Shown one piece after another: positions 1 to 64,000 of a DNA stretch of 64,000 nucleotides. Below the pieces are notes generated by a model. It did not search any database. It was given only the letters and a program-made list of their open reading frames with translations, and had not been told where the DNA came from. Position 1 is the stretch's first letter. Each line of letters starts with the position of its first letter. Source of the DNA: Ochromonas danica (taxonomy: Eukaryota; Sar; Chrysophyceae; Chromulinales; Chromulinaceae); the NCBI GenBank assembly GCA_015146655.1, contig VKHL01000039.1, positions 146,868 through 210,867 of the forward strand, given 5' to 3'. Both the position numbers and the translations under genes were made by a program.

Positions 1-3000
1 TGTTTCTCAATCTCTTATCCACATGGGAAAGATCATAATGGATCACAATTAGATCAAAAAAAGAATATTACTCATTTACAATCAACAATCATCTCTCCAT
101 GTTTTCAACCTATCTATCAACGTTGTAAAGAGATTTTATCCTATTTCTTATATTATATTGATCTTCTCTGTTGTGCTATTTTCTTATTAATTGGTATCTT
201 ACTAGTAACTAGTTATTCTCCTGGATCTCTTTCTAGTATATACCATATGATTCTGTTCTTTCCTTTAGCTATAGGATTATTTTACCTTATTCGTATTCCC
301 ATACTAGGACTATTGGTTCAGATCTTTCCAGATCTAATGGTTCTAGGAGGAGGAAATAAAAATCGATCTTTCTTTGTTAATGGATGGCAAGCTTGGTCGT
401 TCTGTGGTGCAGTCATGCAAGGACAATCACCTCCTATCTATTCTATGCCAAACTTATTTGTACAGAATTTCCATCATGGAGGAATTGGAAGTGCTTTACC
501 TATTAATTTAGGTGAAGGAAAAATACCTTATGAATATAGTTTACCTAATGATTCTTGTATTGATGGTGCACCATCTACTAACAAACGAGATGATGGAGGA
601 ATACCTCGTAATCTTACCATGGATGAAGATGAGATAATAAAGGATGAAAAGAAAAGTTATAAACAACAACAACGACGATCATTACTATTACCTAATCGTT
701 CTATTTATGATGTAAGAGATTATGTAGCAGCAGATATGTTTACAGTGATAACAGATCTTACTGTAGAATGTGCTATAGTATTGGGATTTCTTAGTCAACA
801 ACAACAATTTGGTTCTATTGCAACTAATCGAAATTATGATCAATTATCTATTCATATATCAGGAGATGAAGTGTTAATACCATCACAAGGTATAATATCA
901 AGTGATCCATTGATTATCTATATGATAACTGAATCATTGGAAAATGCATTAAATACCTATATGGAATTATCAAGTTGTTATCATAAGGTTAAAGAATGTT
1001 TCTATCCACAACGATGTCTATTAGATACTACTTTACCAGTTGGATGGTGTTCATGGTATCATTTTTATGAAAAGATTAATGAAAGTTGTATATTAGATAA
1101 TTTACATCGTATGAAAAAATTACAAAGTCAATATAACTTATCTCATGAACAACAAGGTTTCCGTTTATTTCAAATTGATGATGGTTATCAATTATCATGG
1201 GGTGATTGGTTAGAAGTGAAAGAATCATTTTCAAAAAGTCGTACATTACAAGTCATTGTTAAAGAAATCAAAGCAAATGGTATGATACCAGGTTTATGGC
1301 TTGCACCTTTTGCTTGTGATCAAAATTCAAATGTTGCTAAGACCCATCCAGAATGGATATTAACTTATGATAATATGCATAAGAAACCATGTAATTCAGC
1401 TAATTGTGGTAAATTCTTTTATGGATTAGATGTAACAAATCCTGAAGTTGAAAGTTATATACGAGAAGTTATTCGTGTTGTTACAACTATTTGGGGATTT
1501 TCTTATTTGAAATTAGATTTTTTATATGCTGCAGGTTTACAAGGTGGACAATCATCTTATTCAAATCGTACATTAACAAAAGCACAAGTGATTCGTCATG
1601 GTATGGATATTATTATAGATGAATTAGAAAAAATTGGAAAACCATATTATCTACTTGGTTGTGGTGCACCATTGGGTTCTGTTATTGGGAAAGTACATGC
1701 TAATCGCATTTCAGCAGGTAAGATTGTGTGTATGTGTGTCTCTCTGTGTGTTTGTGTGTGTATGCATGCGTGTGTCTGTGTGTGTTACCACTCACCATGG
1801 CTTTCCTCTTGTTTTTAGATGCTGGTTTAACATGGTTACCTGGATTTCCATTACCTTCCAGTGATAAATGGAATTTACCTTGTGCAAGGAATATGGTTCG
1901 TAATACACTAAGTCGTCTTTATTTACATAATCAGTGGTGGATTAATGATCCAGATTGTGTGATTTTAAGAGATTCATTAGCTTTTACAATTCCTGAATTA
2001 ATTGGAATTGCTACAGCGAAAGCACTTTCTGGTGGATCGTTAATCATTTCAGATGATTTAGCTGTGTTATCAACAGAAAGAATGAAAATTTTGACAAAAC
2101 TATTACCACCTACAAATCAAGCAGCAATTGCATTAGATTTATTAGAAAAAGAAATACCTGAATTATTTCGTTTGAAATTTATCAAAAAGAAATGTAAACC
2201 AGCATGGATAGATTCTTCTACCTCTACCTCTTCTACCTCGATGGTAATGGATGATTATTTCAAGTCAGAGAATCATCATCATCATGAGACTACTAATAAT
2301 AGATTAGATGCAGAAGGAAATGTTAATGTTGTTCCAATACCTGATATCTTGATGTGGAAACAATTTAGTCGATCATCCGGTAGTTCATTTAGTCCAAATG
2401 CTTCTTATGATGAAAGAGATGTAAAGGGAATTGATGATATTGGAGGATCTCTTCTTCCTGAAGATCATTCCAAATCATTGACAACAACAACAACAACGAC
2501 AGGATTACCAACAATGGCTGCTTTTGATCCTGCTGTTGTTCTTCCCTTGTCTAACAGTGCTATTCCTTCTCCTTGTGGTGGTGATGATGATCTGAATGAT
2601 ATTATAGTGAGATTACCAAGTGAACAGCAACTACTACAGCAACAACAACCCCAACCAATACAACCAAAACAACAACAGAACTCCATCCCAGGATCTCCAT
2701 TTGATAATACTCCTATTGCACAATCTGCTTCAACATTACAAACTGCTGCTTTTGGCAGTCCATTCCGTGAACAACCTATTAGTAATTTGAGTGAAGATCA
2801 AGTGATGACTTCACTCTTCCCATCACCTACAGTCTATACTTCACGTAAACGACTTACAGCAGAAGAGTCAATAGCAGTGAAATCAATCGATCGTGCTGCT
2901 TCCTTTAGTATTGGACAAGAGTCACCGTTGATAATTCAAGATCGATTAGGAATTGCATTTAACAGCAGATTACCATGTCAGAGTTTAGATAGTTTAATGA

Positions 3001-4227
3001 TGGAAGTAGCCACACCAGCAAGTGGTAGCAAACGTCATCGTTCTAGTAGTGGAGAGAAGAGGTTACAGTCTTCTGTGATAGGATTTGAGGAATGTGAGCT
3101 AATAGCAGAGGGTGATGATGAAGGGTCCAGAAGAAGTCCTTCTCCACAACCGCCACCATTGCTGCCTTCCTCTACTACTACTACTACTCTCAGTCTAGAG
3201 GTGCCAAGGATATGCTTACAACCATTACCACCACCAATCAGTCCTAATAAGACCCACAAGACAATTAACAGTAACCACCATAAACACAATAACAACCACA
3301 AAACTACTAACACTAACACTACTAACACTAATGTTACTAACACTAACACTACCACTAGTGCTTCTAACTGGCTGGATGATCTAGTCCCCGTGACGATTAG
3401 TGATAGTTATGATTATCATGATGATAGTATAGATGATATTGTCCCAGATGATAAACAACAACTACATCGTCCACAACAACCTAGTTCAACCTCAGCTAGT
3501 CGTAGACAAAGTTATGATGTTGGTAATAGTAGTAGTTTCCGTCTATCATCAGCTTATTCTGATCTAACCTATTCTAACTATAGCAGTGCTATACATAGCT
3601 TCCATGAAGCAATGCATACTTTGAATACTACTAGTGAAGAAGATGGTAACAATCCTAATAACGATTGTTATTTCCCATCTGATTTAGATGTGAAAGATAT
3701 GGTAAAGAATAAAGAAAAGACTATTAAGAGATATATCTATAATCCTTATGATTTACATCAACATGCTTATCTCTTTGCTGTTGCTAATTGGTCTGATGAT
3801 AATAATAATAACAATATGAATAATAACAAGAAGAAAGTTGAAACATTGAAATCTCATTTTATCTATCTACAAGATATTTTTACTAAAAATGAAATTATAA
3901 TCTTTTTAGATTATTTAGATATTTTATATCATAAAGAGAAATTTCGTCGTAAATATTATCATCAATTAATACAAAGCTATTATACTAATAGTTATAATAG
4001 TCATAGTGGAAGTGTGTATCATACAACAACAAAACCTTCTCCTTGTGATACTTCAACTACTATGGGTGGTGGCGGTAATGGTGGACCAAATCATCTAACA
4101 GATACACCTAATATACGTGGATTAGGTGGTAAATCTTGGTCAGCTTTATCTCAAACATGGAATACTATTGTGACAACAGATCCTACTTTAACATCATTAC
4201 CTGCTGCACCAACAGCACCAGCAGCTG

Positions 4228-4259
<32 letters not shown>

Positions 4260-5369
4260 CCTCATCATCATCATCATCATCATCATGGTAGTAAAGTAGT
4301 CAATTATAAAGTTGTATTACATATGTTTAACTTTTGGTGTGAAAGTTATAATCATAAAGTAATATCCTTAGATGCAGAAAAGAATGAAGAAATGGGTGAA
4401 GTTGTCTTTGAAAATGTTCCTTTACATTCATTCCATCTTTATCATCTTTCTCTTTCTTTACATCCTATGAGACCATTATATATTGGATCCAATTTACATA
4501 TTTCCAATGGTTATGAGATTCATGTAATGTCTATTATGCCATCTATTCCTCTCTTACATAAGCGTTCACTTGTTGCTTATTGTAATAGTGCTTTACCTCG
4601 TAAAAGAAGTAAAAGCAATATCTTTAGTAGTACTGTCAGTCTTGCTATAACCCCTTTGATTAGTTCTATCTTATTAACATTTGAACCAGGAGTATTAAAA
4701 GATGAAAGTTATGATGGTTATATCTATCTCTTTCTTCCTGTTAGTATACGTAAAGCACGTGCTTATAATCATGTCTTAGGTCGAATTGAAATATCAGGAT
4801 CTGCTAATAGTAAAGAAGCATCTTCACTTGGTCAAGATGATGGTCGTTTAGGTGGACGAGGTCGTGATGCTGTTATGATTGCTTATATAGAAGAATCTTC
4901 TTGTTATACAGCTGGTTATGTCTATAAAGTACCTGTTGTTAAACCTGGTATAGGGAGTGAGAAATATCCTTCTCCAACCTTTCCTCGTAAGATGGGAACA
5001 GTTCAAGAAGGAGATAATGAAAGCGAAGGAACAAATTGTAGTAGTGTTAACAATCAATCTCATGTTAGTATTGCTAGCAACTCAGATGATGGAAAAGATG
5101 GTAAACTTGTCCCCCCTTTACCTCCACTTCATCCTTCACCTGTTAAAAGTGTACGTTCTCAATCTAATGCATCTTCTTTGGGAGTTGCTGGGGGAAATAG
5201 TAGTAATAACAGTAATAGCATAAATGGTAATAACAATGGCAATAATAATACCAGCAACAGTGCTCAACAAGACGATGACATGGCATCATTGTCTCATTCA
5301 GACCGAGAGAATGGTTATATCATCATCTCTTGGATCTATGATATTATTGAATCAACTCCCAAAGATTGA
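1..5369 (+). CDS. GH36 alpha-galactosidase/raffinose-synthase-like glycosidase, membrane-anchored, 5' partial
   Basis: The reading frame is open from base 1, so the gene starts left of the window. Exons are 1-1717 and 1819-5369; the 101 bp intron (GTAAG...TTTTTAG) is phase 1. About 1,755 residues are visible. Two hydrophobic segments (nt 136-219 and 247-327) precede the catalytic part. Glycoside hydrolase family 36 motifs follow in order: NGWQAWS (about nt 379), GWCSWYHF (about 1040), FQIDDGY (about 1168), KLDFLY with the expected nucleophile Asp at 1516-1518, and RISAD, whose Asp matches the family's acid/base and is encoded across the intron. From about nt 2200 the protein is low complexity (Gln, Asn, Ser, His), with ordered-looking patches near nt 3840-4000 and 4300-4560 that I do not recognise. 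The family hydrolyses or transfers alpha-galactosyl groups; substrate is unknown here. The long C-terminal half is not typical of GH36. Family call is strong, exact activity is not. Confidence 0.85.
4228..4287 (+). repeat. CAA/CAT trinucleotide tract encoding poly-Gln then poly-His
   Basis: A run of CAA codons (about 10 Gln) is followed directly by CAT codons (8 His) inside the low-complexity C-terminal half of the GH36 gene. It is in frame and probably length-variable. Similar shorter CAA, AAT and ACT tracts occur elsewhere in the same exon. Confidence 0.9.
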
Positions 5370-5700
5370 TTGATTCATTCATTGAAATATAAATACGATA
5401 AGTTCACAGGCTTCTTCTTCAATTTTTGATTGTTCGTGTAAATTCATGAAGTAAAAATGTTGTCATTTGTCTTAGCTTTAACAATGGCATTCATCAAAAC
5501 TGGATTCATGTAATTCGTATCACATCACCCACGGCAAAATTGCCCAAGCTTCATCTGTATCAGATGCAAACAGATCATTCATCATGTTCATTTACGTCAT
5601 GCGAACACACTTCGCTTTGAGCTAGTGTATCCACGGTATGGATCAAATAATGAATGTATGTACACAAACCACGCATTTCGGCATGCAGTAGCTCTGAAAT
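5370..5700. other. intergenic, convergent 3' ends
   Basis: Lies between the GH36 stop (+) and the pyrophosphatase stop (-). AT-rich; an AATATAAATA stretch near 5385 could belong to a 3' processing signal, but no clear element is seen. Confidence 0.5.
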
Positions 5701-7022
5701 CTAACGATTGAGAGTGAGAGACGAGTCCTGATATTTCGAGAAGTCGAACACATCAGAGGCAGAGTGGTGAACACAACCACTTGGTGCATTCGACCACCCT
5801 CTCTTCACAGCACTGCTGATAGCAGGGATGAAGTCTTTCTTGCGAGAAACGAGATTACCAAGGTCCATATGGAAAGGTTCGCTGTAGTCGGCGGCAACAA
5901 GCTCTCCCTTGGGGAACGCAGAGACAGCCAAGCTACGCTCATTGGGACCGCAAAGGAGCAACGTAGAGCGCAGCTTAACAATATTAACCACAGCCAGAAA
6001 AGAAACCGAGACACCTTTCGCTTCTTTGTCTTCGCTCAACGCCAACAACAGCTCGGGAGTACGATTGAGGATCACCTCATCATCTGTCGTTTCAATGACT
6101 GCGAATGCAACAGAGCCATCGAACTTCGCCGTCTCATAAGTGAACACCTTTTGATCACCATTAATCAATTGATTAGCATTGAGACCAGCGAGTTCAGAAG
6201 ACTTCGCCTTGAACTGTTGAGAAGCAAGGTATTGAATATCTTCCACACCAGCAAGTTGTTCCAAGACAGCCACCATCAGACGATCCCATTCTGTTGTGGT
6301 GGGAGACTGCAAATTGAGAGTATCAGACAAGATAGCACACAACAACATGCCAGCAGTAGAGCGCTTGGGTCTGCGACGCAATGTCAAGAAGATGTGTGTG
6401 ATGATGGAGCTCATAGATCCCCAAGGACGAATATCAATGTAGATGGGCATATCCGTCACAATGGTGGCATTCTGAAGAGCATGATGATCAATAACACCCA
6501 CAATGCGATTCACCTGTCATGCAGAGAAGTGTATGTTAGAAGAGGCGTAAAAAGGTAAGTAAATAGCAAACTTACATCGATAGCCTTGTTAAGCTGGCTG
6601 GTCTGTTGATGATCGACCAAGCAAACTCCAGCTTGAGGATATTCAACGAGAAGCTCCTCAACAGGACGAGGCTTTTCCACGCCCCAAAGCTTGAGAGCGA
6701 ATGCAGTCTCAGAGTTGACCTCAGAAGCGCGAGCAGGAACACCACCATAGAGTTCAGCCGCACCAATAGCACCAGCAATGGAGTCCAAATCAGTGACCAA
6801 ATGACCACAGAAAATAGCACCAGAGAGAGCGCTTGGTAAGTAGTCCTTCATAGGAACCTCAAGGGGCAAATGATTTACATACTCGGTCGCGACCACTTTC
6901 CTTTTCTGAGACTCTCTTTCAATCACAGTCTGCTTACGATAAATATGAAAACTGGGAGATTCAGCATAGTCATCCATGGTAGGAGCCCCATCATCTAAAG
7001 TCATATCGTCAGAAATTTCCAT
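5701..7022 (-). CDS. ppaC: Family II (manganese-dependent) inorganic pyrophosphatase, copy 1
   Basis: Exon 1 is 7022-6576 and exon 2 is 6513-5701; the 62 bp intron (GTAAGT...GACAG) is phase 0. The product is 419 aa. Family II PPase (DHH superfamily) features: GHLVTDLDSIAGAIGAAEL metal-binding motif (HxxTDxDS), LVDHQQ, GVIDHH, and a C-terminal DHHA2-type segment ending in LVSRKK, where the Arg/Lys residues bind pyrophosphate in the family. Known role: hydrolysis of PPi to phosphate, driving biosynthetic reactions in the cytosol. No targeting peptide is evident. It carries about 25 more C-terminal residues than the second copy at 56494-57725, which is in inverted orientation. Parts of the two genes, including the intron, are almost identical while neighbouring parts differ (see findings). 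Confidence 0.9.
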
Positions 7023-7507
7023 TTTTTATTTTGTAGGAATATTGATAAATTCAGTTTGTCAAGAATGAATCAATGAATGAATGAAAGCCACTAAAAGACT
7101 AAAAAGAACAACAAAGAAACTACCACGAAAGACTCTTTCCTAAGTAGTATCTGGAAAAGAAAGTGACTAGTCTTCTCCTGGGAATAGAATAGAATAGAAT
7201 TATGTGATGATCAGATGGAAAAGTCATCGAGACCATACGGTGACAGTGACAGTGACAGTGTGTGTGTATCTGTGGCGCACAGCGATGTGGTGTGGTGCGT
7301 CTGTCTGCGTGGCAGTGTTGAGATTGCACTGAACGAACGAACGCGTCACTCTTCTGGACGAACACGAACAGCTTGAGGATGAACTTCCTTCACCTTCAAC
7401 ATCCAATCGAATCTACACTTTGCACTGGTCTAGTGCGTAACAGAAATAAGCTGACTAGAATATGGAATAGAGACTTCTTTGTTCATCGAGCTTCACTTTA
7501 TGCTTAA
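7023..7507. other. intergenic region with short tandem repeats
   Basis: Upstream of the pyrophosphatase start and downstream of the TPR gene stop. Contains GAATGAATGAAT at about 7068-7085, GAATA repeats near 7183-7200, and GTGACA x3 followed by GTGTGT near 7240-7267. No gene or RNA recognised. Confidence 0.6.
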
Positions 7508-8970
7508 CTAACGCTTTCGTCTTGTGGCAGGAGTGTACAAGGGAGGTTTGGGCTTAGCCACCGGTTTGGGGGGTTCCTTCTTACCTACACCACCATCTCG
7601 CACAAGCTCATTGTTATTAACAATATCACGGGCAGACAATGGCTTCCCATCTTCGTAAGAAGGATGCGTCTCATTAGCATTTGAAGAAGGAGAGGACGAT
7701 GGCTTTAGTTCCTCTTTGGGCACAGGGAGCAATGAAAGGATACGATGTTGAAGAGCTTGAGATTCCTTTTCCTTTCCAGCAGCAAGAAGACACTCTGCTT
7801 CATTATGTAAGCACACAATCGTCTCTGTGTGTTTATCTCCTAAAACTCTCCTACAAACAAAGTGCACGTAAGACAATCTCTCGAAACAACAAACAAAAAG
7901 GCAAAATAGACATACGTTCTAATAAAGTAAGCTTGACGATAGCTGGTTAGGGCAGAGTCAAAATCTCCTTTGCTTTTCTGGGCTAATCCCATGTTATTGT
8001 AGATTGTTGCAGTCAGCAAGTCCCTGCGCACAGTCCCATTCATCATCAACAACAACAAATTGAAAACGGTATAATAAAAGGAAATGTCTTACTCAGGACC
8101 AACTACTTGGATTGCAGCTTCCAGCGCTTCTCGAAAGAGGTCAATGGATTTCTCAACTTCTCCTCGTGCACGTTGTAATGTTGCAAACCCTAACAATGCG
8201 GCTATTGTATCCTTGTGATGCAATCCTACACACAGTTGGCAATAATTTAAGTGAGTAAAGCTATTTAATGGAAGTAAACAGCATCATTCATTCTCATTCA
8301 CTCATTCATACATACCATGAAGTTCTCGACGAACATTTAAAACTTCTACTAGTGCTTCCTCAGACCGTTGCAACAGTTCGAAGCGTTCCATGCCTTTCGA
8401 ACGACTTGCTAAATCTTTAAAGAGCAAGCCTAAATTAGCTAAGGTAGCCAGATAAGGAGCACTTCTTTTTCCATGAGTTGGTAAATCAGCATAAAGTTGA
8501 AGAGCTTTGATGTAGTTATCCATCGCACCCTGTCCATTGTCAGCCAACTTTTGCTACATATCCATCCAGATTCAAGTAGTTCATTTTGAGTGGGGGGAGA
8601 GAGAAAGAGGGAGGGGGGGGGGGTATTCTCTCACCATGAGGGCAGTGTTGTTAAGACAACTGGCATAGACGGGATTGGTTTCTCCATACAAAGCAGCAGC
8701 TTTCTCTTGCATTTCCACTGCTACTAATAATGCTGCTTCATAATCACCTTTTGTATGATGTTGACCCATTAATCGCTTCAGATGATATAATTCTTTCTCT
8801 TTCTCTAGACTGTCAATCTCTTTCTTGGCTTCTTTATTAAATGAAGCACCACCACTACGAATGATGGTAGGCTTTTCATGAAGAAATCGTCTACTTAAAG
8901 TACATGGTTGGTAAGTGATTTGAGGATAAGACCTCGATAACTTATTAGCGGCAATGAGAAACCTCCTCAT
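7508..8970 (-). CDS. TPR (kinesin-light-chain-type) repeat protein, possibly mitochondrial
   Basis: Five exons can be assembled in one frame: 8970-8635, 8553-8316, 8225-8093, 8023-7916 and 7850-7508, giving 385 aa. All introns (65-90 bp) are GT-AG. The N terminus (MRRFLIAANKLSRS...) is rich in Arg and Ser with no acidic residues over about 30 positions, which fits a mitochondrial presequence. The body has helical tetratricopeptide units with the kinesin-light-chain look: repeated NNTALM, ANLGLLFKD and YNNMGLAQKSKGD motifs, each followed by tyrosine-rich helices. The last 50 residues are Pro/Lys/Arg-rich and probably unstructured. TPRs bind other proteins; partner is unknown. The first intron contains a run of 12 G. 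Splicing is inferred from frame and consensus only. Confidence 0.75.
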
Positions 8971-9076
8971 CGGTGATCATAGAAAGTGATGATGTTTCTA
9001 TTCCAATCACATTCCAAGTGAATTACGTTAGTTTTATGAAATATACTAACTAAAGTTAGTCTATTTCGTTGGTGAC

Positions 9077-9124
9077 ACAGATAACCAGATTGCCAGATTG
9101 CCAGATATCCAAATATCCAGATAT
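9077..9124. repeat. degenerate tandem repeat of CCAGATAT/CCAGATTG in a short divergent promoter
   Basis: Five imperfect copies of an 8-10 bp CCAGAT(A/T)-containing unit occupy the 168 bp between the divergent TPR gene (start 8970) and SGNH hydrolase (start 9139). Confidence 0.7.
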
Positions 9125-9138
9125 GTTGGACAACATCA

Positions 9139-9969
9139 ATGTTTCATAAAATGAACATAATGTTGAAAATGAAGATAACAACAGGATTTTCCTTCTTTAG
9201 GCTCCTACTACATATCACTTGGATATTTATTATGGGGAATAATATGGGTGGAGTACTTGTAGTAGAAGCTGTCTCATTATTATCTTATGATGATCCCTCT
9301 TCCATCTTAGGGACTCTTCATCTCTCCTATGTAAATCAAAGTCAACTACCCCATCAGGTGGCTTTCTTTGGTGACTCTATTACCTATGCTTACCAAGCAC
9401 ATCATATCTGGGAGGTTGAATTTGAGCACTTACCATCATTCAATTTTGGTGTCCGTGGTGATCGTTGGGAAGGACTGCTATGGCGTTTACAACATGGTGA
9501 ACTATCTTCTCATCCTACAGTCTGTGTAGTCTCTATAGGAACAAATAACCTATCTCCATCCAATCCCCACTACCAAGAGGTCTATGAAGGTATTGTTAAA
9601 GTAGTGTCAGAGATTCACCGTCAGAGAGGAAATGTCTCTATAGTGTTAATGGGACTCTTCCCACGTGATCGTCCTAGTCATCCTTTACGATCTACCATTA
9701 AGGAAGTCAATACTCACTTGAGTGAATACTATCAAAATGCCTCTAATGTGCGATTCCTAGATATTGGTGCACAGTTGGTGAATAATGATGAAAACGAAGA
9801 GTTTCTACCTGGCGTTATATTACCTGACTTGATACATCTTAAGACACGTGGTTACGCTATTTGGACCCGTGCTTTGAAGCCAATTATTACTGAGCTTCTA
9901 ACGAAATCAAGTAGTACTACTACTAGTGGAAGAACGAAAAATAGTAAATCTTCGAAAAGCTGGTTCTAA
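9139..9969 (+). CDS. SGNH/GDSL hydrolase (PAF-acetylhydrolase-like esterase), secreted or membrane-anchored
   Basis: Single exon, 276 aa, ATG start. A long hydrophobic N terminus (residues about 14-48) is a signal peptide or signal anchor. Block I FFGDSIT gives the nucleophile Ser80; NFGVRGD is block II (Gly); SIGTNN is block III (Asn); and the C-terminal DLIHL gives Asp230 and His233 in the DxxH spacing of the family. This arrangement resembles platelet-activating-factor acetylhydrolase IB catalytic subunits and bacterial GDSL esterases. Members remove acyl or acetyl groups from lipids or glycans; substrate cannot be told. The Ser/Thr/Lys-rich tail after residue 255 looks disordered. Confidence 0.85.
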   Translation: MFHKMNIMLKMKITTGFSFFRLLLHITWIFIMGNNMGGVLVVEAVSLLSYDDPSSILGTLHLSYVNQSQLPHQVAFFGDSITYAYQAHHIWEVEFEHLPSFNFGVRGDRWEGLLWRLQHGELSSHPTVCVVSIGTNNLSPSNPHYQEVYEGIVKVVSEIHRQRGNVSIVLMGLFPRDRPSHPLRSTIKEVNTHLSEYYQNASNVRFLDIGAQLVNNDENEEFLPGVILPDLIHLKTRGYAIWTRALKPIITELLTKSSSTTTSGRTKNSKSSKSWF

Positions 9970-10259
9970 CTCGCTTTTGATTATGTAGTGTTATCATTCT
10001 CATTGTCATTCGTCGTTGATGTATATCTGTAGGAGTATTATCTTTTACCCTCAAAATATTGTAACATCTTAACGACACTATGTACCCCATCCATACCTTT
10101 ACACCCGTAGCCCAGCCCTCCAGAGATGCCACCGTACCGCCCCTGGCTAGAATGCCAGACTAGATCTCTAGATCTCCAGATTTTGTTGATGGAAAGACCA
10201 TTGGATGAGAGCAATAACAATAACAACATCCTCTCTTGAACCTTCTTTATTGAGTCAAC

Positions 10260-12530
10260 ATGGACGCTTTCAAATCTTTAATTACTGGAGCAAAGTTTGA
10301 TAAAAAGAAGTCAAGTCGTTCACTATCTCTCTTCTCTGATAAAGGTATGTCACTTGACTACATGTACTGGGTCATAACTACTCCCTCTTCCTCTAGTAGA
10401 TGGTGTTGTGTTGTGGTTGAGTAGATGGGGATGCGTTGTGATGTGTAATGTTGTGTTAAATGCTAACCCTCTGTGTTAATATACGTTATAATATAGGAGA
10501 TAAACCTTATAGAGAGTCAAAATATGATCTTTCTGATATCTTCTCTCCTAGTGGCAATCACAGTAATAACAATAGTAATAGTAGTGGTAAGTTAGTTACT
10601 TATTGGTTCTCTGTCCCTCTCTTCCCTTGTTGTCATAATCATATTTTATCCCCTCTCTCTCTCTCTCTCTTATAGTAAGTCATCAAAATCACAAGAAGAA
10701 TAAAAGCAAATCAGATGTTAATGACAATGACAATAGTAATAATAACAACACTAACAACACTAGTAATAATGACAGTGATGGTGATGTTGGTGGTGGTGCT
10801 AATCCAACCAACAACAACAACAACAACAACAACAACAAGAAGACTAACACTATCATCACCAAAACATTGCATAATGTTGAAGAAATTAATGCTTTCCGTA
10901 ATCGTCTACAAATCAAAGTGAAAGGAGATGATATTCCTTCACCTCAACCAACTTTCCAAGAGATGAAATTATCCAAAGAAATCAAAGCAATTCTCTTAAG
11001 AAATATTGAACAATCTCATTGGAAAGAACCTACTGCTATTCAAATGCAAGCTATTCCTGTACAACTTCTTAATCGTGATATCTTAGCAGCTGCTCCTACA
11101 GGATCAGGAAAGACAGCTGCTTATCTGATTCCTGTTCTTTCTAAACTTGCTCCTATTGTTGATATGGAAGCTAATAGTAGTGTTATATCAGCTACACAGT
11201 CAAAACCTAGTAGTAATAATAATGATGATGATGATGATGATGAGAAGGATAAGAAAGGTAAGACCTCTTTATCTAGAGGAACAGGTCTCAAAGCTATTAT
11301 TTTAGCTCCAACAAAAGAGTTAGCAGATCAAATTGATCGTGAAGTGAGTCGTTTAAAAGATGGAAAAAAGATTAAAGTATGTAATCTACGTAAACCTGTT
11401 GTTCAACAAGCGACAAAGAATGATGGAAAGACCTTTTTCAATAAATATGATATATTGATTGCAACACCTTTAAGATTAGTTTCTGTTATACGTGCTGGAG
11501 CTATTGATCTACATCATGTACGAACTATTATTTTAGATGAAGCTGATAAACTATTAGAATTGGATACTATTCAAATTCGTAAGAATGCTGCAGAAGATCG
11601 AAAACAATCTTCTAAGAAGAAGAAACGTACAAGAAAGAATCAAGATGAGGATAGTGAAGGTGATGAAGAAGAAGAGGAGGAGGAGGAAGGAGATGGTGAT
11701 AATGGTCGTATACGATCATCATTCTTAGCTCAAGTGGATGAGATTCTTGCAGAGATTCCTTCTTCCAATGATGTACAACGTGTCCTTTTCAGTGCTACAT
11801 TAGGTCCCTTTGTTTTAGAGTTAGCTCAAGGATTTTTACGTAATCCAATTCATGTTACAATTGGCACTGAGAATGCTGGAGCTTCAACTGTTGAACAAAA
11901 GCTTGTTTTTGTTGGACGAGAAGATGGTAAGCTGTTGGCAATTCGACAGTTAATTCAAGAAGGATTACGACCACCTGTCTTGATCTTTGTCCAATCTGTT
12001 CCTCGTGCCAAAGAATTATATAAGGAGTTAATCTATGATGGCATTAATGTTGAAGTCATGCACGCGATGAAATCAAGTAGTCAACGTGATGAGGTTATTC
12101 GCCGTTTCCGTATTGGAGAAATATGGGTGCTTATTTGCACAGACTTGATGGCCCGAGGTATTGACTTTCAGACTGTTCAGATGGTGATTAATTATGATCT
12201 TCCTCTCTCTGCGGTGAGCTACATTCATCGAATTGGAAGAACGGGACGAGCTGGTAGGACGGGCAAGGCTGTGACCTTTTTCACTGAACAAGATATACCA
12301 AGATTACGTCCTATTGCAAATGTGGTCAAACTTTCTGGGGGTGTTGTGCCTGATTGGATGCTCACGATCAAATCTGTACGCCATTCCTTCTCCCTTTCCT
12401 TGAATCTAATACTAACTTATGCAATGTATGACTTGCTTAGATGAGCACTCGAAACAAACGCAAGCTGCGTCAATCAGCACCTAAACGCCGTCGCATTAGT
12501 ACCAATGTTGCAGTTAACGATGAGGATTAA
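10260..12530 (+). CDS. DDX52: DEAD-box RNA helicase of the DDX52/Rok1 group
   Basis: Four exons assemble in frame: 10260-10344, 10497-10586, 10676-12375 and 12441-12530 (654 aa). A KVKGDDIPSP stretch and the Q motif (PTAIQMQAIP) precede motif I APTGSGKT, PTKEL, DEAD, SAT, RGIDF and HRIGRTGRAG, so all helicase motifs are intact. The sequence around the Q motif matches DDX52/Rok1, which in yeast acts in 18S rRNA processing and small-subunit assembly in the nucleolus. Exon 3 begins with an Asn-rich stretch (nine Asn in a row) before the helicase core, and an acidic insert lies between DEAD and SAT. The last exon adds an Arg/Lys-rich tail that fits nuclear or rRNA binding. The short first exons were placed by reading frame and splice consensus, and a CT-rich tract precedes exon 3. 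Confidence 0.88.
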
Positions 12531-13065
12531 TAACCATAATGATGACAATATTTGACCAATCGATGTTTAGACAGTATGCGCTTTGTTCGTCTGATGGGCA
12601 AAAGGGAAGATCGTCATCATAAAGCAACTTGGCTTTTTCCACTAGGCTATAGGGATACTCCTGTTAATAGAACCTTCTTAGAATGAATCTTAGGTTACAG
12701 TATCTTATTCCCTAGAAGTCAGTTCCATTACCTACCATTTGGTCGTCACCATTGGTCGTAATTAATGTGTTGCAGCTGCTGCTTGCTGTGCTGTGAGTGT
12801 GGGTGGTGGGTGCGTGCGTAGTGGTGTGTTCTTCTGACGTGAGTGCAGCACTGCCACTGTGAGAGTGTGTCACGTGTCGTGTCGTGTCGTGTCGTGCTGC
12901 CTTCGTTGGTTGCTGCAAAGAGTGAAAGGGCAATAATTCCTCTGGTTGAGGAATCTAATAGATACATAGTCATCTATCTGCATCAAGAAACGAGAATTTT
13001 GCTTTTTCTCTTTCTTTGACTAACACTAGAGTATTTAATTTCATTGATAAATTAACTGCTTAAAG
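12531..13065. other. intergenic region between helicase and TypA
   Basis: No credible gene. Contains five GTGTC/GTGTCGT-type repeats at about 12873-12897 and GTG-rich sequence near 12795-12830. The 13030-13065 stretch is AT-rich and lies just upstream of the TypA start. Confidence 0.6.
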
Positions 13066-15112
13066 ATGCTGAAGATGTGCAATTGGAGTGGTTGGCTGCT
13101 GCTAGCCAGTTTCTTGCTATGCCTTGCCTTGCCTACCAGAGCATTCCAACTCAATGGATTAAAGAAATTGCCAACATTTCATAAGTTTTCCCGATTGGCA
13201 ACAGTGATGCATTCGGCGACTTATCGTGATGATCTGCGCAATGTTGCTATCATTGGTAAGCCCCTACCACCTCGTCACTCACGTGACATCAATTCTCATG
13301 CAACTTATTGACCGTTATTTTTTTGTTCATTTATTAGCTCATGTTGATCATGGTAAGACTACTCTAGTAGATGCTATGATTCGTCAATCTGGTGCATTCC
13401 GTCAAAACCAAGAAGTTGCATCGATGGACAGCAATGACCAAGAAAAGGAACGTGGTATTACTATTCTTGCAAAGAATGCTGCCATTATGTTTGAAGGAAC
13501 TAAGATTAACTTGGTTGATACTCCTGGTCATGCTGATTTCGGAGGAGAAGTTGAACGTATTATGAACATGGTTGATGGAGTTCTCTTAGTTGTTGATGCG
13601 GTTGATGGACCTAAACCACAGACTCGTTTTGTCTTGAAGAAAGCCTTAGAGAAAGGTGTTCATGCTATTGTCGTGATTAATAAAATTGATCGTCCTCAGA
13701 TTCGTCCAGACTATGTCTTGGATCGTGTCTTTGATCTCTTTGCTGACCTTGGCGCCAGTGATGAACAGATGGATTTTAAGGTGGTCTATGCTTCTGGTAT
13801 GCAAGGTAAAGCAGGATTAGAGCCTGATCAACTTCAAGAGAATCTCTATCCTCTCTTTGGAGAAATTCTCAAGTTGCCCAAGGCGAAAGTTGATGCTGAA
13901 GCTCCTCTTCAGATCCTCATTGCAAATGTTGATTACGATGACTTCAAAGGAAAAATGGGTATTGGTCGTATTGTCAATGGTGCTATCAAATCTGCGGATG
14001 ATGTTCTTTATGGCAAGCCTGGTGAAGAACCGTATAAGAAGGGCCGTATTGGCGAACTCTTTGTCTTTAACAATGTTGGCAGACAAAAAGTTGATGCTGC
14101 TAGTGCAGGTGACATTGTCATGGTTACCGGCATTCCTGACATTACAATTGGAGATACTATCATGGAAAAGGAAAGAGCTTCTCCACTTCCTCCTATTGCT
14201 GTTGAAGAGCCAACCGTTAGAATGTCTATCTCTGTGAATAAGAGTCCTTTGGCTGGAAGAGAAGGAAAGCAATTACAATCCAGAGTCATTCGTGATCGAC
14301 TCTTTAAGGAACTTGATCGAAATGTTGCTCTTCGTGTCTATGAGACGGACAGTGCGGATACATATGAAGTTTGTGGTCGTGGTCAGTTGCATTTGACTGT
14401 CTTGATTGAGAATATGCGTCGTGAAGGTTTTGAGCTAATGGTTGGACCTCCCACTGTCATCGAGCGTGTGATGGATGGTGTGAATTGTGAGCCTTTCGAG
14501 TTGGTTGATATCACTGTTCCTAATGACTATAGTTCTGCGGTGGTTGATATTCTGAACAAACGCCGAGGCGAGATGTCTGAAATGGGACCTGCAGAGGGCT
14601 CAGAAGGACAAACACAGCTCAAGTTCTATGTGCCAACTAGAGGCATGATTGGTGTGCGTTCTGCCTTGCTCACCGCTACCAAAGGCACTGTGGTGTTAGA
14701 TACGGTCTTTGACTCCTATCGTCCCGTGGTTGGTTCCATTCAACAACGCGAGAAGGGGTCTTTGTTGGCCTTTGAGGACGGCGCAGCCAATTCCTTTGGT
14801 ATCAGTAATGCTCAAGAGCGAGGTCGCCTGTTCATTGCTCCCAAGGATGAGGTCTACAAGGACATGATTATTGGTGTTCATCAGCGTCCCGGTGACCTCC
14901 ATGTCAACGTCTGTCGAACCAAGCAGTTGACCAATATGCGTGCATCAGGTTCTGATGAGAACATTAAGATTGTCCCTCCTTTGGAGCTCAACCTCGATAT
15001 CGCTGTGGAGTATATCCAGGAGGACGAGTTGGTGGAGGTAACTCCCACCAAGGTGCGTATGCTTAAACATCCTCAATACAAGGAATGGGCACGTAGAAGG
15101 CGCGATCTTTAA
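13066..15112 (+). CDS. typA: TypA/BipA translational GTPase with plastid-type bipartite presequence
   Basis: Exons 13066-13255 and 13338-15112; the 82 bp intron is phase 1 and interrupts the codon just before HVDHGKT. Product 654 aa. The body matches bacterial-type TypA/BipA: G1 [10 protein letters not shown]2 region RGITI, G3 DTPGHADF, G4 NKID, then EF-G-like domains and the BipA-specific C-terminal domain with RGMIG. BipA binds the ribosome and aids ribosome assembly and stress or cold adaptation; in plants it is chloroplast-located. The N terminus (residues 1-27) is a signal peptide with core [13 protein letters not shown] followed by TRA-FQ, and the next 25 residues are basic and Ser/Thr-containing. 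An Ala|Phe junction of this kind directs proteins across red-algal secondary plastid membranes, so a plastid location is inferred. Confidence 0.93.
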
Positions 15113-15415
15113 GCAAGCTCTTGTTAGATTTGTGTGGCATCGTGTTGAATCATCTATTGTATAAATCCCGATAGCTAGTTCTTCCAATCTCGCCCTTTGT
15201 TTTTTGCCCACTGTGAAAACACAAAAAAGAAACCATTTGCAGAGTAAAATGTCAGCAGCTTTAATATTAGCCAAAAGAACTAGAACTAAAACCAGATAAA
15301 TGGAGTGATGTTTTGCAACGTGTACAACACCTGCAACACACTCATCTGAGCATGCTAAACCAACCGTGGCGGGTCCTACTAACTGAACCCTTCAACCGAC
15401 GTCGCCAAAGTCCCA
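15113..15415. other. intergenic, convergent 3' ends
   Basis: Between the TypA stop and the cyclin stop. No gene-like structure; nothing distinctive seen. Confidence 0.5.
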
Positions 15416-16703
15416 TCATGCACTATGTAAATAAGTAGGATAATGGTATGTAATTCCACTGTGGTTGCAAAGACCACCCTTGTGCTCTTTCAATGGATAT
15501 TTACCGCATGAGAAACGAAGTTGGCTGTGGTTTAAGGCATAGATATCTGAAGCAGCACAATGCATTTCATCGCCAAAGAAATGTACCAAACCAAGCATAG
15601 GGTATGAATGAACATGGCGATGAAGGACATTTATGCGAAGAATGGGTTCAGCCAAATCACTCTCCTCATGACGAGTCAAAAAGGAGTATCCAGCAGACCA
15701 AACTGACTCAGTGCAGGGTCTAGTGAGTTGTAGCGCATAGTGCACCGCAGCCGCGGCAACTTCAGACAGTAGGAAATAATTCAGATTGTAATCTGCATAA
15801 GATAGAGAAACCAGATACTCCACCAGCTCCTTTTGGCGCGGTGACAAATTGAGAAGATGGCTATAGTATCGGGCAAAATCCATTCGAGTAGGAAAGGAAA
15901 TTTTGTAATTCATAACGCGCAGCACTCTTCTCTCTGCCAATACTAGCTCTTCCTTGCTAAAAGTGTTATTTGCTCGATAAAGCAGGCCATTAACATCAAT
16001 CGGCTGAAAAACAAGAGCAACAGGTAAACAAGCTGTCCAAATAGGAGTTCGATAAGAAAATGGAAACTTACATAGATTTCTTCCAACTTGCAAACTAGCG
16101 AGAGACACGCAGAACCGATGGGTATAATATCGGTCCTCTCCACGGGCTCTAGTGCCAGGACACGGTCAAAGAGCTGCATAGCATGCAATACTGTGCATAA
16201 CTCTAACTTCTGTTCCACCATCACTTCTAAAAAGAATGAAAACAGTTTGACATGTCCTCGCTGCGAGATGTCATATTGAATTTCCGAGAACACTGGCACT
16301 TTGAGTACAAGCTTCGTCTAACCCAGTGATGACACAAGTCATGTCAGAAGAAAAATAAACATAAAGAACAACAAGCCTAACCTCTTCGTGAAACTTCTTC
16401 TTATACAGTGAATCTTTATACAAGGTAAGTCTCTCTTCATCTAGCTTTACTATAGACTCATTCGCACGCTGTCTCTTCGAACTTATCTCATGATAATCGG
16501 CCTCAACTTTAGTGGACCCCCTTCTTTTTCTTCCTAACACACCCTCATAGTTTCCCTATTTGAAATAAGATTTGAAAAGGATTTAGATATCATCACATTA
16601 GAAGAAATAGAAGATCAGGCAAAGAATGTCTTACCAAGATTTCAGTATTGAATTTCTCTGTTGTGGTCGTTGTCATCATCATCATATTAAAGATCATTCC
16701 CAT
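15416..16703 (-). CDS. Mitotic-type (A/B-like) cyclin
   Basis: Four exons assemble in one frame: 16703-16635, 16555-16382, 16317-16072 and 16003-15416, giving 358 aa. Introns are 64-79 bp; the second has a weaker GTTAGG donor. The small first exon supplies the only ATG, since the frame of exon 2 has a stop and no ATG upstream. The cyclin box includes ISQRGHVKLF, LFDRVLAL, IGSACLSLVCKLEE and then NNTFSKEELVLAERRVL, followed by a second cyclin fold (FARYYSHLL, LSYADY, AAAAVHYAL). The ordering and the KLEE-IY-P...NNTFSKEE stretch are as in A/B cyclins. Cyclins activate CDKs to drive the cell cycle. I see no clear destruction box in the short N terminus, which is rich in Met and Thr and then basic. 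Confidence 0.85.
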
Positions 16704-17533
16704 AAAGATAGAAAATCAAAGAACTAGATAACTTTAATGATTTGAGAGGAATTAGATTGTGACAGAAGGAAGTGGATTGGATGACCAGGTTAACAGGGGG
16801 ATGAGTGATGACAGGTGAGAGAAAAAGATACGATCACAAACTGAAAAGAAGAAAGATTATCTTTAATTTTCAGTTTATTCAAAATGATCAAGAATGAAAG
16901 ATACTCAAAGAAACCTTCTTTTAATGTTTTCACAACAAGTAAAAAGGCTTTTGAATAGTAAATTATCTTCTTGATTTAGAAATGGCTTGAAGAGGGTGGG
17001 CCTTTGTGGTGGCGTGTGTGTTTGGTTCAAAAATCAAATTTGAAAGAAAAACTTAGTTTAAAAAGTCTGTTTTTGAAATTGCATGTTGCTCTTCTAAAGG
17101 TCGATTTATTGAAAACTTGACATTTTGAACATTGATCAAGAGGACTGTCCAAACAAACAGACGCAACAAGGAAGTAGACACTCCGTTGTTCTAGTACATT
17201 TTGGATCCTAATTATGATATACCTATACTCGAATGAGGTATGGTGGAAAGGTAAGTGTTGATTCACTATGAGGCTAGTTTTCTCCAAATCAACCTAAAAA
17301 GTGCAACAAATAAAAACTAAGATCTCTCCTCTGGCCATGTTCATGACTATACACTTGATGCCACCTGAGTTAATCACAAGTAAAAAAGAAAACCCAAAAC
17401 TGCGACAAAAGACATGTTTTATTTTGCTTGCCAGATCTATGTACACCAATGCCACAATATCATGGCGTCTACAAACAATGACACGGAAACTAAATACACA
17501 ATGATAAGCAGACATTTTGAGGACAATGAAGAC
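16704..17533. other. intergenic region, no gene recognised
   Basis: 830 bp between the cyclin start and the 3' end of the first twin gene. Only short chance frames in AT-rich sequence. The last 50 bp (about 17483-17533) are already shared with the region downstream of the second twin (about 19415-19465), so the duplication extends a little beyond the stop codon. Confidence 0.5.
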
Positions 17534-18328
17534 TTATCCACCAAACTTCGCCCATCTTCTTTCTATCTGACGTTGCATGGATTCCACTCTAGCTCGCAAT
17601 ACAATCAGAAGAAAAAACCCAAAACAGGCTGCAACTAGCCCGATGCCAACTGGAAGTTCACTGCGAAAGCTCTTGGGAAATTGTTGATGATTGCTGCTGG
17701 CTACATAAGGCACAATTGTAGGTTGAGCAGTGGGAGGGTCGGCATCTAACCCCACTCTGCTGTTCCTCACAGCTAACATACCAACTGAAGTAGAAGCTTC
17801 CAAATCATCAAACACAAGAAGTTTACTTCGTTGGAAGATGTCAGAAGAAGGACCATCTTTTAATATCCTCAGGATTGCCGTAGCAAGGCCATCTTCTGGG
17901 AGAACAGGAGAAGTGTGAAGTCCTCGCTGATTAGCTATCGTCACTGTCACTTGCATGTCTTCTCTGGCTTCACTAGATGGCTTGCTAGAACGAAGACTGC
18001 TGATTTTAGGTTCGACTGAGAGAACAACAACAGAGGACTCATTATCGCAACTGCACTGCCATTGTTCACCATCTGCATTGAGGACACGGCAAGTCTCTTC
18101 AGCAAAAATAGTTTTGATTTTCTCTTCATCCAAAGGAGAAGAATTGGATATAGCCACATTCACCACATGGTAAATAATATTTCTCTTGTTGGGAAGAAGG
18201 GCAGTCTTCCTCTCATCAGGAATTATTTCATTTTGCTGTGGGACCACCTCAGCTGCATTGCTTAAATAGTGTTGAAAGAAAAGCAACACAATGGTTGCTA
18301 GTAAACGACATAAGGAGTTCAGCACCAT
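17534..18328 (-). CDS. Unknown type I membrane protein, tandem twin 1
   Basis: 264 aa, single exon, taking the ATG at 18328, which is the start shared with the second twin; the frame is open further upstream to 18442 but that part is not conserved. Residues 1-26 are a signal peptide (core LLATIVLLFF, ending SNAA). A soluble region of about 190 residues with two close Cys (QWQCSC) plus one in EETC follows. A single transmembrane helix (IGLVAACFGFFLLIVL) comes next, then a short basic tail ending RRWAKFGG, probably cytosolic. I do not recognise a domain. It lies 1.1 kb from a nearly identical copy (19466-20260) in the same orientation, at a 1,932 bp offset. Confidence 0.75.
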   Translation of the reverse strand: MVLNSLCRLLATIVLLFFQHYLSNAAEVVPQQNEIIPDERKTALLPNKRNIIYHVVNVAISNSSPLDEEKIKTIFAEETCRVLNADGEQWQCSCDNESSVVVLSVEPKISSLRSSKPSSEAREDMQVTVTIANQRGLHTSPVLPEDGLATAILRILKDGPSSDIFQRSKLLVFDDLEASTSVGMLAVRNSRVGLDADPPTAQPTIVPYVASSNHQQFPKSFRSELPVGIGLVAACFGFFLLIVLRARVESMQRQIERRWAKFGG

Positions 18329-19465
18329 ATGAATGACCCAACAACCGGTGCTGTGTTTTATAAGGACAGCAACATTCTGCAACAGGTACAGTACAGCACC
18401 CCCCACACCACGCACGGAGCAGGGAAACTGCTGTTGCGACATTTTTCATTCTCACCATTTTTGAAGAATTCTCAATGGCTACTTCATTAAAATCGCTGAA
18501 AGTTTGACCATATATTTGAATGGATAGAGAAAACAGAGAAACGGGGTTTGCTGTGCAATATCTGCAATTGAAGCCTCAAAATTGAAATTTAAAAATGCTG
18601 TTTGAAATTCGTCAAAAACTGGGATATAGCAAGACACAGTCAACAATGAATCGTCAAACCGAGTCTGTTCGTATTACTAGTCATGCTTTATCTCTGGTAA
18701 AAAGGATTGCAGCCATGCCTCATAGAATGTCGAGAAAATGTCTGAAGAAGATCAAATGACGAGGAAATGTCAGTTCCGCTGAGTGAATTACATAACTTTT
18801 AGTGTATTACATACATTTCCCACGCACTAATACTACTTTAAAGGTTAGAAGTAAAAGACCTTTATGCATTTAAGAGAAAAAAGACTTCCAACATTGACGA
18901 TTGAGGGTATCCAAAACATGTAGCATGTCCAACTGATGCCAACCATCTTTTTACCGCCAAATGAAAACAAGTTACACGACTGTAAATCGTCTTGGAAAGA
19001 AAAACTAATATGATTTTGAAAAGCAGCATCATTACGCCTCATGCAACTAATCGATTTAGATACGGTGAAGAACACTCAGGTCTACTTCCAAATTAACTTG
19101 TTTAACATGAAAAAGAGGGATCCTGATGAAGTTATAGGAGTTTGAATACACTTGAGTTTTTTATGAATGGGTTAAAACACAATGGCAAAAAAATATTGTT
19201 TTGAATACTTTTTTTGATGAATATGTTCTTACTTAGATACTGAATCAAACGCAATTGAAATTAATGCATAATATTAATTACATCAAAAGTTATCGACAAT
19301 AAACATTTTGTCGCAAATCAGCTTTCCCCGCGTGATTTACTTTTTCGCCCAGTTCTGACGGGAAATACTGTACAACATCATCATACACCATAGAAGAACA
19401 TAGAAACTTAACACACAGAAACTAAATACACAATGATAAGCAGACATTTTGAGGACGATAAAGAC
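18329..19465. other. intergenic spacer between the twin genes
   Basis: About 1.1 kb of AT-rich sequence. The bases immediately upstream of ATG resemble those of the other copy only weakly. No gene, RNA or repeat recognised; probably holds the promoter of twin 1 and the 3' region of twin 2. Confidence 0.5.
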
Positions 19466-20260
19466 TCATCCACCAAACTTCGCCCATCTTCTTTCCAGCT
19501 GACGATGCATGGATTCCACTCTAGCTCGCAATGCAATCAGAAGAAAAAAACCAAAACAGGCTGCAACTAGCCCGATGGCAGTTGGAAGCTCACTGCGAAA
19601 GCTTTTGGGAAACTGATGATGATTGCTGCTGGCTACATAAGGCACAATTGTAGGTTGAGCAGTGGGAGGGTCGGCATCTAACCCCACTCTGCTGTTCCTC
19701 ACAGCTAACATACCAACTGAAGTAGAAGCTTCCAAATCATCAAACACAAGAAGTTTACTTCGTTGGAAGATGTCAGAAGAAGGACCATCTTTTAATATCC
19801 TCAGGATTGCCGTAGCAAGGCCATCTTCTGGGAGAACAGGAGAAGTGTGAAGTCCTCGCTGATTAGCTATCGTCACTGTCACTTGCATGTCTTCTCTGGC
19901 TTCACTAGATGGCTTGCTAGAACGAAGACTGCTGATTTTAGGTTCGACTGAGAGAACAACAACAGAGGACTCATTATCGCAACTGCACTGCCATTGTTCA
20001 CCATCTGCATTGAGGACACGGCAAGTCTCTTCAGCAAAAATAGTTTTGATTTTCTCTTCATCCAAAGGAGAAGAATTGGATATAGCCACATTCACCACAT
20101 GGTAAATAATATTTCTCTTGTTGGGAAGAAGGGCAGTCTTCCTCTCATCAGGAATTATTTCATTTTGCTGTGGGACCACCTCAGCTGCATTGCTTAAATA
20201 GTGTTGAAAGAAAAGCAACACAATGGTTGCTAGTAAACGACATAAGGAGTTCAGCACCAT
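19466..20260 (-). CDS. Unknown type I membrane protein, tandem twin 2
   Basis: 264 aa, same layout as twin 1: signal peptide, Cys-containing extracytoplasmic region, one transmembrane helix near the C terminus and a basic tail. The first approximately 215 residues are identical to twin 1. Differences cluster in the last 50: SSNHHQ for SSNHQQ, ELPTAIG for ELPVGIG, LLIAL for LLIVL, and SMHRQLE for SMQRQIE. These are conservative, so the transmembrane and tail segment is under constraint. The next gene upstream on this strand is DPH5, whose 3' end is 196 bp away. Function unknown. Confidence 0.75.
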   Translation of the reverse strand: MVLNSLCRLLATIVLLFFQHYLSNAAEVVPQQNEIIPDERKTALLPNKRNIIYHVVNVAISNSSPLDEEKIKTIFAEETCRVLNADGEQWQCSCDNESSVVVLSVEPKISSLRSSKPSSEAREDMQVTVTIANQRGLHTSPVLPEDGLATAILRILKDGPSSDIFQRSKLLVFDDLEASTSVGMLAVRNSRVGLDADPPTAQPTIVPYVASSNHHQFPKSFRSELPTAIGLVAACFGFFLLIALRARVESMHRQLERRWAKFGG

Positions 20261-20456
20261 ATGAACGATCTAACCACTGGACTATCTTGTAGACTACTAG
20301 TGTTTGGAAGCACAGTTTCTGCAAGAGCTGGAGAGCAAAAACCGCCAAGGCAGCAGGTGATAAAAATAGTCTAAATTGACAAAATATGGTAAAATCCCTT
20401 TGTTGCTTTTAACCGGAAATTGCACCATCATCAATCATCAAACACTATAGAACACA

Positions 20457-21579
20457 TTAGTTTTGTGAAGACTCTATTCTATTTGATTGATTCTCCACAC
20501 TAAAGTAGTTGAGAATCTACAAGAGAGATTAAACAGAAAATGAGAAATTGTCATCTTTAAAACTCAAAGATAGGACTAAATTACCTCTTGTTCTAAAGGA
20601 TGGATCTGCCCACACAGAGCAAGAGAATGAAGGGGAGCTCCAAAATCAACATCCTTTAATTGCTCTAGAGTTCCGAACACGATCTATCAGATATCAGTAG
20701 TAAAGCACCCATCGATTAACAACACTATATTCTGAAAGAGAACAAATGAGAGGTTACCTGTTGGGTCTCTTGTCCAAGTCTTGCCATACCAACGGCTAAC
20801 GTTGTTGGTAAAATAACTCCCTGTAAGCATAGCCATGAGTAAAAACCACGTCCGTGGAAAAAGTACACCCGATAGAGAGCTTACCATTTTCTTCTCTTCT
20901 TCTACTTGCAACAGTTGCTCAATAGCGGTATTCACCTGAGAGATACAACATACCACGACGAAAATGAATCAAGAAACCAATATCAGCACACTCGCAAGGT
21001 ACTCACAGTCATGAATCTGGGAGGAAGGTGGCGCACTTTGCCATACTTCACCATAGCCTCATAATCAGGCTCCTTCACTTTAATATCCAATAAACAGAGT
21101 GTATGCATTCCCCCTTGACTATTATATTGAATTCGTTCATAAAAGCTGGAAGGTGTCCAACCTTCTTCAAACCATGGAATAGATACTGTATACCCAAATT
21201 GATAGAGTTGTAACCCACAAGAAGCGACAGCACCCATAACAGAGGCATTATGAATGACTTCTACTCGAATGCCTTCTTGACGTGCACGTAGGATAATATC
21301 AACATGGGTAGTAGCACAGAGAGGATCACCCACAACAAGCAGTGCAACATTGCCAGTCTTAGCATGATGATAGATCTCTTCTGCTCGTGTTTCAACAAAG
21401 TCACGATCAGCTAATTCAATAGGTTTCTCATAGAATGCTTCTAATGCAGCCTTATCTACACCTAATACAGAGGTATAATATTCCAAATAGAGATGAGAAC
21501 ATGATTTAACACATTCTAATCCTCTTACTGTAATATCTCGATGATCACCAAGTCCTAATCCAATGAGATAGAATACCAT
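20457..21579 (-). CDS. DPH5: Diphthine methyl ester synthase
   Basis: Five exons: 21579-21007, 20935-20885, 20820-20758, 20683-20585 and 20516-20457, giving 281 aa, close to the usual 285. Introns are 64-74 bp, all phase 0, all GT-AG. N-terminal MVFYLIGLGLGD, YLEYYTS, LLVVGDPLCATTH and the HNASVMGAV motif are those of the DPH5 methyltransferase (SAM-binding, tetrapyrrole methylase fold). The short downstream exons restore the family's C-terminal part: LAVGMARLG, GTLEQLKDVDFGAPLHSL and IHPLEQE. DPH5 methylates the diphthamide precursor on His of eEF2 in the cytosol. The last four exons are easy to miss because each is only 51-99 bp. Confidence 0.93.
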
Positions 21580-21730
21580 GATTGCCAGACAGACTTCTTC
21601 TTTGCTCTAAATCGCAAATGATGGAATAATTGAGATAGTTTGTTTCCATCCATTCCTCCCAACAAGAAAAAACTGTTTTGAGGGGGAGAAACGCGTTGCT
21701 TTGTTGGCATTCAGCAAAGTGACAAGACCA

Positions 21731-22980
21731 ATGAAGAGATTTCTATTAATTGTATCAATATTCATGTTGATAACTTCTCGATACTTGATCAGAGGATATT
21801 ATCATGGTAATCTATATGGTGGTAATGGTGGTGGAGTGATGAGAACACTAGTAAGTAGGTATAGTCATTACAAGAACAACAATAACAACAATAATGAGAT
21901 AACTAGTGGTGCTTCAAGTAAAGATCGACGAAGTATAGGTCAAGACTACAATCATGACTATGGCCTGAGCAGTGGTGAAAGGAGAAGAAGTGGTAGTGGT
22001 AGTAGAAGCACTAGCGGTAGCACTAGCAGTAGTGAAGTGATCAATAGTGCAACCAACAGGTCAGTGAATTTACCACAACACACACTATTTTATCTCTCCC
22101 CCCCCCCCTCTCTCTCCACTGAAACTGATTCATCATATCTTTGTTTTGTTTTCAAAGTAAAGTGAAGTTAATGCGATCTCTCAAGTTAAAGAAAAAGCGT
22201 GATGAACTTAATTTAGTTCTCTTAGAAGGTTTTCGATTAATACAAGATTCAATTCAATATGGTCTTCAACCAGAACAAATTCTTTTAACTGAAGAAGTGG
22301 TTAATACAAAATTAGGAGAGTCATTATTATCTTTAATTTATAAAGAAAAACTAGAACAGAGACTCTCCTTTGTATCAAATACTATCTATGAGAGTTTAAT
22401 GGAAACAACGAATGGACCAGGTGTCATCGCTGCAGTACAAAGACCTCAGTATACAAATCAATTGTTATCACTTCCTATAAACAATGCTCCACTTATTGTG
22501 TTATTGGATCGATTAGCTGATCCAGGCAATGCAGGGACATTAATTCGTTCAGCATATGGTTTAGGTGTTCAAGCTATCTGTGCAGTTGAAAGTTGTGATC
22601 TATGGTCACCTAAGGTCTTACGCAGTGCAATGAGTGCTTCACTACGTTTACCACTGTATGAATGGAAATGGTCTGAAACTGCTAGTAATTTACAATCATT
22701 ACTAGGAGAATATGGTCAAGATTATCAAGTGATTGTAGCAGATGGTCGTGATGAGAATTTATCTTATCATCAAGTTGACTTTCTCAAACCAACTGTATTA
22801 GTGATAGGTAATGAAGCTCATGGTGTGAGTCAAGAAGTGAAAAAGTTACCTGCTCGAGACATTCATTTCACTCGAATCCCTATGCTAAGACCTCTGGAGT
22901 CTTTCAATGCAGCTGTAGCGGGCAGTATCTTCCTTGCTGAGGCTGCTTCTCAACGAAGTAAACGCAATAGTAGAACTTAA
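21731..22980 (+). CDS. SpoU/TrmH-family RNA 2'-O-methyltransferase with signal-like N terminus
   Basis: Exons 21731-22059 and 22158-22980; the 98 bp intron (donor GTCAGT) is phase 2 and contains a C11/CT-rich tract before its acceptor. Product 383 aa from the first ATG. SpoU motif 1 is DRLADPGNAGTLIRSA, motif 2 VIGNEAHG and motif 3 SFNAAVAGSI, the parts that make the SAM-binding trefoil knot and dimer. An upstream domain (LKLKKKRDELNLVLLEG) resembles the substrate-binding domain of 23S or mitochondrial rRNA 2'-O-ribose methyltransferases. The N terminus has a hydrophobic core (FLLIVSIFMLI) and then about 80 Asn/Ser/Gly-rich residues, suggesting import into an organelle; plastid or mitochondrion cannot be separated. 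The target is probably organellar rRNA or tRNA. Confidence 0.85.
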
Positions 22981-23143
22981 TATAAATATAGTAGTAATAC
23001 AATCAATAGTTGAAAACATTCAATTTGGTTATTATTTATTAATTGAATACTACCACACACACCTGTTGGCAAGGGACACGTGAGCAACTTCCTGCCATGT
23101 TTAATTGTTTTTTAATACATTTTACTTTCTTTTCAAAACTAAA

Positions 23144-25816
23144 CTATTCTAATAGCTCCGGATCATTGAGATCAGCAAAGTGATTGTTGTATGTTAATTC
23201 ATCTTCATACTCAGGTTGACTTAATTCAAAGTCTAGATCAAGATCTTCCACCTTGGATGTATTAGATGAGATCTTGTCTATCTCAAAAGGTGGTGGTAGA
23301 TAAGGCATTTCTGTCTCACCTCCTAATAGACCATCAAAGTCAATATTAGACATAGCAAAGAAAGCATGATTTTTAATATCATCAATGCCATTCTGTAAAG
23401 AACCTAAACGTAATGCTGCATTAGGATGAAGTAATCGACGTATAATAGATTTAGCATGAGGATCAAAATCTTGTGGAAATGCTAAATGTTTTTGTGAGTG
23501 TACAATCTTTTCAAATGTTCTTTGTTGATTTGAACTTTCAAAAGGTGTATGACCACAAAGTAATTCATAGACTAATGCACCAAATGCCCAATAATCAGCA
23601 CTTTTATCATGACCTTGTGTTAGTACCAACTCCCTATAACAGCAACAATTGATGATTAGCACTTATTAAGGGGGGATAGAAAAGGTGATTTAGTCTACTT
23701 ACGGTGCCATATAATCAGGTGTACCACATAATGTGAATGTACGATATTGAACAATGCCAGTCTTATTAATAAATGGAACTTGTTTAGCAAATCCAAAATC
23801 TACCAATTTTAGATATCCTCTTGCATCAATCATCAGATTTTCAGGTTTTAAATCTCGATAGATATAACCTAATTCATGAATATGTTCTAATGCTAGAAGA
23901 ACTGTTCCAACATAAAGAATGACATCTTCTTTTGGTAATCCACCATAACTACCTATTCGTCTTTCTTTATTTTTTTCATCATAGAGATAACTCCATAATT
24001 CTCCACCTGGAATAAATTCTAATAGAAAGCAAATTTTATTTCGACTTAGAATAACACCAAAATAATCAGAAATAAAAGGATGTTGTAAATTTTGTAATGC
24101 TATCACTTCTCGTCGAACATAGACATGTTGTCCGTTATCAACAATTGCTTTTTTATCTAAACATTTTAATGCCATTTGTTTATTCATAGCACGATGTAAT
24201 ACTAAGAAAACATTACCAAATGTTCCTTTTCCTAATGGACGTAATATATTAACATCTGCTAAAGATGAACAATGGAATGGTGCTAATGACTGTCGTCTAG
24301 CACATGCAGTTTGTCTACGTCGTTCCGCTGTAGCAAGAATCTCCTTTTCTGCATCAACAGATGGTTCAAAATTTGTCGAAGACGAAGAATTTTCGATTGG
24401 ATTACTTTTTCTACTATTCGATTCTGTGGTTAATGAACCACGTCTTCGTTTAATTTCATCATCTTCAGTTTTACGAATGGCTTCTATTAGTTGATCTTTT
24501 GTAAATGATCCTAATGTTCCTTCATCAGAGATAGCTGTTAATGCTCCTGCTACTTCATCAGCTGTTTTTTCTAATCCACCAATTTCAACAATACCATCTG
24601 ATGCAAATCTTTCACCATGACTAGATAGAAATTGTCCATCTATTGCTACAAAGATTTCACCTAATCCACATACTAAACGTTGTCCTGAAAACATTCGATG
24701 AATTGAAAATTGTCCCATTAATTCTCTTAATCGAAAATCACTTAATTTAGCAAATATCTTTGCAGATCGGATAATACGAAATTCATTCATTTTATTGAAT
24801 TTTTCCACAAATTCACCTAACATAGAATAAAAATCTTGACTTTCAAGATAATAACATTCTACAGGTCCACGTGCTACAATATTAGCTTTACGTGGTTCTT
24901 TCTTAATTAAAGCACGTTCACCAAATACTTCACCTTCACCTAATTCTAATAGAAATTGTTCATTACCACTATCATCTGCTTTCGAGACAGCAACTTTACC
25001 ACGAAAGATGACATAAAATTGATCACCAATATCACCTTGTCGTATAATATACTGACCATCTTCATAAGATTGTTTAGTTAATGATCTTGCTAATTGATTT
25101 AATTTTTGTACACCAATAGAAGCAAATAAAGGTATTTTAGCAAGAAATTGTGATAATTGAACATTTTGATTTGATGAAGATGTTACCATAGCTTGTCTGA
25201 AGAAAACACGATCTAATGTCCATAAGGTACAATAATTTACAGCACGTATAGTAGCAGCACGTGGTGAATTATACATTAATGCTAAATCACCAAAAGATGA
25301 ACCATTTTCAATATATCCTAATGATTCATCATTAATAAAGATTTCACATGTTCCTTCTTCTAAAATATAAAATAATTCACCTTGATCACCTTGTTGTATA
25401 ATAATATCACCTTCTGATGCATCTTCAGCTTGCATTACATCAATCACATCTTCTAATTCATAATCACGTAATTGACTAAATAGAAAATGTCTTTTTAAAA
25501 CAGATAATAAAATTAATTTTGTTGTTTCTGATTTCATTACAACATCAACACGTGTTATAGCAGATGCTTCAGGTTCAACTGCTTCACCTAAAATTTGTTG
25601 ACGTCTTTTTGGTATACCACCATTTTCACGTTTTAAGAGAATACTTTTACGTGAAACATGTGCTGCAGCATTATTTTCATCATGAAAATCTTGAATAAGA
25701 TCTAACATTTCTTCCATAAGACTTTCTGCTGTTTTTGCAGTTTGAAATAACATAGGTACCCAAAAGAGTGTTTGATACTCTTTACCAACATTTAATTCAT
25801 TCATATCTAATAACAT
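23144..25816 (-). CDS. Cyclic-nucleotide-dependent protein kinase (PKG-like, AGC family)
   Basis: Exons 25816-23703 and 23633-23144; the 69 bp intron is phase 2, inside the APE motif of the kinase. Product 867 aa. Two full cyclic nucleotide-binding domains (about residues 95-205 and 225-340) have FGDLALMYNSPRAAT and FGERALIKKEPRKAN phosphate-binding cassettes. A third, shortened and degenerate one starts near 345. The kinase domain (about 520-790) has GKGTFGNV, the ALKCLDKK lysine, YRDLKPEN, DFG and GTPDYMAPE, all intact. A DFDGLL-containing C-terminal extension follows, as in AGC kinases. Layout is that of protist PKGs, which bind cGMP or cAMP and control secretion, motility or flagellar behaviour. 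Nucleotide preference was not determined. It is divergent from the TM9 gene. Confidence 0.92.
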
Positions 25817-26164
25817 GATCTATCTAATCTTATTTATTCAATCCTTCATCTCGTGATGAACGTTATCCCCCTCTGTCAAAAACTATTTAAGTTAAGACAA
25901 TGGGTTTGCGTTACGGGTTTGGGTTGAGGTTGGGTCATGGGTTTGGGTTATGGGTTTGGGTTGTGTGTGTGTGTGTTGGTTGGCATGGAAGCAACAAAAC
26001 AACAACAAGGACACTTGACAGGAAGGAAGAGAAACAAAGGATCATCCCCGTCCATCCTCTCTTGTTTCTTCATCCTCTCTTTTTCCTCCACCCTTGAAAC
26101 AGATTGTTAACTCAATTATTATTATCCTATCTTTCTTATTTCTTCTCAGATATTCAGATTAACA
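25817..26164. other. divergent promoter region with telomere-like G-rich tract
   Basis: Between the kinase start (-) and the TM9 gene start (+). At 25902-25962 the plus strand reads as degenerate GGGTTT/GGGTTA units (about ten), passing into GTGTGT. No gene seen. Confidence 0.6.
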
Positions 26165-28344
26165 ATGATGATGATGAAGAATAATCATATTGTTTTCCGA
26201 ATCAGTCTACTTCTATTAGTAGTTACTCTATGCTGGTCACATGGTGCTTATTATCTTCCTGGAGTATCTCCTGCATCCTATGAATATTCTGAACCGGTAT
26301 GCTATTTATTATTTCTTTTTGCTTTTTTGATTAAAATCATTTTTTTTCATTTTAATGTTTTTAATGTTTGTGTTTTGTCTATAGGTGAAAATGTTTGTCA
26401 ATAAATTGACATCAACTAAGACACAAATTCCTTTTGAATATTATTCTTTACCATTTTGTAAACCACATAATACAGGATTAAAATCTGAAAATCTTGGTGA
26501 ACTGATTAGTGGAGATCGTATTGAAAACTCTGTCTATAAGGTATAATATCTACTATACTTTCTTCCCCTTCACTATGATCTATCTAAGACTGATTATGCT
26601 TTTTAGTTAAACATGAAAGTAGCAAAGACCTGTCAAGTAGCTTGTGTGAAGAAATTAAAGAAGACTGAGAGAGAAGCCTTTGAAAATGCGATTAATGATG
26701 ACTACCGTGTACATTGGATTGTTGATAGCTTGCCAGTGGGTTCAAATATTCTTCTACCAGGTGGTGAAAGCTCTTTTATTCGTGGATTTCCTGTTGGATT
26801 TACTGTTACAACTGGCAAGAATACGAATCGTTACCTTTATAATCATGTCCGTATGATCATCGAGTATCATGATGATAAGGATTTTGAGTTACTCAATGCT
26901 GATGATGAAACAACTACGAAGATTGTTGGTTTCCGTGTGGAACCAATGTCTATTAAGCACAGCTGGGAGGGTGCTGATTTCGTGGCTGGCAAGACCTCTT
27001 TAATCACCTGTAATGCCGCGAATCCTGCCAAATCTGACCCCAAGAACTACTTGTCAGTGGATCGTGGTAGTGACCCTACCGTTGTCTTCACTTATGATGT
27101 GGTTTGGCAGAAATCTTCCACTGAATGGTCTCAACGCTGGGATCTCTATCTCACTACCAATAGTCCCAATGAGAAGGTTCACTGGTTTAGCATTTCCAAT
27201 AGTATGATGATTGTTCTCTTTTTAACGATGATGATTGCCATGATCTTGGTTCGTGCTCTAAGAAAGGATATTGCCCAGTATAATGATCCTGCCAATATGG
27301 AAGAAGCCAAAGAAGAATCTGGTTGGAAGCTGGTCCATGGAGATGTCTTTAGACCTCCCTCCGAACAACCCATGCTATTCAGGTTAGTTGTATCATGAGA
27401 ACCTCTATGTTGCTGAAATAACTTACAAGAATGATGAATGTGTTTGTAGTGTCTTTGTGGGAACAGGTGTGCAGCTCTTCTCCATGGCAATCGCGACTTT
27501 GTCCTTTGCGCTATTGGGGTTGCTTTCACCTGCCAATCGAGGATCTCTGATTACTGCATTTATCATGCTCTTTGTCTTCATGGGTTCTTTTGCTGGCTAT
27601 TATTCATCTTCTATCTACAAGATGTTCCGCGGTGTTGAATGGAAGCAGAATACGTTGCTGACAGCTTTCCTTTACCCTGGAATCGTTTTCACCATTCTCT
27701 TTGCTCTGAACTTGATGTTCTGGACTCAGGGTAGCTCTGGTGCTATTCCATTCAGTGCCTTCTTCACACTGCTCTTTTTATGGTTCTGTGTGTCTGTACC
27801 ACTTGTGTTCTTGGGTTCCTTCTTCGGATACAAGAAGGAAACTCCAAGTTTTCCTGTGCGTACTAATCTCATCCCTCGAGCTGTGCCTCAACAAGCATGG
27901 TACATGTCTCCCTTCATCACATGTGCTGTGAGTGGAATTCTGCCTTTTGGTGCCTGCTCAGTGGAGCTCTACTTCATCATGTCTGCTCTTTGGTTGCATC
28001 AAATTTATTACATCTTTGGCTTCCTCTTTGCCGTGATGATCATTTTGATTTTGACGTGCGCCGAAGTCTCCATTCTTCTCACTTATTTCCAATTATGTAA
28101 CGAGGATTACCATTGGTGGTGGAGGTCATTTTTGCATTCTGGCTCATGTGCTTTCTATATCATGACCTATGCTATGTGGTACCACGCGACTGAGCTGGAA
28201 ATGCACGGCTTGCTGCCTGTAGTGCTTTACTACGGCTACATGTCCATCATTGCCTTTACTTTCTTCCTTATCACCGGCACCATTGGCTACTTTTCTTCCT
28301 TCTGGTTCAACCAGCAGATTTATGGTTCCATCAAGGTGGACTAA
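26165..28344 (+). CDS. Transmembrane 9 superfamily protein (TM9SF/EMP70, nonaspanin)
   Basis: Exons 26165-26296, 26385-26540, 26607-27382 and 27450-28344; introns of 66-88 bp. Product 652 aa. A signal peptide (LLLLVVTLCWSHGA) precedes the lumenal domain with YLPGVSP, VNKLTS and YYSLPFC-P, hallmarks of the family. The first membrane helix is near SMMIVLFLTMMIAMI, followed by the cytosolic loop with GDVFRPP and eight more hydrophobic helices. The C terminus IYGSIKVD carries the KxD-type signal that binds COPI and keeps family members in the Golgi. TM9SF proteins sort membrane cargo, including glycine-rich transmembrane domains, and affect adhesion and phagocytosis in amoebae. The 3' exon has noticeably more G/C-ending codons than the 5' exons. 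Confidence 0.93.
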
Positions 28345-28637
28345 ATCCTTAATGTAAGATAGGCAGTTGGAGAGTGCATCTGGATGGGGACACTTCCTTG
28401 TCGTAGGGATAGATGGGCCCAAGGAATAGTTGTTTACTTTGTATGGCTAACATTCAGTTAAAGAAAGAAAGAGAACCTTCTTTTCGTTACATTTCTAATA
28501 GCTAAAATTCACCTTAACAGGACACTATAATTAGACTGTCGCCAAGGTTTCGAAGTGCGGGGAAGAGGAGAAGCTTATCAAAAGCGAAGAGAGCAAGGCA
28601 TCATCATGAGATGAGATTAGAAGACATGAGATCGAAC
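28345..28637. other. intergenic, convergent 3' ends of TM9SF and DGAT2
   Basis: No gene or repeat recognised. Confidence 0.5.
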
Positions 28638-29853
28638 TCAAATAATACGCAAGGTGCGATCACCCATACCAAAGCGATGTCGGTAGGTATTGTAAACACG
28701 ATCCATCTCAGACAAGAACATCTCATGATACTTTTGAACATCTTCATCCGTTGGATTGGGAATATGAGGAACAGGAATGGGTTTACCAATAACATTTACC
28801 AAGTCACATGGTTTACCTGGACCAAAAGGTAATCCAAAGGCACCAAAGAAGATCATAGGTAAGAAACCAATCTTCCGTCCAATTTTCGTCAATAAGCGTG
28901 ACTTGGGGACATAGAACGAGAATAGATTATGTAATCCAAAGGTAAATACAGGCACTAATGGATAACCATATTTTAATGCTAATTTCACAAAACCTGCACG
29001 CTTTTTCAAGAATAATACACATTCTTTACGATTCGTTGCTAAATGTGTACATTCTTGTACTCCACCTGGACAGATAATTGGACTAAATTTACGATCTAAT
29101 GATCTAATTAATTGCTTTTTATCCACAGAAGCAGCTGACATCCAAGTATAGACATGCTTCATTAATGGAATCTTAAAGCATATTCCTGTCACACAACCTT
29201 GTGCACGATGATTAGCAAATCCTGTTTGTGTAGGATAGAATGCACAAATGCCTAATGGTAAAACACCATGTGGTTCTAATCCAAAGATAGCAGGATGTAA
29301 TGCTTCTAAAGCTGCTTTATCTTCTACAAAGACTCGCATATGATAAAATTGTGCAGCTTTCTTCATTGTCCATGAACCAATATGACGTGTAAACTATAAC
29401 ACAATAGTACCCACAAAAAAAACATAATAATGTTATATATAATATGTAATGTTATAATAATGTAATAAACAGGTATAGCGTAATTAGACTTACCTTAGGT
29501 TGTTTACGAGGATCAGCAGAAGTTAAAGCTGACAATAACATAATTCCTAATAATCCTGCTAAGATGATAGGTGGTGCAAGACAATAGAGTAAGACAACAA
29601 TAAGAGGAAAGAAGAAATAGAAGAATGTCCATCCAATCCAAAAGAAGACTGCAAGATAATGTGTAATATTACGAGGTATTTCACTGTAATCCACCACACA
29701 TTCAAAAGTAGGGGAAGGATCAAATGTTACTGTAGCGGCTGCTGTGGTATTGTCAGTGTCATTATTGGATGACGATGACGATGATGACGATGATGATGCA
29801 ACGTGGACATAATCATTAAAAGAAGTTTCCTTTGTATTTGCTTGACTTTCCAT
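28638..29853 (-). CDS. DGAT2: Diacylglycerol O-acyltransferase type 2
   Basis: Exons 29853-29494 and 29393-28638; the 100 bp intron is phase 0. Product 371 aa. The start is the first ATG in frame; the frame is open upstream to 29946 but has no ATG. A Ser-rich N terminus precedes a membrane hairpin (YFFFPLIVVLLYCLAPP...LLGIMLL). The catalytic motif EPHGVLPLG corresponds to HPHG/EPHS of the family, and CPGGVQE and RxGF(V)KLAL are the other conserved blocks. DGAT2 makes triacylglycerol from diacylglycerol and acyl-CoA on the ER and lipid droplets. The EPHx form is the one found in plant and algal DGAT2, as opposed to animal HPHG. Confidence 0.92.
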
Positions 29854-30158
29854 ATTTAATAATGAGAAGAAGAAGTAGAAGAAGAAGAAGGAGGAGAAGG
29901 AAATAGGAAGTAGATTTCTCTTCTTTTTTTTCTGCTGGTTGATCACACTGGATTTGGATTCGGATGAATGAATGATGAACAGAATCAGATCAAACGTGTT
30001 AACTTAACAGTCAGATAATCCTATGCATGGTAATAATATTCAGTTAACTTCCCACCAGACGATGAAGATGATTGATGTGATGGATTGATTGATTGATTGA
30101 TTATTATTCATTGATTGATTGAATCTACACTGAATATTTGTATGACATTGAACAAAGA
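29854..30158. other. divergent promoter region with TTGA repeats
   Basis: Separates DGAT2 (-) and the gene at 30159 (+). A (TTGATTGA)n tract lies at 30081-30125. A GAAGAAGAAG run at about 29863-29890 lies just 5' of the DGAT2 start. Nothing else seen. Confidence 0.6.
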
Positions 30159-31090
30159 ATGAGAGGATTCTTTCTTATCATTTCCTATACCTGCTATCTA
30201 ATCATTTTCTGGTAAGTCCTATTTCACATACTGACTATCATTTGCACTATGTACAGTATGAAGTCATCCTTATTGTTGATTGTGTAAATAGTGTTTCATC
30301 ACAATGGACCTTGGCACAAGAACAACAACAACAAAAGCAAGAGAATGATCTTACAGCAGCAATCTTCACCAACATGATGATGTCAGCAGATCAAAACAAT
30401 TCTTCATCTCCAACTACTACTACTACCACCAATAGAGAAGCTATATTACATAATTTTCAGACTGTTTTAGATGATTCTGTACAAGAAGAGATGAACAATA
30501 GTCACATTGAGAATGATCAAGAACAGTCTTCTCCCTCTGACTCTGACAATAACCGTGAAAATCAAAACACGAGCAATAGTACAGACAACACTGATAGCAA
30601 CAGTGATGGAAGCAGTGTGGTTGACCCTGCTGCTAACCTTTCTGTCTTTGCAATGATGATGGAACAGATGCAGTCTGATTTTGCTCCGTTTCTTATGCTA
30701 ATTCCCAAGCCATGGAAGGCATGGATAAAGCAGACGACTTTGAGAACTTTTGAGGAGATCAAATTCACTCTCATTGGTGCCATGGCACCTATGGTGATTA
30801 CTGCAGGGAAAACTCTTCAACAATGTTCGAAAGGAATAATTTGGATGGCGAAAGCATTGGTTCGATTGGGACAGGAAATGGAGGCCCAGAAGAAGGAACG
30901 ACACTCAAAGAAACATGATGCTGGGATCGCCTATTCTAATGCAGCAACTTCGAATATGGTAGGTAGTGAGAGTAATCACTCAGTACAGAGTGATGATAGT
31001 CCAATAGTGGCAGCAGCAGTGGATGATGAGAGGAATACCCAGCAATCAGAAGTAGAAGAAGACTTAGGAGAGGTTATTGAATTAAATTAA
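30159..31090 (+). CDS. Unknown secreted or membrane-associated protein
   Basis: Proposed exons 30159-30211 and 30292-31090 (intron 80 bp, phase 2), giving 283 aa. This choice gives an N-terminal signal peptide (MRGFFLIISYTCYLIIFCVSS) joined in frame to WTLAQEQ. A nearer acceptor at 30256 would lead to an early stop, so the acceptor at 30291 is preferred. Residues about 40-140 are Asn/Ser/Asp/Thr-rich and disordered. Residues about 150-240 look folded, with a hydrophobic amphipathic region (FAPFLMLIPKPWKAWIKQ...FTLIGAMAPMVITAG), then a basic stretch and an acidic end. I do not recognise a family. The coding frame is convincing; the first exon is inferred. Confidence 0.6.
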
Positions 31091-31194
31091 ATGTGAAATA
31101 TTGTTTTCTTTCATATGGTTAGTTTAGGGTTTAACTGATTTGAGCTCTTTCTTATGTGGGAAATACCACTAACAGCTACATTGGTTGAAAACTG

Positions 31195-32055
31195 TTAAGC
31201 ATGAAAAGCGGCATCAATACGTACAACAGCAGAGTTCATCATAGGGTTTTCAATGATTGCCTGAACTAAATGAGCAAATTCTTCTGGAGTTCCCTTACGC
31301 TTAGGGAAAGGAATAGGAGATGTTGCCTCATCAATGTCAGCAATCATATCAGTATTGAATAACCCTGGAGCGATGGTATTCACACGAATACCATGTGGAG
31401 CAAGTTCTCTAGCTAGAGGTAATGTCATTGCTACAATAGCTCCTTTACTTGCTGCATAAGCAGAATAACCTGGGATACATTCAAAAGCAGCAATACTGGC
31501 AGTATTGATAATAACACCACGTTCATGATCACCATCTAATTCATTCTTTATCATTTGTTCCGTAACAAAACGATTCGCATTAAATGTCCCAATGACATTA
31601 ATTCCAATCAGCTTTGTAGCATGTGAAACATATTTCTCACCATCTGTGGTGATAAAAGAAGGGGTGAAAATACCTGCACAATTAATAAGTGTATTGATTT
31701 TACCAAATGCCTTGACTGCACCATGAACAGCTGCACTCACTTGCTCTTCACTAGTTACATCACATTTCATGGTATAGACTTGAGCATGTTGATTAGCTGC
31801 ATGAATAAGATGTTGAGTTTCTTCCACTCCTTTCAGATCTAATAATGCCACTTTAGCACCTTGCTTAGCTAATCGAATAGCTGTTGCTCTTCCTAAACCA
31901 GCACCAGCACCTGTGATCACAGCAGCAACATTGGCGATCTTATTTAAAGATGGTACAGTCGTAGAAAAAGAAGACATGGTCATCCGAAGATGATGAGAGT
32001 ATGCATCAGAGAAAGTGATGAGAAGTGAAACAAGAACGAAGAAGAACAATGACAT
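31195..32055 (-). CDS. HSD17B10: Short-chain dehydrogenase/reductase, HSD17B10-like, with signal-like N terminus
   Basis: Single exon, 286 aa. Rossmann motif TGAGAGLG (residues 48-55), LDLKG for cofactor choice (Asp favours NAD), NCAG, the catalytic Ser in NTASIAAFE and YSAYAASK for Tyr/Lys. The C-terminal block EFAHLVQAIIENPMMN is characteristic of 3-hydroxyacyl-CoA dehydrogenase type 2, a mitochondrial enzyme in branched-chain and fatty acid oxidation and part of mitochondrial RNase P in animals. Here residues 1-18 form a strong signal-peptide-like segment (LFFFVLVSLLITFSDA) instead of a classical mitochondrial presequence. An internal Met at residue 25 could give a shorter form without it. 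Location is therefore uncertain. Confidence 0.87.
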   Translation of the reverse strand: MSLFFFVLVSLLITFSDAYSHHLRMTMSSFSTTVPSLNKIANVAAVITGAGAGLGRATAIRLAKQGAKVALLDLKGVEETQHLIHAANQHAQVYTMKCDVTSEEQVSAAVHGAVKAFGKINTLINCAGIFTPSFITTDGEKYVSHATKLIGINVIGTFNANRFVTEQMIKNELDGDHERGVIINTASIAAFECIPGYSAYAASKGAIVAMTLPLARELAPHGIRVNTIAPGLFNTDMIADIDEATSPIPFPKRKGTPEEFAHLVQAIIENPMMNSAVVRIDAAFHA

Positions 32056-32476
32056 TATTTTGTGTTGGCTTTCTTGATTCTTAGCAGTAGATGAGCTTCT
32101 TCCTTCAATTGGGTTCTATTATGGTCTTTATGGTAGTGGATCAATTTCATCTTCTTCATCATCTTTCAAGACCACGAGAAGGCCAGGGGCATGTGCAACC
32201 TCAACCTCAACTCAACCCAACCAACCCAACCAACACAACCAGCCTGCACCTCTGACTTCTTATGGCGAGCTGTTCAAAGGATGGAGAAACGCGTTGCTCG
32301 AAAACAGCGTTTTCCCAACAAACAGACAATGATCAGATGGATAAAAACGTCTTTTCCCCTAGAAACTGTTTTTTGTTGTGTGATCTGATCACGAACAGAG
32401 CTGTAGAGAGAGGGGATTTGGGATTGATAGATTGATAGTCTAGTCTAGAGAAAGCAAACCAAACAATTGTAGTCTA
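32056..32476. other. divergent promoter region with CAACC repeats
   Basis: Between the SDR (-) and the Sel1 gene (+). A tract of CAACC/CCAACC units runs at about 32198-32246. No gene recognised; a short frame at 32191-32388 lacks any feature of a real protein. Confidence 0.6.
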
Positions 32477-34030
32477 ATGTCATCCTTTACAACTTCTTTT
32501 GCCACACTTCAAGAGAAGATTCTTCTTTTAGAAAGTCTTCTTCTTCTTCAACAAGAAGGTGGAAATGCTCGTATTCATGCTTTAGCAAATGAACTTTTCC
32601 CTTTAGCATTACCCTATCTTGAGAATCTTCCTGTTGGACATGTTGATCGTCAGAAAATCAACCATCTACTCTTTCCATGTTATTTAGAAGGATGGGGTAC
32701 TCCTAAGGATATCAGCAAAGCTTATGCTGTTGCTCTAGAAGGTGCTGAAGCTAATGATGCTATTAGCCAATGTAACCTAGGTGACTGTCTCATGAAAGGT
32801 TTGAATGTCATTGCTAATCCTAAACTAGCCATGGACTATTATCAAAAGTCAGCTGAACAAGGATACTCTATAGCACAATTCAAATTAGGTTTATGCTATT
32901 ACCAAGGTGATGGAGTAGAGAAGAATGTTATGGAAGCAGTAGTCTGGTTTCAAAAAGCTGCTGAACAAGGTTATGCTAAAGCTCAAAGTGAACTTGGTCT
33001 ATGCTATCATACTGGTTTAGGAGTACCTAAAGATGTTGAGAAAGCTGTTATATGGTATAAACTAGCAGCAGAGAAAGGTGTAGCAGCAGCACAAAACAAT
33101 CTGGGTGTTTGTCTGAAAGATGGGGAAGGTTGTGAGATTGATCTTAAAGCAGCCTTTGAATGGTTCTATAAAGCTTCTGTACAAGATCATTCAACTGCAC
33201 AGTACTATCTAGGTGAATGCTATGAACGTGGTATTGGTGTGAAAGCTGATGTTACCACAGCTGCTATTTGGTATAAGAAAGCTGCTATGGCAGGAGATAG
33301 AGATGCCTCATATAATTTAGGAGTCTTTTTCATGAATGGAATAGGAGTTGAAGGAGATGTATCAACGGCATTGACCTGGTTTCAAGTTGCTGCCGATCAA
33401 GGACATGCACAAGCACAAGTTAATTTAGGTATTTGCTTTAAAGAAGGTTATGGTACCGAAAAAAATCCTGTAGCAGCTGTTCATTGGTTTCGTAAAGCTG
33501 CTGAACAAGGGCATCCTGAAGGTCAATACCATCTGGGAAATTGTTGTTCATCTGGTTTTGGAGTTCCCCAGTTGAATGTCGAAGAGGCGGTCGTTTGGTT
33601 TAGAAAAGCAGCAGAACAAGATTGGCCTAAAGCACAGACAGCTCTTGCAATTAGCTATCAATATGGAGAAGGGGTTGAATATGACCCTGTGCAAGCATTC
33701 CATTGGTACACTAAAGCAGCTGATAATGGCGATGCTAAGGCACAATGTAACCTAGGAGTTATTTACCTCGATGGAATTGAAGGATATAACACTGCGAATA
33801 AACAGTTAGCAGTAGAGTATATAAAGAAGAGTGCTGAGCAAGGATATATTGATGGTATATATTATCTTGGCTATTGCTACGAGGGTGGTTTTGGTATTGA
33901 TGCTAACTTGAAGAAAGCTGTGGAATTATATCGTCAAGCTGCTAAACAAGGTCATCGTGATGCTATTGAAGAATTAGATCGTCTTGAGAACGAAATGGAA
34001 GATATGAGCGAGAATGATGAAGATGAATAG
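32477..34030 (+). CDS. Sel1-like repeat protein
   Basis: Single exon, 517 aa. After about 70 N-terminal residues come about twelve Sel1-like repeats of about 36 residues, each showing the pattern A-x-LG-x-C-Y-x-x-G-x-GV...D...A-x-x-W-(F/Y)-x-K-A-A-x-Q-G. The C terminus is acidic (NEMEDMSENDEDE). Sel1 repeats form an alpha-solenoid that binds partners; in Hrd3/SEL1L they act in ER-associated degradation, but this protein lacks a signal peptide and transmembrane helix, so a cytosolic scaffold is more likely. Two repeats (around VNVIANPK- and EGYNTANK-type loops) are irregular. Confidence 0.9.
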   Translation: MSSFTTSFATLQEKILLLESLLLLQQEGGNARIHALANELFPLALPYLENLPVGHVDRQKINHLLFPCYLEGWGTPKDISKAYAVALEGAEANDAISQCNLGDCLMKGLNVIANPKLAMDYYQKSAEQGYSIAQFKLGLCYYQGDGVEKNVMEAVVWFQKAAEQGYAKAQSELGLCYHTGLGVPKDVEKAVIWYKLAAEKGVAAAQNNLGVCLKDGEGCEIDLKAAFEWFYKASVQDHSTAQYYLGECYERGIGVKADVTTAAIWYKKAAMAGDRDASYNLGVFFMNGIGVEGDVSTALTWFQVAADQGHAQAQVNLGICFKEGYGTEKNPVAAVHWFRKAAEQGHPEGQYHLGNCCSSGFGVPQLNVEEAVVWFRKAAEQDWPKAQTALAISYQYGEGVEYDPVQAFHWYTKAADNGDAKAQCNLGVIYLDGIEGYNTANKQLAVEYIKKSAEQGYIDGIYYLGYCYEGGFGIDANLKKAVELYRQAAKQGHRDAIEELDRLENEMEDMSENDEDE

Positions 34031-34538
34031 TTTCTTTGTGAACTGTATACTCACTATTATGTTGTTGGAATAGTGATTCATTATGAATTGAGTTGTTGTG
34101 TTATACTTGTATGATGGTATTATAGTAGGAATTAACTAGTACTGTATTACCGTCCTTAAGACTTGTTATGGTTATTGACTATTATACGTATTAAATAATT
34201 TTTTCCAGGTCATCTAACATATCTTATTTTAGTTTTAGTAGTACTGTATATATCGTTTTGAGTTTTTATCACATCCAATACATCCACGAATTGGTTGTGC
34301 ATTTAATAGCCATCGGTGGGTTATTGATACCTAACAGCGTGTTGCTGACAGAAGGAGGAGAGTTGCAGAATTGATGGCCAAAATACCAAAAGAAATGCGG
34401 AACTATTTTTGGAACTATCGCATTGGGTGTACAAGAGTTTCAACAATAAATATTGATGTTGAATTATTATAATTAAAGTTTGAAAAGGACAGAACAATGA
34501 GACATACTGCTGTCGTCTTTAAACATCACATGCTTTAA
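34031..34538. other. intergenic, convergent 3' ends
   Basis: AT-rich, between the Sel1 gene stop and the HU/EF-hand gene stop. No gene or repeat recognised. Confidence 0.5.
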
Positions 34539-37500
34539 TTAGAATCCTATATATGATCGACCTTTTGGTCTAAGAATTTCTCTTGGCTTTGGACGATTCA
34601 ATTCTTCTTGTTCCTCTTGTCGTGCTTGTTGCTCTGCAGCAAGCTTACGTCGTTCTGAGTCTGCTTGTTTACGACCTAATCGACCACGATAAGCAGCAGC
34701 TAGCTTCATTGCAGCAACATTTCTCTCAAATTGAGAGACACCCTGCTGTTGCTGTTGTTGTTGTGGTTGTTGTTTTGATTGTTGTTGAGATGGTGCTGGT
34801 CGCCTTCCTCTTGCTACACCAGCATTTGTTGGTCTACTACGTAGTTTAGCTTGTTGTACATCTTCATAACCTCCATACAGATCCACATTCTGAGCATCTA
34901 CTCCTTGCCTTGCTAAACGACCACGAATATCTTCACGATCTCGTCCTTTCATTCCTAACTCTTGTTCAACGGTTTGAATAGATTGAGAACCATCTGCTTT
35001 TGTTACTAAGACACGTCGATTGGCAGTATTAGCAGCTTGACCATTACCTCCAGCAATACGCCAAGCATTACGAATCATTAGTTCAAAGTAATCATCACCA
35101 TCAATCGAAGCAGAAACTTCCTTATAATAATCTTCAAATTCTTCATAAGAAACAGTACCATCAGGACTATGACGATCCCATAATCTCATGAACTCTTTGG
35201 CTGCTTCTTGTGGAGTTTTCTTACCAGCGATGACATCAGGATGAGCTTGGAAGTTATAACGTTCCATGATTTCATCAACAGTAATAAAACCTGAACGATC
35301 TGTATCTAATATATTGAAAGCCATTTGAACCATTAATCGACGACGATCATTCAGATCACCACGAACTCCAATTAATAATTCATCAATATCAATGAGGCCA
35401 TTATGATCACGATCTATATAACATCACATGTAAACAACAACAACAACAAAAAGGGTATAATTAGTTATATGATTAAAAAACATGAAATCAATTATTAGTG
35501 TAGTTACCAAAATAAGTAAATAGATCATCTAGTTCACGAAGATTTAGTTCAACACCATAATCTAATAAACCATATTTAAGTTCTTCTTTAGATAATTTAT
35601 GATCTCCACTACTATCCATGATAGATAATATACGTGCTAATCCTTTAATACCAGCTTGTTCACCACAACGTTCTAAAATCTTTTTTATTACACGTTCTAT
35701 TACAGTTATTCCCTTTTGTGATGTTTTATCTTTTCCATAACGATCACTTAAAAGGTTATGAATCTTAATCACTTCTATAGAACCTAATTTTTGAGGATCT
35801 ATAATATTCCAAAGAGCAGTTAATTGTTGACGATTTAGACAAGGATCTAAAGTTGATAATCTACGAATAAATGCTCCTTGTGCTATTCTTGGACTAGTAT
35901 TAACTGATGAAACTTGTAACTTTAAACATAATGTTTCAAGACTACAAGGTGGAGAATAGAGCATTTGATGTAATGTTTGATAGGCATCAAATCCAGATGT
36001 TGTAGTATTAGTATCCATAGCAGAAGAAGAAGGACGAGGGCTATAGTCATTTGATGGTACACTTGATTGATCACCACGTCCAGGCATTTGTTGTTGTTGT
36101 TCTGCCCAAGCCTCTCGAGGCACACCACCAGGTCGAGTAACAGGTTGACCACCACCACCAACACGATTACTATCAGATCTACCATTTGAGCGACTTCTTC
36201 CTTGTCCAGCTGCAGGACCACTTGGTCGATTCAAATTTATCATCCCACCTTTATTACGTTGTTGTTTAGCTTGTTGTACATCTTCATAACCTCCATACAG
36301 ATCCACATTCTGAGCATCTACTCCTTGCCTTGCTAAACGACCACGAATATCTTCACGATCTCGTCCTTTCATTCCTAACTCTTGTTCAACGGTTTGAATA
36401 GATTGAGAACCATCTGCTTTTGTTACTAAGACACGTCGATTGGCAGTATTAGCAGCTTGACCATTACCTCCAGCAATACGCCAAGCATTACGAATCATTA
36501 GTTCAAAGTAATCATCATCATCAATTGATGCACTTAATTCTTTATAATAATCTTCAAATTCTTCATAAGAAACAGTACCATCAGAAGAATCTTGTCTTTC
36601 CCAAACTTTCATTAAATCTTTGGCTGCTTCTTTAACAGTCATTTTACCTGCACGAACTTCAGGATGCCAATTTAAATCATAAACTGTAAGAATTTCATCT
36701 ACTGTAATAACACCTGAATGATCTGTATCAAGAATATTAAATGCTAATTGTACAAGTGATTTTCGTCGATTATTTAAATCTCCACGTATACCAATTAAAA
36801 ACTCTGTAATATCAATAAATCCATTACGATCACGATCAAAATAGAGGAAAACTTGTTCTAATTCAGTTGGTGTTAAATTAATACCATAATCACGTAAACC
36901 ATAACGTAATTCATCACGTGATAATCGTTTATCACCATTATCATCCATAATGGATAATAGTTTAGCAATACTTCGTAAACCATTTGATCCACCTCGTTCA
37001 ACAATTTTATTACGTACTTTATCAACAATATCACCAACATCTAATGCTTTTGCAGCAAGTCTACGAGCATCCATAACATTATTATTGTCTTGACCTATAC
37101 GACCATTTGTAGTTGCAGCATGCTTTTGTTTCATATTATTATTATCAATATTTAATCCACGGCTACTTGGTCGATGTAATAAGTTGTTGTTGTTGTTATT
37201 ATTATTAGTATAAGCAAGAGGTTTATTTCTATTTCGTGGTGTTCCATAAGCAGAAGATGTAGTACTTACAGTAGATTGTGTAGTAGAAGCACTCATAGGT
37301 CGACGAAAAGCATTAGGACCTATTGTAGCATTATTACGATTTTGAGGTCTACCAGCTGAAGTAGGTCTTTCATTACGAAGGATAGTCGAAGTTGAACTAA
37401 ATGGATTATTTCTACCCGCTGATACAGGTCGTACTCCTCGATTACCACTACCACGAGGAAGAGGAGGATCATCACGACCAATATCTAGACTAGTATTATA

Positions 37501-38179
37501 TTGCCTTTGTTGATCCTTTTGTAAACCTTCTTCAAACATTTTTGATGCTTTTAATAATGATGATGTCTTTTGTGCTGTTTTCTTAAATCGATCATTACCA
37601 TTACCACTACCTTGTTGTTGATTGAATAACATTAGAAAATCAGGCATAAAGCTATATGTTAATTCATTATTTGTCATTTGAATCTCTGCAACACGATGAA
37701 TAGTTAATAGCACTGAACGTCCTTCAAATAAAACTCGTCCTAACGCAGTCATAAACTTCATATAGATTTTCTCAACGACTTCTCGTTCTATCCCTGTGCC
37801 AGCTTTTATTTGAGCAAAATTAACACTAGAAGTTGGTACATTTTCAGTAGTAACTTGACCACGTTGTCTAATTTTGAATTGATTACCAAATTCTGTTGCC
37901 ATAGTAAAAATAGGTTCTTGTTTTAAACTAAATCCAAATGTACCAAAACTACTCAAACGAACTGCTTTACGTTGAGTCATTTGTTGTTTAACCACATTAC
38001 CTATCAAGAAGAAATTCACTGTCATCTTGTCTTGGTTAAAGTAATAATCATCAAAACAAAAATGTCTTACCAATTTCATGCCAGACGGACAAAACTTCTT
38101 CTAAGGTTACTTTACCATTCATTGCTTTTGCTGTAAGTTCAGCAATTTCATGTGTTGAAATATCAATAGAAGCATTCAT
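34539..38179 (-). CDS. CCDC81-type HU domain protein fused to two calcyphosin-like EF-hand modules
   Basis: Exons 38179-38071, 38000-35508 and 35413-34539 (introns 70 and 94 bp, phase 1), giving 1,158 aa from the first in-frame ATG; an extra 5' exon upstream is possible because a good acceptor lies just before that ATG. Residues about 10-150 match the paired bacterial-HU-like domains of CCDC81 (TLEEVLSVWHEIG, RLSSFGTFGFS, LLTIHRVAEIQ), a centrosome/cilium protein. Residues about 170-340 are low complexity. Two calcyphosin-like EF-hand modules (about 370-540 and 810-970; loops such as DDNGDKRLSRDE, DRDRNGFIDITE, DTDHSGVITVDE) are each followed by a tail ANTANRRVLVTKADG...GGYEDVQQAK. Tails are identical at DNA level. 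It probably links calcium sensing to the flagellar apparatus. Confidence 0.8.
34845..35096. repeat. intragenic direct repeat, copy 1 (about 252 bp, identical to 36264-36516)
   Basis: Encodes the post-EF-hand tail (NAWRIAGG... to GGYEDVQQAK) of the second module. By eye no mismatch with the copy 1,420 bp away, while the flanking EF-hand coding sequences differ at many positions. Confidence 0.85.
36264..36516. repeat. intragenic direct repeat, copy 2 (about 252 bp)
   Basis: Partner of 34845-35096, encoding the same tail after the first EF-hand module of the HU/EF-hand gene. Confidence 0.85.
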
Positions 38180-38780
38180 ATCATCTAATAGAAATTGAAT
38201 TAATTGATATGTGATGTTTGCTTTTTTGAATTGAATGTTGTTGTGGTAGTTGGGCAAAACGAACAGCAACAAACCGTTACACTGTGCACGGTTGCTTGTC
38301 TATCACTTTTAACAACAGCAATAGGGGACTTTAAAATAAATAAAAGTGACTTTTCATATGTCGCTGACAGTGAAGAAGTGTGGAAATATGTCGTCATGGA
38401 ATAGAGTATGTCAAGTAGAACTACATGGGAAAAAGTATATAGTAGAAAGAATTTAATAAAAAATATAGTTACAATCCATTCCATGGATATAAGCTATCAA
38501 CTGCTTTTCAACTCTCCTAAATGCTAATTTAGAAAGTAATCCACGCAAGTAACAAAAATGTCTTGATGCTAAAATGCACAAGACAACCATTACATAAGTA
38601 GCATTCTGCAAAAGCAGCAAAGTCATCCAAACGTTCAGCAAGTGTGAAATGATAATATAATGCCACTGTCTCATGTCAAAACTCCCTTATGGAAAAATAA
38701 ACAATATAAAATGATGAGCTAAAGCATCTACGCGAAAGCTCGCAGACACACCAAAAATATATGATTCAAAAATGCTTTCC
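38180..38780. other. 5' region of HU/EF-hand gene and 3' region of array gene A
   Basis: A TCTATTAG acceptor (minus strand) lies just before the ATG at 38179 and an open stretch runs upstream to about 38400 on the minus strand, so a non-included first exon may sit here. The rest is AT-rich without recognisable features. Confidence 0.4.
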
Positions 38781-39911
38781 CTACGCTAGGAAGTCCGCAT
38801 GGATAGCGCCCAGGTGAAGCAAAGCATTCGCAGCGTCTGACTTCAACACACCACTCTCTTCAACTGCCAACTCGCGACATGCTAAATGAATTACCTCTGA
38901 TAGAGTGAGACCTTCATCACTTATACCCAACTCTCTTCGCAGGCGATCCACGATCTCGCTCAGAGGAATGTTTGACCATTGATCAACCGTGACCACTGGA
39001 TTGCTCTCACCATTGTTGTTGCTGTTGTCGTTTGTTGTGTTGTTACTATTATCATTGGTAATCTCTTCTGCACCATCATCGAGGGGAATCATAGACACGT
39101 CTACTGGAAAACTCTCGTCGTCGAGTATTTCCACAGCGCATTGAATAGGGATGAGACGCTGGCTGAAGTGTCCAAATAAGGAATTGCCTTCCTCAACAAC
39201 ACGAGGCCTCCTATCCATCTCTTGTCTTTGGTAAGGTACTGGGGGAGGAATGAAAGCAACAGCACGAACCCTACGCAGTAAAAACCACACACGCACAAAC
39301 AGATAATTGATTCAGTTAGTGTTAAGCTTGAACAGCAAAGCTCAATCATCACCAACATCAAGTACTTACTCAGGCGGAATGAGGTTATTGATTTTCTCAG
39401 CAGTCAGCTCTAAGCTGTTCGATTGCTCCACCACCCATGGAGAGCAAATAGCTACCTCCGTCTTCGTGCAGATAGCGATGCGTCTCTTTATGATGTGGGC
39501 CGCAGATTGGCTTTCATGATCTTCAACGGTTTGGATGTGAGCTAAAGCTACATCAGAGCAGACCACTGTGGTGTGTTCAGCGCATGGCGTCTTTTGACGT
39601 TTCTCCAAAGCGATCTTCCCTCCATTCGCTTTGTCTTTGTAGAAGTGCCAGGCTTCGATTTGAATGTGGGAGTTCCAGGCTAATAAGGGTGGTAACCATG
39701 GCACGATACAAAGTGCTGCAATAAGTAAACATGGTATCATGGCTTGCGTGCGTTCTACTTCGATTGTTAGCGACGATTCGTCACTAAACACGATTCTCAT
39801 CGTATCTGGAGCGTCAGAAGGAGGATCATACATTGGCCAGTTACAGCAGCAAAGACCTCCCGATTGTTCCCAATCAACTTCATTTCGAGGACACATGCAT
39901 CTCATTTTCAT
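38781..39911 (-). CDS. Undescribed Cys-motif family, array copy A
   Basis: Exons 39911-39370 and 39270-38781; the 99 bp intron is phase 2. Product 343 aa. Architecture shared by all four family members: (i) an N-terminal CxCPxNxxDW...GLxCCNxP motif in the first 30 residues; (ii) a middle beta-rich-looking region interrupted by a Pro-containing hydrophobic patch (MIPCLLIAALCIVPWLPPLLAW) and ending in SPWVVEQSNSLELTAEKINNL; (iii) encoded by exon 2, a PPPVPY linker, an Asn-rich variable stretch and a helical C-terminal domain with WSNIPLSEIVDRLRRELG...LSEVIHLACRELAVEESGVLKSDA. No signal peptide. Copy A has one more residue in exon 1 and a longer Asn stretch than B and C. I recognise no known family. 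The hydrophobic patch and Cys pairs could mean membrane or metal binding; that is inference. Confidence 0.8.
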
Positions 39912-40529
39912 CTTTTCTTTTCTTCACAAGTCATAAATTCTCTTCAAATTGAGGCTAAAGATTATGACTCTAAGTTGAGGTCATCAAGGAGGGTCACTGT
40001 CGTGATGTGTTTGATGAAGTGCTCTTGTCTTGAGAGTCTTCACCATCAGATTGCCGGCATGTGTTCGATGAAGTGGGCCAGCAGGGGGAGGGTGAAAGGG
40101 GAGAGACAGAGGCGTGGCAAAAAGAGGCTTCCAAATCCGTAAATTCGATTTTCAAATGTCGAAAAGTCAACTTTGAAAGACAGCGGCACTACCCACTTCC
40201 ACCTCATAAACGAAGTGCGCTGTGCTGTGAGATCATCAACGGAAAGGAGGCAAACAGAAACAATGAAAATATTCTTTAGAAACCACTCCAGATAATGCCC
40301 ACTAGACTAGACTATAATCCTTAACAGCAATGACTTACAATAGGACAAGTGAGAAATAATGATTAATTACCATTGCCCATCAAAAGAATCAAATACACGT
40401 GGAACAATATTAGTAGTAAAAGTATTCTACTTAAGTAATTACAACAAACATATATATGAAGTCTAAAATGAATTATAAGCTAGCAGGCGGGCTAGCATAT
40501 GAAGGAATTACGCTTCATAAATGCTTGCC
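39912..40529. other. spacer between array copies A and B
   Basis: About 620 bp of repeated-unit spacer. Contains TTGAGGTCAT and TGCCGGCATGTGTTCGATGA segments that recur in the B-C spacer (near 41880-41910) and partly upstream of C, showing that the duplication unit includes promoter and 3' sequence. Confidence 0.7.
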
Positions 40530-41635
40530 CTACGCCAGGAGATCCGCATGGACAATGCACAGGTGTCGTACGGCATTAACCGCGTCTGACTTTAACACAC
40601 CACTCTCTTCAACTGCCAACTCGCGACATGCTAAATGAATTACCTCTGATAGAGTGAGACCTTCATCACTTATACCCAACTCTCTTCGCAGGCGATCCAC
40701 GATCTCGCTCAGAGGAATGTTTGACCATTGATCAACCGTGACCACTGGATTGCTCTCACCATTGTTGTTGCTGTTGTTGTCGTTGTTATTATTATTGGTA
40801 GTCGCTTGTGCACCATCATCAAGGGGAATCATGGACACGTCTACTGGAAAACTCTCGTCGTCGAGTATTTCCACTGCGCATTGAATAGGGATGGGTCGCG
40901 GTCCAAACAGGGAATTGCCTTCCTCAACAACACGGGGTCTCCTATCCATCTCTTGTCTTTGGTAAGGTACTGGGGGAGGGATGAAAGCAACAGCGCGAAC
41001 CCTATATATTCAAACACACACATAGACCAACAATTGATTCAGTTAGTCTTCCGCTTGATCATTAGTGTTCATTCCTCCCCAACGTCAAGTACTTACTCGG
41101 GTGCAATGAGGTTATTGATTTTCTCAACAGTCAGCTCTAAGCTGTTCGATTGCTCCACCACCCATGGAGAGCAAATAGCTACCTCTGTCTTCGTGCAGAT
41201 AGCGATGCGTCTCTTTATGATGTGGGCCGTAGATTGGCTTTCATGATCTTCAACGGTTTGGATGTGAGCCAAAGCTACATCAGAGCAGACCACTGTGGTG
41301 TGTTCAGCGCACGGGGTCTTTTGGCGCTTCTCCAAAGCGATCTTCCCTCCATTCGCTTTGTCTTTGTAGAAGTGCCAGGCTTCGATTTCAATATGGGAAG
41401 CGGCCAGTAATGGTGGCATCCATGGCAAAACACAAAGTGCTGCAATTAGCATGCAAGGTATCATGGCTTGCGTGCGCTCTACTTCGATTGTTAGCGACGA
41501 TTCGTCACTAAACACGATTCTCATCGTATCTGGGGCGTCAGAAGGGGGGTCATACATTGGCCAATTACAGCAGCAAAGACCTCCCGATTGTTCCCAATCA
41601 ACTTCATTTCGAGGACACATACATCTCATTTTCAT
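40530..41635 (-). CDS. Undescribed Cys-motif family, array copy B
   Basis: Exons 41635-41097 and 41001-40530; the 95 bp intron is phase 2. Product 336 aa. Start codon lies exactly 1,724 bp from that of copy A. Exon 1 is nearly identical to copy C (differences include LTVEKIN versus LTAEKIN and HIIKRR versus HSVKRR). Exon 2 lacks the GHFS residues seen in A and C (NSLFGPRPIP), and the C terminus reads VRHLCIVHADLLA. The Asn-rich stretch is shorter than in A. All conserved Cys and the C-terminal helical block are intact, so it is presumed functional. Confidence 0.8.
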
Positions 41636-42243
41636 CTTTTCTTTCTTTACAAGCTGTTAGTGTTCTAACTTGAAGTGACTGGAGAGCTTTGGGAGCTAAT
41701 GATGATGATCCAAGTTGAGGTCATTAAAGAATGCAGTGTGGTGGTGTGTTGGATGAAGAGCTCTCGGAGTTTCACCATAAGATTGCCGGCATGTGTTTGA
41801 CGAAGTGGACCAAGAATCATCGGTGGCGAGGTGTCGTGATGTGTTTGATGAAGTGCTCTTGTCTAGTCTTCAGAGTCTTCACCATCAGATTGCCGGCATG
41901 TGTTCGATGAAGTGGGCCAGCGCATAGACTAAACTCGATTTTCGAAAAGTCAACAGCTCATGCAGCACCAGCAGGAGCACTTCCAACTTCCGTCCCACAA
42001 ACGGAGTGCGCTGTCAACGGAAACAACTCACAATGAAAAATATTCTTCGGAAAACCCCAGATAATGCCAACAATGATCCTTAACAGCAATGACTTACATT
42101 AGAACAAGTGAGAAATAACGATTTATTAACATTGTCCATCAAAAGCATCATATATGCGGAACAAATATATATGAGATCTAAAATGAATTATAAGCTAGCC
42201 CGGGACCAACATATGAAGGATATATGGTTCAAAAATGCTTGCT
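41636..42243. other. spacer between array copies B and C
   Basis: About 610 bp. Contains two nearby copies of a segment with GATTGCCGGCATGTGTT and (T/C)GA(T/C)GAAGTGG (about 41780 and 41888), the same words as in the A-B spacer. Confidence 0.7.
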
Positions 42244-43359
42244 TTATGCTATGAGATCCGCATGGACAGCGCCCAGGAAATGCAAAGCATTCGCAGCGTC
42301 TGACTTCAGTACGCCACTCTCTTCAACTGCCAACTCGCGACATGCTAAATGAATTACCTCTGATAGAGTGAGACCTTCATCACTTATACCCAACTCTCTT
42401 CGCAGGCGATCCACGATCTCGCTCAGAGGAATGTTTGACCATTGATCAACCGTGACCACTGGATTGCTCTCACCATTGTTGTTGCTGTTGTCGTTGTTAT
42501 TGATAGTCGCTAGTGCACCATCATCAAGGGGAATCACTGATACGTCCACTGGAAAACTCTCGTCGTCGAGTATTTCCACTGCGCATTGAATAGGGATGGG
42601 TCGCGGACTAAAGTGACCAAACAAGGAACTGCCTTCCTCTACAACACGAGGTCTCCTATCCATCTCTTGTCTTTGATAGGGTGCTGGGGGAGGGATGAAA
42701 GCAACAGCACGAATCCTACATAGTCATACACACCCACACATACATGCACACAGATAATTGATTCAGTTAGTCTTCTACTTGATCAACAGTGCACAATCAT
42801 CAACAACGTCAAGTACTTACTCGGGTGCAATGAGGTTATTGATTTTCTCAGCAGTCAGCTCTAAGCTGTTCGATTGCTCCACCACCCATGGAGAGCAAAT
42901 AGCTACCTCCGTCTTCGTGCAGATAGCGATGCGTCTCTTTACGCTGTGGGCCGTAGATTGGCTTTCATGATCTTCAACGGTTTGGATGTGAGCCAAAGCT
43001 ACATCAGAGCAGACCACTGTGGTGTGTTCAGCGCACGGGGTCTTTTGGCGCTTCTCCAAAGCGATCTTCCCTCCATTCGCTTTGTCTTTGTAGAAGTGCC
43101 AGGCTTCGATTTCAATATGGGAAGCGGCCAGTAATGGTGGCATCCATGGCAAAACACAAAGTGCTGCAATTAGCATGCAAGGTATCATGGCTTGCGTGCG
43201 CTCTACTTCGATTGTTAGCGACGATTCGTCACTAAACACGATTCTCATCGTATCTGGGGCGTCAGAAGGGGGGTCATACATTGGCCAATTACAGCAGCAA
43301 AGACCTCCCGATTGTTCCCAATCAACTTCATTTCGAGGACACATACATCTCATTTTCAT
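42244..43359 (-). CDS. Undescribed Cys-motif family, array copy C
   Basis: Exons 43359-42821 and 42715-42244; the 105 bp intron is phase 2. Product 336 aa. Start codon is again exactly 1,724 bp from that of copy B. The ATG at 43359 is used because the open frame further upstream has no ATG. Exon 1 differs from copy B by only a few residues. Exon 2 keeps SLFGHFSPRPIP like copy A. Same Cys motif, hydrophobic patch and C-terminal helical block as the other copies. Function unknown. Confidence 0.8.
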
Positions 43360-44600
43360 CTTTTCTTTTCTTTTCTTCACAAGTTCCTGGAGTTCTAAAT
43401 TCACGCCAATGGAGAGCTTTGGGAGCTAATGATGATGCTCCAAGTTGAGGTCATCAAAGAAGGCCGCGGTGTGATTGTTGTGTTGACGAAGTGATGGTCA
43501 TATGGTCATCAGCCATCAATCTTAAATAGCTGGCTTCAAAAAGTCGCAAAAATGGACTATTTTCTACACTATCCTAGGCCTGGAAATTCCTAGGAATTTC
43601 GAACCTCAATGACGTTCGGTCATGAATGGCCAGCTCGAGCTGAAGCTCAGAGTGGATTCTGGGATCAATTACTGCAAAGTTGCTGTGTGGAATTGCTAAT
43701 TACTAGTATTAATTGCAATAATGGCATGTTATAAATGCTAGCATTCCGCTTTCAATGATGTCCAATGGAGGTCTCAATGCAGTGATAGTCAACAGTTCTT
43801 GTCATTAAAGCTCTCCAAGGGGTATTATCATAAAGCTCTCCTTCCATCCTATTTCGAAGTAGCTAATGTCTCTTACAGCCTGTGACCATCACCCAGGATT
43901 TTGTTTGCACTGAAGAAGTTGTCAAGTTTTGCGAATGGCATTTTTGGAAGGTATCGAAAATATGTTCTGGGAGCGCATTGAACTTTGAAGGCATTGGACA
44001 GAAAGAAATAGCAGAAACTTGTCTGCAAGGTTGCTCTTTGGTTTCTACTCTAATAAGAACGGGTAATATCACAAAGCTATAAAAAAGAACTAACTTTTAC
44101 TACAGCTTTTCGAACTGCAGAAATTCTACAAGAAAGTTTTGCTTTGTGCTTCACCAACATAAGATCTTATACTATGGGGACTGGCTTTCTCCCACATGGA
44201 GTTGTCACCTATCAGCAGTAGTCATTTATTGATTTATGGATTTATTTGATTCTCCTGAACGTTCGTCCAGTTGCTCCTGAACGATCTAATCGTTGTCATC
44301 CTGTCACATGAACCAGATTTTAACTACTAAACACTGCAGCAATGGATTGGTGTCCTCAACCGGACGAAAATTATCAAGTTCTAACAGGCTGAGATTACCC
44401 ACGCAAGACAACAATATGTCCACCCTCCGCTGCTCTGTTGCGGTGTCTCGGTCTGTTCAAGCAGTTCGACCTGCAACAACAATAACAATAACAATAACCA
44501 AAGCATCTACAACTTTTTTTTGTTATAGTGAATTAACTAACTACTAACTACTATTACTGTTACTATCGACGAACTAAATTTGTGAAAGAAATAATCAATC
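43360..44600. other. intergenic region between array and calpain
   Basis: About 1.2 kb with no credible gene. Contains a perfect 18 bp palindrome at 43583-43600, a short repeat of GTCCAGTTGCTCCTGAACG-like words near 44255-44290, and AATAACAATAACAATAAC at about 44480-44500. A/T-rich sequence immediately upstream of 44601 presumably holds the calpain promoter. Confidence 0.55.
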
Positions 44601-47267
44601 ATGTCAAAAACTAAAGATGGTCAAACCAAGACAGTTTTGTCTGATATCTTATCCTTGTATTCCAAGAAAACACAAGATCCATTAACCGTCATTTATGAAG
44701 TTGAATGTACTGCTCTTTCTAATGTTACTATAACATTAAATTTTGCAGGTTCAGAGAATTTTCGTATAATTCAAATTGATTCTCTTGGACGAGAACGTCA
44801 TTTACGATCTGAAGAGTTGAAATTAACAGCAACTATACGTCCATTTTCACGTCAAATTATTGGACGTGTTGTTATGATTAATGAAGATCAACGTGCTATT
44901 TTACGTTTAGGATGTCAATGGGTATTAGAAGCAGCTGATGATAATGAATTAAAGAAGTATGTTTCAAAATCAGAAGAAATAATTCGTCAAGAATTAAAAG
45001 ATATTGAAGTATTAGCTTTACCTTCACTTATTGATGATCCTTCTCTTGAACGTATTCGTGAAGTATGTCAAGCTTATGGTAAACATTTTATTGATAAAGA
45101 TTTCCCACCAACGGCTACTGCTCTTCATGGGAAATTGTCACCATCCTCCTCTTCCTCCTCTCCAGGGGAACAGGGTGAGCAGCAATCGACTACTACTCCA
45201 CACAATGCTCCAATTATTGAATGGCGTCGTCCTTATGAGTTTTTCAAAGGTGAGTATACATTGTTTCATGATGGTATCACAGCAGATGATATCAAGCAAG
45301 GTGCTCTTGGAGATTGTTGGTTTCTATCTGCTCTTGCTGCTTTAACTGAATTCCCTGCCATGATTGAGGCTTTATTCCCTCTTAATCAACCTACAACAAC
45401 GTCTAATTTCCAGAAAGAAGTTGGTGCCTATTTGGTGAGATTTTATAAGAATGGTAAGCAACGGGATGTTCTTTTGGATGACTATTTCCCTTGTTATCCT
45501 GGTGCTGGTCCTATCTATTCTCGTGCTCATGGTCCAGAGTTATGGGTCTTATTAGCTGAAAAAGCATATGCTAAAGTTCATGGTAGCTATAGTGCTATCC
45601 GAGCTGGTTGGGCTTATGAAGCGATGATGGATCTCACTGGTGCTCCATGCCTTACTTATCGTTTTGAAGATGATGTAGTAAAGAACAAGATTGCTACTGG
45701 AGAGTTTTGGGCGAATCTATTACGCTATGATTTAGAGAATTTCTTGATGTCTGCTTCTACACCTGGAGAAGACACTCTCAGTGAGACGAACCAACGTGTG
45801 AAGTCTAGTGACATGGGTTTAATTGCTGGCCATGCTTATACCCTTATTTCTGTTCGTACAAGCTCTAAAGGTGACCGCCTTCTTAAGTTACGTAACCCAT
45901 GGGGATCTGTGGAATGGACAGGTGATTGGTCTGATACATCTCCTCTATGGACTGCCGAGATGCAAGCAGAGATTGAACCATTGGCATTAGCTGATGATGG
46001 CACATTTTGGATGTCTTTTGATGACCTTCTTCGTCATTTTGTCTCAATCAATGTTTGTATGACAAGACTTCCAGGATTGAATAAAAAGCCATGGAAAGAT
46101 TCTCGTCGTCAATTTTTCTTTGACTATTGTCCAATTGATGATGAAAGTCCACAGGCTACTGCTCAATTAGCTGAAGAAGGCACTGCATATACTCCTTCTA
46201 TTACATCTACTCGTTATCGTGTTATCTCCCCATCTTATTTACTTACTTTAAGTCAACGTGGTACTGTGATCGTTAGCATTCACCAAGAGGACATTCGTTG
46301 TGCTAACGCAAGACCTTATCTAGATATTGGTGTGACGATTTTGAAAAGTGATCCAGCTCACGGTACCTTCCAACTTCTATCAGGAACTGGAAATGCCACA
46401 GAAAGACAGAATCAAACAGAAGAGTTGGAGTTGGATGCTGGAAAGTATATTATCGTACCAACTTCATCGGGATGCCAATTCAAAGCATATCTTGCTAATC
46501 AGAAGAAAGATGGTAATACTATTCAAGATCGTGCTGTTTTGACAAAGACGGAAGGAAATGGTGATGTTGTCTTCAGTGATGCTGTAATTGCTGCTTATTC
46601 TGCTTTATTCCAACGTATGGATAATGATGGCGATGGAGTGCTTAGCAAAGCAGAGATGGACCAATACATGCTTCGCACTGAAGGAGCAACGATTGAAGAT
46701 TCTGCATTTACTTGGCTTCTCCACAATTTCGAGACCAAAGAAGCACAAGGATTGTCATTGCCTGGCTTTCTTCGAGCTCAACTCTATGTTTTCAAACAAT
46801 CCGGGAGTGATGAAGAGAAGTTATGGAAGGAGTTTAAACTCTTGGGTTATGATGATCAATTGGTCTTGCAAGCATGTCGTTCAGCTGTTATTGCTGTTCA
46901 TAGCACAGCTGAATTTACTTTGGACAGTCTGCCTTATGATGAAGCTGCTGCTGAAGAAGCAGAGGAATTAGTCATTCTTCAACGTGGGGAACTAAAGACA
47001 TTTGAAGGCGGGTTGATCAAGCTTTACAAGTTGCGTTCAGGTAGCTCAGGAGTTTCTCTCATGGTAGAGAATCTCAATCATCGCAACTTGGTTTTCCAAA
47101 TGGACTGCAGTGGTTCAGTGAATGTTATCTCACATCGCCAGTCACTTGTTCACAAAGAAGTTGTGCCTCCAAATGAACGCAAGGTCTTGCATCATCTCAT
47201 GCCTAGTGATCCTCGTGCTAAAGCATGGTCTTGGTCTTATTCCGCTTCTTACTTTTGGGATACTTAA
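44601..47267 (+). CDS. Calpain-like cysteine protease with EF-hand
   Basis: Single exon, 888 aa. An N-terminal beta-sandwich-like domain (about residues 20-120) precedes a 130-205 helical/low-complexity linker. The C2 protease core has QGALGDCWFLSALAAL with catalytic Cys239, AGHAYTLI with His411 and RNPWG with Asn432, so the triad is complete and the His-Asn spacing is calpain-like. Next come a calpain domain III-like region, and an EF-hand (DNDGDGVLSKAE, about residue 675) in a helical C-terminal part. The last 100 residues are again beta-rich, similar in feel to the N-terminal domain (MVENLNHRNLVFQMDCSGS). Calpains are intracellular, calcium-regulated processing proteases. The EF-hand suggests direct calcium control. 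Confidence 0.93.
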   Translation: MSKTKDGQTKTVLSDILSLYSKKTQDPLTVIYEVECTALSNVTITLNFAGSENFRIIQIDSLGRERHLRSEELKLTATIRPFSRQIIGRVVMINEDQRAILRLGCQWVLEAADDNELKKYVSKSEEIIRQELKDIEVLALPSLIDDPSLERIREVCQAYGKHFIDKDFPPTATALHGKLSPSSSSSSPGEQGEQQSTTTPHNAPIIEWRRPYEFFKGEYTLFHDGITADDIKQGALGDCWFLSALAALTEFPAMIEALFPLNQPTTTSNFQKEVGAYLVRFYKNGKQRDVLLDDYFPCYPGAGPIYSRAHGPELWVLLAEKAYAKVHGSYSAIRAGWAYEAMMDLTGAPCLTYRFEDDVVKNKIATGEFWANLLRYDLENFLMSASTPGEDTLSETNQRVKSSDMGLIAGHAYTLISVRTSSKGDRLLKLRNPWGSVEWTGDWSDTSPLWTAEMQAEIEPLALADDGTFWMSFDDLLRHFVSINVCMTRLPGLNKKPWKDSRRQFFFDYCPIDDESPQATAQLAEEGTAYTPSITSTRYRVISPSYLLTLSQRGTVIVSIHQEDIRCANARPYLDIGVTILKSDPAHGTFQLLSGTGNATERQNQTEELELDAGKYIIVPTSSGCQFKAYLANQKKDGNTIQDRAVLTKTEGNGDVVFSDAVIAAYSALFQRMDNDGDGVLSKAEMDQYMLRTEGATIEDSAFTWLLHNFETKEAQGLSLPGFLRAQLYVFKQSGSDEEKLWKEFKLLGYDDQLVLQACRSAVIAVHSTAEFTLDSLPYDEAAAEEAEELVILQRGELKTFEGGLIKLYKLRSGSSGVSLMVENLNHRNLVFQMDCSGSVNVISHRQSLVHKEVVPPNERKVLHHLMPSDPRAKAWSWSYSASYFWDT

Positions 47268-47465
47268 GAGTTTTTTTGTTATTGTTGGTATTCCACGGTA
47301 CACATTAGAGATGATGAATGTACTGCGACGACATAGTCTTACAGCTAATATTAAATTAAAAGACAAGCAAAGGGATTTAATTTGGCTTTTGTGTTTTCTT
47401 AATTCAGTTTCTAACAAATAAACTGTAGCATCGAATGTTAACATGCTAAGATGTGATAGGAGAAA

Positions 47466-48881
47466 CTAATCCACGAGCATCTTGTCTTCCTCGTTTGCAG
47501 AAGTTTTCCCTCTACTGCGAGTACCTCTCTTTTGTGTTGGCTCTTGATCCTGATCACGATCTCCTTCATAAAACTCTTCATCCTTATCCCTTTTCAGAGC
47601 ACCTTCCTTAGATAATGCCTCACCACGACGATCAGGTTCTTTATCTTCAGCTTCCTGTAAAGTTGTTCGATGTATTGCCCAATCAGGAGGAATGGGATGC
47701 ATTTGTACACTTGGTGCACATTGAAGATAAGATAAATTCTGTAGCACACGACCACGAATATTATCCAAATAATCCCGCTTATTAAGATTCTCAATATTAG
47801 CAGGAAGTAAATGAAGTTTGAAATCTGGAGCAAAATACTCATAGAAGTCATTGTGTGGTAAATCATTGGAAACTGGTTGTCCCACCAAAATAGAAGTTTC
47901 GAAGGTCCAGGCTCTGGCGACATTGCGGACAGTATAACCACCTCCACCAACAACCAGCATAGGAATTCCATAAGATTTAACATGTTCCACACATTTTCCA
48001 TGACCTAGGGTAGTCAAATTGAATAATCCTAAGCGATCACCAGTTAATGAATCTGCACCACATTGCATAACAATAGCAGTAGGGCGATACATTTCAATAA
48101 CTTTATCAATGACAGGTTTAAAGATTGTCTCATACGATGAATCATCCATACCATCTTGTAATGGAACATTGACTGCATAATATTTACCTTCTTTAGCTCC
48201 AATATCTTTGATATCACCTGTACCAGGAAAGAAGTCACCATATTTATGGAATGAGACCGTCATAACACGATCTGTAGTATAGAAAGCTTCTTCTACACCA
48301 TCTCCATGATGAACATCAATATCAATATATAAAACACGTGGATTATATTTTAGTAATTCCAAAATGGCTAGTACAATATCATTAACATAGCAAAATCCAG
48401 ATGCTTCACTTTTCTTAGCATGATGTAATCCACCACCCCAATTAATAGCAATATCAGTTAATCCTTGATTTAATTTTACTGCTGCATCAATTGATCCACC
48501 AGCAGAAATTGTACAAAATTCATACAATCCATCAAAAACAGGACAATCTGTATTTTCCCCCAAATTGAACTTTGTAATTTGATTAGAGAAAGAACGAAGA
48601 TTATCTGGACTAACATTTTTCAAGAATTCAACATAGTCTTCACTATGAAAAGCTTGAATTTGATAATCACTAGCACGTCGTGGTCGATAGACATCCATTT
48701 TACGATATAATCCATAGGCTAAAATTAAATGATGTGCCATACGCATACGATGTGGTTTCATAGGATGACCTGGACCATAATAAAATAATCCAACATCAGT
48801 ATCGTAAAAATAGGAAACACGACGTTTAACCCCTGGAGTAATAGGGGATACAGAATTGTTGTTACTATTGGATGATGTCAT
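47466..48881 (-). CDS. RPD3: Class I (Rpd3-type) histone deacetylase
   Basis: Single exon, 471 aa, from the first ATG in frame at 48881 (open frame reaches 48983 without ATG). Class I motifs: [43 protein letters not shown] with the paired active-site His, [14 protein letters not shown] with zinc ligands, and GGGGYT with the catalytic Tyr. These are intact. It removes acetyl groups from histone lysines in corepressor complexes in the nucleus. The last 70 residues are charged and Lys/Arg/Glu-rich, as in HDAC1/2. It is divergent from the zinc transporter, with 490 bp between starts. Confidence 0.97.
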
Positions 48882-49371
48882 TTGGAAAGAAGGAGTGTAG
48901 GATAATAATAATAATAAAGAAGGGGAAAGAGGAGGAGGAGGGGGGATAGGATTAGTATATGAAAAGAAGAGAGGAGTCGTCAAACTCCGATACCCTTCCC
49001 TTCGCTACACAAATCAAATATGCCATGCAATCAGAGAGCAGACAGACACACACACCAGCAGCACTGTGCAAATCATCGGGCATAATAGGGTAAAATAGGA
49101 ATAAAAAGGTATAAAGAGGTATAAAGAGGCATAAAGTGGTATAAAGAGGTATAAAGTGGTATAATTAGGCAGAGATGGCGGTACTGTAGTGTGGGTTTCC
49201 AGGTTTTCATTTCGATGGATAAAACAAAACAAAGTGGTCTAAACAGAGTTTCCCATCTACGGTACCTTCTCTTCTCTCCATTTTTATCAATCCTAAGTCT
49301 TGTATATTGGATAGTTTAGATCAATTCTATTTTTTCTATTTTCAAACTATAAAATATTAAAATAAAATAAA
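48882..49371. other. divergent promoter region between HDAC and zinc transporter
   Basis: Contains a seven-unit 10 bp tandem repeat at 49101-49170 (listed separately) and a purine-rich GAGGAGGAGG run near 48930. No gene seen. Confidence 0.6.
49101..49170 (+). repeat. 10 bp tandem repeat, unit ATAAAGAGGT, seven copies
   Basis: Units align exactly in blocks of ten: ATAAAAAGGT, ATAAAGAGGT, ATAAAGAGGC, ATAAAGTGGT, ATAAAGAGGT, ATAAAGTGGT, ATAATTAGGC. Each junction makes a TATAAA-like hexamer (GGTATAAAG), so the tract resembles a series of TATA boxes roughly one helical turn apart in a divergent promoter. Confidence 0.9.
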
Positions 49372-51039
49372 ATGCAAAAAGAACATCGATTACTCTTAGC
49401 CATTGGATTATCTACAACCTTTATGATTATTGAAGTCATTGGAGGTTATTGGGCTAATTCTATTGCTATTTTCTCTGATGCTGCTCATTTATTAACTGAT
49501 ATTGCTGGTTTTGGAATTGCTCTGGTTGCTGCCATTGCTGCCAAAGCACCTGGTACAAAAACATTAACTTTTGGTTTTGCTCGTGCTGAAGTCTTTGGAG
49601 CTTTAGGAAGTGTATTAAGTTTATGGGTAATTACTGCTTTCCTTCTTTATGCTGCCTATGATCGTGCTATTCGATGGCTTCAAGGAAATCCTGAACCTGT
49701 AAATGGATTTTTAATGTTTGCTGTGGCATGCTTTGGTGTTTTGGTGAATATCTGTCTGGGTTGGGTGTTTCATGATGAGCATGGTGGAGCTTTCCATCCT
49801 GCGCATTCTCATGATCATGGTCACTGTGAGCATCATGGATCTCCAAAGGATGATGATCATCATGTAGCATCTCCTTCACATGACCATGAACATGCACATG
49901 AGCACGGCTCACACGAGCATGACCATGATCACAATCATCACAATGATAGGGATGAAGAAGAAGGTCATTGGACATGCGTTGGTGATGAATGTGGCGATCA
50001 TGAGCATGAAGGTAATGGGCATGATCATAGTCATAGTTCTAAGGGTCATGAACATGATCATGGTCATAGTTCTAATGGTATTGAGCATGATCATGATCAC
50101 GAACGCCTTCCTCTTTTACCTAACAGCCAAAAGAATAGCAAGAAATATGGAGGATGTGAAGGGCATGGTCATGATCATGGACATACAACACCAAAGCCTA
50201 AAGAGAAAGTACATGATGATCATGATGGTCATAGTCATGGTCACAGTCATGGCCACCATGGCTCTGATGTTAACATTGAAGCTGCTTACTTACATGTGCT
50301 GACAGACCTTATTCAGAGTATTGGTAAGTGAGATGTGCACCTGAACTATTTCTGTTTGTTTGAAATTACAGGATTATTGTATTGGTTTGCTTCAGGTGTA
50401 GCTTTGGCTGGATTGATTATGTGGAGATGGGATCATGTGGAAATTATTGATCCCATCTGTACATTGGTGTTCTCTATTGTTGCTCTTTATTCTACAGTTC
50501 CTCTACTTCATCGCGTCTCAGTCATTCTCTTCGAGGGAGCTCCATCACATGTAAACACTTTATTATCTTGTGTACCTTGTAAACTGTCGTGATTGACGAA
50601 GCATCTATTAAATAGATTGATTGGGAGATTGTCATGCAGCGCTTATCAGACATTCCTGGTGTGTTAAATGTACATGACTTGCACATTTGGTCGATCTCTT
50701 CCAAGTCTGTCTCATTGACTTGTCATATTCGTGTAAGTTGTCTCATATTAGTGTTTCTCCAGGATGATTCTAATGATGACATTTAACATTTCTTTGCCTG
50801 TGTACTACATGGTACAGGCTGAGAATCCACAAGTAGTTCTTCGCGAGGCACACAATGTCTGTCGCAGTTTGGGCATTGATCATGCAACCATTCAAGTTCA
50901 TGATGCTGCGGATGAGGCTTTCTGTTATAGTCAAACCTGTGATTGGGAACATGCTATTGAGATTGAAGAAGGTGCAAATCATATTGAGCGAAAGAATCTT
51001 TGCATGACAACTCGTAATTTAGGGGGACAAAGTTCTTAA
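49372..51039 (+). CDS. Zinc transporter of the cation diffusion facilitator (SLC30/ZnT) family
   Basis: Exons 49372-50323, 50372-50550, 50616-50732 and 50818-51039; introns of 48, 65 and 85 bp. Product 489 aa. Six transmembrane helices are expected; DAAHLLTD in helix 2 and HVLTDLIQSIG in helix 5 provide the HxxxD zinc site. Between helices 4 and 5 is a very long His/Asp-rich loop (about residues 130-300, HDH and HGH repeats), typical of vesicular or vacuolar ZnTs. The C-terminal cytosolic domain has VHDLHIWSIS and the AHNVCRSLGIDHATIQV fold. It moves zinc out of the cytosol into an organelle in exchange for protons. The 48 bp intron is the shortest in the window. Confidence 0.95.
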
Positions 51040-51269
51040 TCGCGTGGACAGTTTATGTTGGTTGCCCATGCATCTCAAACTTGTCTCATTAATAACAAAA
51101 AAGAACAACAACAACAAAACAATGTTTTCATTAAGAAAGCACGAGAAAAGGATGTGATTGTTATGCTTTAGCTAATGACGTACAGTAAAATTAATAACAA
51201 ACAATTTTTGCCTCATAATAAAAACAACGATATAAAGTACTCTTCGTAGTACTTCTTATCAATAGTCAA

Positions 51270-52637
51270 TTAGCGCAAAAGAAATCCTTCTCCATAACAC
51301 TTCTGCCAATCGAATTCACTTGCTTGCTTGTTCTCTCGAGAGAAGGATTGAATGAGATCAGCTCTGCTTCGCTCAGGCACAGGGCCAATGCGATCGACAT
51401 CATCGATTGTCTTGTAGGGACTGCCTTGACCAATGACGACTTGACGACCATTATCACTTTCATAGAGAAATGTTGAAATGGCTCGGAAGGTTAGACTTAC
51501 TCGACTTGTACCAAAGAGAGGATGTGGTATAAGTTGCATCTCTTTGGGGATCTCATGATACCATAATTGATTCGTTTTCATACCAATAAGAAAGATATCT
51601 CCGTGACGTAAAGGAATTTTCTCAAAGATAGCTTTATTCTCTTTCTTTTGTAAGTAAAGATATCTTGTACTACCAAGAGAAAGATTAACAATAGGACAAT
51701 TCCTATCAACATCCAATGTCTTATCACTATGAGCTGCAATAGTATCTTTCCCATCACGATAATGTTGAACAAGGACATGATTAAGTTGAGTACATCCAGT
51801 ATATTTGGAGACAATTTCTAATAGTTCAGCAATAATAGGTTGCATTTCCAAGTTTTCTGGTTCTTGATCATTAGGATGACGATATAATGGTCGACCATAA
51901 AGTGGATGCTGTTTTAATTGAATTGATATTAATCTTGGTACAGGATGTCCTTGATTATGCATCTCTTCAAATGGTACATCTTTCATAATAGTTTGCCATA
52001 AACGTTCACTTTGAGTGATAACTTCATGAGCTTTCATAACCTTACAATCACCTTCCCCCCATGTATTTAATTCTTCATTAGTAGAAGATAGAATTGTTTC
52101 TAATTGAATTCTATCAAATTGTCTTGATAGACTTTGAAATTGTTTCAAGAAATTCAAATGTTTATTTTCATAGACATAAGAACGATCAATAAAGAAGAGA
52201 TCTTCTAAGAAGATTAACTTCAATTTAAAGACATTACTAGAACTAGTAGAACTAGTAGAAGCTACTCCTTCTTCCATTCCTTGTACAATATCTTGTTGTT
52301 GTTGTTTTGTCTTCTCCATCTTGGCATTCACAGTAGAATCGAGTATAGTTGTCATAGCAGAAATCATATCTTTCAGACCTTCTCCTGACAGAGCTAAGAG
52401 AATTTGTGGTAGTGGATATCGACTAGCAATGACTTTACCAATAGAACGTAAGTAAGCAAGAAGATTAACATAGGATGTATGATCTTTCTCTAAGGTGTAA
52501 GGATGAATATCAACAGAATAGACATCATCTTCTCCTAGAGAAAGTTGACGAATTAAATGATTTTCCTTTTCAACGCGATAATCATAAGAAGGTGGTAGTT
52601 TTTGAGAATAGAAATGAATTAAGATATTGGATGACAT
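51270..52637 (-). CDS. AlkB-like 2-oxoglutarate/Fe(II) dioxygenase
   Basis: Single exon, 455 aa. The C-terminal two-thirds carry the double-stranded beta-helix: HYRDGKDTIAAHSDKT gives the HxD iron ligands, WYHEIPK the distal His, and SRVSLTFR the Arg that binds 2-oxoglutarate. Upstream LYGRPLYRHPND and NHVLVQHY fit the AlkB substrate-recognition region. The N-terminal 200 residues are not conserved as far as I can tell and include a Ser/Thr-rich linker. Members demethylate DNA, RNA or protein. This one resembles the fungal/protist AlkB-like proteins more than ALKBH1-8 by layout; substrate unknown. Confidence 0.88.
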   Translation of the reverse strand: MSSNILIHFYSQKLPPSYDYRVEKENHLIRQLSLGEDDVYSVDIHPYTLEKDHTSYVNLLAYLRSIGKVIASRYPLPQILLALSGEGLKDMISAMTTILDSTVNAKMEKTKQQQQDIVQGMEEGVASTSSTSSSNVFKLKLIFLEDLFFIDRSYVYENKHLNFLKQFQSLSRQFDRIQLETILSSTNEELNTWGEGDCKVMKAHEVITQSERLWQTIMKDVPFEEMHNQGHPVPRLISIQLKQHPLYGRPLYRHPNDQEPENLEMQPIIAELLEIVSKYTGCTQLNHVLVQHYRDGKDTIAAHSDKTLDVDRNCPIVNLSLGSTRYLYLQKKENKAIFEKIPLRHGDIFLIGMKTNQLWYHEIPKEMQLIPHPLFGTSRVSLTFRAISTFLYESDNGRQVVIGQGSPYKTIDDVDRIGPVPERSRADLIQSFSRENKQASEFDWQKCYGEGFLLR

Positions 52638-53249
52638 GATCCTTTTTTTTGCTTCAGTTTTATAAATAAGATAAGATAAGAAGAATCTGAATGAATGATA
52701 ATAAAGATGGGATTTAGTTCTATTTTGTTGTATTGTTAACTCTAATTCGATCTTGTCACTTGACAGGCAGTCTTCACAATCCTTTGTAGTTGTTTTGGAT
52801 GATGATGATGATCACCACTTGACTTGATGATGTTGATGACCACTTGACTTGATGATGATGGTCACCACTTGACTTGATGATGTTGATGGCCACTTGACTT
52901 GATGATGTTGTTTTGTTCTGAGTTCTGACAACCTTCTGCCTCCCTTCCTTCTCTCTCATCCACTCCCACACCATCTTCTTTGTCCTTGTGCAGAGGAGGT
53001 GTTCCATGGAATACTCGCTCTATCCCTGCATGGAATGGGAGACAGCATTCCAAACATCCATGACCTGAACTAATTTACAGCTGTAATATACACAGTTGGT
53101 ATGTTATACCTGCGGTAGTTTTCCAACTACGACATTGATAAAAAGAAAGTCTGATATATAGAACAACTTTGATGCATATCAAGAGATTAAGAATTTAACC
53201 CTATCTTTCTGTACTTCTATCCTATTCATTGCTCTTCTCCCTCAGACTA
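52638..53249. other. intergenic region with a minisatellite
   Basis: Upstream of the AlkB start and downstream of the DNAAF5 stop. Contains the 25 bp repeat listed separately; nothing else recognised. Confidence 0.6.
52801..52910. repeat. minisatellite, 25 bp period, four copies
   Basis: The 18 bp core CCACTTGACTTGATGATG occurs at 52815, 52840, 52865 and 52890, a regular 25 bp period, with alternating GATGATGG/TGTTGATG spacers. Confidence 0.92.
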
Positions 53250-56132
53250 CTACGATGCCCTGTTAGCTACTTCTCGGAGAATAAGGTCGCAATATTTCGG
53301 TGATCGATGCGATGTACGCTGCAGTTCAGCTTTTTGTATCACTTTTCCCTCATCAATCTCTCTCCCAATGCAGAGAATGACCTCACAAACAGCTTGTTGA
53401 ATATTCTGTTGGATATCATCAAGATGGATAAAGAGTTGATCCAGCACATAATCTACCATGGTAGCATGATAGCATGTTTTGGTTGCCCCAGCCTTGAAGA
53501 AAGCAGTAAGTGTTTGGCATATTGCTGCTCTCACTTCATCACTGCTATCATCCAGTCGCGCAATCAACTTGGGGTAGATTTCTTGGATGCTTTGATCACT
53601 AAAGACACCTTTCAATCTATCAAATATCACCGTCAGACTCAATGCAGCCATTAAACGAGGACTCGTTTCCATGTCATCCAGATTGGATACCAGCAAAGGA
53701 ACCAAATCTGAAGCAATCTTAAATAACGTCTCAAAGGGAATGGCGCCACCTTTCAATAAAGCAAAACTGGCTGCCAAGGCAACTTTACGAATGGTAGCTT
53801 CAACACGGCCAATTCTCCAAATCAGATTAGGTAGAAGAACAGTGTGCATAATGGGATAGGCAGCTGCTGCCAGAGAACTTCCACATTGCCAATGAGAAGT
53901 ACCCGCACGAAGAAAGCCTTCCAGAGAGGCCAAAAGACCCAATCGAACATCAAGATCTCCACGATTGGGGGCAATTACTTCTTCTCCTCGCTGAGAAGCA
54001 TATGTTGCCATATTAGCTTCCATACTGCCCGTTGCTGGACCAGGTTGAGGTTGACAATGTTTTTGAAATAGTGGTAATAAAACCTTATGATACTTCCATC
54101 CTAGTGTGGGACATAAGCGAATAAGCTCTACAAATGCTATTCGATTAGCTGAAGAGACTTCCCAATGAGGATGGAAGTCCTCACTGTTCACTATATCTTC
54201 TAAAGTCTTAACTGACATTTCATCATCTAACATCGGCCAGTTCTCTTGGCCACGAACGATATAATCATAGCAATAGTAGAAATGTTTTGCAAGAAGATAT
54301 TCCTCTCCTGCTGTTTTACCATCTCGTTCTAAAGGGATCACATGAGAATTAGTGGATAGCCTACCAAGCTCGTTCACCGCCAAGGAAGAGATAATCTCTC
54401 CTTCCCCTTCTTGCGACTGACCTCTACCTGCAAGATACAACAAACATAGACAAAGACGACGTTGAATAACTTCCTCTTTCACAAGAAAGTCTGACGATAG
54501 AGTGTCTAGCAAAGTGCGAACTAATAACAGCAAAGCTTCTCTCAAAAGACTATCACGATAGGAAACTAACAAGCCAGGACTGACTAACGCAGAAGAAATA
54601 CTCTTTACAGCAGATGATCGTTCTTCCTCTTGGGAAGTTTCAGTCGTAACATGATCATGAAAGTGAACAGATCGGCCTTTCCACAGATTAGTGAGAACAC
54701 GCACAGCTCCAGCCCTCTGGGGGGCGCTGTCCGAACTAGACAACTGTCCCAATACATGTGGAAGAATGACTGCTAACCATGCTGCAGCAGGAGTATATTT
54801 GCCTATTTCAAAAACACAACCTTCAGCAGCCTGTCTGACTTCACTCTCTTCATCTCGAATATGAATTGCCAAAGCTGGTAATAAGATCGGAAGAGCAGGT
54901 TGACCTAGCTCTTGAACATAGCTTAGATAGCTTTTCAGTCCAAAGATGTACTTTAGCTTTGTTTCGGATGACCAATTCTCAGTACCAGTTAGAAGTAAGT
55001 CTACGAAGGTTGAGAGATAACTTGTCAGGACAAAACGAAGTTTCTCCAGAGAAGATTCTTGTTGGGTTGTTGCATCTTCTACGGCTGTTGTCTGAGGCTC
55101 TATGGTTTTGAGAGAGACTTCCCCATCAATTATGTCTTCATCCATAATATCTGAAGCTATTGTTGAAGGGATGGTGGTGGGATTATAGGCACGAACAGCT
55201 TCAATCAATGACTTCTTTGCAGTTGTCTGTACTCCCTCTGTATCCTCACCACTCAGTAATAGCAATAACACAAGAGCTTCCAAATCAACAGCATCTAATG
55301 GCCTTGATAAGAGACTGCACTGACCTATTCGAAAGTCAATAAGTCGTGCTAATGTCAGGGATAGATCTACTCGTACAGTCGCAGTGCGATCCAAGACTGC
55401 CTTTTGGAAAACTGTGAGTAATGACTCTTTCATAAGACTTTGATAGGTACCAGGAGTAAGGCAACATAAGGTATTGACTATCGCGTTCAAAGTGATCACA
55501 CGACTTTTGGCATGATTATGAGAAGTATTCATGATCAGAGCTTTAATAATTGCTTTTCCATGTAGACGAATTGAATAAGGATGAACTTTTGCAATAGATG
55601 AGATAGCTTCAGCTGAAGCTCGTTTTACAGCAGGAAAAGCATCAGCAAGTGCCTGGATAAGTGCCAGTAGAATACTAGAGTATAGATGACTAACTTCTTG
55701 TTGCTGACTATCATTTCCACCATTTCCAACAGAAAGAAAACGTTGAGATGAGATAAGAATCATTTGAATAATCTCAATAACTAATAATCTTAACTCTTCA
55801 GCATTTTCTGGAAATGGATGATCATTAATTCTAGACATGACTTTTTGTGTAATTTGTTGTAATTCTTCCAGAGAAATAGTCAAAGAACAACATTTCATCG
55901 TATTGATTAACAAATGTAATGATAACTCACGACATTTCTCAACAGAGTCTTCTATAGTGATTAATAAGACAGGTATTAAGTGTTGAAAGAGAAATACTTG
56001 AAGTTCTTCTTTTTCTTTCTTCTTTTCCCAAGGAAGATCTTCTAGAAGTTTTTGTAAACCACGTTTACGTAAATTACGATCATTTTCTTTTGCACGATTT
56101 AAATCACGTAGAAAAGTTGATTCAATAGTCAT
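53250..56132 (-). CDS. DNAAF5: HEAT-repeat dynein axonemal assembly factor
   Basis: Single exon, 960 aa. The start FLRDLNRAKENDRNLRKRGLQKL and following helices resemble the N terminus of DNAAF5/HEATR2. The entire length is helical HEAT repeats, e.g. AFPAVKRASAEAISSIAKVHP, DEESEVRQAAEGCVFEIGKY and LDDSSDEVRAAICQTLTAFF. DNAAF5 acts in the cytoplasm to pre-assemble outer and inner dynein arms before transport into cilia. Its presence, with the CCDC81-type protein, implies a motile flagellated stage. A different large HEAT protein cannot be excluded, but the N-terminal similarity and length (human about 855 aa) favour this. Confidence 0.8.
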   Translation of the reverse strand: MTIESTFLRDLNRAKENDRNLRKRGLQKLLEDLPWEKKKEKEELQVFLFQHLIPVLLITIEDSVEKCRELSLHLLINTMKCCSLTISLEELQQITQKVMSRINDHPFPENAEELRLLVIEIIQMILISSQRFLSVGNGGNDSQQQEVSHLYSSILLALIQALADAFPAVKRASAEAISSIAKVHPYSIRLHGKAIIKALIMNTSHNHAKSRVITLNAIVNTLCCLTPGTYQSLMKESLLTVFQKAVLDRTATVRVDLSLTLARLIDFRIGQCSLLSRPLDAVDLEALVLLLLLSGEDTEGVQTTAKKSLIEAVRAYNPTTIPSTIASDIMDEDIIDGEVSLKTIEPQTTAVEDATTQQESSLEKLRFVLTSYLSTFVDLLLTGTENWSSETKLKYIFGLKSYLSYVQELGQPALPILLPALAIHIRDEESEVRQAAEGCVFEIGKYTPAAAWLAVILPHVLGQLSSSDSAPQRAGAVRVLTNLWKGRSVHFHDHVTTETSQEEERSSAVKSISSALVSPGLLVSYRDSLLREALLLLVRTLLDTLSSDFLVKEEVIQRRLCLCLLYLAGRGQSQEGEGEIISSLAVNELGRLSTNSHVIPLERDGKTAGEEYLLAKHFYYCYDYIVRGQENWPMLDDEMSVKTLEDIVNSEDFHPHWEVSSANRIAFVELIRLCPTLGWKYHKVLLPLFQKHCQPQPGPATGSMEANMATYASQRGEEVIAPNRGDLDVRLGLLASLEGFLRAGTSHWQCGSSLAAAAYPIMHTVLLPNLIWRIGRVEATIRKVALAASFALLKGGAIPFETLFKIASDLVPLLVSNLDDMETSPRLMAALSLTVIFDRLKGVFSDQSIQEIYPKLIARLDDSSDEVRAAICQTLTAFFKAGATKTCYHATMVDYVLDQLFIHLDDIQQNIQQAVCEVILCIGREIDEGKVIQKAELQRTSHRSPKYCDLILREVANRAS

Positions 56133-56493
56133 CTTTTTCGTTAAGTATAATTTATCTTATCTAATACAATCTCTTATTAATTGCTTTTTTGACTCTTCTC
56201 GACCCTATTTGGCCACTTCCTATTAAGTTAACGGTGTTGCGTGATGAAACGGCGGCAAAGCACAGTACAGCAGCACCGTGGAGTGAGTGGTGTGGTGTGT
56301 TAGCAACGAAAACCCGAAACTCCGAAATGTGCTCGCTTCATTCATCATCAATTCGACTCCCACAAACGAAAAGACACGCAAAGGCGTGTGGCAGGGTGTT
56401 CTATTCCTACTTCTCTTCCTTCATATTATTTCTTTCTTCTCCTCTTCTCCCTTTCCTCTCTCTCTCTTTCTCTCTTATCATTTGTAAAGCAAG
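56133..56493. other. divergent promoter region between DNAAF5 and pyrophosphatase copy 2
   Basis: Includes a pyrimidine-rich CT tract (about 56405-56480) immediately upstream of the pyrophosphatase ATG. No gene seen. Confidence 0.6.
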
Positions 56494-57725
56494 ATGAGTG
56501 CTCCTATTTCGGATAAAGAATATACTGATTCTGAAGGTTTTCATATGAGTCGTAAGCGAACTATCGTAGAAAAGGAGTATGCTTCTCACAAGGAAGTCGC
56601 ACATGAGTATGTTAGCCACTTGCCACGAATTGATGCACTTCCTGAAGTTGAAGCATATGTTCCTCAAGCTCTCTCTGGTGCTATTTTCTGTGGTCATTTG
56701 GTCACTGATTTGGACTCTATTGCTGGTGCTATTGGTGCGGCTGAACTCTATGGTGGTGTTCCTGCTCGCGCTTCTGAGGTCAACTCTGAGACTGCATTTG
56801 CACTTCAACTATGGAATGTTGAGAAGCCTGTTCCTATTGAAGAATTGCTTGTTCGGCTTCCTCAAGCTGGAGTTTGCTTGGTCGATCATCAGCAGACCAG
56901 CCAGCTGAACAAGGCTATCGATGTAAGTTTGCTATTTGCTTACCTTTTTACGCCTCTTCTAACATGCACTTCTCTGCATGACAGGTGAATCGCATTGTGG
57001 GTGTTATTGATCATCATGCTCTTCAGAATGCCACCATTGTGACGGATATGCCCATCTACATTGATATTCGTCCTTGGGGATCTATGAGCACTATTATCGC
57101 TCATACTTTCCTTACCCTTAACAGACGTCCCAAGCGCTCTACTGCTGGTATGTTGTTGTGTGCCATCTTGTCAGATACTCTCAACTTGCAAGGTCCCACC
57201 ACAACAGAATGGGATCGTCTGATGGTGGCTGTTTTGGTGGAGTTGGCTGGTGTGGATGATGTTCAACATCTTGCTGCAAAGCAATTTAAGGCTAAGAGTC
57301 ACGAATTGGAAGGGCTCTCTGCTTATCAGCTTATTACTGGCGACCAGAAAGAATTCTCTTTCCAGACCGACAAGTTCCAGGGCGTGGTTGGCTTTGCTGT
57401 CATTGAGACCACTGATGATGAAGTTATTCTTAAGAAGACTGCAGAACTTCTTCTCGCGCTGGCTGAAGATAGAGACAAGAAAGGTCTTAGTACACTCTTT
57501 TTGGGCGTGGTTAACATCGTCGCTTTGCGAACTACCTTATTGCTCTGTGGTCCCAAAGAGCGAAGTCTCGCCAAAGCTGCTTTTCCACATGCCAAGCTCA
57601 TTCCCTCGGATGGCGTCAATGAACCTTTCTTGATGGATCTCGGTAATCTTGTTTCGCGCAAGAAGGAGTTTATTCCTGCTGTCACTGGTGCTATCAAGAG
57701 GGGCTGGGAGGAGCCCTCTATCTAA
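56494..57725 (+). CDS. ppaC: Family II (manganese-dependent) inorganic pyrophosphatase, copy 2
   Basis: Exons 56494-56922 and 56985-57725; the 62 bp phase 0 intron is at the same site as in copy 1 (5701-7022) and differs from it at about two bases. Product 389 aa. GHLVTDLDS, DHQQ, DHH and the C-terminal SRKKEFIP residues are intact. The first 60 residues and the DHHA2 domain have diverged considerably from copy 1, while the metal-binding core is nearly identical at DNA level. Cytosolic PPi hydrolysis is the expected role. Two copies could give isoforms with separate expression; that is inference. Confidence 0.9.
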
Positions 57726-58099
57726 ACTGGTGCAGCGTATCGGAAAACATTGTTTCTAATGCGCTTTGCCTTCTTCCTAGCATATATTGCTCTTGATCTC
57801 CTTATAGAACCCCTGCCCTCGTTAAAGTGCTGTTTTTGTTTTCGTCCGTGCAGTCTGGTTGTGTTTTGCCATTTGCCATCAATCCTAACACTATGAACGA
57901 TTAGTGAGGTTGTGTGCATCATACATATAGTATATGCTCGCATTGCGATGTGTTGGTAATTGACTAAAAACAGCGTTTCCTGCGCAAATTCACGCATGTT
58001 GTTGCGAACTCTTCAGGGCAAATTCTGCTTTGTCTGAGTAGGTAGAAACAATTATTTACAATGTTGTAGTCATATACAAAGCAATGGGAGTATGGATAG
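57726..58099. other. intergenic, convergent 3' ends
   Basis: Between pyrophosphatase copy 2 and the unknown gene at 58100. No feature recognised. Confidence 0.5.
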
Positions 58100-58783
58100 C
58101 TATGAAGACGAAGCTGGAGGTTCAATAACCATTGACCCAAATCGCTTAGTTGCTTTTGGGGGAAGATGCACCTCAGTAGTTTTCATCATCTCTTCAAAGC
58201 GCATTAAACGATTATAAGGTTTCACTTTCTTCTTCCTGTGATTATGAACAGTTGTTGTTGTCATGAAAGGAGAGGAAGTATGAGTTAATCGATTCTCTGG
58301 ATAAGAATAGTCTTGCCTGATATCACTATTTGCACTGTTTGGAATAGCAAAGTCAGAATTCACTTGATTGATTGCTTTCGCAACAGTATTTCCCTCAAAA
58401 CTATCGGTGAAACCTAACTTGGATTTACTACCCATCCAATGCTTCATCCGTCTTTCAGTTTGATCACGTTTTCTTGCATCTAAATCCAACAAAACTTTAT
58501 CCAAGAATTGCTTATGGCCTTTACTAAAGACTTCTTCTCGACCAGCTAAGTCTGAGTTATCCTTGAGAATAGGACAAAGTGTCATAATAGCAGCTGTACG
58601 AAAATCTGAGGTGAGTTTGCCTTGTGGATCTGTGACAGGTATGATATCTCCTTCAAATTGTGATCTTATACCAGTATGGTTTAAAGATGGAAAGTTAGAA
58701 ACACTATTAAAGTCATGACCTCCACTTGGTGCAGGAACATGAAAAGTATAAGAAATTTTATCTAAATATGGCTTATGATTCAT
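58100..58783 (-). CDS. Unknown protein
   Basis: Single exon, 227 aa, ATG at 58783. No signal peptide or transmembrane helix. Polar and mostly without strong hydrophobic core; contains a basic helix region (LDLDARKRDQTERRMKHWM) and a basic KKKVKPYNRLMRFEEMMKT stretch near the C terminus. Residues 8-55 (FHVPAPSGGHDFN...) are Ser/Pro/Asn-rich. The composition and length recall small axonemal or microtubule-associated proteins, but I cannot assign it. It is divergent from the array family member D, with 263 bp between starts. Confidence 0.6.
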   Translation of the reverse strand: MNHKPYLDKISYTFHVPAPSGGHDFNSVSNFPSLNHTGIRSQFEGDIIPVTDPQGKLTSDFRTAAIMTLCPILKDNSDLAGREEVFSKGHKQFLDKVLLDLDARKRDQTERRMKHWMGSKSKLGFTDSFEGNTVAKAINQVNSDFAIPNSANSDIRQDYSYPENRLTHTSSPFMTTTTVHNHRKKKVKPYNRLMRFEEMMKTTEVHLPPKATKRFGSMVIEPPASSS

Positions 58784-59046
58784 TTTCTAAATAGATTCAA
58801 TCCATCAACATGTGCATAGATCAGATAGAGGCTAGAATGCAACCTAGAGAAACAGACAACAATCAATCCAGAGGAATTGCACTGTAAACAACAAAACTGG
58901 TTGGAGAGAGGGAAACGTTGAGATCTAAATCGGTCGGTTTTCAATGAAACGGCCCAAGGCTGGGAAGTTAAAGTCTGCTAACTTCTGTGTGTGGTTGGTG
59001 TGAGTGAGAGAATCACAACCAAACTGATGAAGAAGAAAGAGATGAA

Positions 59047-60002
59047 ATGGTTCGTTGTTGTTGTCCAATAAATCATATTGATTGGCAAGAAAAGAAAGGT
59101 TTACTATGTTGTAACTATCCATTATGTGAACCATCTACTTCTGATCCACCAAGTCTACGAATTGTTCATGAAGATAATCATTCCATTACCTTAGAACTTG
59201 ATCATCCTAATATTATACCAGGATGTTTACTGTGTTGCGCTTCGATTGTACCGTGCTTTAGTTGTCTCTTAGTTGCCACTGATAGTGTTACGATTAGTGC
59301 TTGGAAGGTCTATTTTGAAAATGGCAAAGTCTGCCTGATGCGTCGATCAAAATCTTACTGGGATGAGACGACTTTTATCCTTGCTGATAATGTTCTCCAT
59401 GCAAGTGTTGAAACAGTGGATAGCAGTGATTCCACAGGTGCTGTGGTCATACAAAGACGATTGACTCTCCATTGCTCATCTGGTCTAAACCATTCTTCTC
59501 CATGGAAGATGGACAATTCCAATCATCTGGACATTGTTGCAAACAAGATTAATCAACTCAATCCTAATGGGTAAGGGATCTATCTTTTTCCTCTCTACAG
59601 GTTCTTTGAGTTGGTGATGGTGATTCGTTTGTTGTTAGAACTCTGATTACACCTCCCGCTGTGCCACAACCGCAGAAAATGGATCGTACTCCTAATGATT
59701 ACTCTGCCATATCGGTGGGGATGGTCAATCATGGAACAATTGTCCCTCCGGAAATGAATGGCGGTCCTTCGATGATTATGGTGGAAGGACAGGTTGTTTA
59801 TGACGAATGGGATAATGTTCCACTAGTTGCACTGGTTGATCGTATTCGAGGGGAGATAGGGCTGAAAGATACATCTTTGTCTCTATCCGAAGTTGTGCAA
59901 TATGCTTGCACACAACTATCTATTCATTCTACTGGGGTGGTTAAGACAGATGCCATATCGGTTGCCAAACAATTGGGAATCTCTCGTGTGAGCCTTTCTT
60001 GA
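59047..60002 (+). CDS. Undescribed Cys-motif family, diverged member D
   Basis: Exons 59047-59570 and 59639-60002; the 68 bp intron is phase 2 at the position equivalent to that in array copies A-C. Product 295 aa. N terminus CCCPINHIDW...GLLCCNYPLCEP, hydrophobic patch IIPGCLLCCASIVPCFSCLLV, a middle region ending SPWKMDNSNHLDIVANKINQL, and the C-terminal block WDNVPLVALVDRIRGEIG...LSLSEVVQYACTQLS...GVVKTDA match A-C across the whole length. It lacks the Asn-rich stretch. The hydrophobic patch is more Cys-rich than in A-C. This diverged copy shows which residues are under selection. A later splice donor at 59988 could extend the protein (see findings). Confidence 0.78.
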
Positions 60003-60946
60003 TTTGGAATCCTATGCCTAGAAGGTAACAATATTGCTATCTGCGACATCCTATCTATGGAGAATGCATGCGATGATGTATACAAAAACACTGATATAAT
60101 GAGACTGAACTTTATTGTTGAAAATTCTCTTCTTTGTTGAGCATATCCTTCTCCTAAATTCATCTTTGCTTTTATTTTGTATTGAATTTTCATTATCTTA
60201 CTTCATGTCATGCATTTCTTTTAGGCCGTCGAAGAGAGTTATATTTGCGACCTGGGTAATGAAAGCAACATGGTAAGTTGATTGAAATGTTCTTTATCTA
60301 ACACGATACTATTATGCAATGATAGCACAAACTTACTGATATAATGAGACTGAACAAACTTTGTTGATCACTTTATTGTTGTAGAGCATATCTATTCTTT
60401 TTGCTTGTTTGTTTGGCTTTATTGTGCTCTTATCTAATCAAGTGGTCTTTTCTTTTCTAGATCGAGGACCTTTGCGTGTATTTAACTGCCGCTTTAATGT
60501 GTGTGTGCCATGGTTATGCGCACACTTGAAATTTTCTGGTTGGTCTATTATTATTTGCCTCTTGGATACTTTATAGCCTTGATACTTGATGATTATAAGA
60601 TTGTTTCGTTAGTAAATTGTTAATGTGTGCTTGTTGGTTCTTGAGATCCATATCCTCTTTTATCTTATTGTAGAAGTGTACGTGTAAGTTACCAGTCACT
60701 AATATTCTACTAGTAGTTACAATCTTTTATTGAAGCGATTAGTGTTTTAAAGAAGAAGGTAGTTAATAGTTAGCTAGAGAACTCTGAACTTACTAGTCTA
60801 GTCGTGTCGGTGTACGTAAAACGCCGCTACGTACACGTTCTTATTAAGTTAATAGCCAACTATTTGTTGTTGTTGCTATTTGTTGTTGTTAATTATCAAC
60901 TAGACCTAGTCTATTCTATTCCATTTCTACCAACCTCAAGTATCGA
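60003..60946. other. intergenic region with a direct repeat and possible extra exons
   Basis: A 21 bp direct repeat starting ACTGATATAATGAGACT lies at 60090-60110 and 60335-60355, with similar following sequence (TTTATTGTTG, GAGCATATC). Two exon-like stretches with good splice sites lie at 60225-60272 and 60461-60529. The last 200 bp are AT-rich and lie upstream of the esterase gene. Confidence 0.6.
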
Positions 60947-62329
60947 ATGCCAATGAAAACTGCCTTATTCTTCTTACATGGTTCAGGTAGTTCAGGAATA
61001 GAATTGAAAACATTTCTAGAGAGTTATCGTCTTCCACAATTCAATTTACAAACTTTTCGACAAGTCTTAGATGGATTAGCTATTGACCTTTACACTCCTA
61101 CAGCACCTAATAGATCTTATAGTCCAGCAAATGGAGAAAAGATGAATGTTTGGTTTGATCGTAATCCACGATTCTTACAAGAAGGAATGAAAAGTCAAGA
61201 AGATCTCATGGGAATTAATCATTCTTTAGACTTGATTAGTCATCAAATGAAAGAGTTAGAACAGAAGTATGAACATTTCTTATTAGGTGGATTTTCAATG
61301 GGTGGTGGACTTTCTTTACATGCTTTTCGTAAAATCATTCATCCTAAACTACGTGCTGTTTTTACAATGGGTAGTTTTCTAGTAGAAGATTCCTCTGTTA
61401 ATAAAATAGATCTGATCCCATCTTTTACATCTATTCCTTTACTTATGATGCATGGAGAAGGTGATAGTTTGATTCGTTTATCATGGGGTCGTCAAACAGC
61501 TACAACATTACATTTACGTGGATTAGATGTTAACTTTCGTTCTTATCCTTGTACAGATCATGAGATAGGTGAAGAGCAGGTGAGCATTTTATTACATTAT
61601 ATTGACTATTATAGCTTATTGAATAGTTTTGTCACTTAATGGATTCTGTTTTGTAGATGGTAGATGTTTTGGATTGGATTCGACAAATTCGTTCAACATT
61701 TCCTTCTAATCATCACCCAGCAGAAGATAAGGAAGTCATCGATGATGATTCCAGAGAGACCACGAATCGACATTATGATTCTAAGACACAAGAAGAAGCA
61801 CCTGATAAAGATGATTCTATTGATGGTCTTAGTAGAGCCATGCAGAAAGCTTACAAAGAAGATCAACCTGGTCGATCCACTCTCACCCCAACACCATCAG
61901 CTTGTCCAGAGGATTGCTATCCTTACTTCATCGAGTATGAAAGTCGAGGGAATAAGAGCAGTATTAGTCCCAAAGTTACCATTCATTACCAAGTGCCCGA
62001 GGGATAGTAAGCTGATTTGTCTTTTTTGTTTTTGTGGGTTGGTTTGGTTTGTAATCATCATGTCTCATACATAGTGTTCCAGCCCTTACAGTAAGGCCTA
62101 TTCTAGCATGTGGTGCTGCATTTGAGGTGGTGGCGGATAGTAATAACAAGGTAATGTTTTTTTAACTACCGATTGAGATTGTGCATTATCTTCTGATTTG
62201 TGCTAGAATGGTGTGCAAGTCAGCGCGATGACTTATGATCCAGAGAAGACTGCACAAGAGATTGGACGGCGATTGAAGCTTCGCATGGTTCGTGGTAGCG
62301 GTCAAGTCAATCCATGTCCCATGAGCTAA
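60947..62329 (+). CDS. Acyl-protein thioesterase/carboxylesterase-like hydrolase with a novel C-terminal region
   Basis: Exons 60947-61579, 61657-62006, 62075-62150 and 62207-62329; introns of 77, 68 and 56 bp. Product 393 aa. The first 225 residues form an alpha/beta hydrolase of the phospholipase/carboxylesterase family: LFFLHGSGSSG oxyanion loop, GGFSMGGG with Ser117, MHGEGD with Asp173, and CTDHEIG with His205. Family members remove palmitate from proteins or hydrolyse lysophospholipids. After an acidic linker, residues about 290-393 form an additional part (CYPYFIEYE, VTIHYQVPEGYVPALTVRPILACGAAFEVV, MTYDPEKTAQEIGRRLKLR) that is not present in acyl-protein thioesterases and which I do not recognise. 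Splice sites keep one open frame throughout. Confidence 0.8.
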
Positions 62330-62524
62330 TCACGGGAAGAAGCAGCTGGTATGATGATGTACTACTGTATAATAAGCTTGGATTATTAAATGAGAGAATC
62401 GCTGTTTTTTTATTCGACAGCATCACCCAAGTGAATCTCAACAGCGATAAAAGGTGGAAATACATTGTTATATAGATATAAGTTAGCTTACACGACAACA
62501 TCGCACCAAAAGGAGACAAAAAGG

Positions 62525-63548
62525 CTAAGATGACATCGACAAAGCAACTCTTCCTCCACTTAAAAACTGCTGCATTACAGATCCTAATACAAAGAAGCAT
62601 GCGAAGAATAACAGTCCTGTGTAGACTTGTTTCAAGGCATGTCGCCTCCATGACGGATCCCCTATATTCACAACTACCTTCTGTGATCGTGCCACAGACT
62701 TCTTACTCGATTCTTTCTTGTTTTTGTTCTTCTTCTTGGAGAGAAATGAAGGGTTAAACTTGTATATTAAGGATTCATCTCCATTGGCTAAGAATCCTTT
62801 ACTGTGTGCAAGAATTGGACGATTCCAAGCTTCATCCACATCCAGTCCCAACAAAGATGAATGACGAACACCACATGTAGTACAAACATAACTTCGTGAC
62901 ATACGTGCTAAAGTACGATGTACATCTCGTGTAGATGTTATTCCACCAATTTCTCTTGCTTGTGTTGTCATAAATCCTCTTAATGAGAGAACTAATGTTC
63001 TTAAAGTCCAACTTGGTTGCCAACTTTCTTGATGATATGCTGAAGCTGATAAACAGATATCCATCCCAGGGACCCAACGACCTGATGGTGTCATGATCGA
63101 AATAGAAGGAGCTTTTTGTGGATATTCTGGATGTAGTCGTATACGACCATGATAGAGACCTCCTTCAAAGGCACTTCCTTCTATTCCTGTAAAGGTGAAA
63201 TGCCATTCTAGGAGATTTTGACGAAGTGGTGAGAGACGTACACCACACTATGCAAACCACCACAACCACAAGTAGATTAACCAAGAAGAGAAAAAAGGTA
63301 GGTTGAAATAAAAAGGAACTGACCTCAGTGGTATCATTTAGTCGAAAAGGATGATTTAATGAAAGACCATCATGATTAATTTCTTTCCATTCTGATAAGA
63401 TACGTTGATAGGACATAGAAGAAAATCCTTTCGAGATTGAGATATCAATGAAGAGAGAAAAGAAGAAAATGAATAGAAAGATTGAGCTCATCATCTTTTT
63501 CTTGCCTTTTCTTGTATCAAATGTATTATTTTGTCTTATTTTGCTCAT
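62525..63548 (-). CDS. UBC6: Ubiquitin-conjugating enzyme E2 of Ubc6/UBE2J type, with signal-peptide-like N terminus
   Basis: Exons 63548-63324 and 63247-62525; the 76 bp intron is phase 0. Product 315 aa from the first ATG. E2 fold: YQRILSEWKEI helix 1, LLEWHFTFTG, FEGGLYHGRI, PEYPQKAPSISIMTPSGRW and MDICLSASAYHQESWQPSW with catalytic Cys140. The spacing after Cys and the TPSGRW motif are of the J/Ubc6 class, which is tail-anchored in the ER and serves ER-associated degradation. A C-terminal transmembrane helix (VYTGLLFFACFFVLGSVM) is present. Unusually, residues 19-38 also form a hydrophobic signal-like segment (MMSSIFLFIFFFSLFI). A start at the Met of MSYQRI would give a standard Ubc6 without it. 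It is divergent from the partial gene at 63727. Confidence 0.88.
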
Positions 63549-63619
63549 CAGACAGAAAGAAGAGGGAAAATATTATTACCATGCAGTGGAATTGGTGCTG
63601 GTGAGAGGTATTATTATCT

Positions 63620-63664
63620 CCCGCGCATAAACGGAGATGTTATTATGGCTCCCCGCGCATAAAC
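63620..63664. promoter_or_regulatory. direct repeat CCCGCGCATAAAC x2 in a 178 bp divergent promoter
   Basis: The 13-mer occurs at 63620-63632 and 63652-63664, each preceded by TTATTAT. It is the only GC-rich element between the divergent E2 gene and the gene starting at 63727, so it may bind a regulator. Purely a sequence observation. Confidence 0.5.
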
Positions 63665-63726
63665 AATGAAGGGAAGAGTGAGAGTGACCATATGACATGA
63701 GTGAGAGAGAGAGACAACCAATAGCC

Positions 63727-64000
63727 ATGACTTCAAAGCATATTGATGATGAGTCCTCCATAACAACAAGGAATGATATGGTAGTGATTGACTTAGATTT
63801 ACACTATTGTTTAATTTGTCAAAGTTATCTTGATTGTCCTCATACTCTCTTACAACAACAATCTGACAATAACAATAACAATGACAATGACAATGGCAAT
63901 GACAATGACAATGGCAATGACAATGGTGGTGGTGGTGGTGGTGGTGGTGGTGGTGGTGGTGGTGGTGGTGGTGGTGGTGGTGGTGGTGGTGGTGGTGGTG
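63727..64000 (+). CDS. Partial gene, possible Cys-rich zinc-binding (RING-like) protein, 3' truncated by window edge
   Basis: ATG at 63727 and an open frame to the window end (91 codons). Residues 24-40 read DLHYCLICQSYLDCPHTLL, with CxxC then C-P-H, as in the first half of a RING or similar zinc finger, but the second half is out of view. It then enters Gln/Asn/Asp-rich sequence and about 25 Gly from a (GGT)n tract that is in frame. Coding status is inferred from the open frame and position in a divergent promoter. Confidence 0.5.
   Translation, partial: MTSKHIDDESSITTRNDMVVIDLDLHYCLICQSYLDCPHTLLQQQSDNNNNNDNDNGNDNDNGNDNGGGGGGGGGGGGGGGGGGGGGGGGG
63865..64000 (+). repeat. AAT/GAC/GGC then (GGT)n simple repeat at window edge
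   Basis: Hexameric AATGAC/AATGGC-type units to about 63924, then about 25 uninterrupted GGT units to the last base. The tract may continue beyond the window or mark an assembly end. Confidence 0.95.

Follow-up and report, generated by a model that had tools for sequence, protein, structure and literature searches.

Four paralogous genes of the alga Ochromonas danica encode proteins predicted to have a PH-like domain with a hydrophobic insert at the position known from EROS

The window analyzed here, a 64-kb stretch of contig VKHL01000039.1 of Ochromonas danica, carries four genes (A to D) that each consist of two exons separated by a single intron (Table 1). The ATGs of A, B, and C lie at 39911, 41635, and 43359, i.e., at intervals of 1,724 and 1,724 bp, and the splicing predicted from sequence yields GT..AG introns in phase 2 in all four genes, with predicted protein lengths of 343 (A), 336 (B), 336 (C), and 295 amino acids (D). 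These gene models confirm the original prediction of a minus-strand trio of two-exon genes with common exon structure, intron phase, and start codons 1,724 bp apart, and they equally bear out its plus-strand member at 59047–60002, which has the same domain order and intron position and differs from A–C at most residues (36–38% protein identity). The exact regularity of the ATGs results from compensating insertions and deletions because other parts of the array are unequally spaced, e.g., the stop-codon ends of A–C (1,749 and 1,714) or the repeat families (1727/1724, 1749/1714, and 1731/1714). The spacer that these genes had been said to share is common to them only as islands found in both spacers (618 and 608 nt) but not over its full length.

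Table 1. Coordinates of the predicted genes and spacers within the window.
Feature	Position	Strand	Remarks
Gene A exon 1	39370..39911	-	Cys-rich N-terminus and predicted PH-like domain with hydrophobic insert
Gene A intron	39271..39369	-	99 nt, phase 2; GTAAGT..TAG and protein alignment
Gene A exon 2	38781..39270	-	Asn-rich stretch in linker, then predicted C-terminal three-helix block
Gene B exon 1	41097..41635	-	
Gene B intron	41002..41096	-	95 nt, phase 2
Gene B exon 2	40530..41001	-	
Gene C exon 1	42821..43359	-	
Gene C intron	42716..42820	-	105 nt, phase 2
Gene C exon 2	42244..42715	-	
A–B spacer	39912..40529	-	618 nt; islands common with B–C spacer
B–C spacer	41636..42243	-	608 nt
Gene D exon 1	59047..59570	+	Diverged member
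Gene D intron	59571..59638	+	68 nt, phase 2; chosen because exon 2 is then open and alignable to A–C
Gene D exon 2	59639..60002	+	

Proteins A–C are mutually 92–95% identical, and exon 1 of D shares 37% identity with exon 1 of A, which it retrieves with an E-value of 2e-31. A search of the alga's own genome with exon 1 of D (E up to 1) returned exactly four loci, i.e., A, B, C, and D, and the same four were recovered each time with exon 1 of C or the C-terminal block of D as query (E up to 10). Judged by these matches, the relationship of the four genes is far beyond chance. Across the 31.2 Mb that make up the genome of this photosynthetic alga, no further copies of the family turned up in a search that scores best candidates only, so that very distant copies could escape it.

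It had been suggested that the array reflects recent local amplification under selection for dosage or variety, with the caveat that the three copies might be one locus assembled three times. Such an artefact is excluded by the introns of A–C, which are only 75–82% identical between copies. The spacers have diverged, too, while B and C share 415 identical bases in one run within the exon block. Diverged introns and spacers beside identical exon blocks (up to 415 nt) fit an older array with gene conversion, by which the exon blocks look to have been homogenized, and the idea of recent amplification is therefore only partly right. The suggestion as a whole is also weakened by the frequent occurrence of local duplicates in the genome, with three further pairs inside the 64-kb window and a light-harvesting gene array whose spacing is exactly 2,407 bp. 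Pairwise dN/dS values among A–C are about 0.16–0.24, and the copies therefore look constrained.

At the protein level, the conserved motifs listed in the original prediction are correct except for one, for which the invariant pattern is S-N-x-L-x5-K-I-N-x-L and not N-S-x-x-L. Four cysteines near the N-terminus are invariant among the four proteins (C5, C7, C22, and C23 in protein A numbering). Each protein further contains one strong hydrophobic segment with a 19-residue mean hydropathy of 2.0–2.3 at the site between predicted strands 2 and 3, where a single, Pro-broken hydrophobic peak occupies 26–29 residues. The previously described Pro-interrupted hydrophobic patch would fit an insert into the membrane that separates strands 2 and 3 in the predicted PH-like domain.

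Sequence libraries offered no family to which these proteins could be assigned. Searched against Pfam, NCBIfam, and PHROGs with E-values of up to 10 allowed, proteins D and C (two of the four) had a single chance-level match, i.e., the Pfam model PDT (prephenate dehydratase) for protein C with an E-value of 0.09 and 13 bits versus a cut-off of 25.2. No Pfam model matched exon 2 of D or the C-terminal block of A at E up to 0.01, no PDB sequence matched the whole-protein and exon 1 profiles at E up to 10, and the two PDB sequences retrieved with the C-terminal block profile (best E 0.78) are chance matches. Credible relatives were likewise found neither among viral contigs (searched with the exon 1 profile, exon 1 of C, and the C-terminal profile) nor in bacterial and archaeal genomes (exon 1 profile) nor among phages by tblastn, which gave two records with a best E-value of 5. 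One viral-contig locus retrieved with exon 1 of C (L023) matched over 14 residues among frames that we read as phage-like, and this match is attributed to chance. The scans of viral and bacterial/archaeal contigs were seeded from few short peptide patterns and may miss distant relatives; a scan of this type that used the alga's Ycf4 as query returned nothing from bacterial genomes, though the Ycf4 profile matched Synechococcus, and negative contig scans therefore do not show that distant relatives are absent. In the literature searched we found nothing on the family of these four genes, and an unnamed family cannot be sought by words. As far as tested, i.e., across Pfam, NCBIfam, PHROGs, PDB, and the viral, bacterial/archaeal, and phage collections, these comparisons support the view that the family is undescribed by sequence.

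Structures were predicted with AlphaFold2 in two runs that used exon 1 of D or the whole of A (376 residues including the linker and the read-through intron) as query and that are not independent, given that they share alignment rows and draw on the same four genes. The best of five models reached a mean pLDDT of 54 (D exon 1) and 45 (A) with a pTM of 0.56 and 0.33, and the other four models per run had pLDDT values of 34.7–44.4 and 33.1–41.5, respectively. Both best models, low in confidence as they are, show seven main strands plus a short additional one, and exon 1 ends in a helix; the order is the same in both (36–43, 46–54, the insert, strands from 81/84 to 150/156, and the helix within 160–177). 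The insert forms two short helices in one model (60–69 and 74–78) and none in the other, and the Cys-rich stretch lies outside the predicted core with low confidence in both. Three helices at the C-terminus are a low-confidence prediction only.

Searching 350,542 PDB chains for similar folds, we obtained the same best match with both models, 8kei chain D, which is EROS/CYBC1 (cytochrome b558 chaperone 1, PF15169) bound to NOX2-p22phox. The D exon 1 model matched it over 170 columns with an E-value of 4.3e-3, a probability of 1.00, and TM-scores of 0.46 (query) and 0.49 (target). For the A model, the E-value was 7.8e-4 (next match at 0.2) and the probability 1.00, with a TM-score of 0.47 by the target and one of 0.24 by the query, whose 376 residues include the linker and the read-through intron; all of these TM-scores are below 0.5, and the rmsd exceeds 6. 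Further matches of PH type were 3dcx, 3hsa, USP37, SIN1, and BRAG2 for D exon 1 and BRAG2 and APPL1 for A, and the viral structure library contained no fold match to the exon 1 model at E <= 0.001 (best 0.05). The models suggest, at low confidence, a PH topology with an insert at the position known from EROS. The earlier statement that the proteins match no nameable family holds for the sequence libraries tried. Since EROS/CYBC1 came top in both PDB searches, the family probably has structural relatives.

EROS is a helper that stabilizes a human membrane enzyme (NOX2/p22phox). Our comparison with it used its Pfam model and PDB structure, while PIG-H and bPH_2 were compared via their Pfam models; proteins D and C matched none of the Cybc1_Eros, Ycf4, PIG-H, and bPH_2 models (hmmscan, E up to 10). 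A genome search with PF15169 was empty, as were those of 14 control genomes, and hence is no proof of absence. The algal sequences also do not match Ycf4 (PF02392), the membrane-anchored assembly factor of photosystem I, and bPH_2 (PF03703) and DUF1696 (3dcx and 3hsa) would have a PH-like fold in common with them, with DUF1696 and other bacterial PH domains appearing as weak fold matches. According to PMC9767466 (section 8), EROS is a PH domain in whose AlphaFold model strands 2 and 3 are separated by two membrane helices, and PIGH is predicted to have a similar PH and membrane-insert organization. The algal proteins would resemble EROS in that a hydrophobic insert separates strands 2 and 3 of their PH-like domain, which is predicted, but this insert comprises 26–29 residues as compared to 41 in EROS, and the algal family adds an N-terminal Cys cluster and a C-terminal helical block where EROS has a short tail that is predicted to be disordered (both EROS features according to PMC9767466). 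PIG-H (PF10181), a subunit of the GPI-GnT complex, has the same predicted PH domain and membrane insert (PMC9767466, section 8) but is unmatched in sequence. Ycf4 is called an ortholog of EROS in PMC13296129. An hhalign comparison of exon 1 with the alga's plastid Ycf4 gave a probability of 0.1%, which is a weak test with a single Ycf4 sequence.

We tentatively prefer the reading that these genes may encode membrane-anchored PH-fold proteins that work like EROS, i.e., by holding a client membrane protein during its maturation. Its sequence-level basis comprises the gene structure, the four copies, the single hydrophobic segment, and the conserved cysteines; from these and the models we infer membrane topology, lipidation, a chaperone or scaffold role, and the existence of a client. 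Between strands 2 and 3, the Pro-broken segment would dip into the membrane; with 26–29 residues it hardly seems long enough to form two complete membrane helices, which suggests a re-entrant or monotopic hairpin. The four invariant N-terminal cysteines probably serve as an additional lipid anchor or as a metal site, and a flexible linker would connect the PH-like domain to the C-terminal three-helix block. Membrane insert and exposed beta-sheet would then hold the maturing client as in EROS, the C-terminal block might recruit a partner, and gene conversion between the copies would maintain the array. By analogy to EROS, clients could be proteins of the ferric reductase/NOX superfamily, for which the genome contains five matching frames (two of the five examined), though these NOX-like genes lie on contigs other than that of the family and nothing ties it to any client. 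That all elements hold together is quite unlikely, i.e., that the EROS architecture occurs outside the EROS, Ycf4, and PIG-H families in a membrane-protein assembly chaperone or scaffold with re-entrant hairpin, Cys-anchored N-terminus, and C-terminal recruiter.

The PH fold serves many purposes, and chaperones account for a minority of the proteins that have it. It is conceivable, if rather doubtful, that the proteins are PH-like adaptors that bind lipids or proteins, stay at the membrane by means of their Cys cluster and hydrophobic loop, and play no role in the folding or assembly of other membrane proteins. The short insert, the N-terminal Cys cluster, and several further fold matches to soluble and bacterial PH domains would suit such an adaptor; however, EROS with its membrane insert outranks the listed plain PH domains for both models (4.3e-3 versus 9.7e-2 and 7.8e-4 versus 0.37). 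We also consider it unlikely that the fold is simply wrong and that we are looking at an unrelated beta-rich protein of the membrane surface, e.g., one built around a metal-binding CxC...CC site. The low pLDDT and pTM, the TM-scores just below 0.5 for the D exon 1 model, the lack of support from the sequence libraries tried, and the invariant C5, C7, C22, and C23 of protein A point in this direction. Nevertheless, two queries that are only 37% identical over exon 1 yielded the same topology and the same top PDB match, and the Cys-rich stretch sits, with low confidence, outside the predicted core of both models.

A lineage-specific duplicated family without strong function that is kept by drift and gene conversion appears very improbable. 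Identical exon blocks next to diverged introns and the frequency of local duplicates in this genome would be compatible with it, but the frames are open, splice sites are conserved, dN/dS among A–C is low, and D has kept both blocks despite its divergence.

EROS, Ycf4, and PIG-H are examples of helpers or scaffolds of membrane complexes that combine a PH fold and a membrane hairpin. If the EROS-like reading is true, it would suggest that profile searches underestimate how widespread this design is and how often it arose or diverged, and the alga would allow client choice by such helpers to be approached in a protist. Should the predicted fold prove incorrect, the four genes would still form an ordinary family that is lineage-specific and subject to gene conversion.

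Candidate members of the Ycf4, bPH_2, and PIG-H families are encoded elsewhere in the same genome. The alga's own Ycf4 is separate from A–D (contig C193:493-996, E 1.4e-55), next to frames that we take to be psbE and ftrB. The one bPH_2 match that we found lies on contig C14 (E 2.5e-13), and contig C40 carries an exon, likewise separate from the family, whose match to PIG-H is marginal (26.2 bits versus a cut-off of 25).

The window holds four genes of a single family, three in tandem on the minus strand (A, B and C) and, 15.7 kb past C, one on the plus strand (D). In the gene models, which use predicted splicing, each consists of two exons separated, at a common protein position, by a phase-2 GT..AG intron (68-105 nt), and the proteins are 92-95% identical among A-C and 36-38% identical between D and these three. 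This confirms the family as originally predicted, i.e., with a common two-exon structure and intron position and a diverged member on the other strand. When D exon 1, C exon 1 and the C-terminal block were searched in turn against the whole genome, every query returned these four loci and no further copy. The start codons of D and an unnamed ORF on the opposite strand, which lacks a Pfam match at E up to 0.01, are ca. 264 bp apart (58783-59047), and the two may be under a common two-way promoter.

Features of the window discussed in the text
Feature	Coordinates	Strand	Remarks
Gene A	38781-39911	minus	
Gene B	40530-41635	minus	
Gene C	42244-43359	minus	
Gene D	59047-60002	plus	
Unnamed ORF beside D	58100-58783	minus	
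Tandem pair, unnamed gene	17481-18333; 19413-20265	minus	98.1% nucleotide identity over 853 nt
ORFs of tandem pair	17534-18442; 19466-20260		97.7% protein identity over 264 aa
Inverted paralog pair	5701-7022; 56494-57725	minus; plus	ca. 50 kb apart; 89% identity over 613 nt; protein 74-75%
EF-hand gene neighbours	34539-35333; 35488-38079	minus	common block 85.5% identical over 580 nt
Repeat in A-B spacer	40408-40451		44 nt
Cation efflux frame	49372-50331		
tRNA-Ser (act), ARAGORN	49595-49684		probably false call

By sequence, the family has no name. At E up to 10, proteins D and C found nothing in Pfam, NCBIfam and PHROGs but one chance-level match, and neither a whole-protein nor an exon-1 profile matched PDB sequences at this threshold, in line with the original prediction that no known family could be named. 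The N-terminal motif described there, CxCPxNxxDW...GLxCCNxP, is invariant in all four proteins (C5, C7, P8, N10, D13, W14, G19, L20, C22, C23, N24 and P26 in protein A), as is the C-terminal block W-x-N-x-PL...VDR-x-R-x-E-x-G...LSEV...AC...GV-x-K-x-DA. The proposed Pro-interrupted hydrophobic patch corresponds to a single proline-containing segment after the N-terminus (ca. residues 59-79; 19-residue hydropathy 2.0-2.3).

AlphaFold2 was run with D exon 1 as query and the other three members as alignment rows (run 1), and with gene A, its intron translated through, and the exons of B, C and D as separate rows (run 2). The best of five run 1 models (mean pLDDT 54, pTM 0.56) has predicted strands at 36-42, 46-54, 81-91, 94-101, 104-114, 116-127 and 133-143, followed by a short strand (148-150) and a helix (160-171). 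Its run 2 counterpart (mean pLDDT 45, pTM 0.33) keeps this order, with two short helices in the hydrophobic insert (60-69 and 74-78) and three in the C-terminal block (317-328, 337-347 and 355-367); a helix at 189-215 includes the translated intron and is meaningless. A structure search placed EROS (CYBC1, the human cytochrome b558 chaperone; PDB 8kei chain D) first in the PDB for both models (Foldseek E 4.3e-3 for run 1 and 7.8e-4 for run 2, probability 1.00), an agreement that tests query choice and is not independent evidence because both runs draw on common sequences. EROS was followed in run 1 by bacterial and eukaryotic pleckstrin homology (PH) domains with some unrelated entries interspersed, and in run 2, after a wide gap, by a V-ATPase subunit (E 0.2), with PH domains among weak, largely unrelated matches. 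The exon 1 model had no significant match in a viral structure library.

PMC9767466 describes EROS as a PH domain whose strands 2 and 3 are separated by an insert of two membrane helices (41 residues, 21-61) and predicts an EROS-like organisation for PIGH. In our models, the hydrophobic segment of the family would lie at the same place, but the insert has 26-29 residues rather than 41. The family proteins did not match the Pfam models of EROS (PF15169), Ycf4 (PF02392), PIG-H (PF10181) or bPH_2 (PF03703), the last three of which have separate matches elsewhere in the genome (PIG-H barely above cut-off), and an hhalign comparison of exon 1, a shallow profile, with the alga's own Ycf4 was negative. 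An EROS-family gene was not found in the genome by a search that was equally empty in all control genomes and hence is uninformative on absence. Judged on the models, the family probably represents a variant of the proteins that combine a PH fold with a membrane insert, and we hold this fold reading, taken alone, to be reasonably probable.

Since the insert seems too short to accommodate two membrane helices of normal length, it would form a re-entrant hairpin in the membrane, and the N-terminal cysteine pairs may be lipidated or metal-binding. The two EROS membrane helices touch NOX2 helices 2 and 6 in the human complex (PMC12658887), and its beta-sheets touch the FAD-binding NOX2 strands, with EROS and FAD mutually exclusive (PMC13296129). 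By analogy, we propose that the family would use its membrane loop and its PH-like sheet to hold a membrane protein as client. Ferric reductase/NOX-type proteins, whose genes lie on other contigs, are possible clients: the ferric reductase NAD-binding family has five genome matches, and of the two examined, one has all three domains of this type over their cut-offs and the other two of three, the membrane domain falling just under. Client, location and chaperone role are all inferred, and the joint reading of this fold with a chaperone or scaffold role is tentative, somewhat short of an even chance.

The A-C array had been ascribed to recent local amplification. Both start-codon intervals do measure exactly 1,724 bp, but this regularity is partly coincidence because the stop-codon ends are spaced 1,749 and 1,714 bp. 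Similarity among the copies is uneven: exon 1 is 99.3% identical between B and C and 93.5% in A-B and A-C, intron identity is only 75-82%, coding differences are grouped in patches, and the spacers, predicted to be shared, have islands in common and are otherwise not alike. The longest identical aligned runs reach 415 bases in B-C, 184 in A-B and 189 in A-C against maxima of 192, 142 and 171 when the sites of each pair were shuffled 5,000 times, a test that does not formally separate gene conversion from local constraint. Constraint alone explains these runs poorly because other coding patches differ at up to 14 of 50 bases. Taken together, the identical exon runs, patchy coding differences, diverged introns and island-only spacers suggest that gene conversion on an older array fits better than one recent amplification.

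Local duplicates are usual in this genome (31.2 Mb in 337 contigs; the window is the terminal part of contig C39, 146868-210867), as seen from three more pairs in the window and a light-harvesting array on contig C224. That array (8673-16382; four copies with equal scores, spaced exactly 2,407 bp) is more regular than A-C. The light-harvesting family PF00504 has 47 genome matches, exons counted singly; these, a Ycf4 gene found by profile search on a contig that we read as plastid, and a further contig that we read as mitochondrial indicate a photosynthetic alga, probably an ochrophyte, as the source organism. The tandem-pair protein has a C-terminal hydrophobic segment, and its first copy lacks a Pfam match at E up to 0.01. 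The inverted-pair protein, of which a single N-terminal piece found no Pfam match, presumably resembles a DHH-type inorganic pyrophosphatase. The longer EF-hand gene also carries a CCDC81-type HU domain. The tRNA-Ser call falls inside the cation efflux frame. The stretch in the A-B spacer recurs on contigs C295, C27, C1 and C9 at 87-89% identity and is a dispersed short repeat; it has TAGAATACT and TTACTACTAATA in common with the C295 copy.
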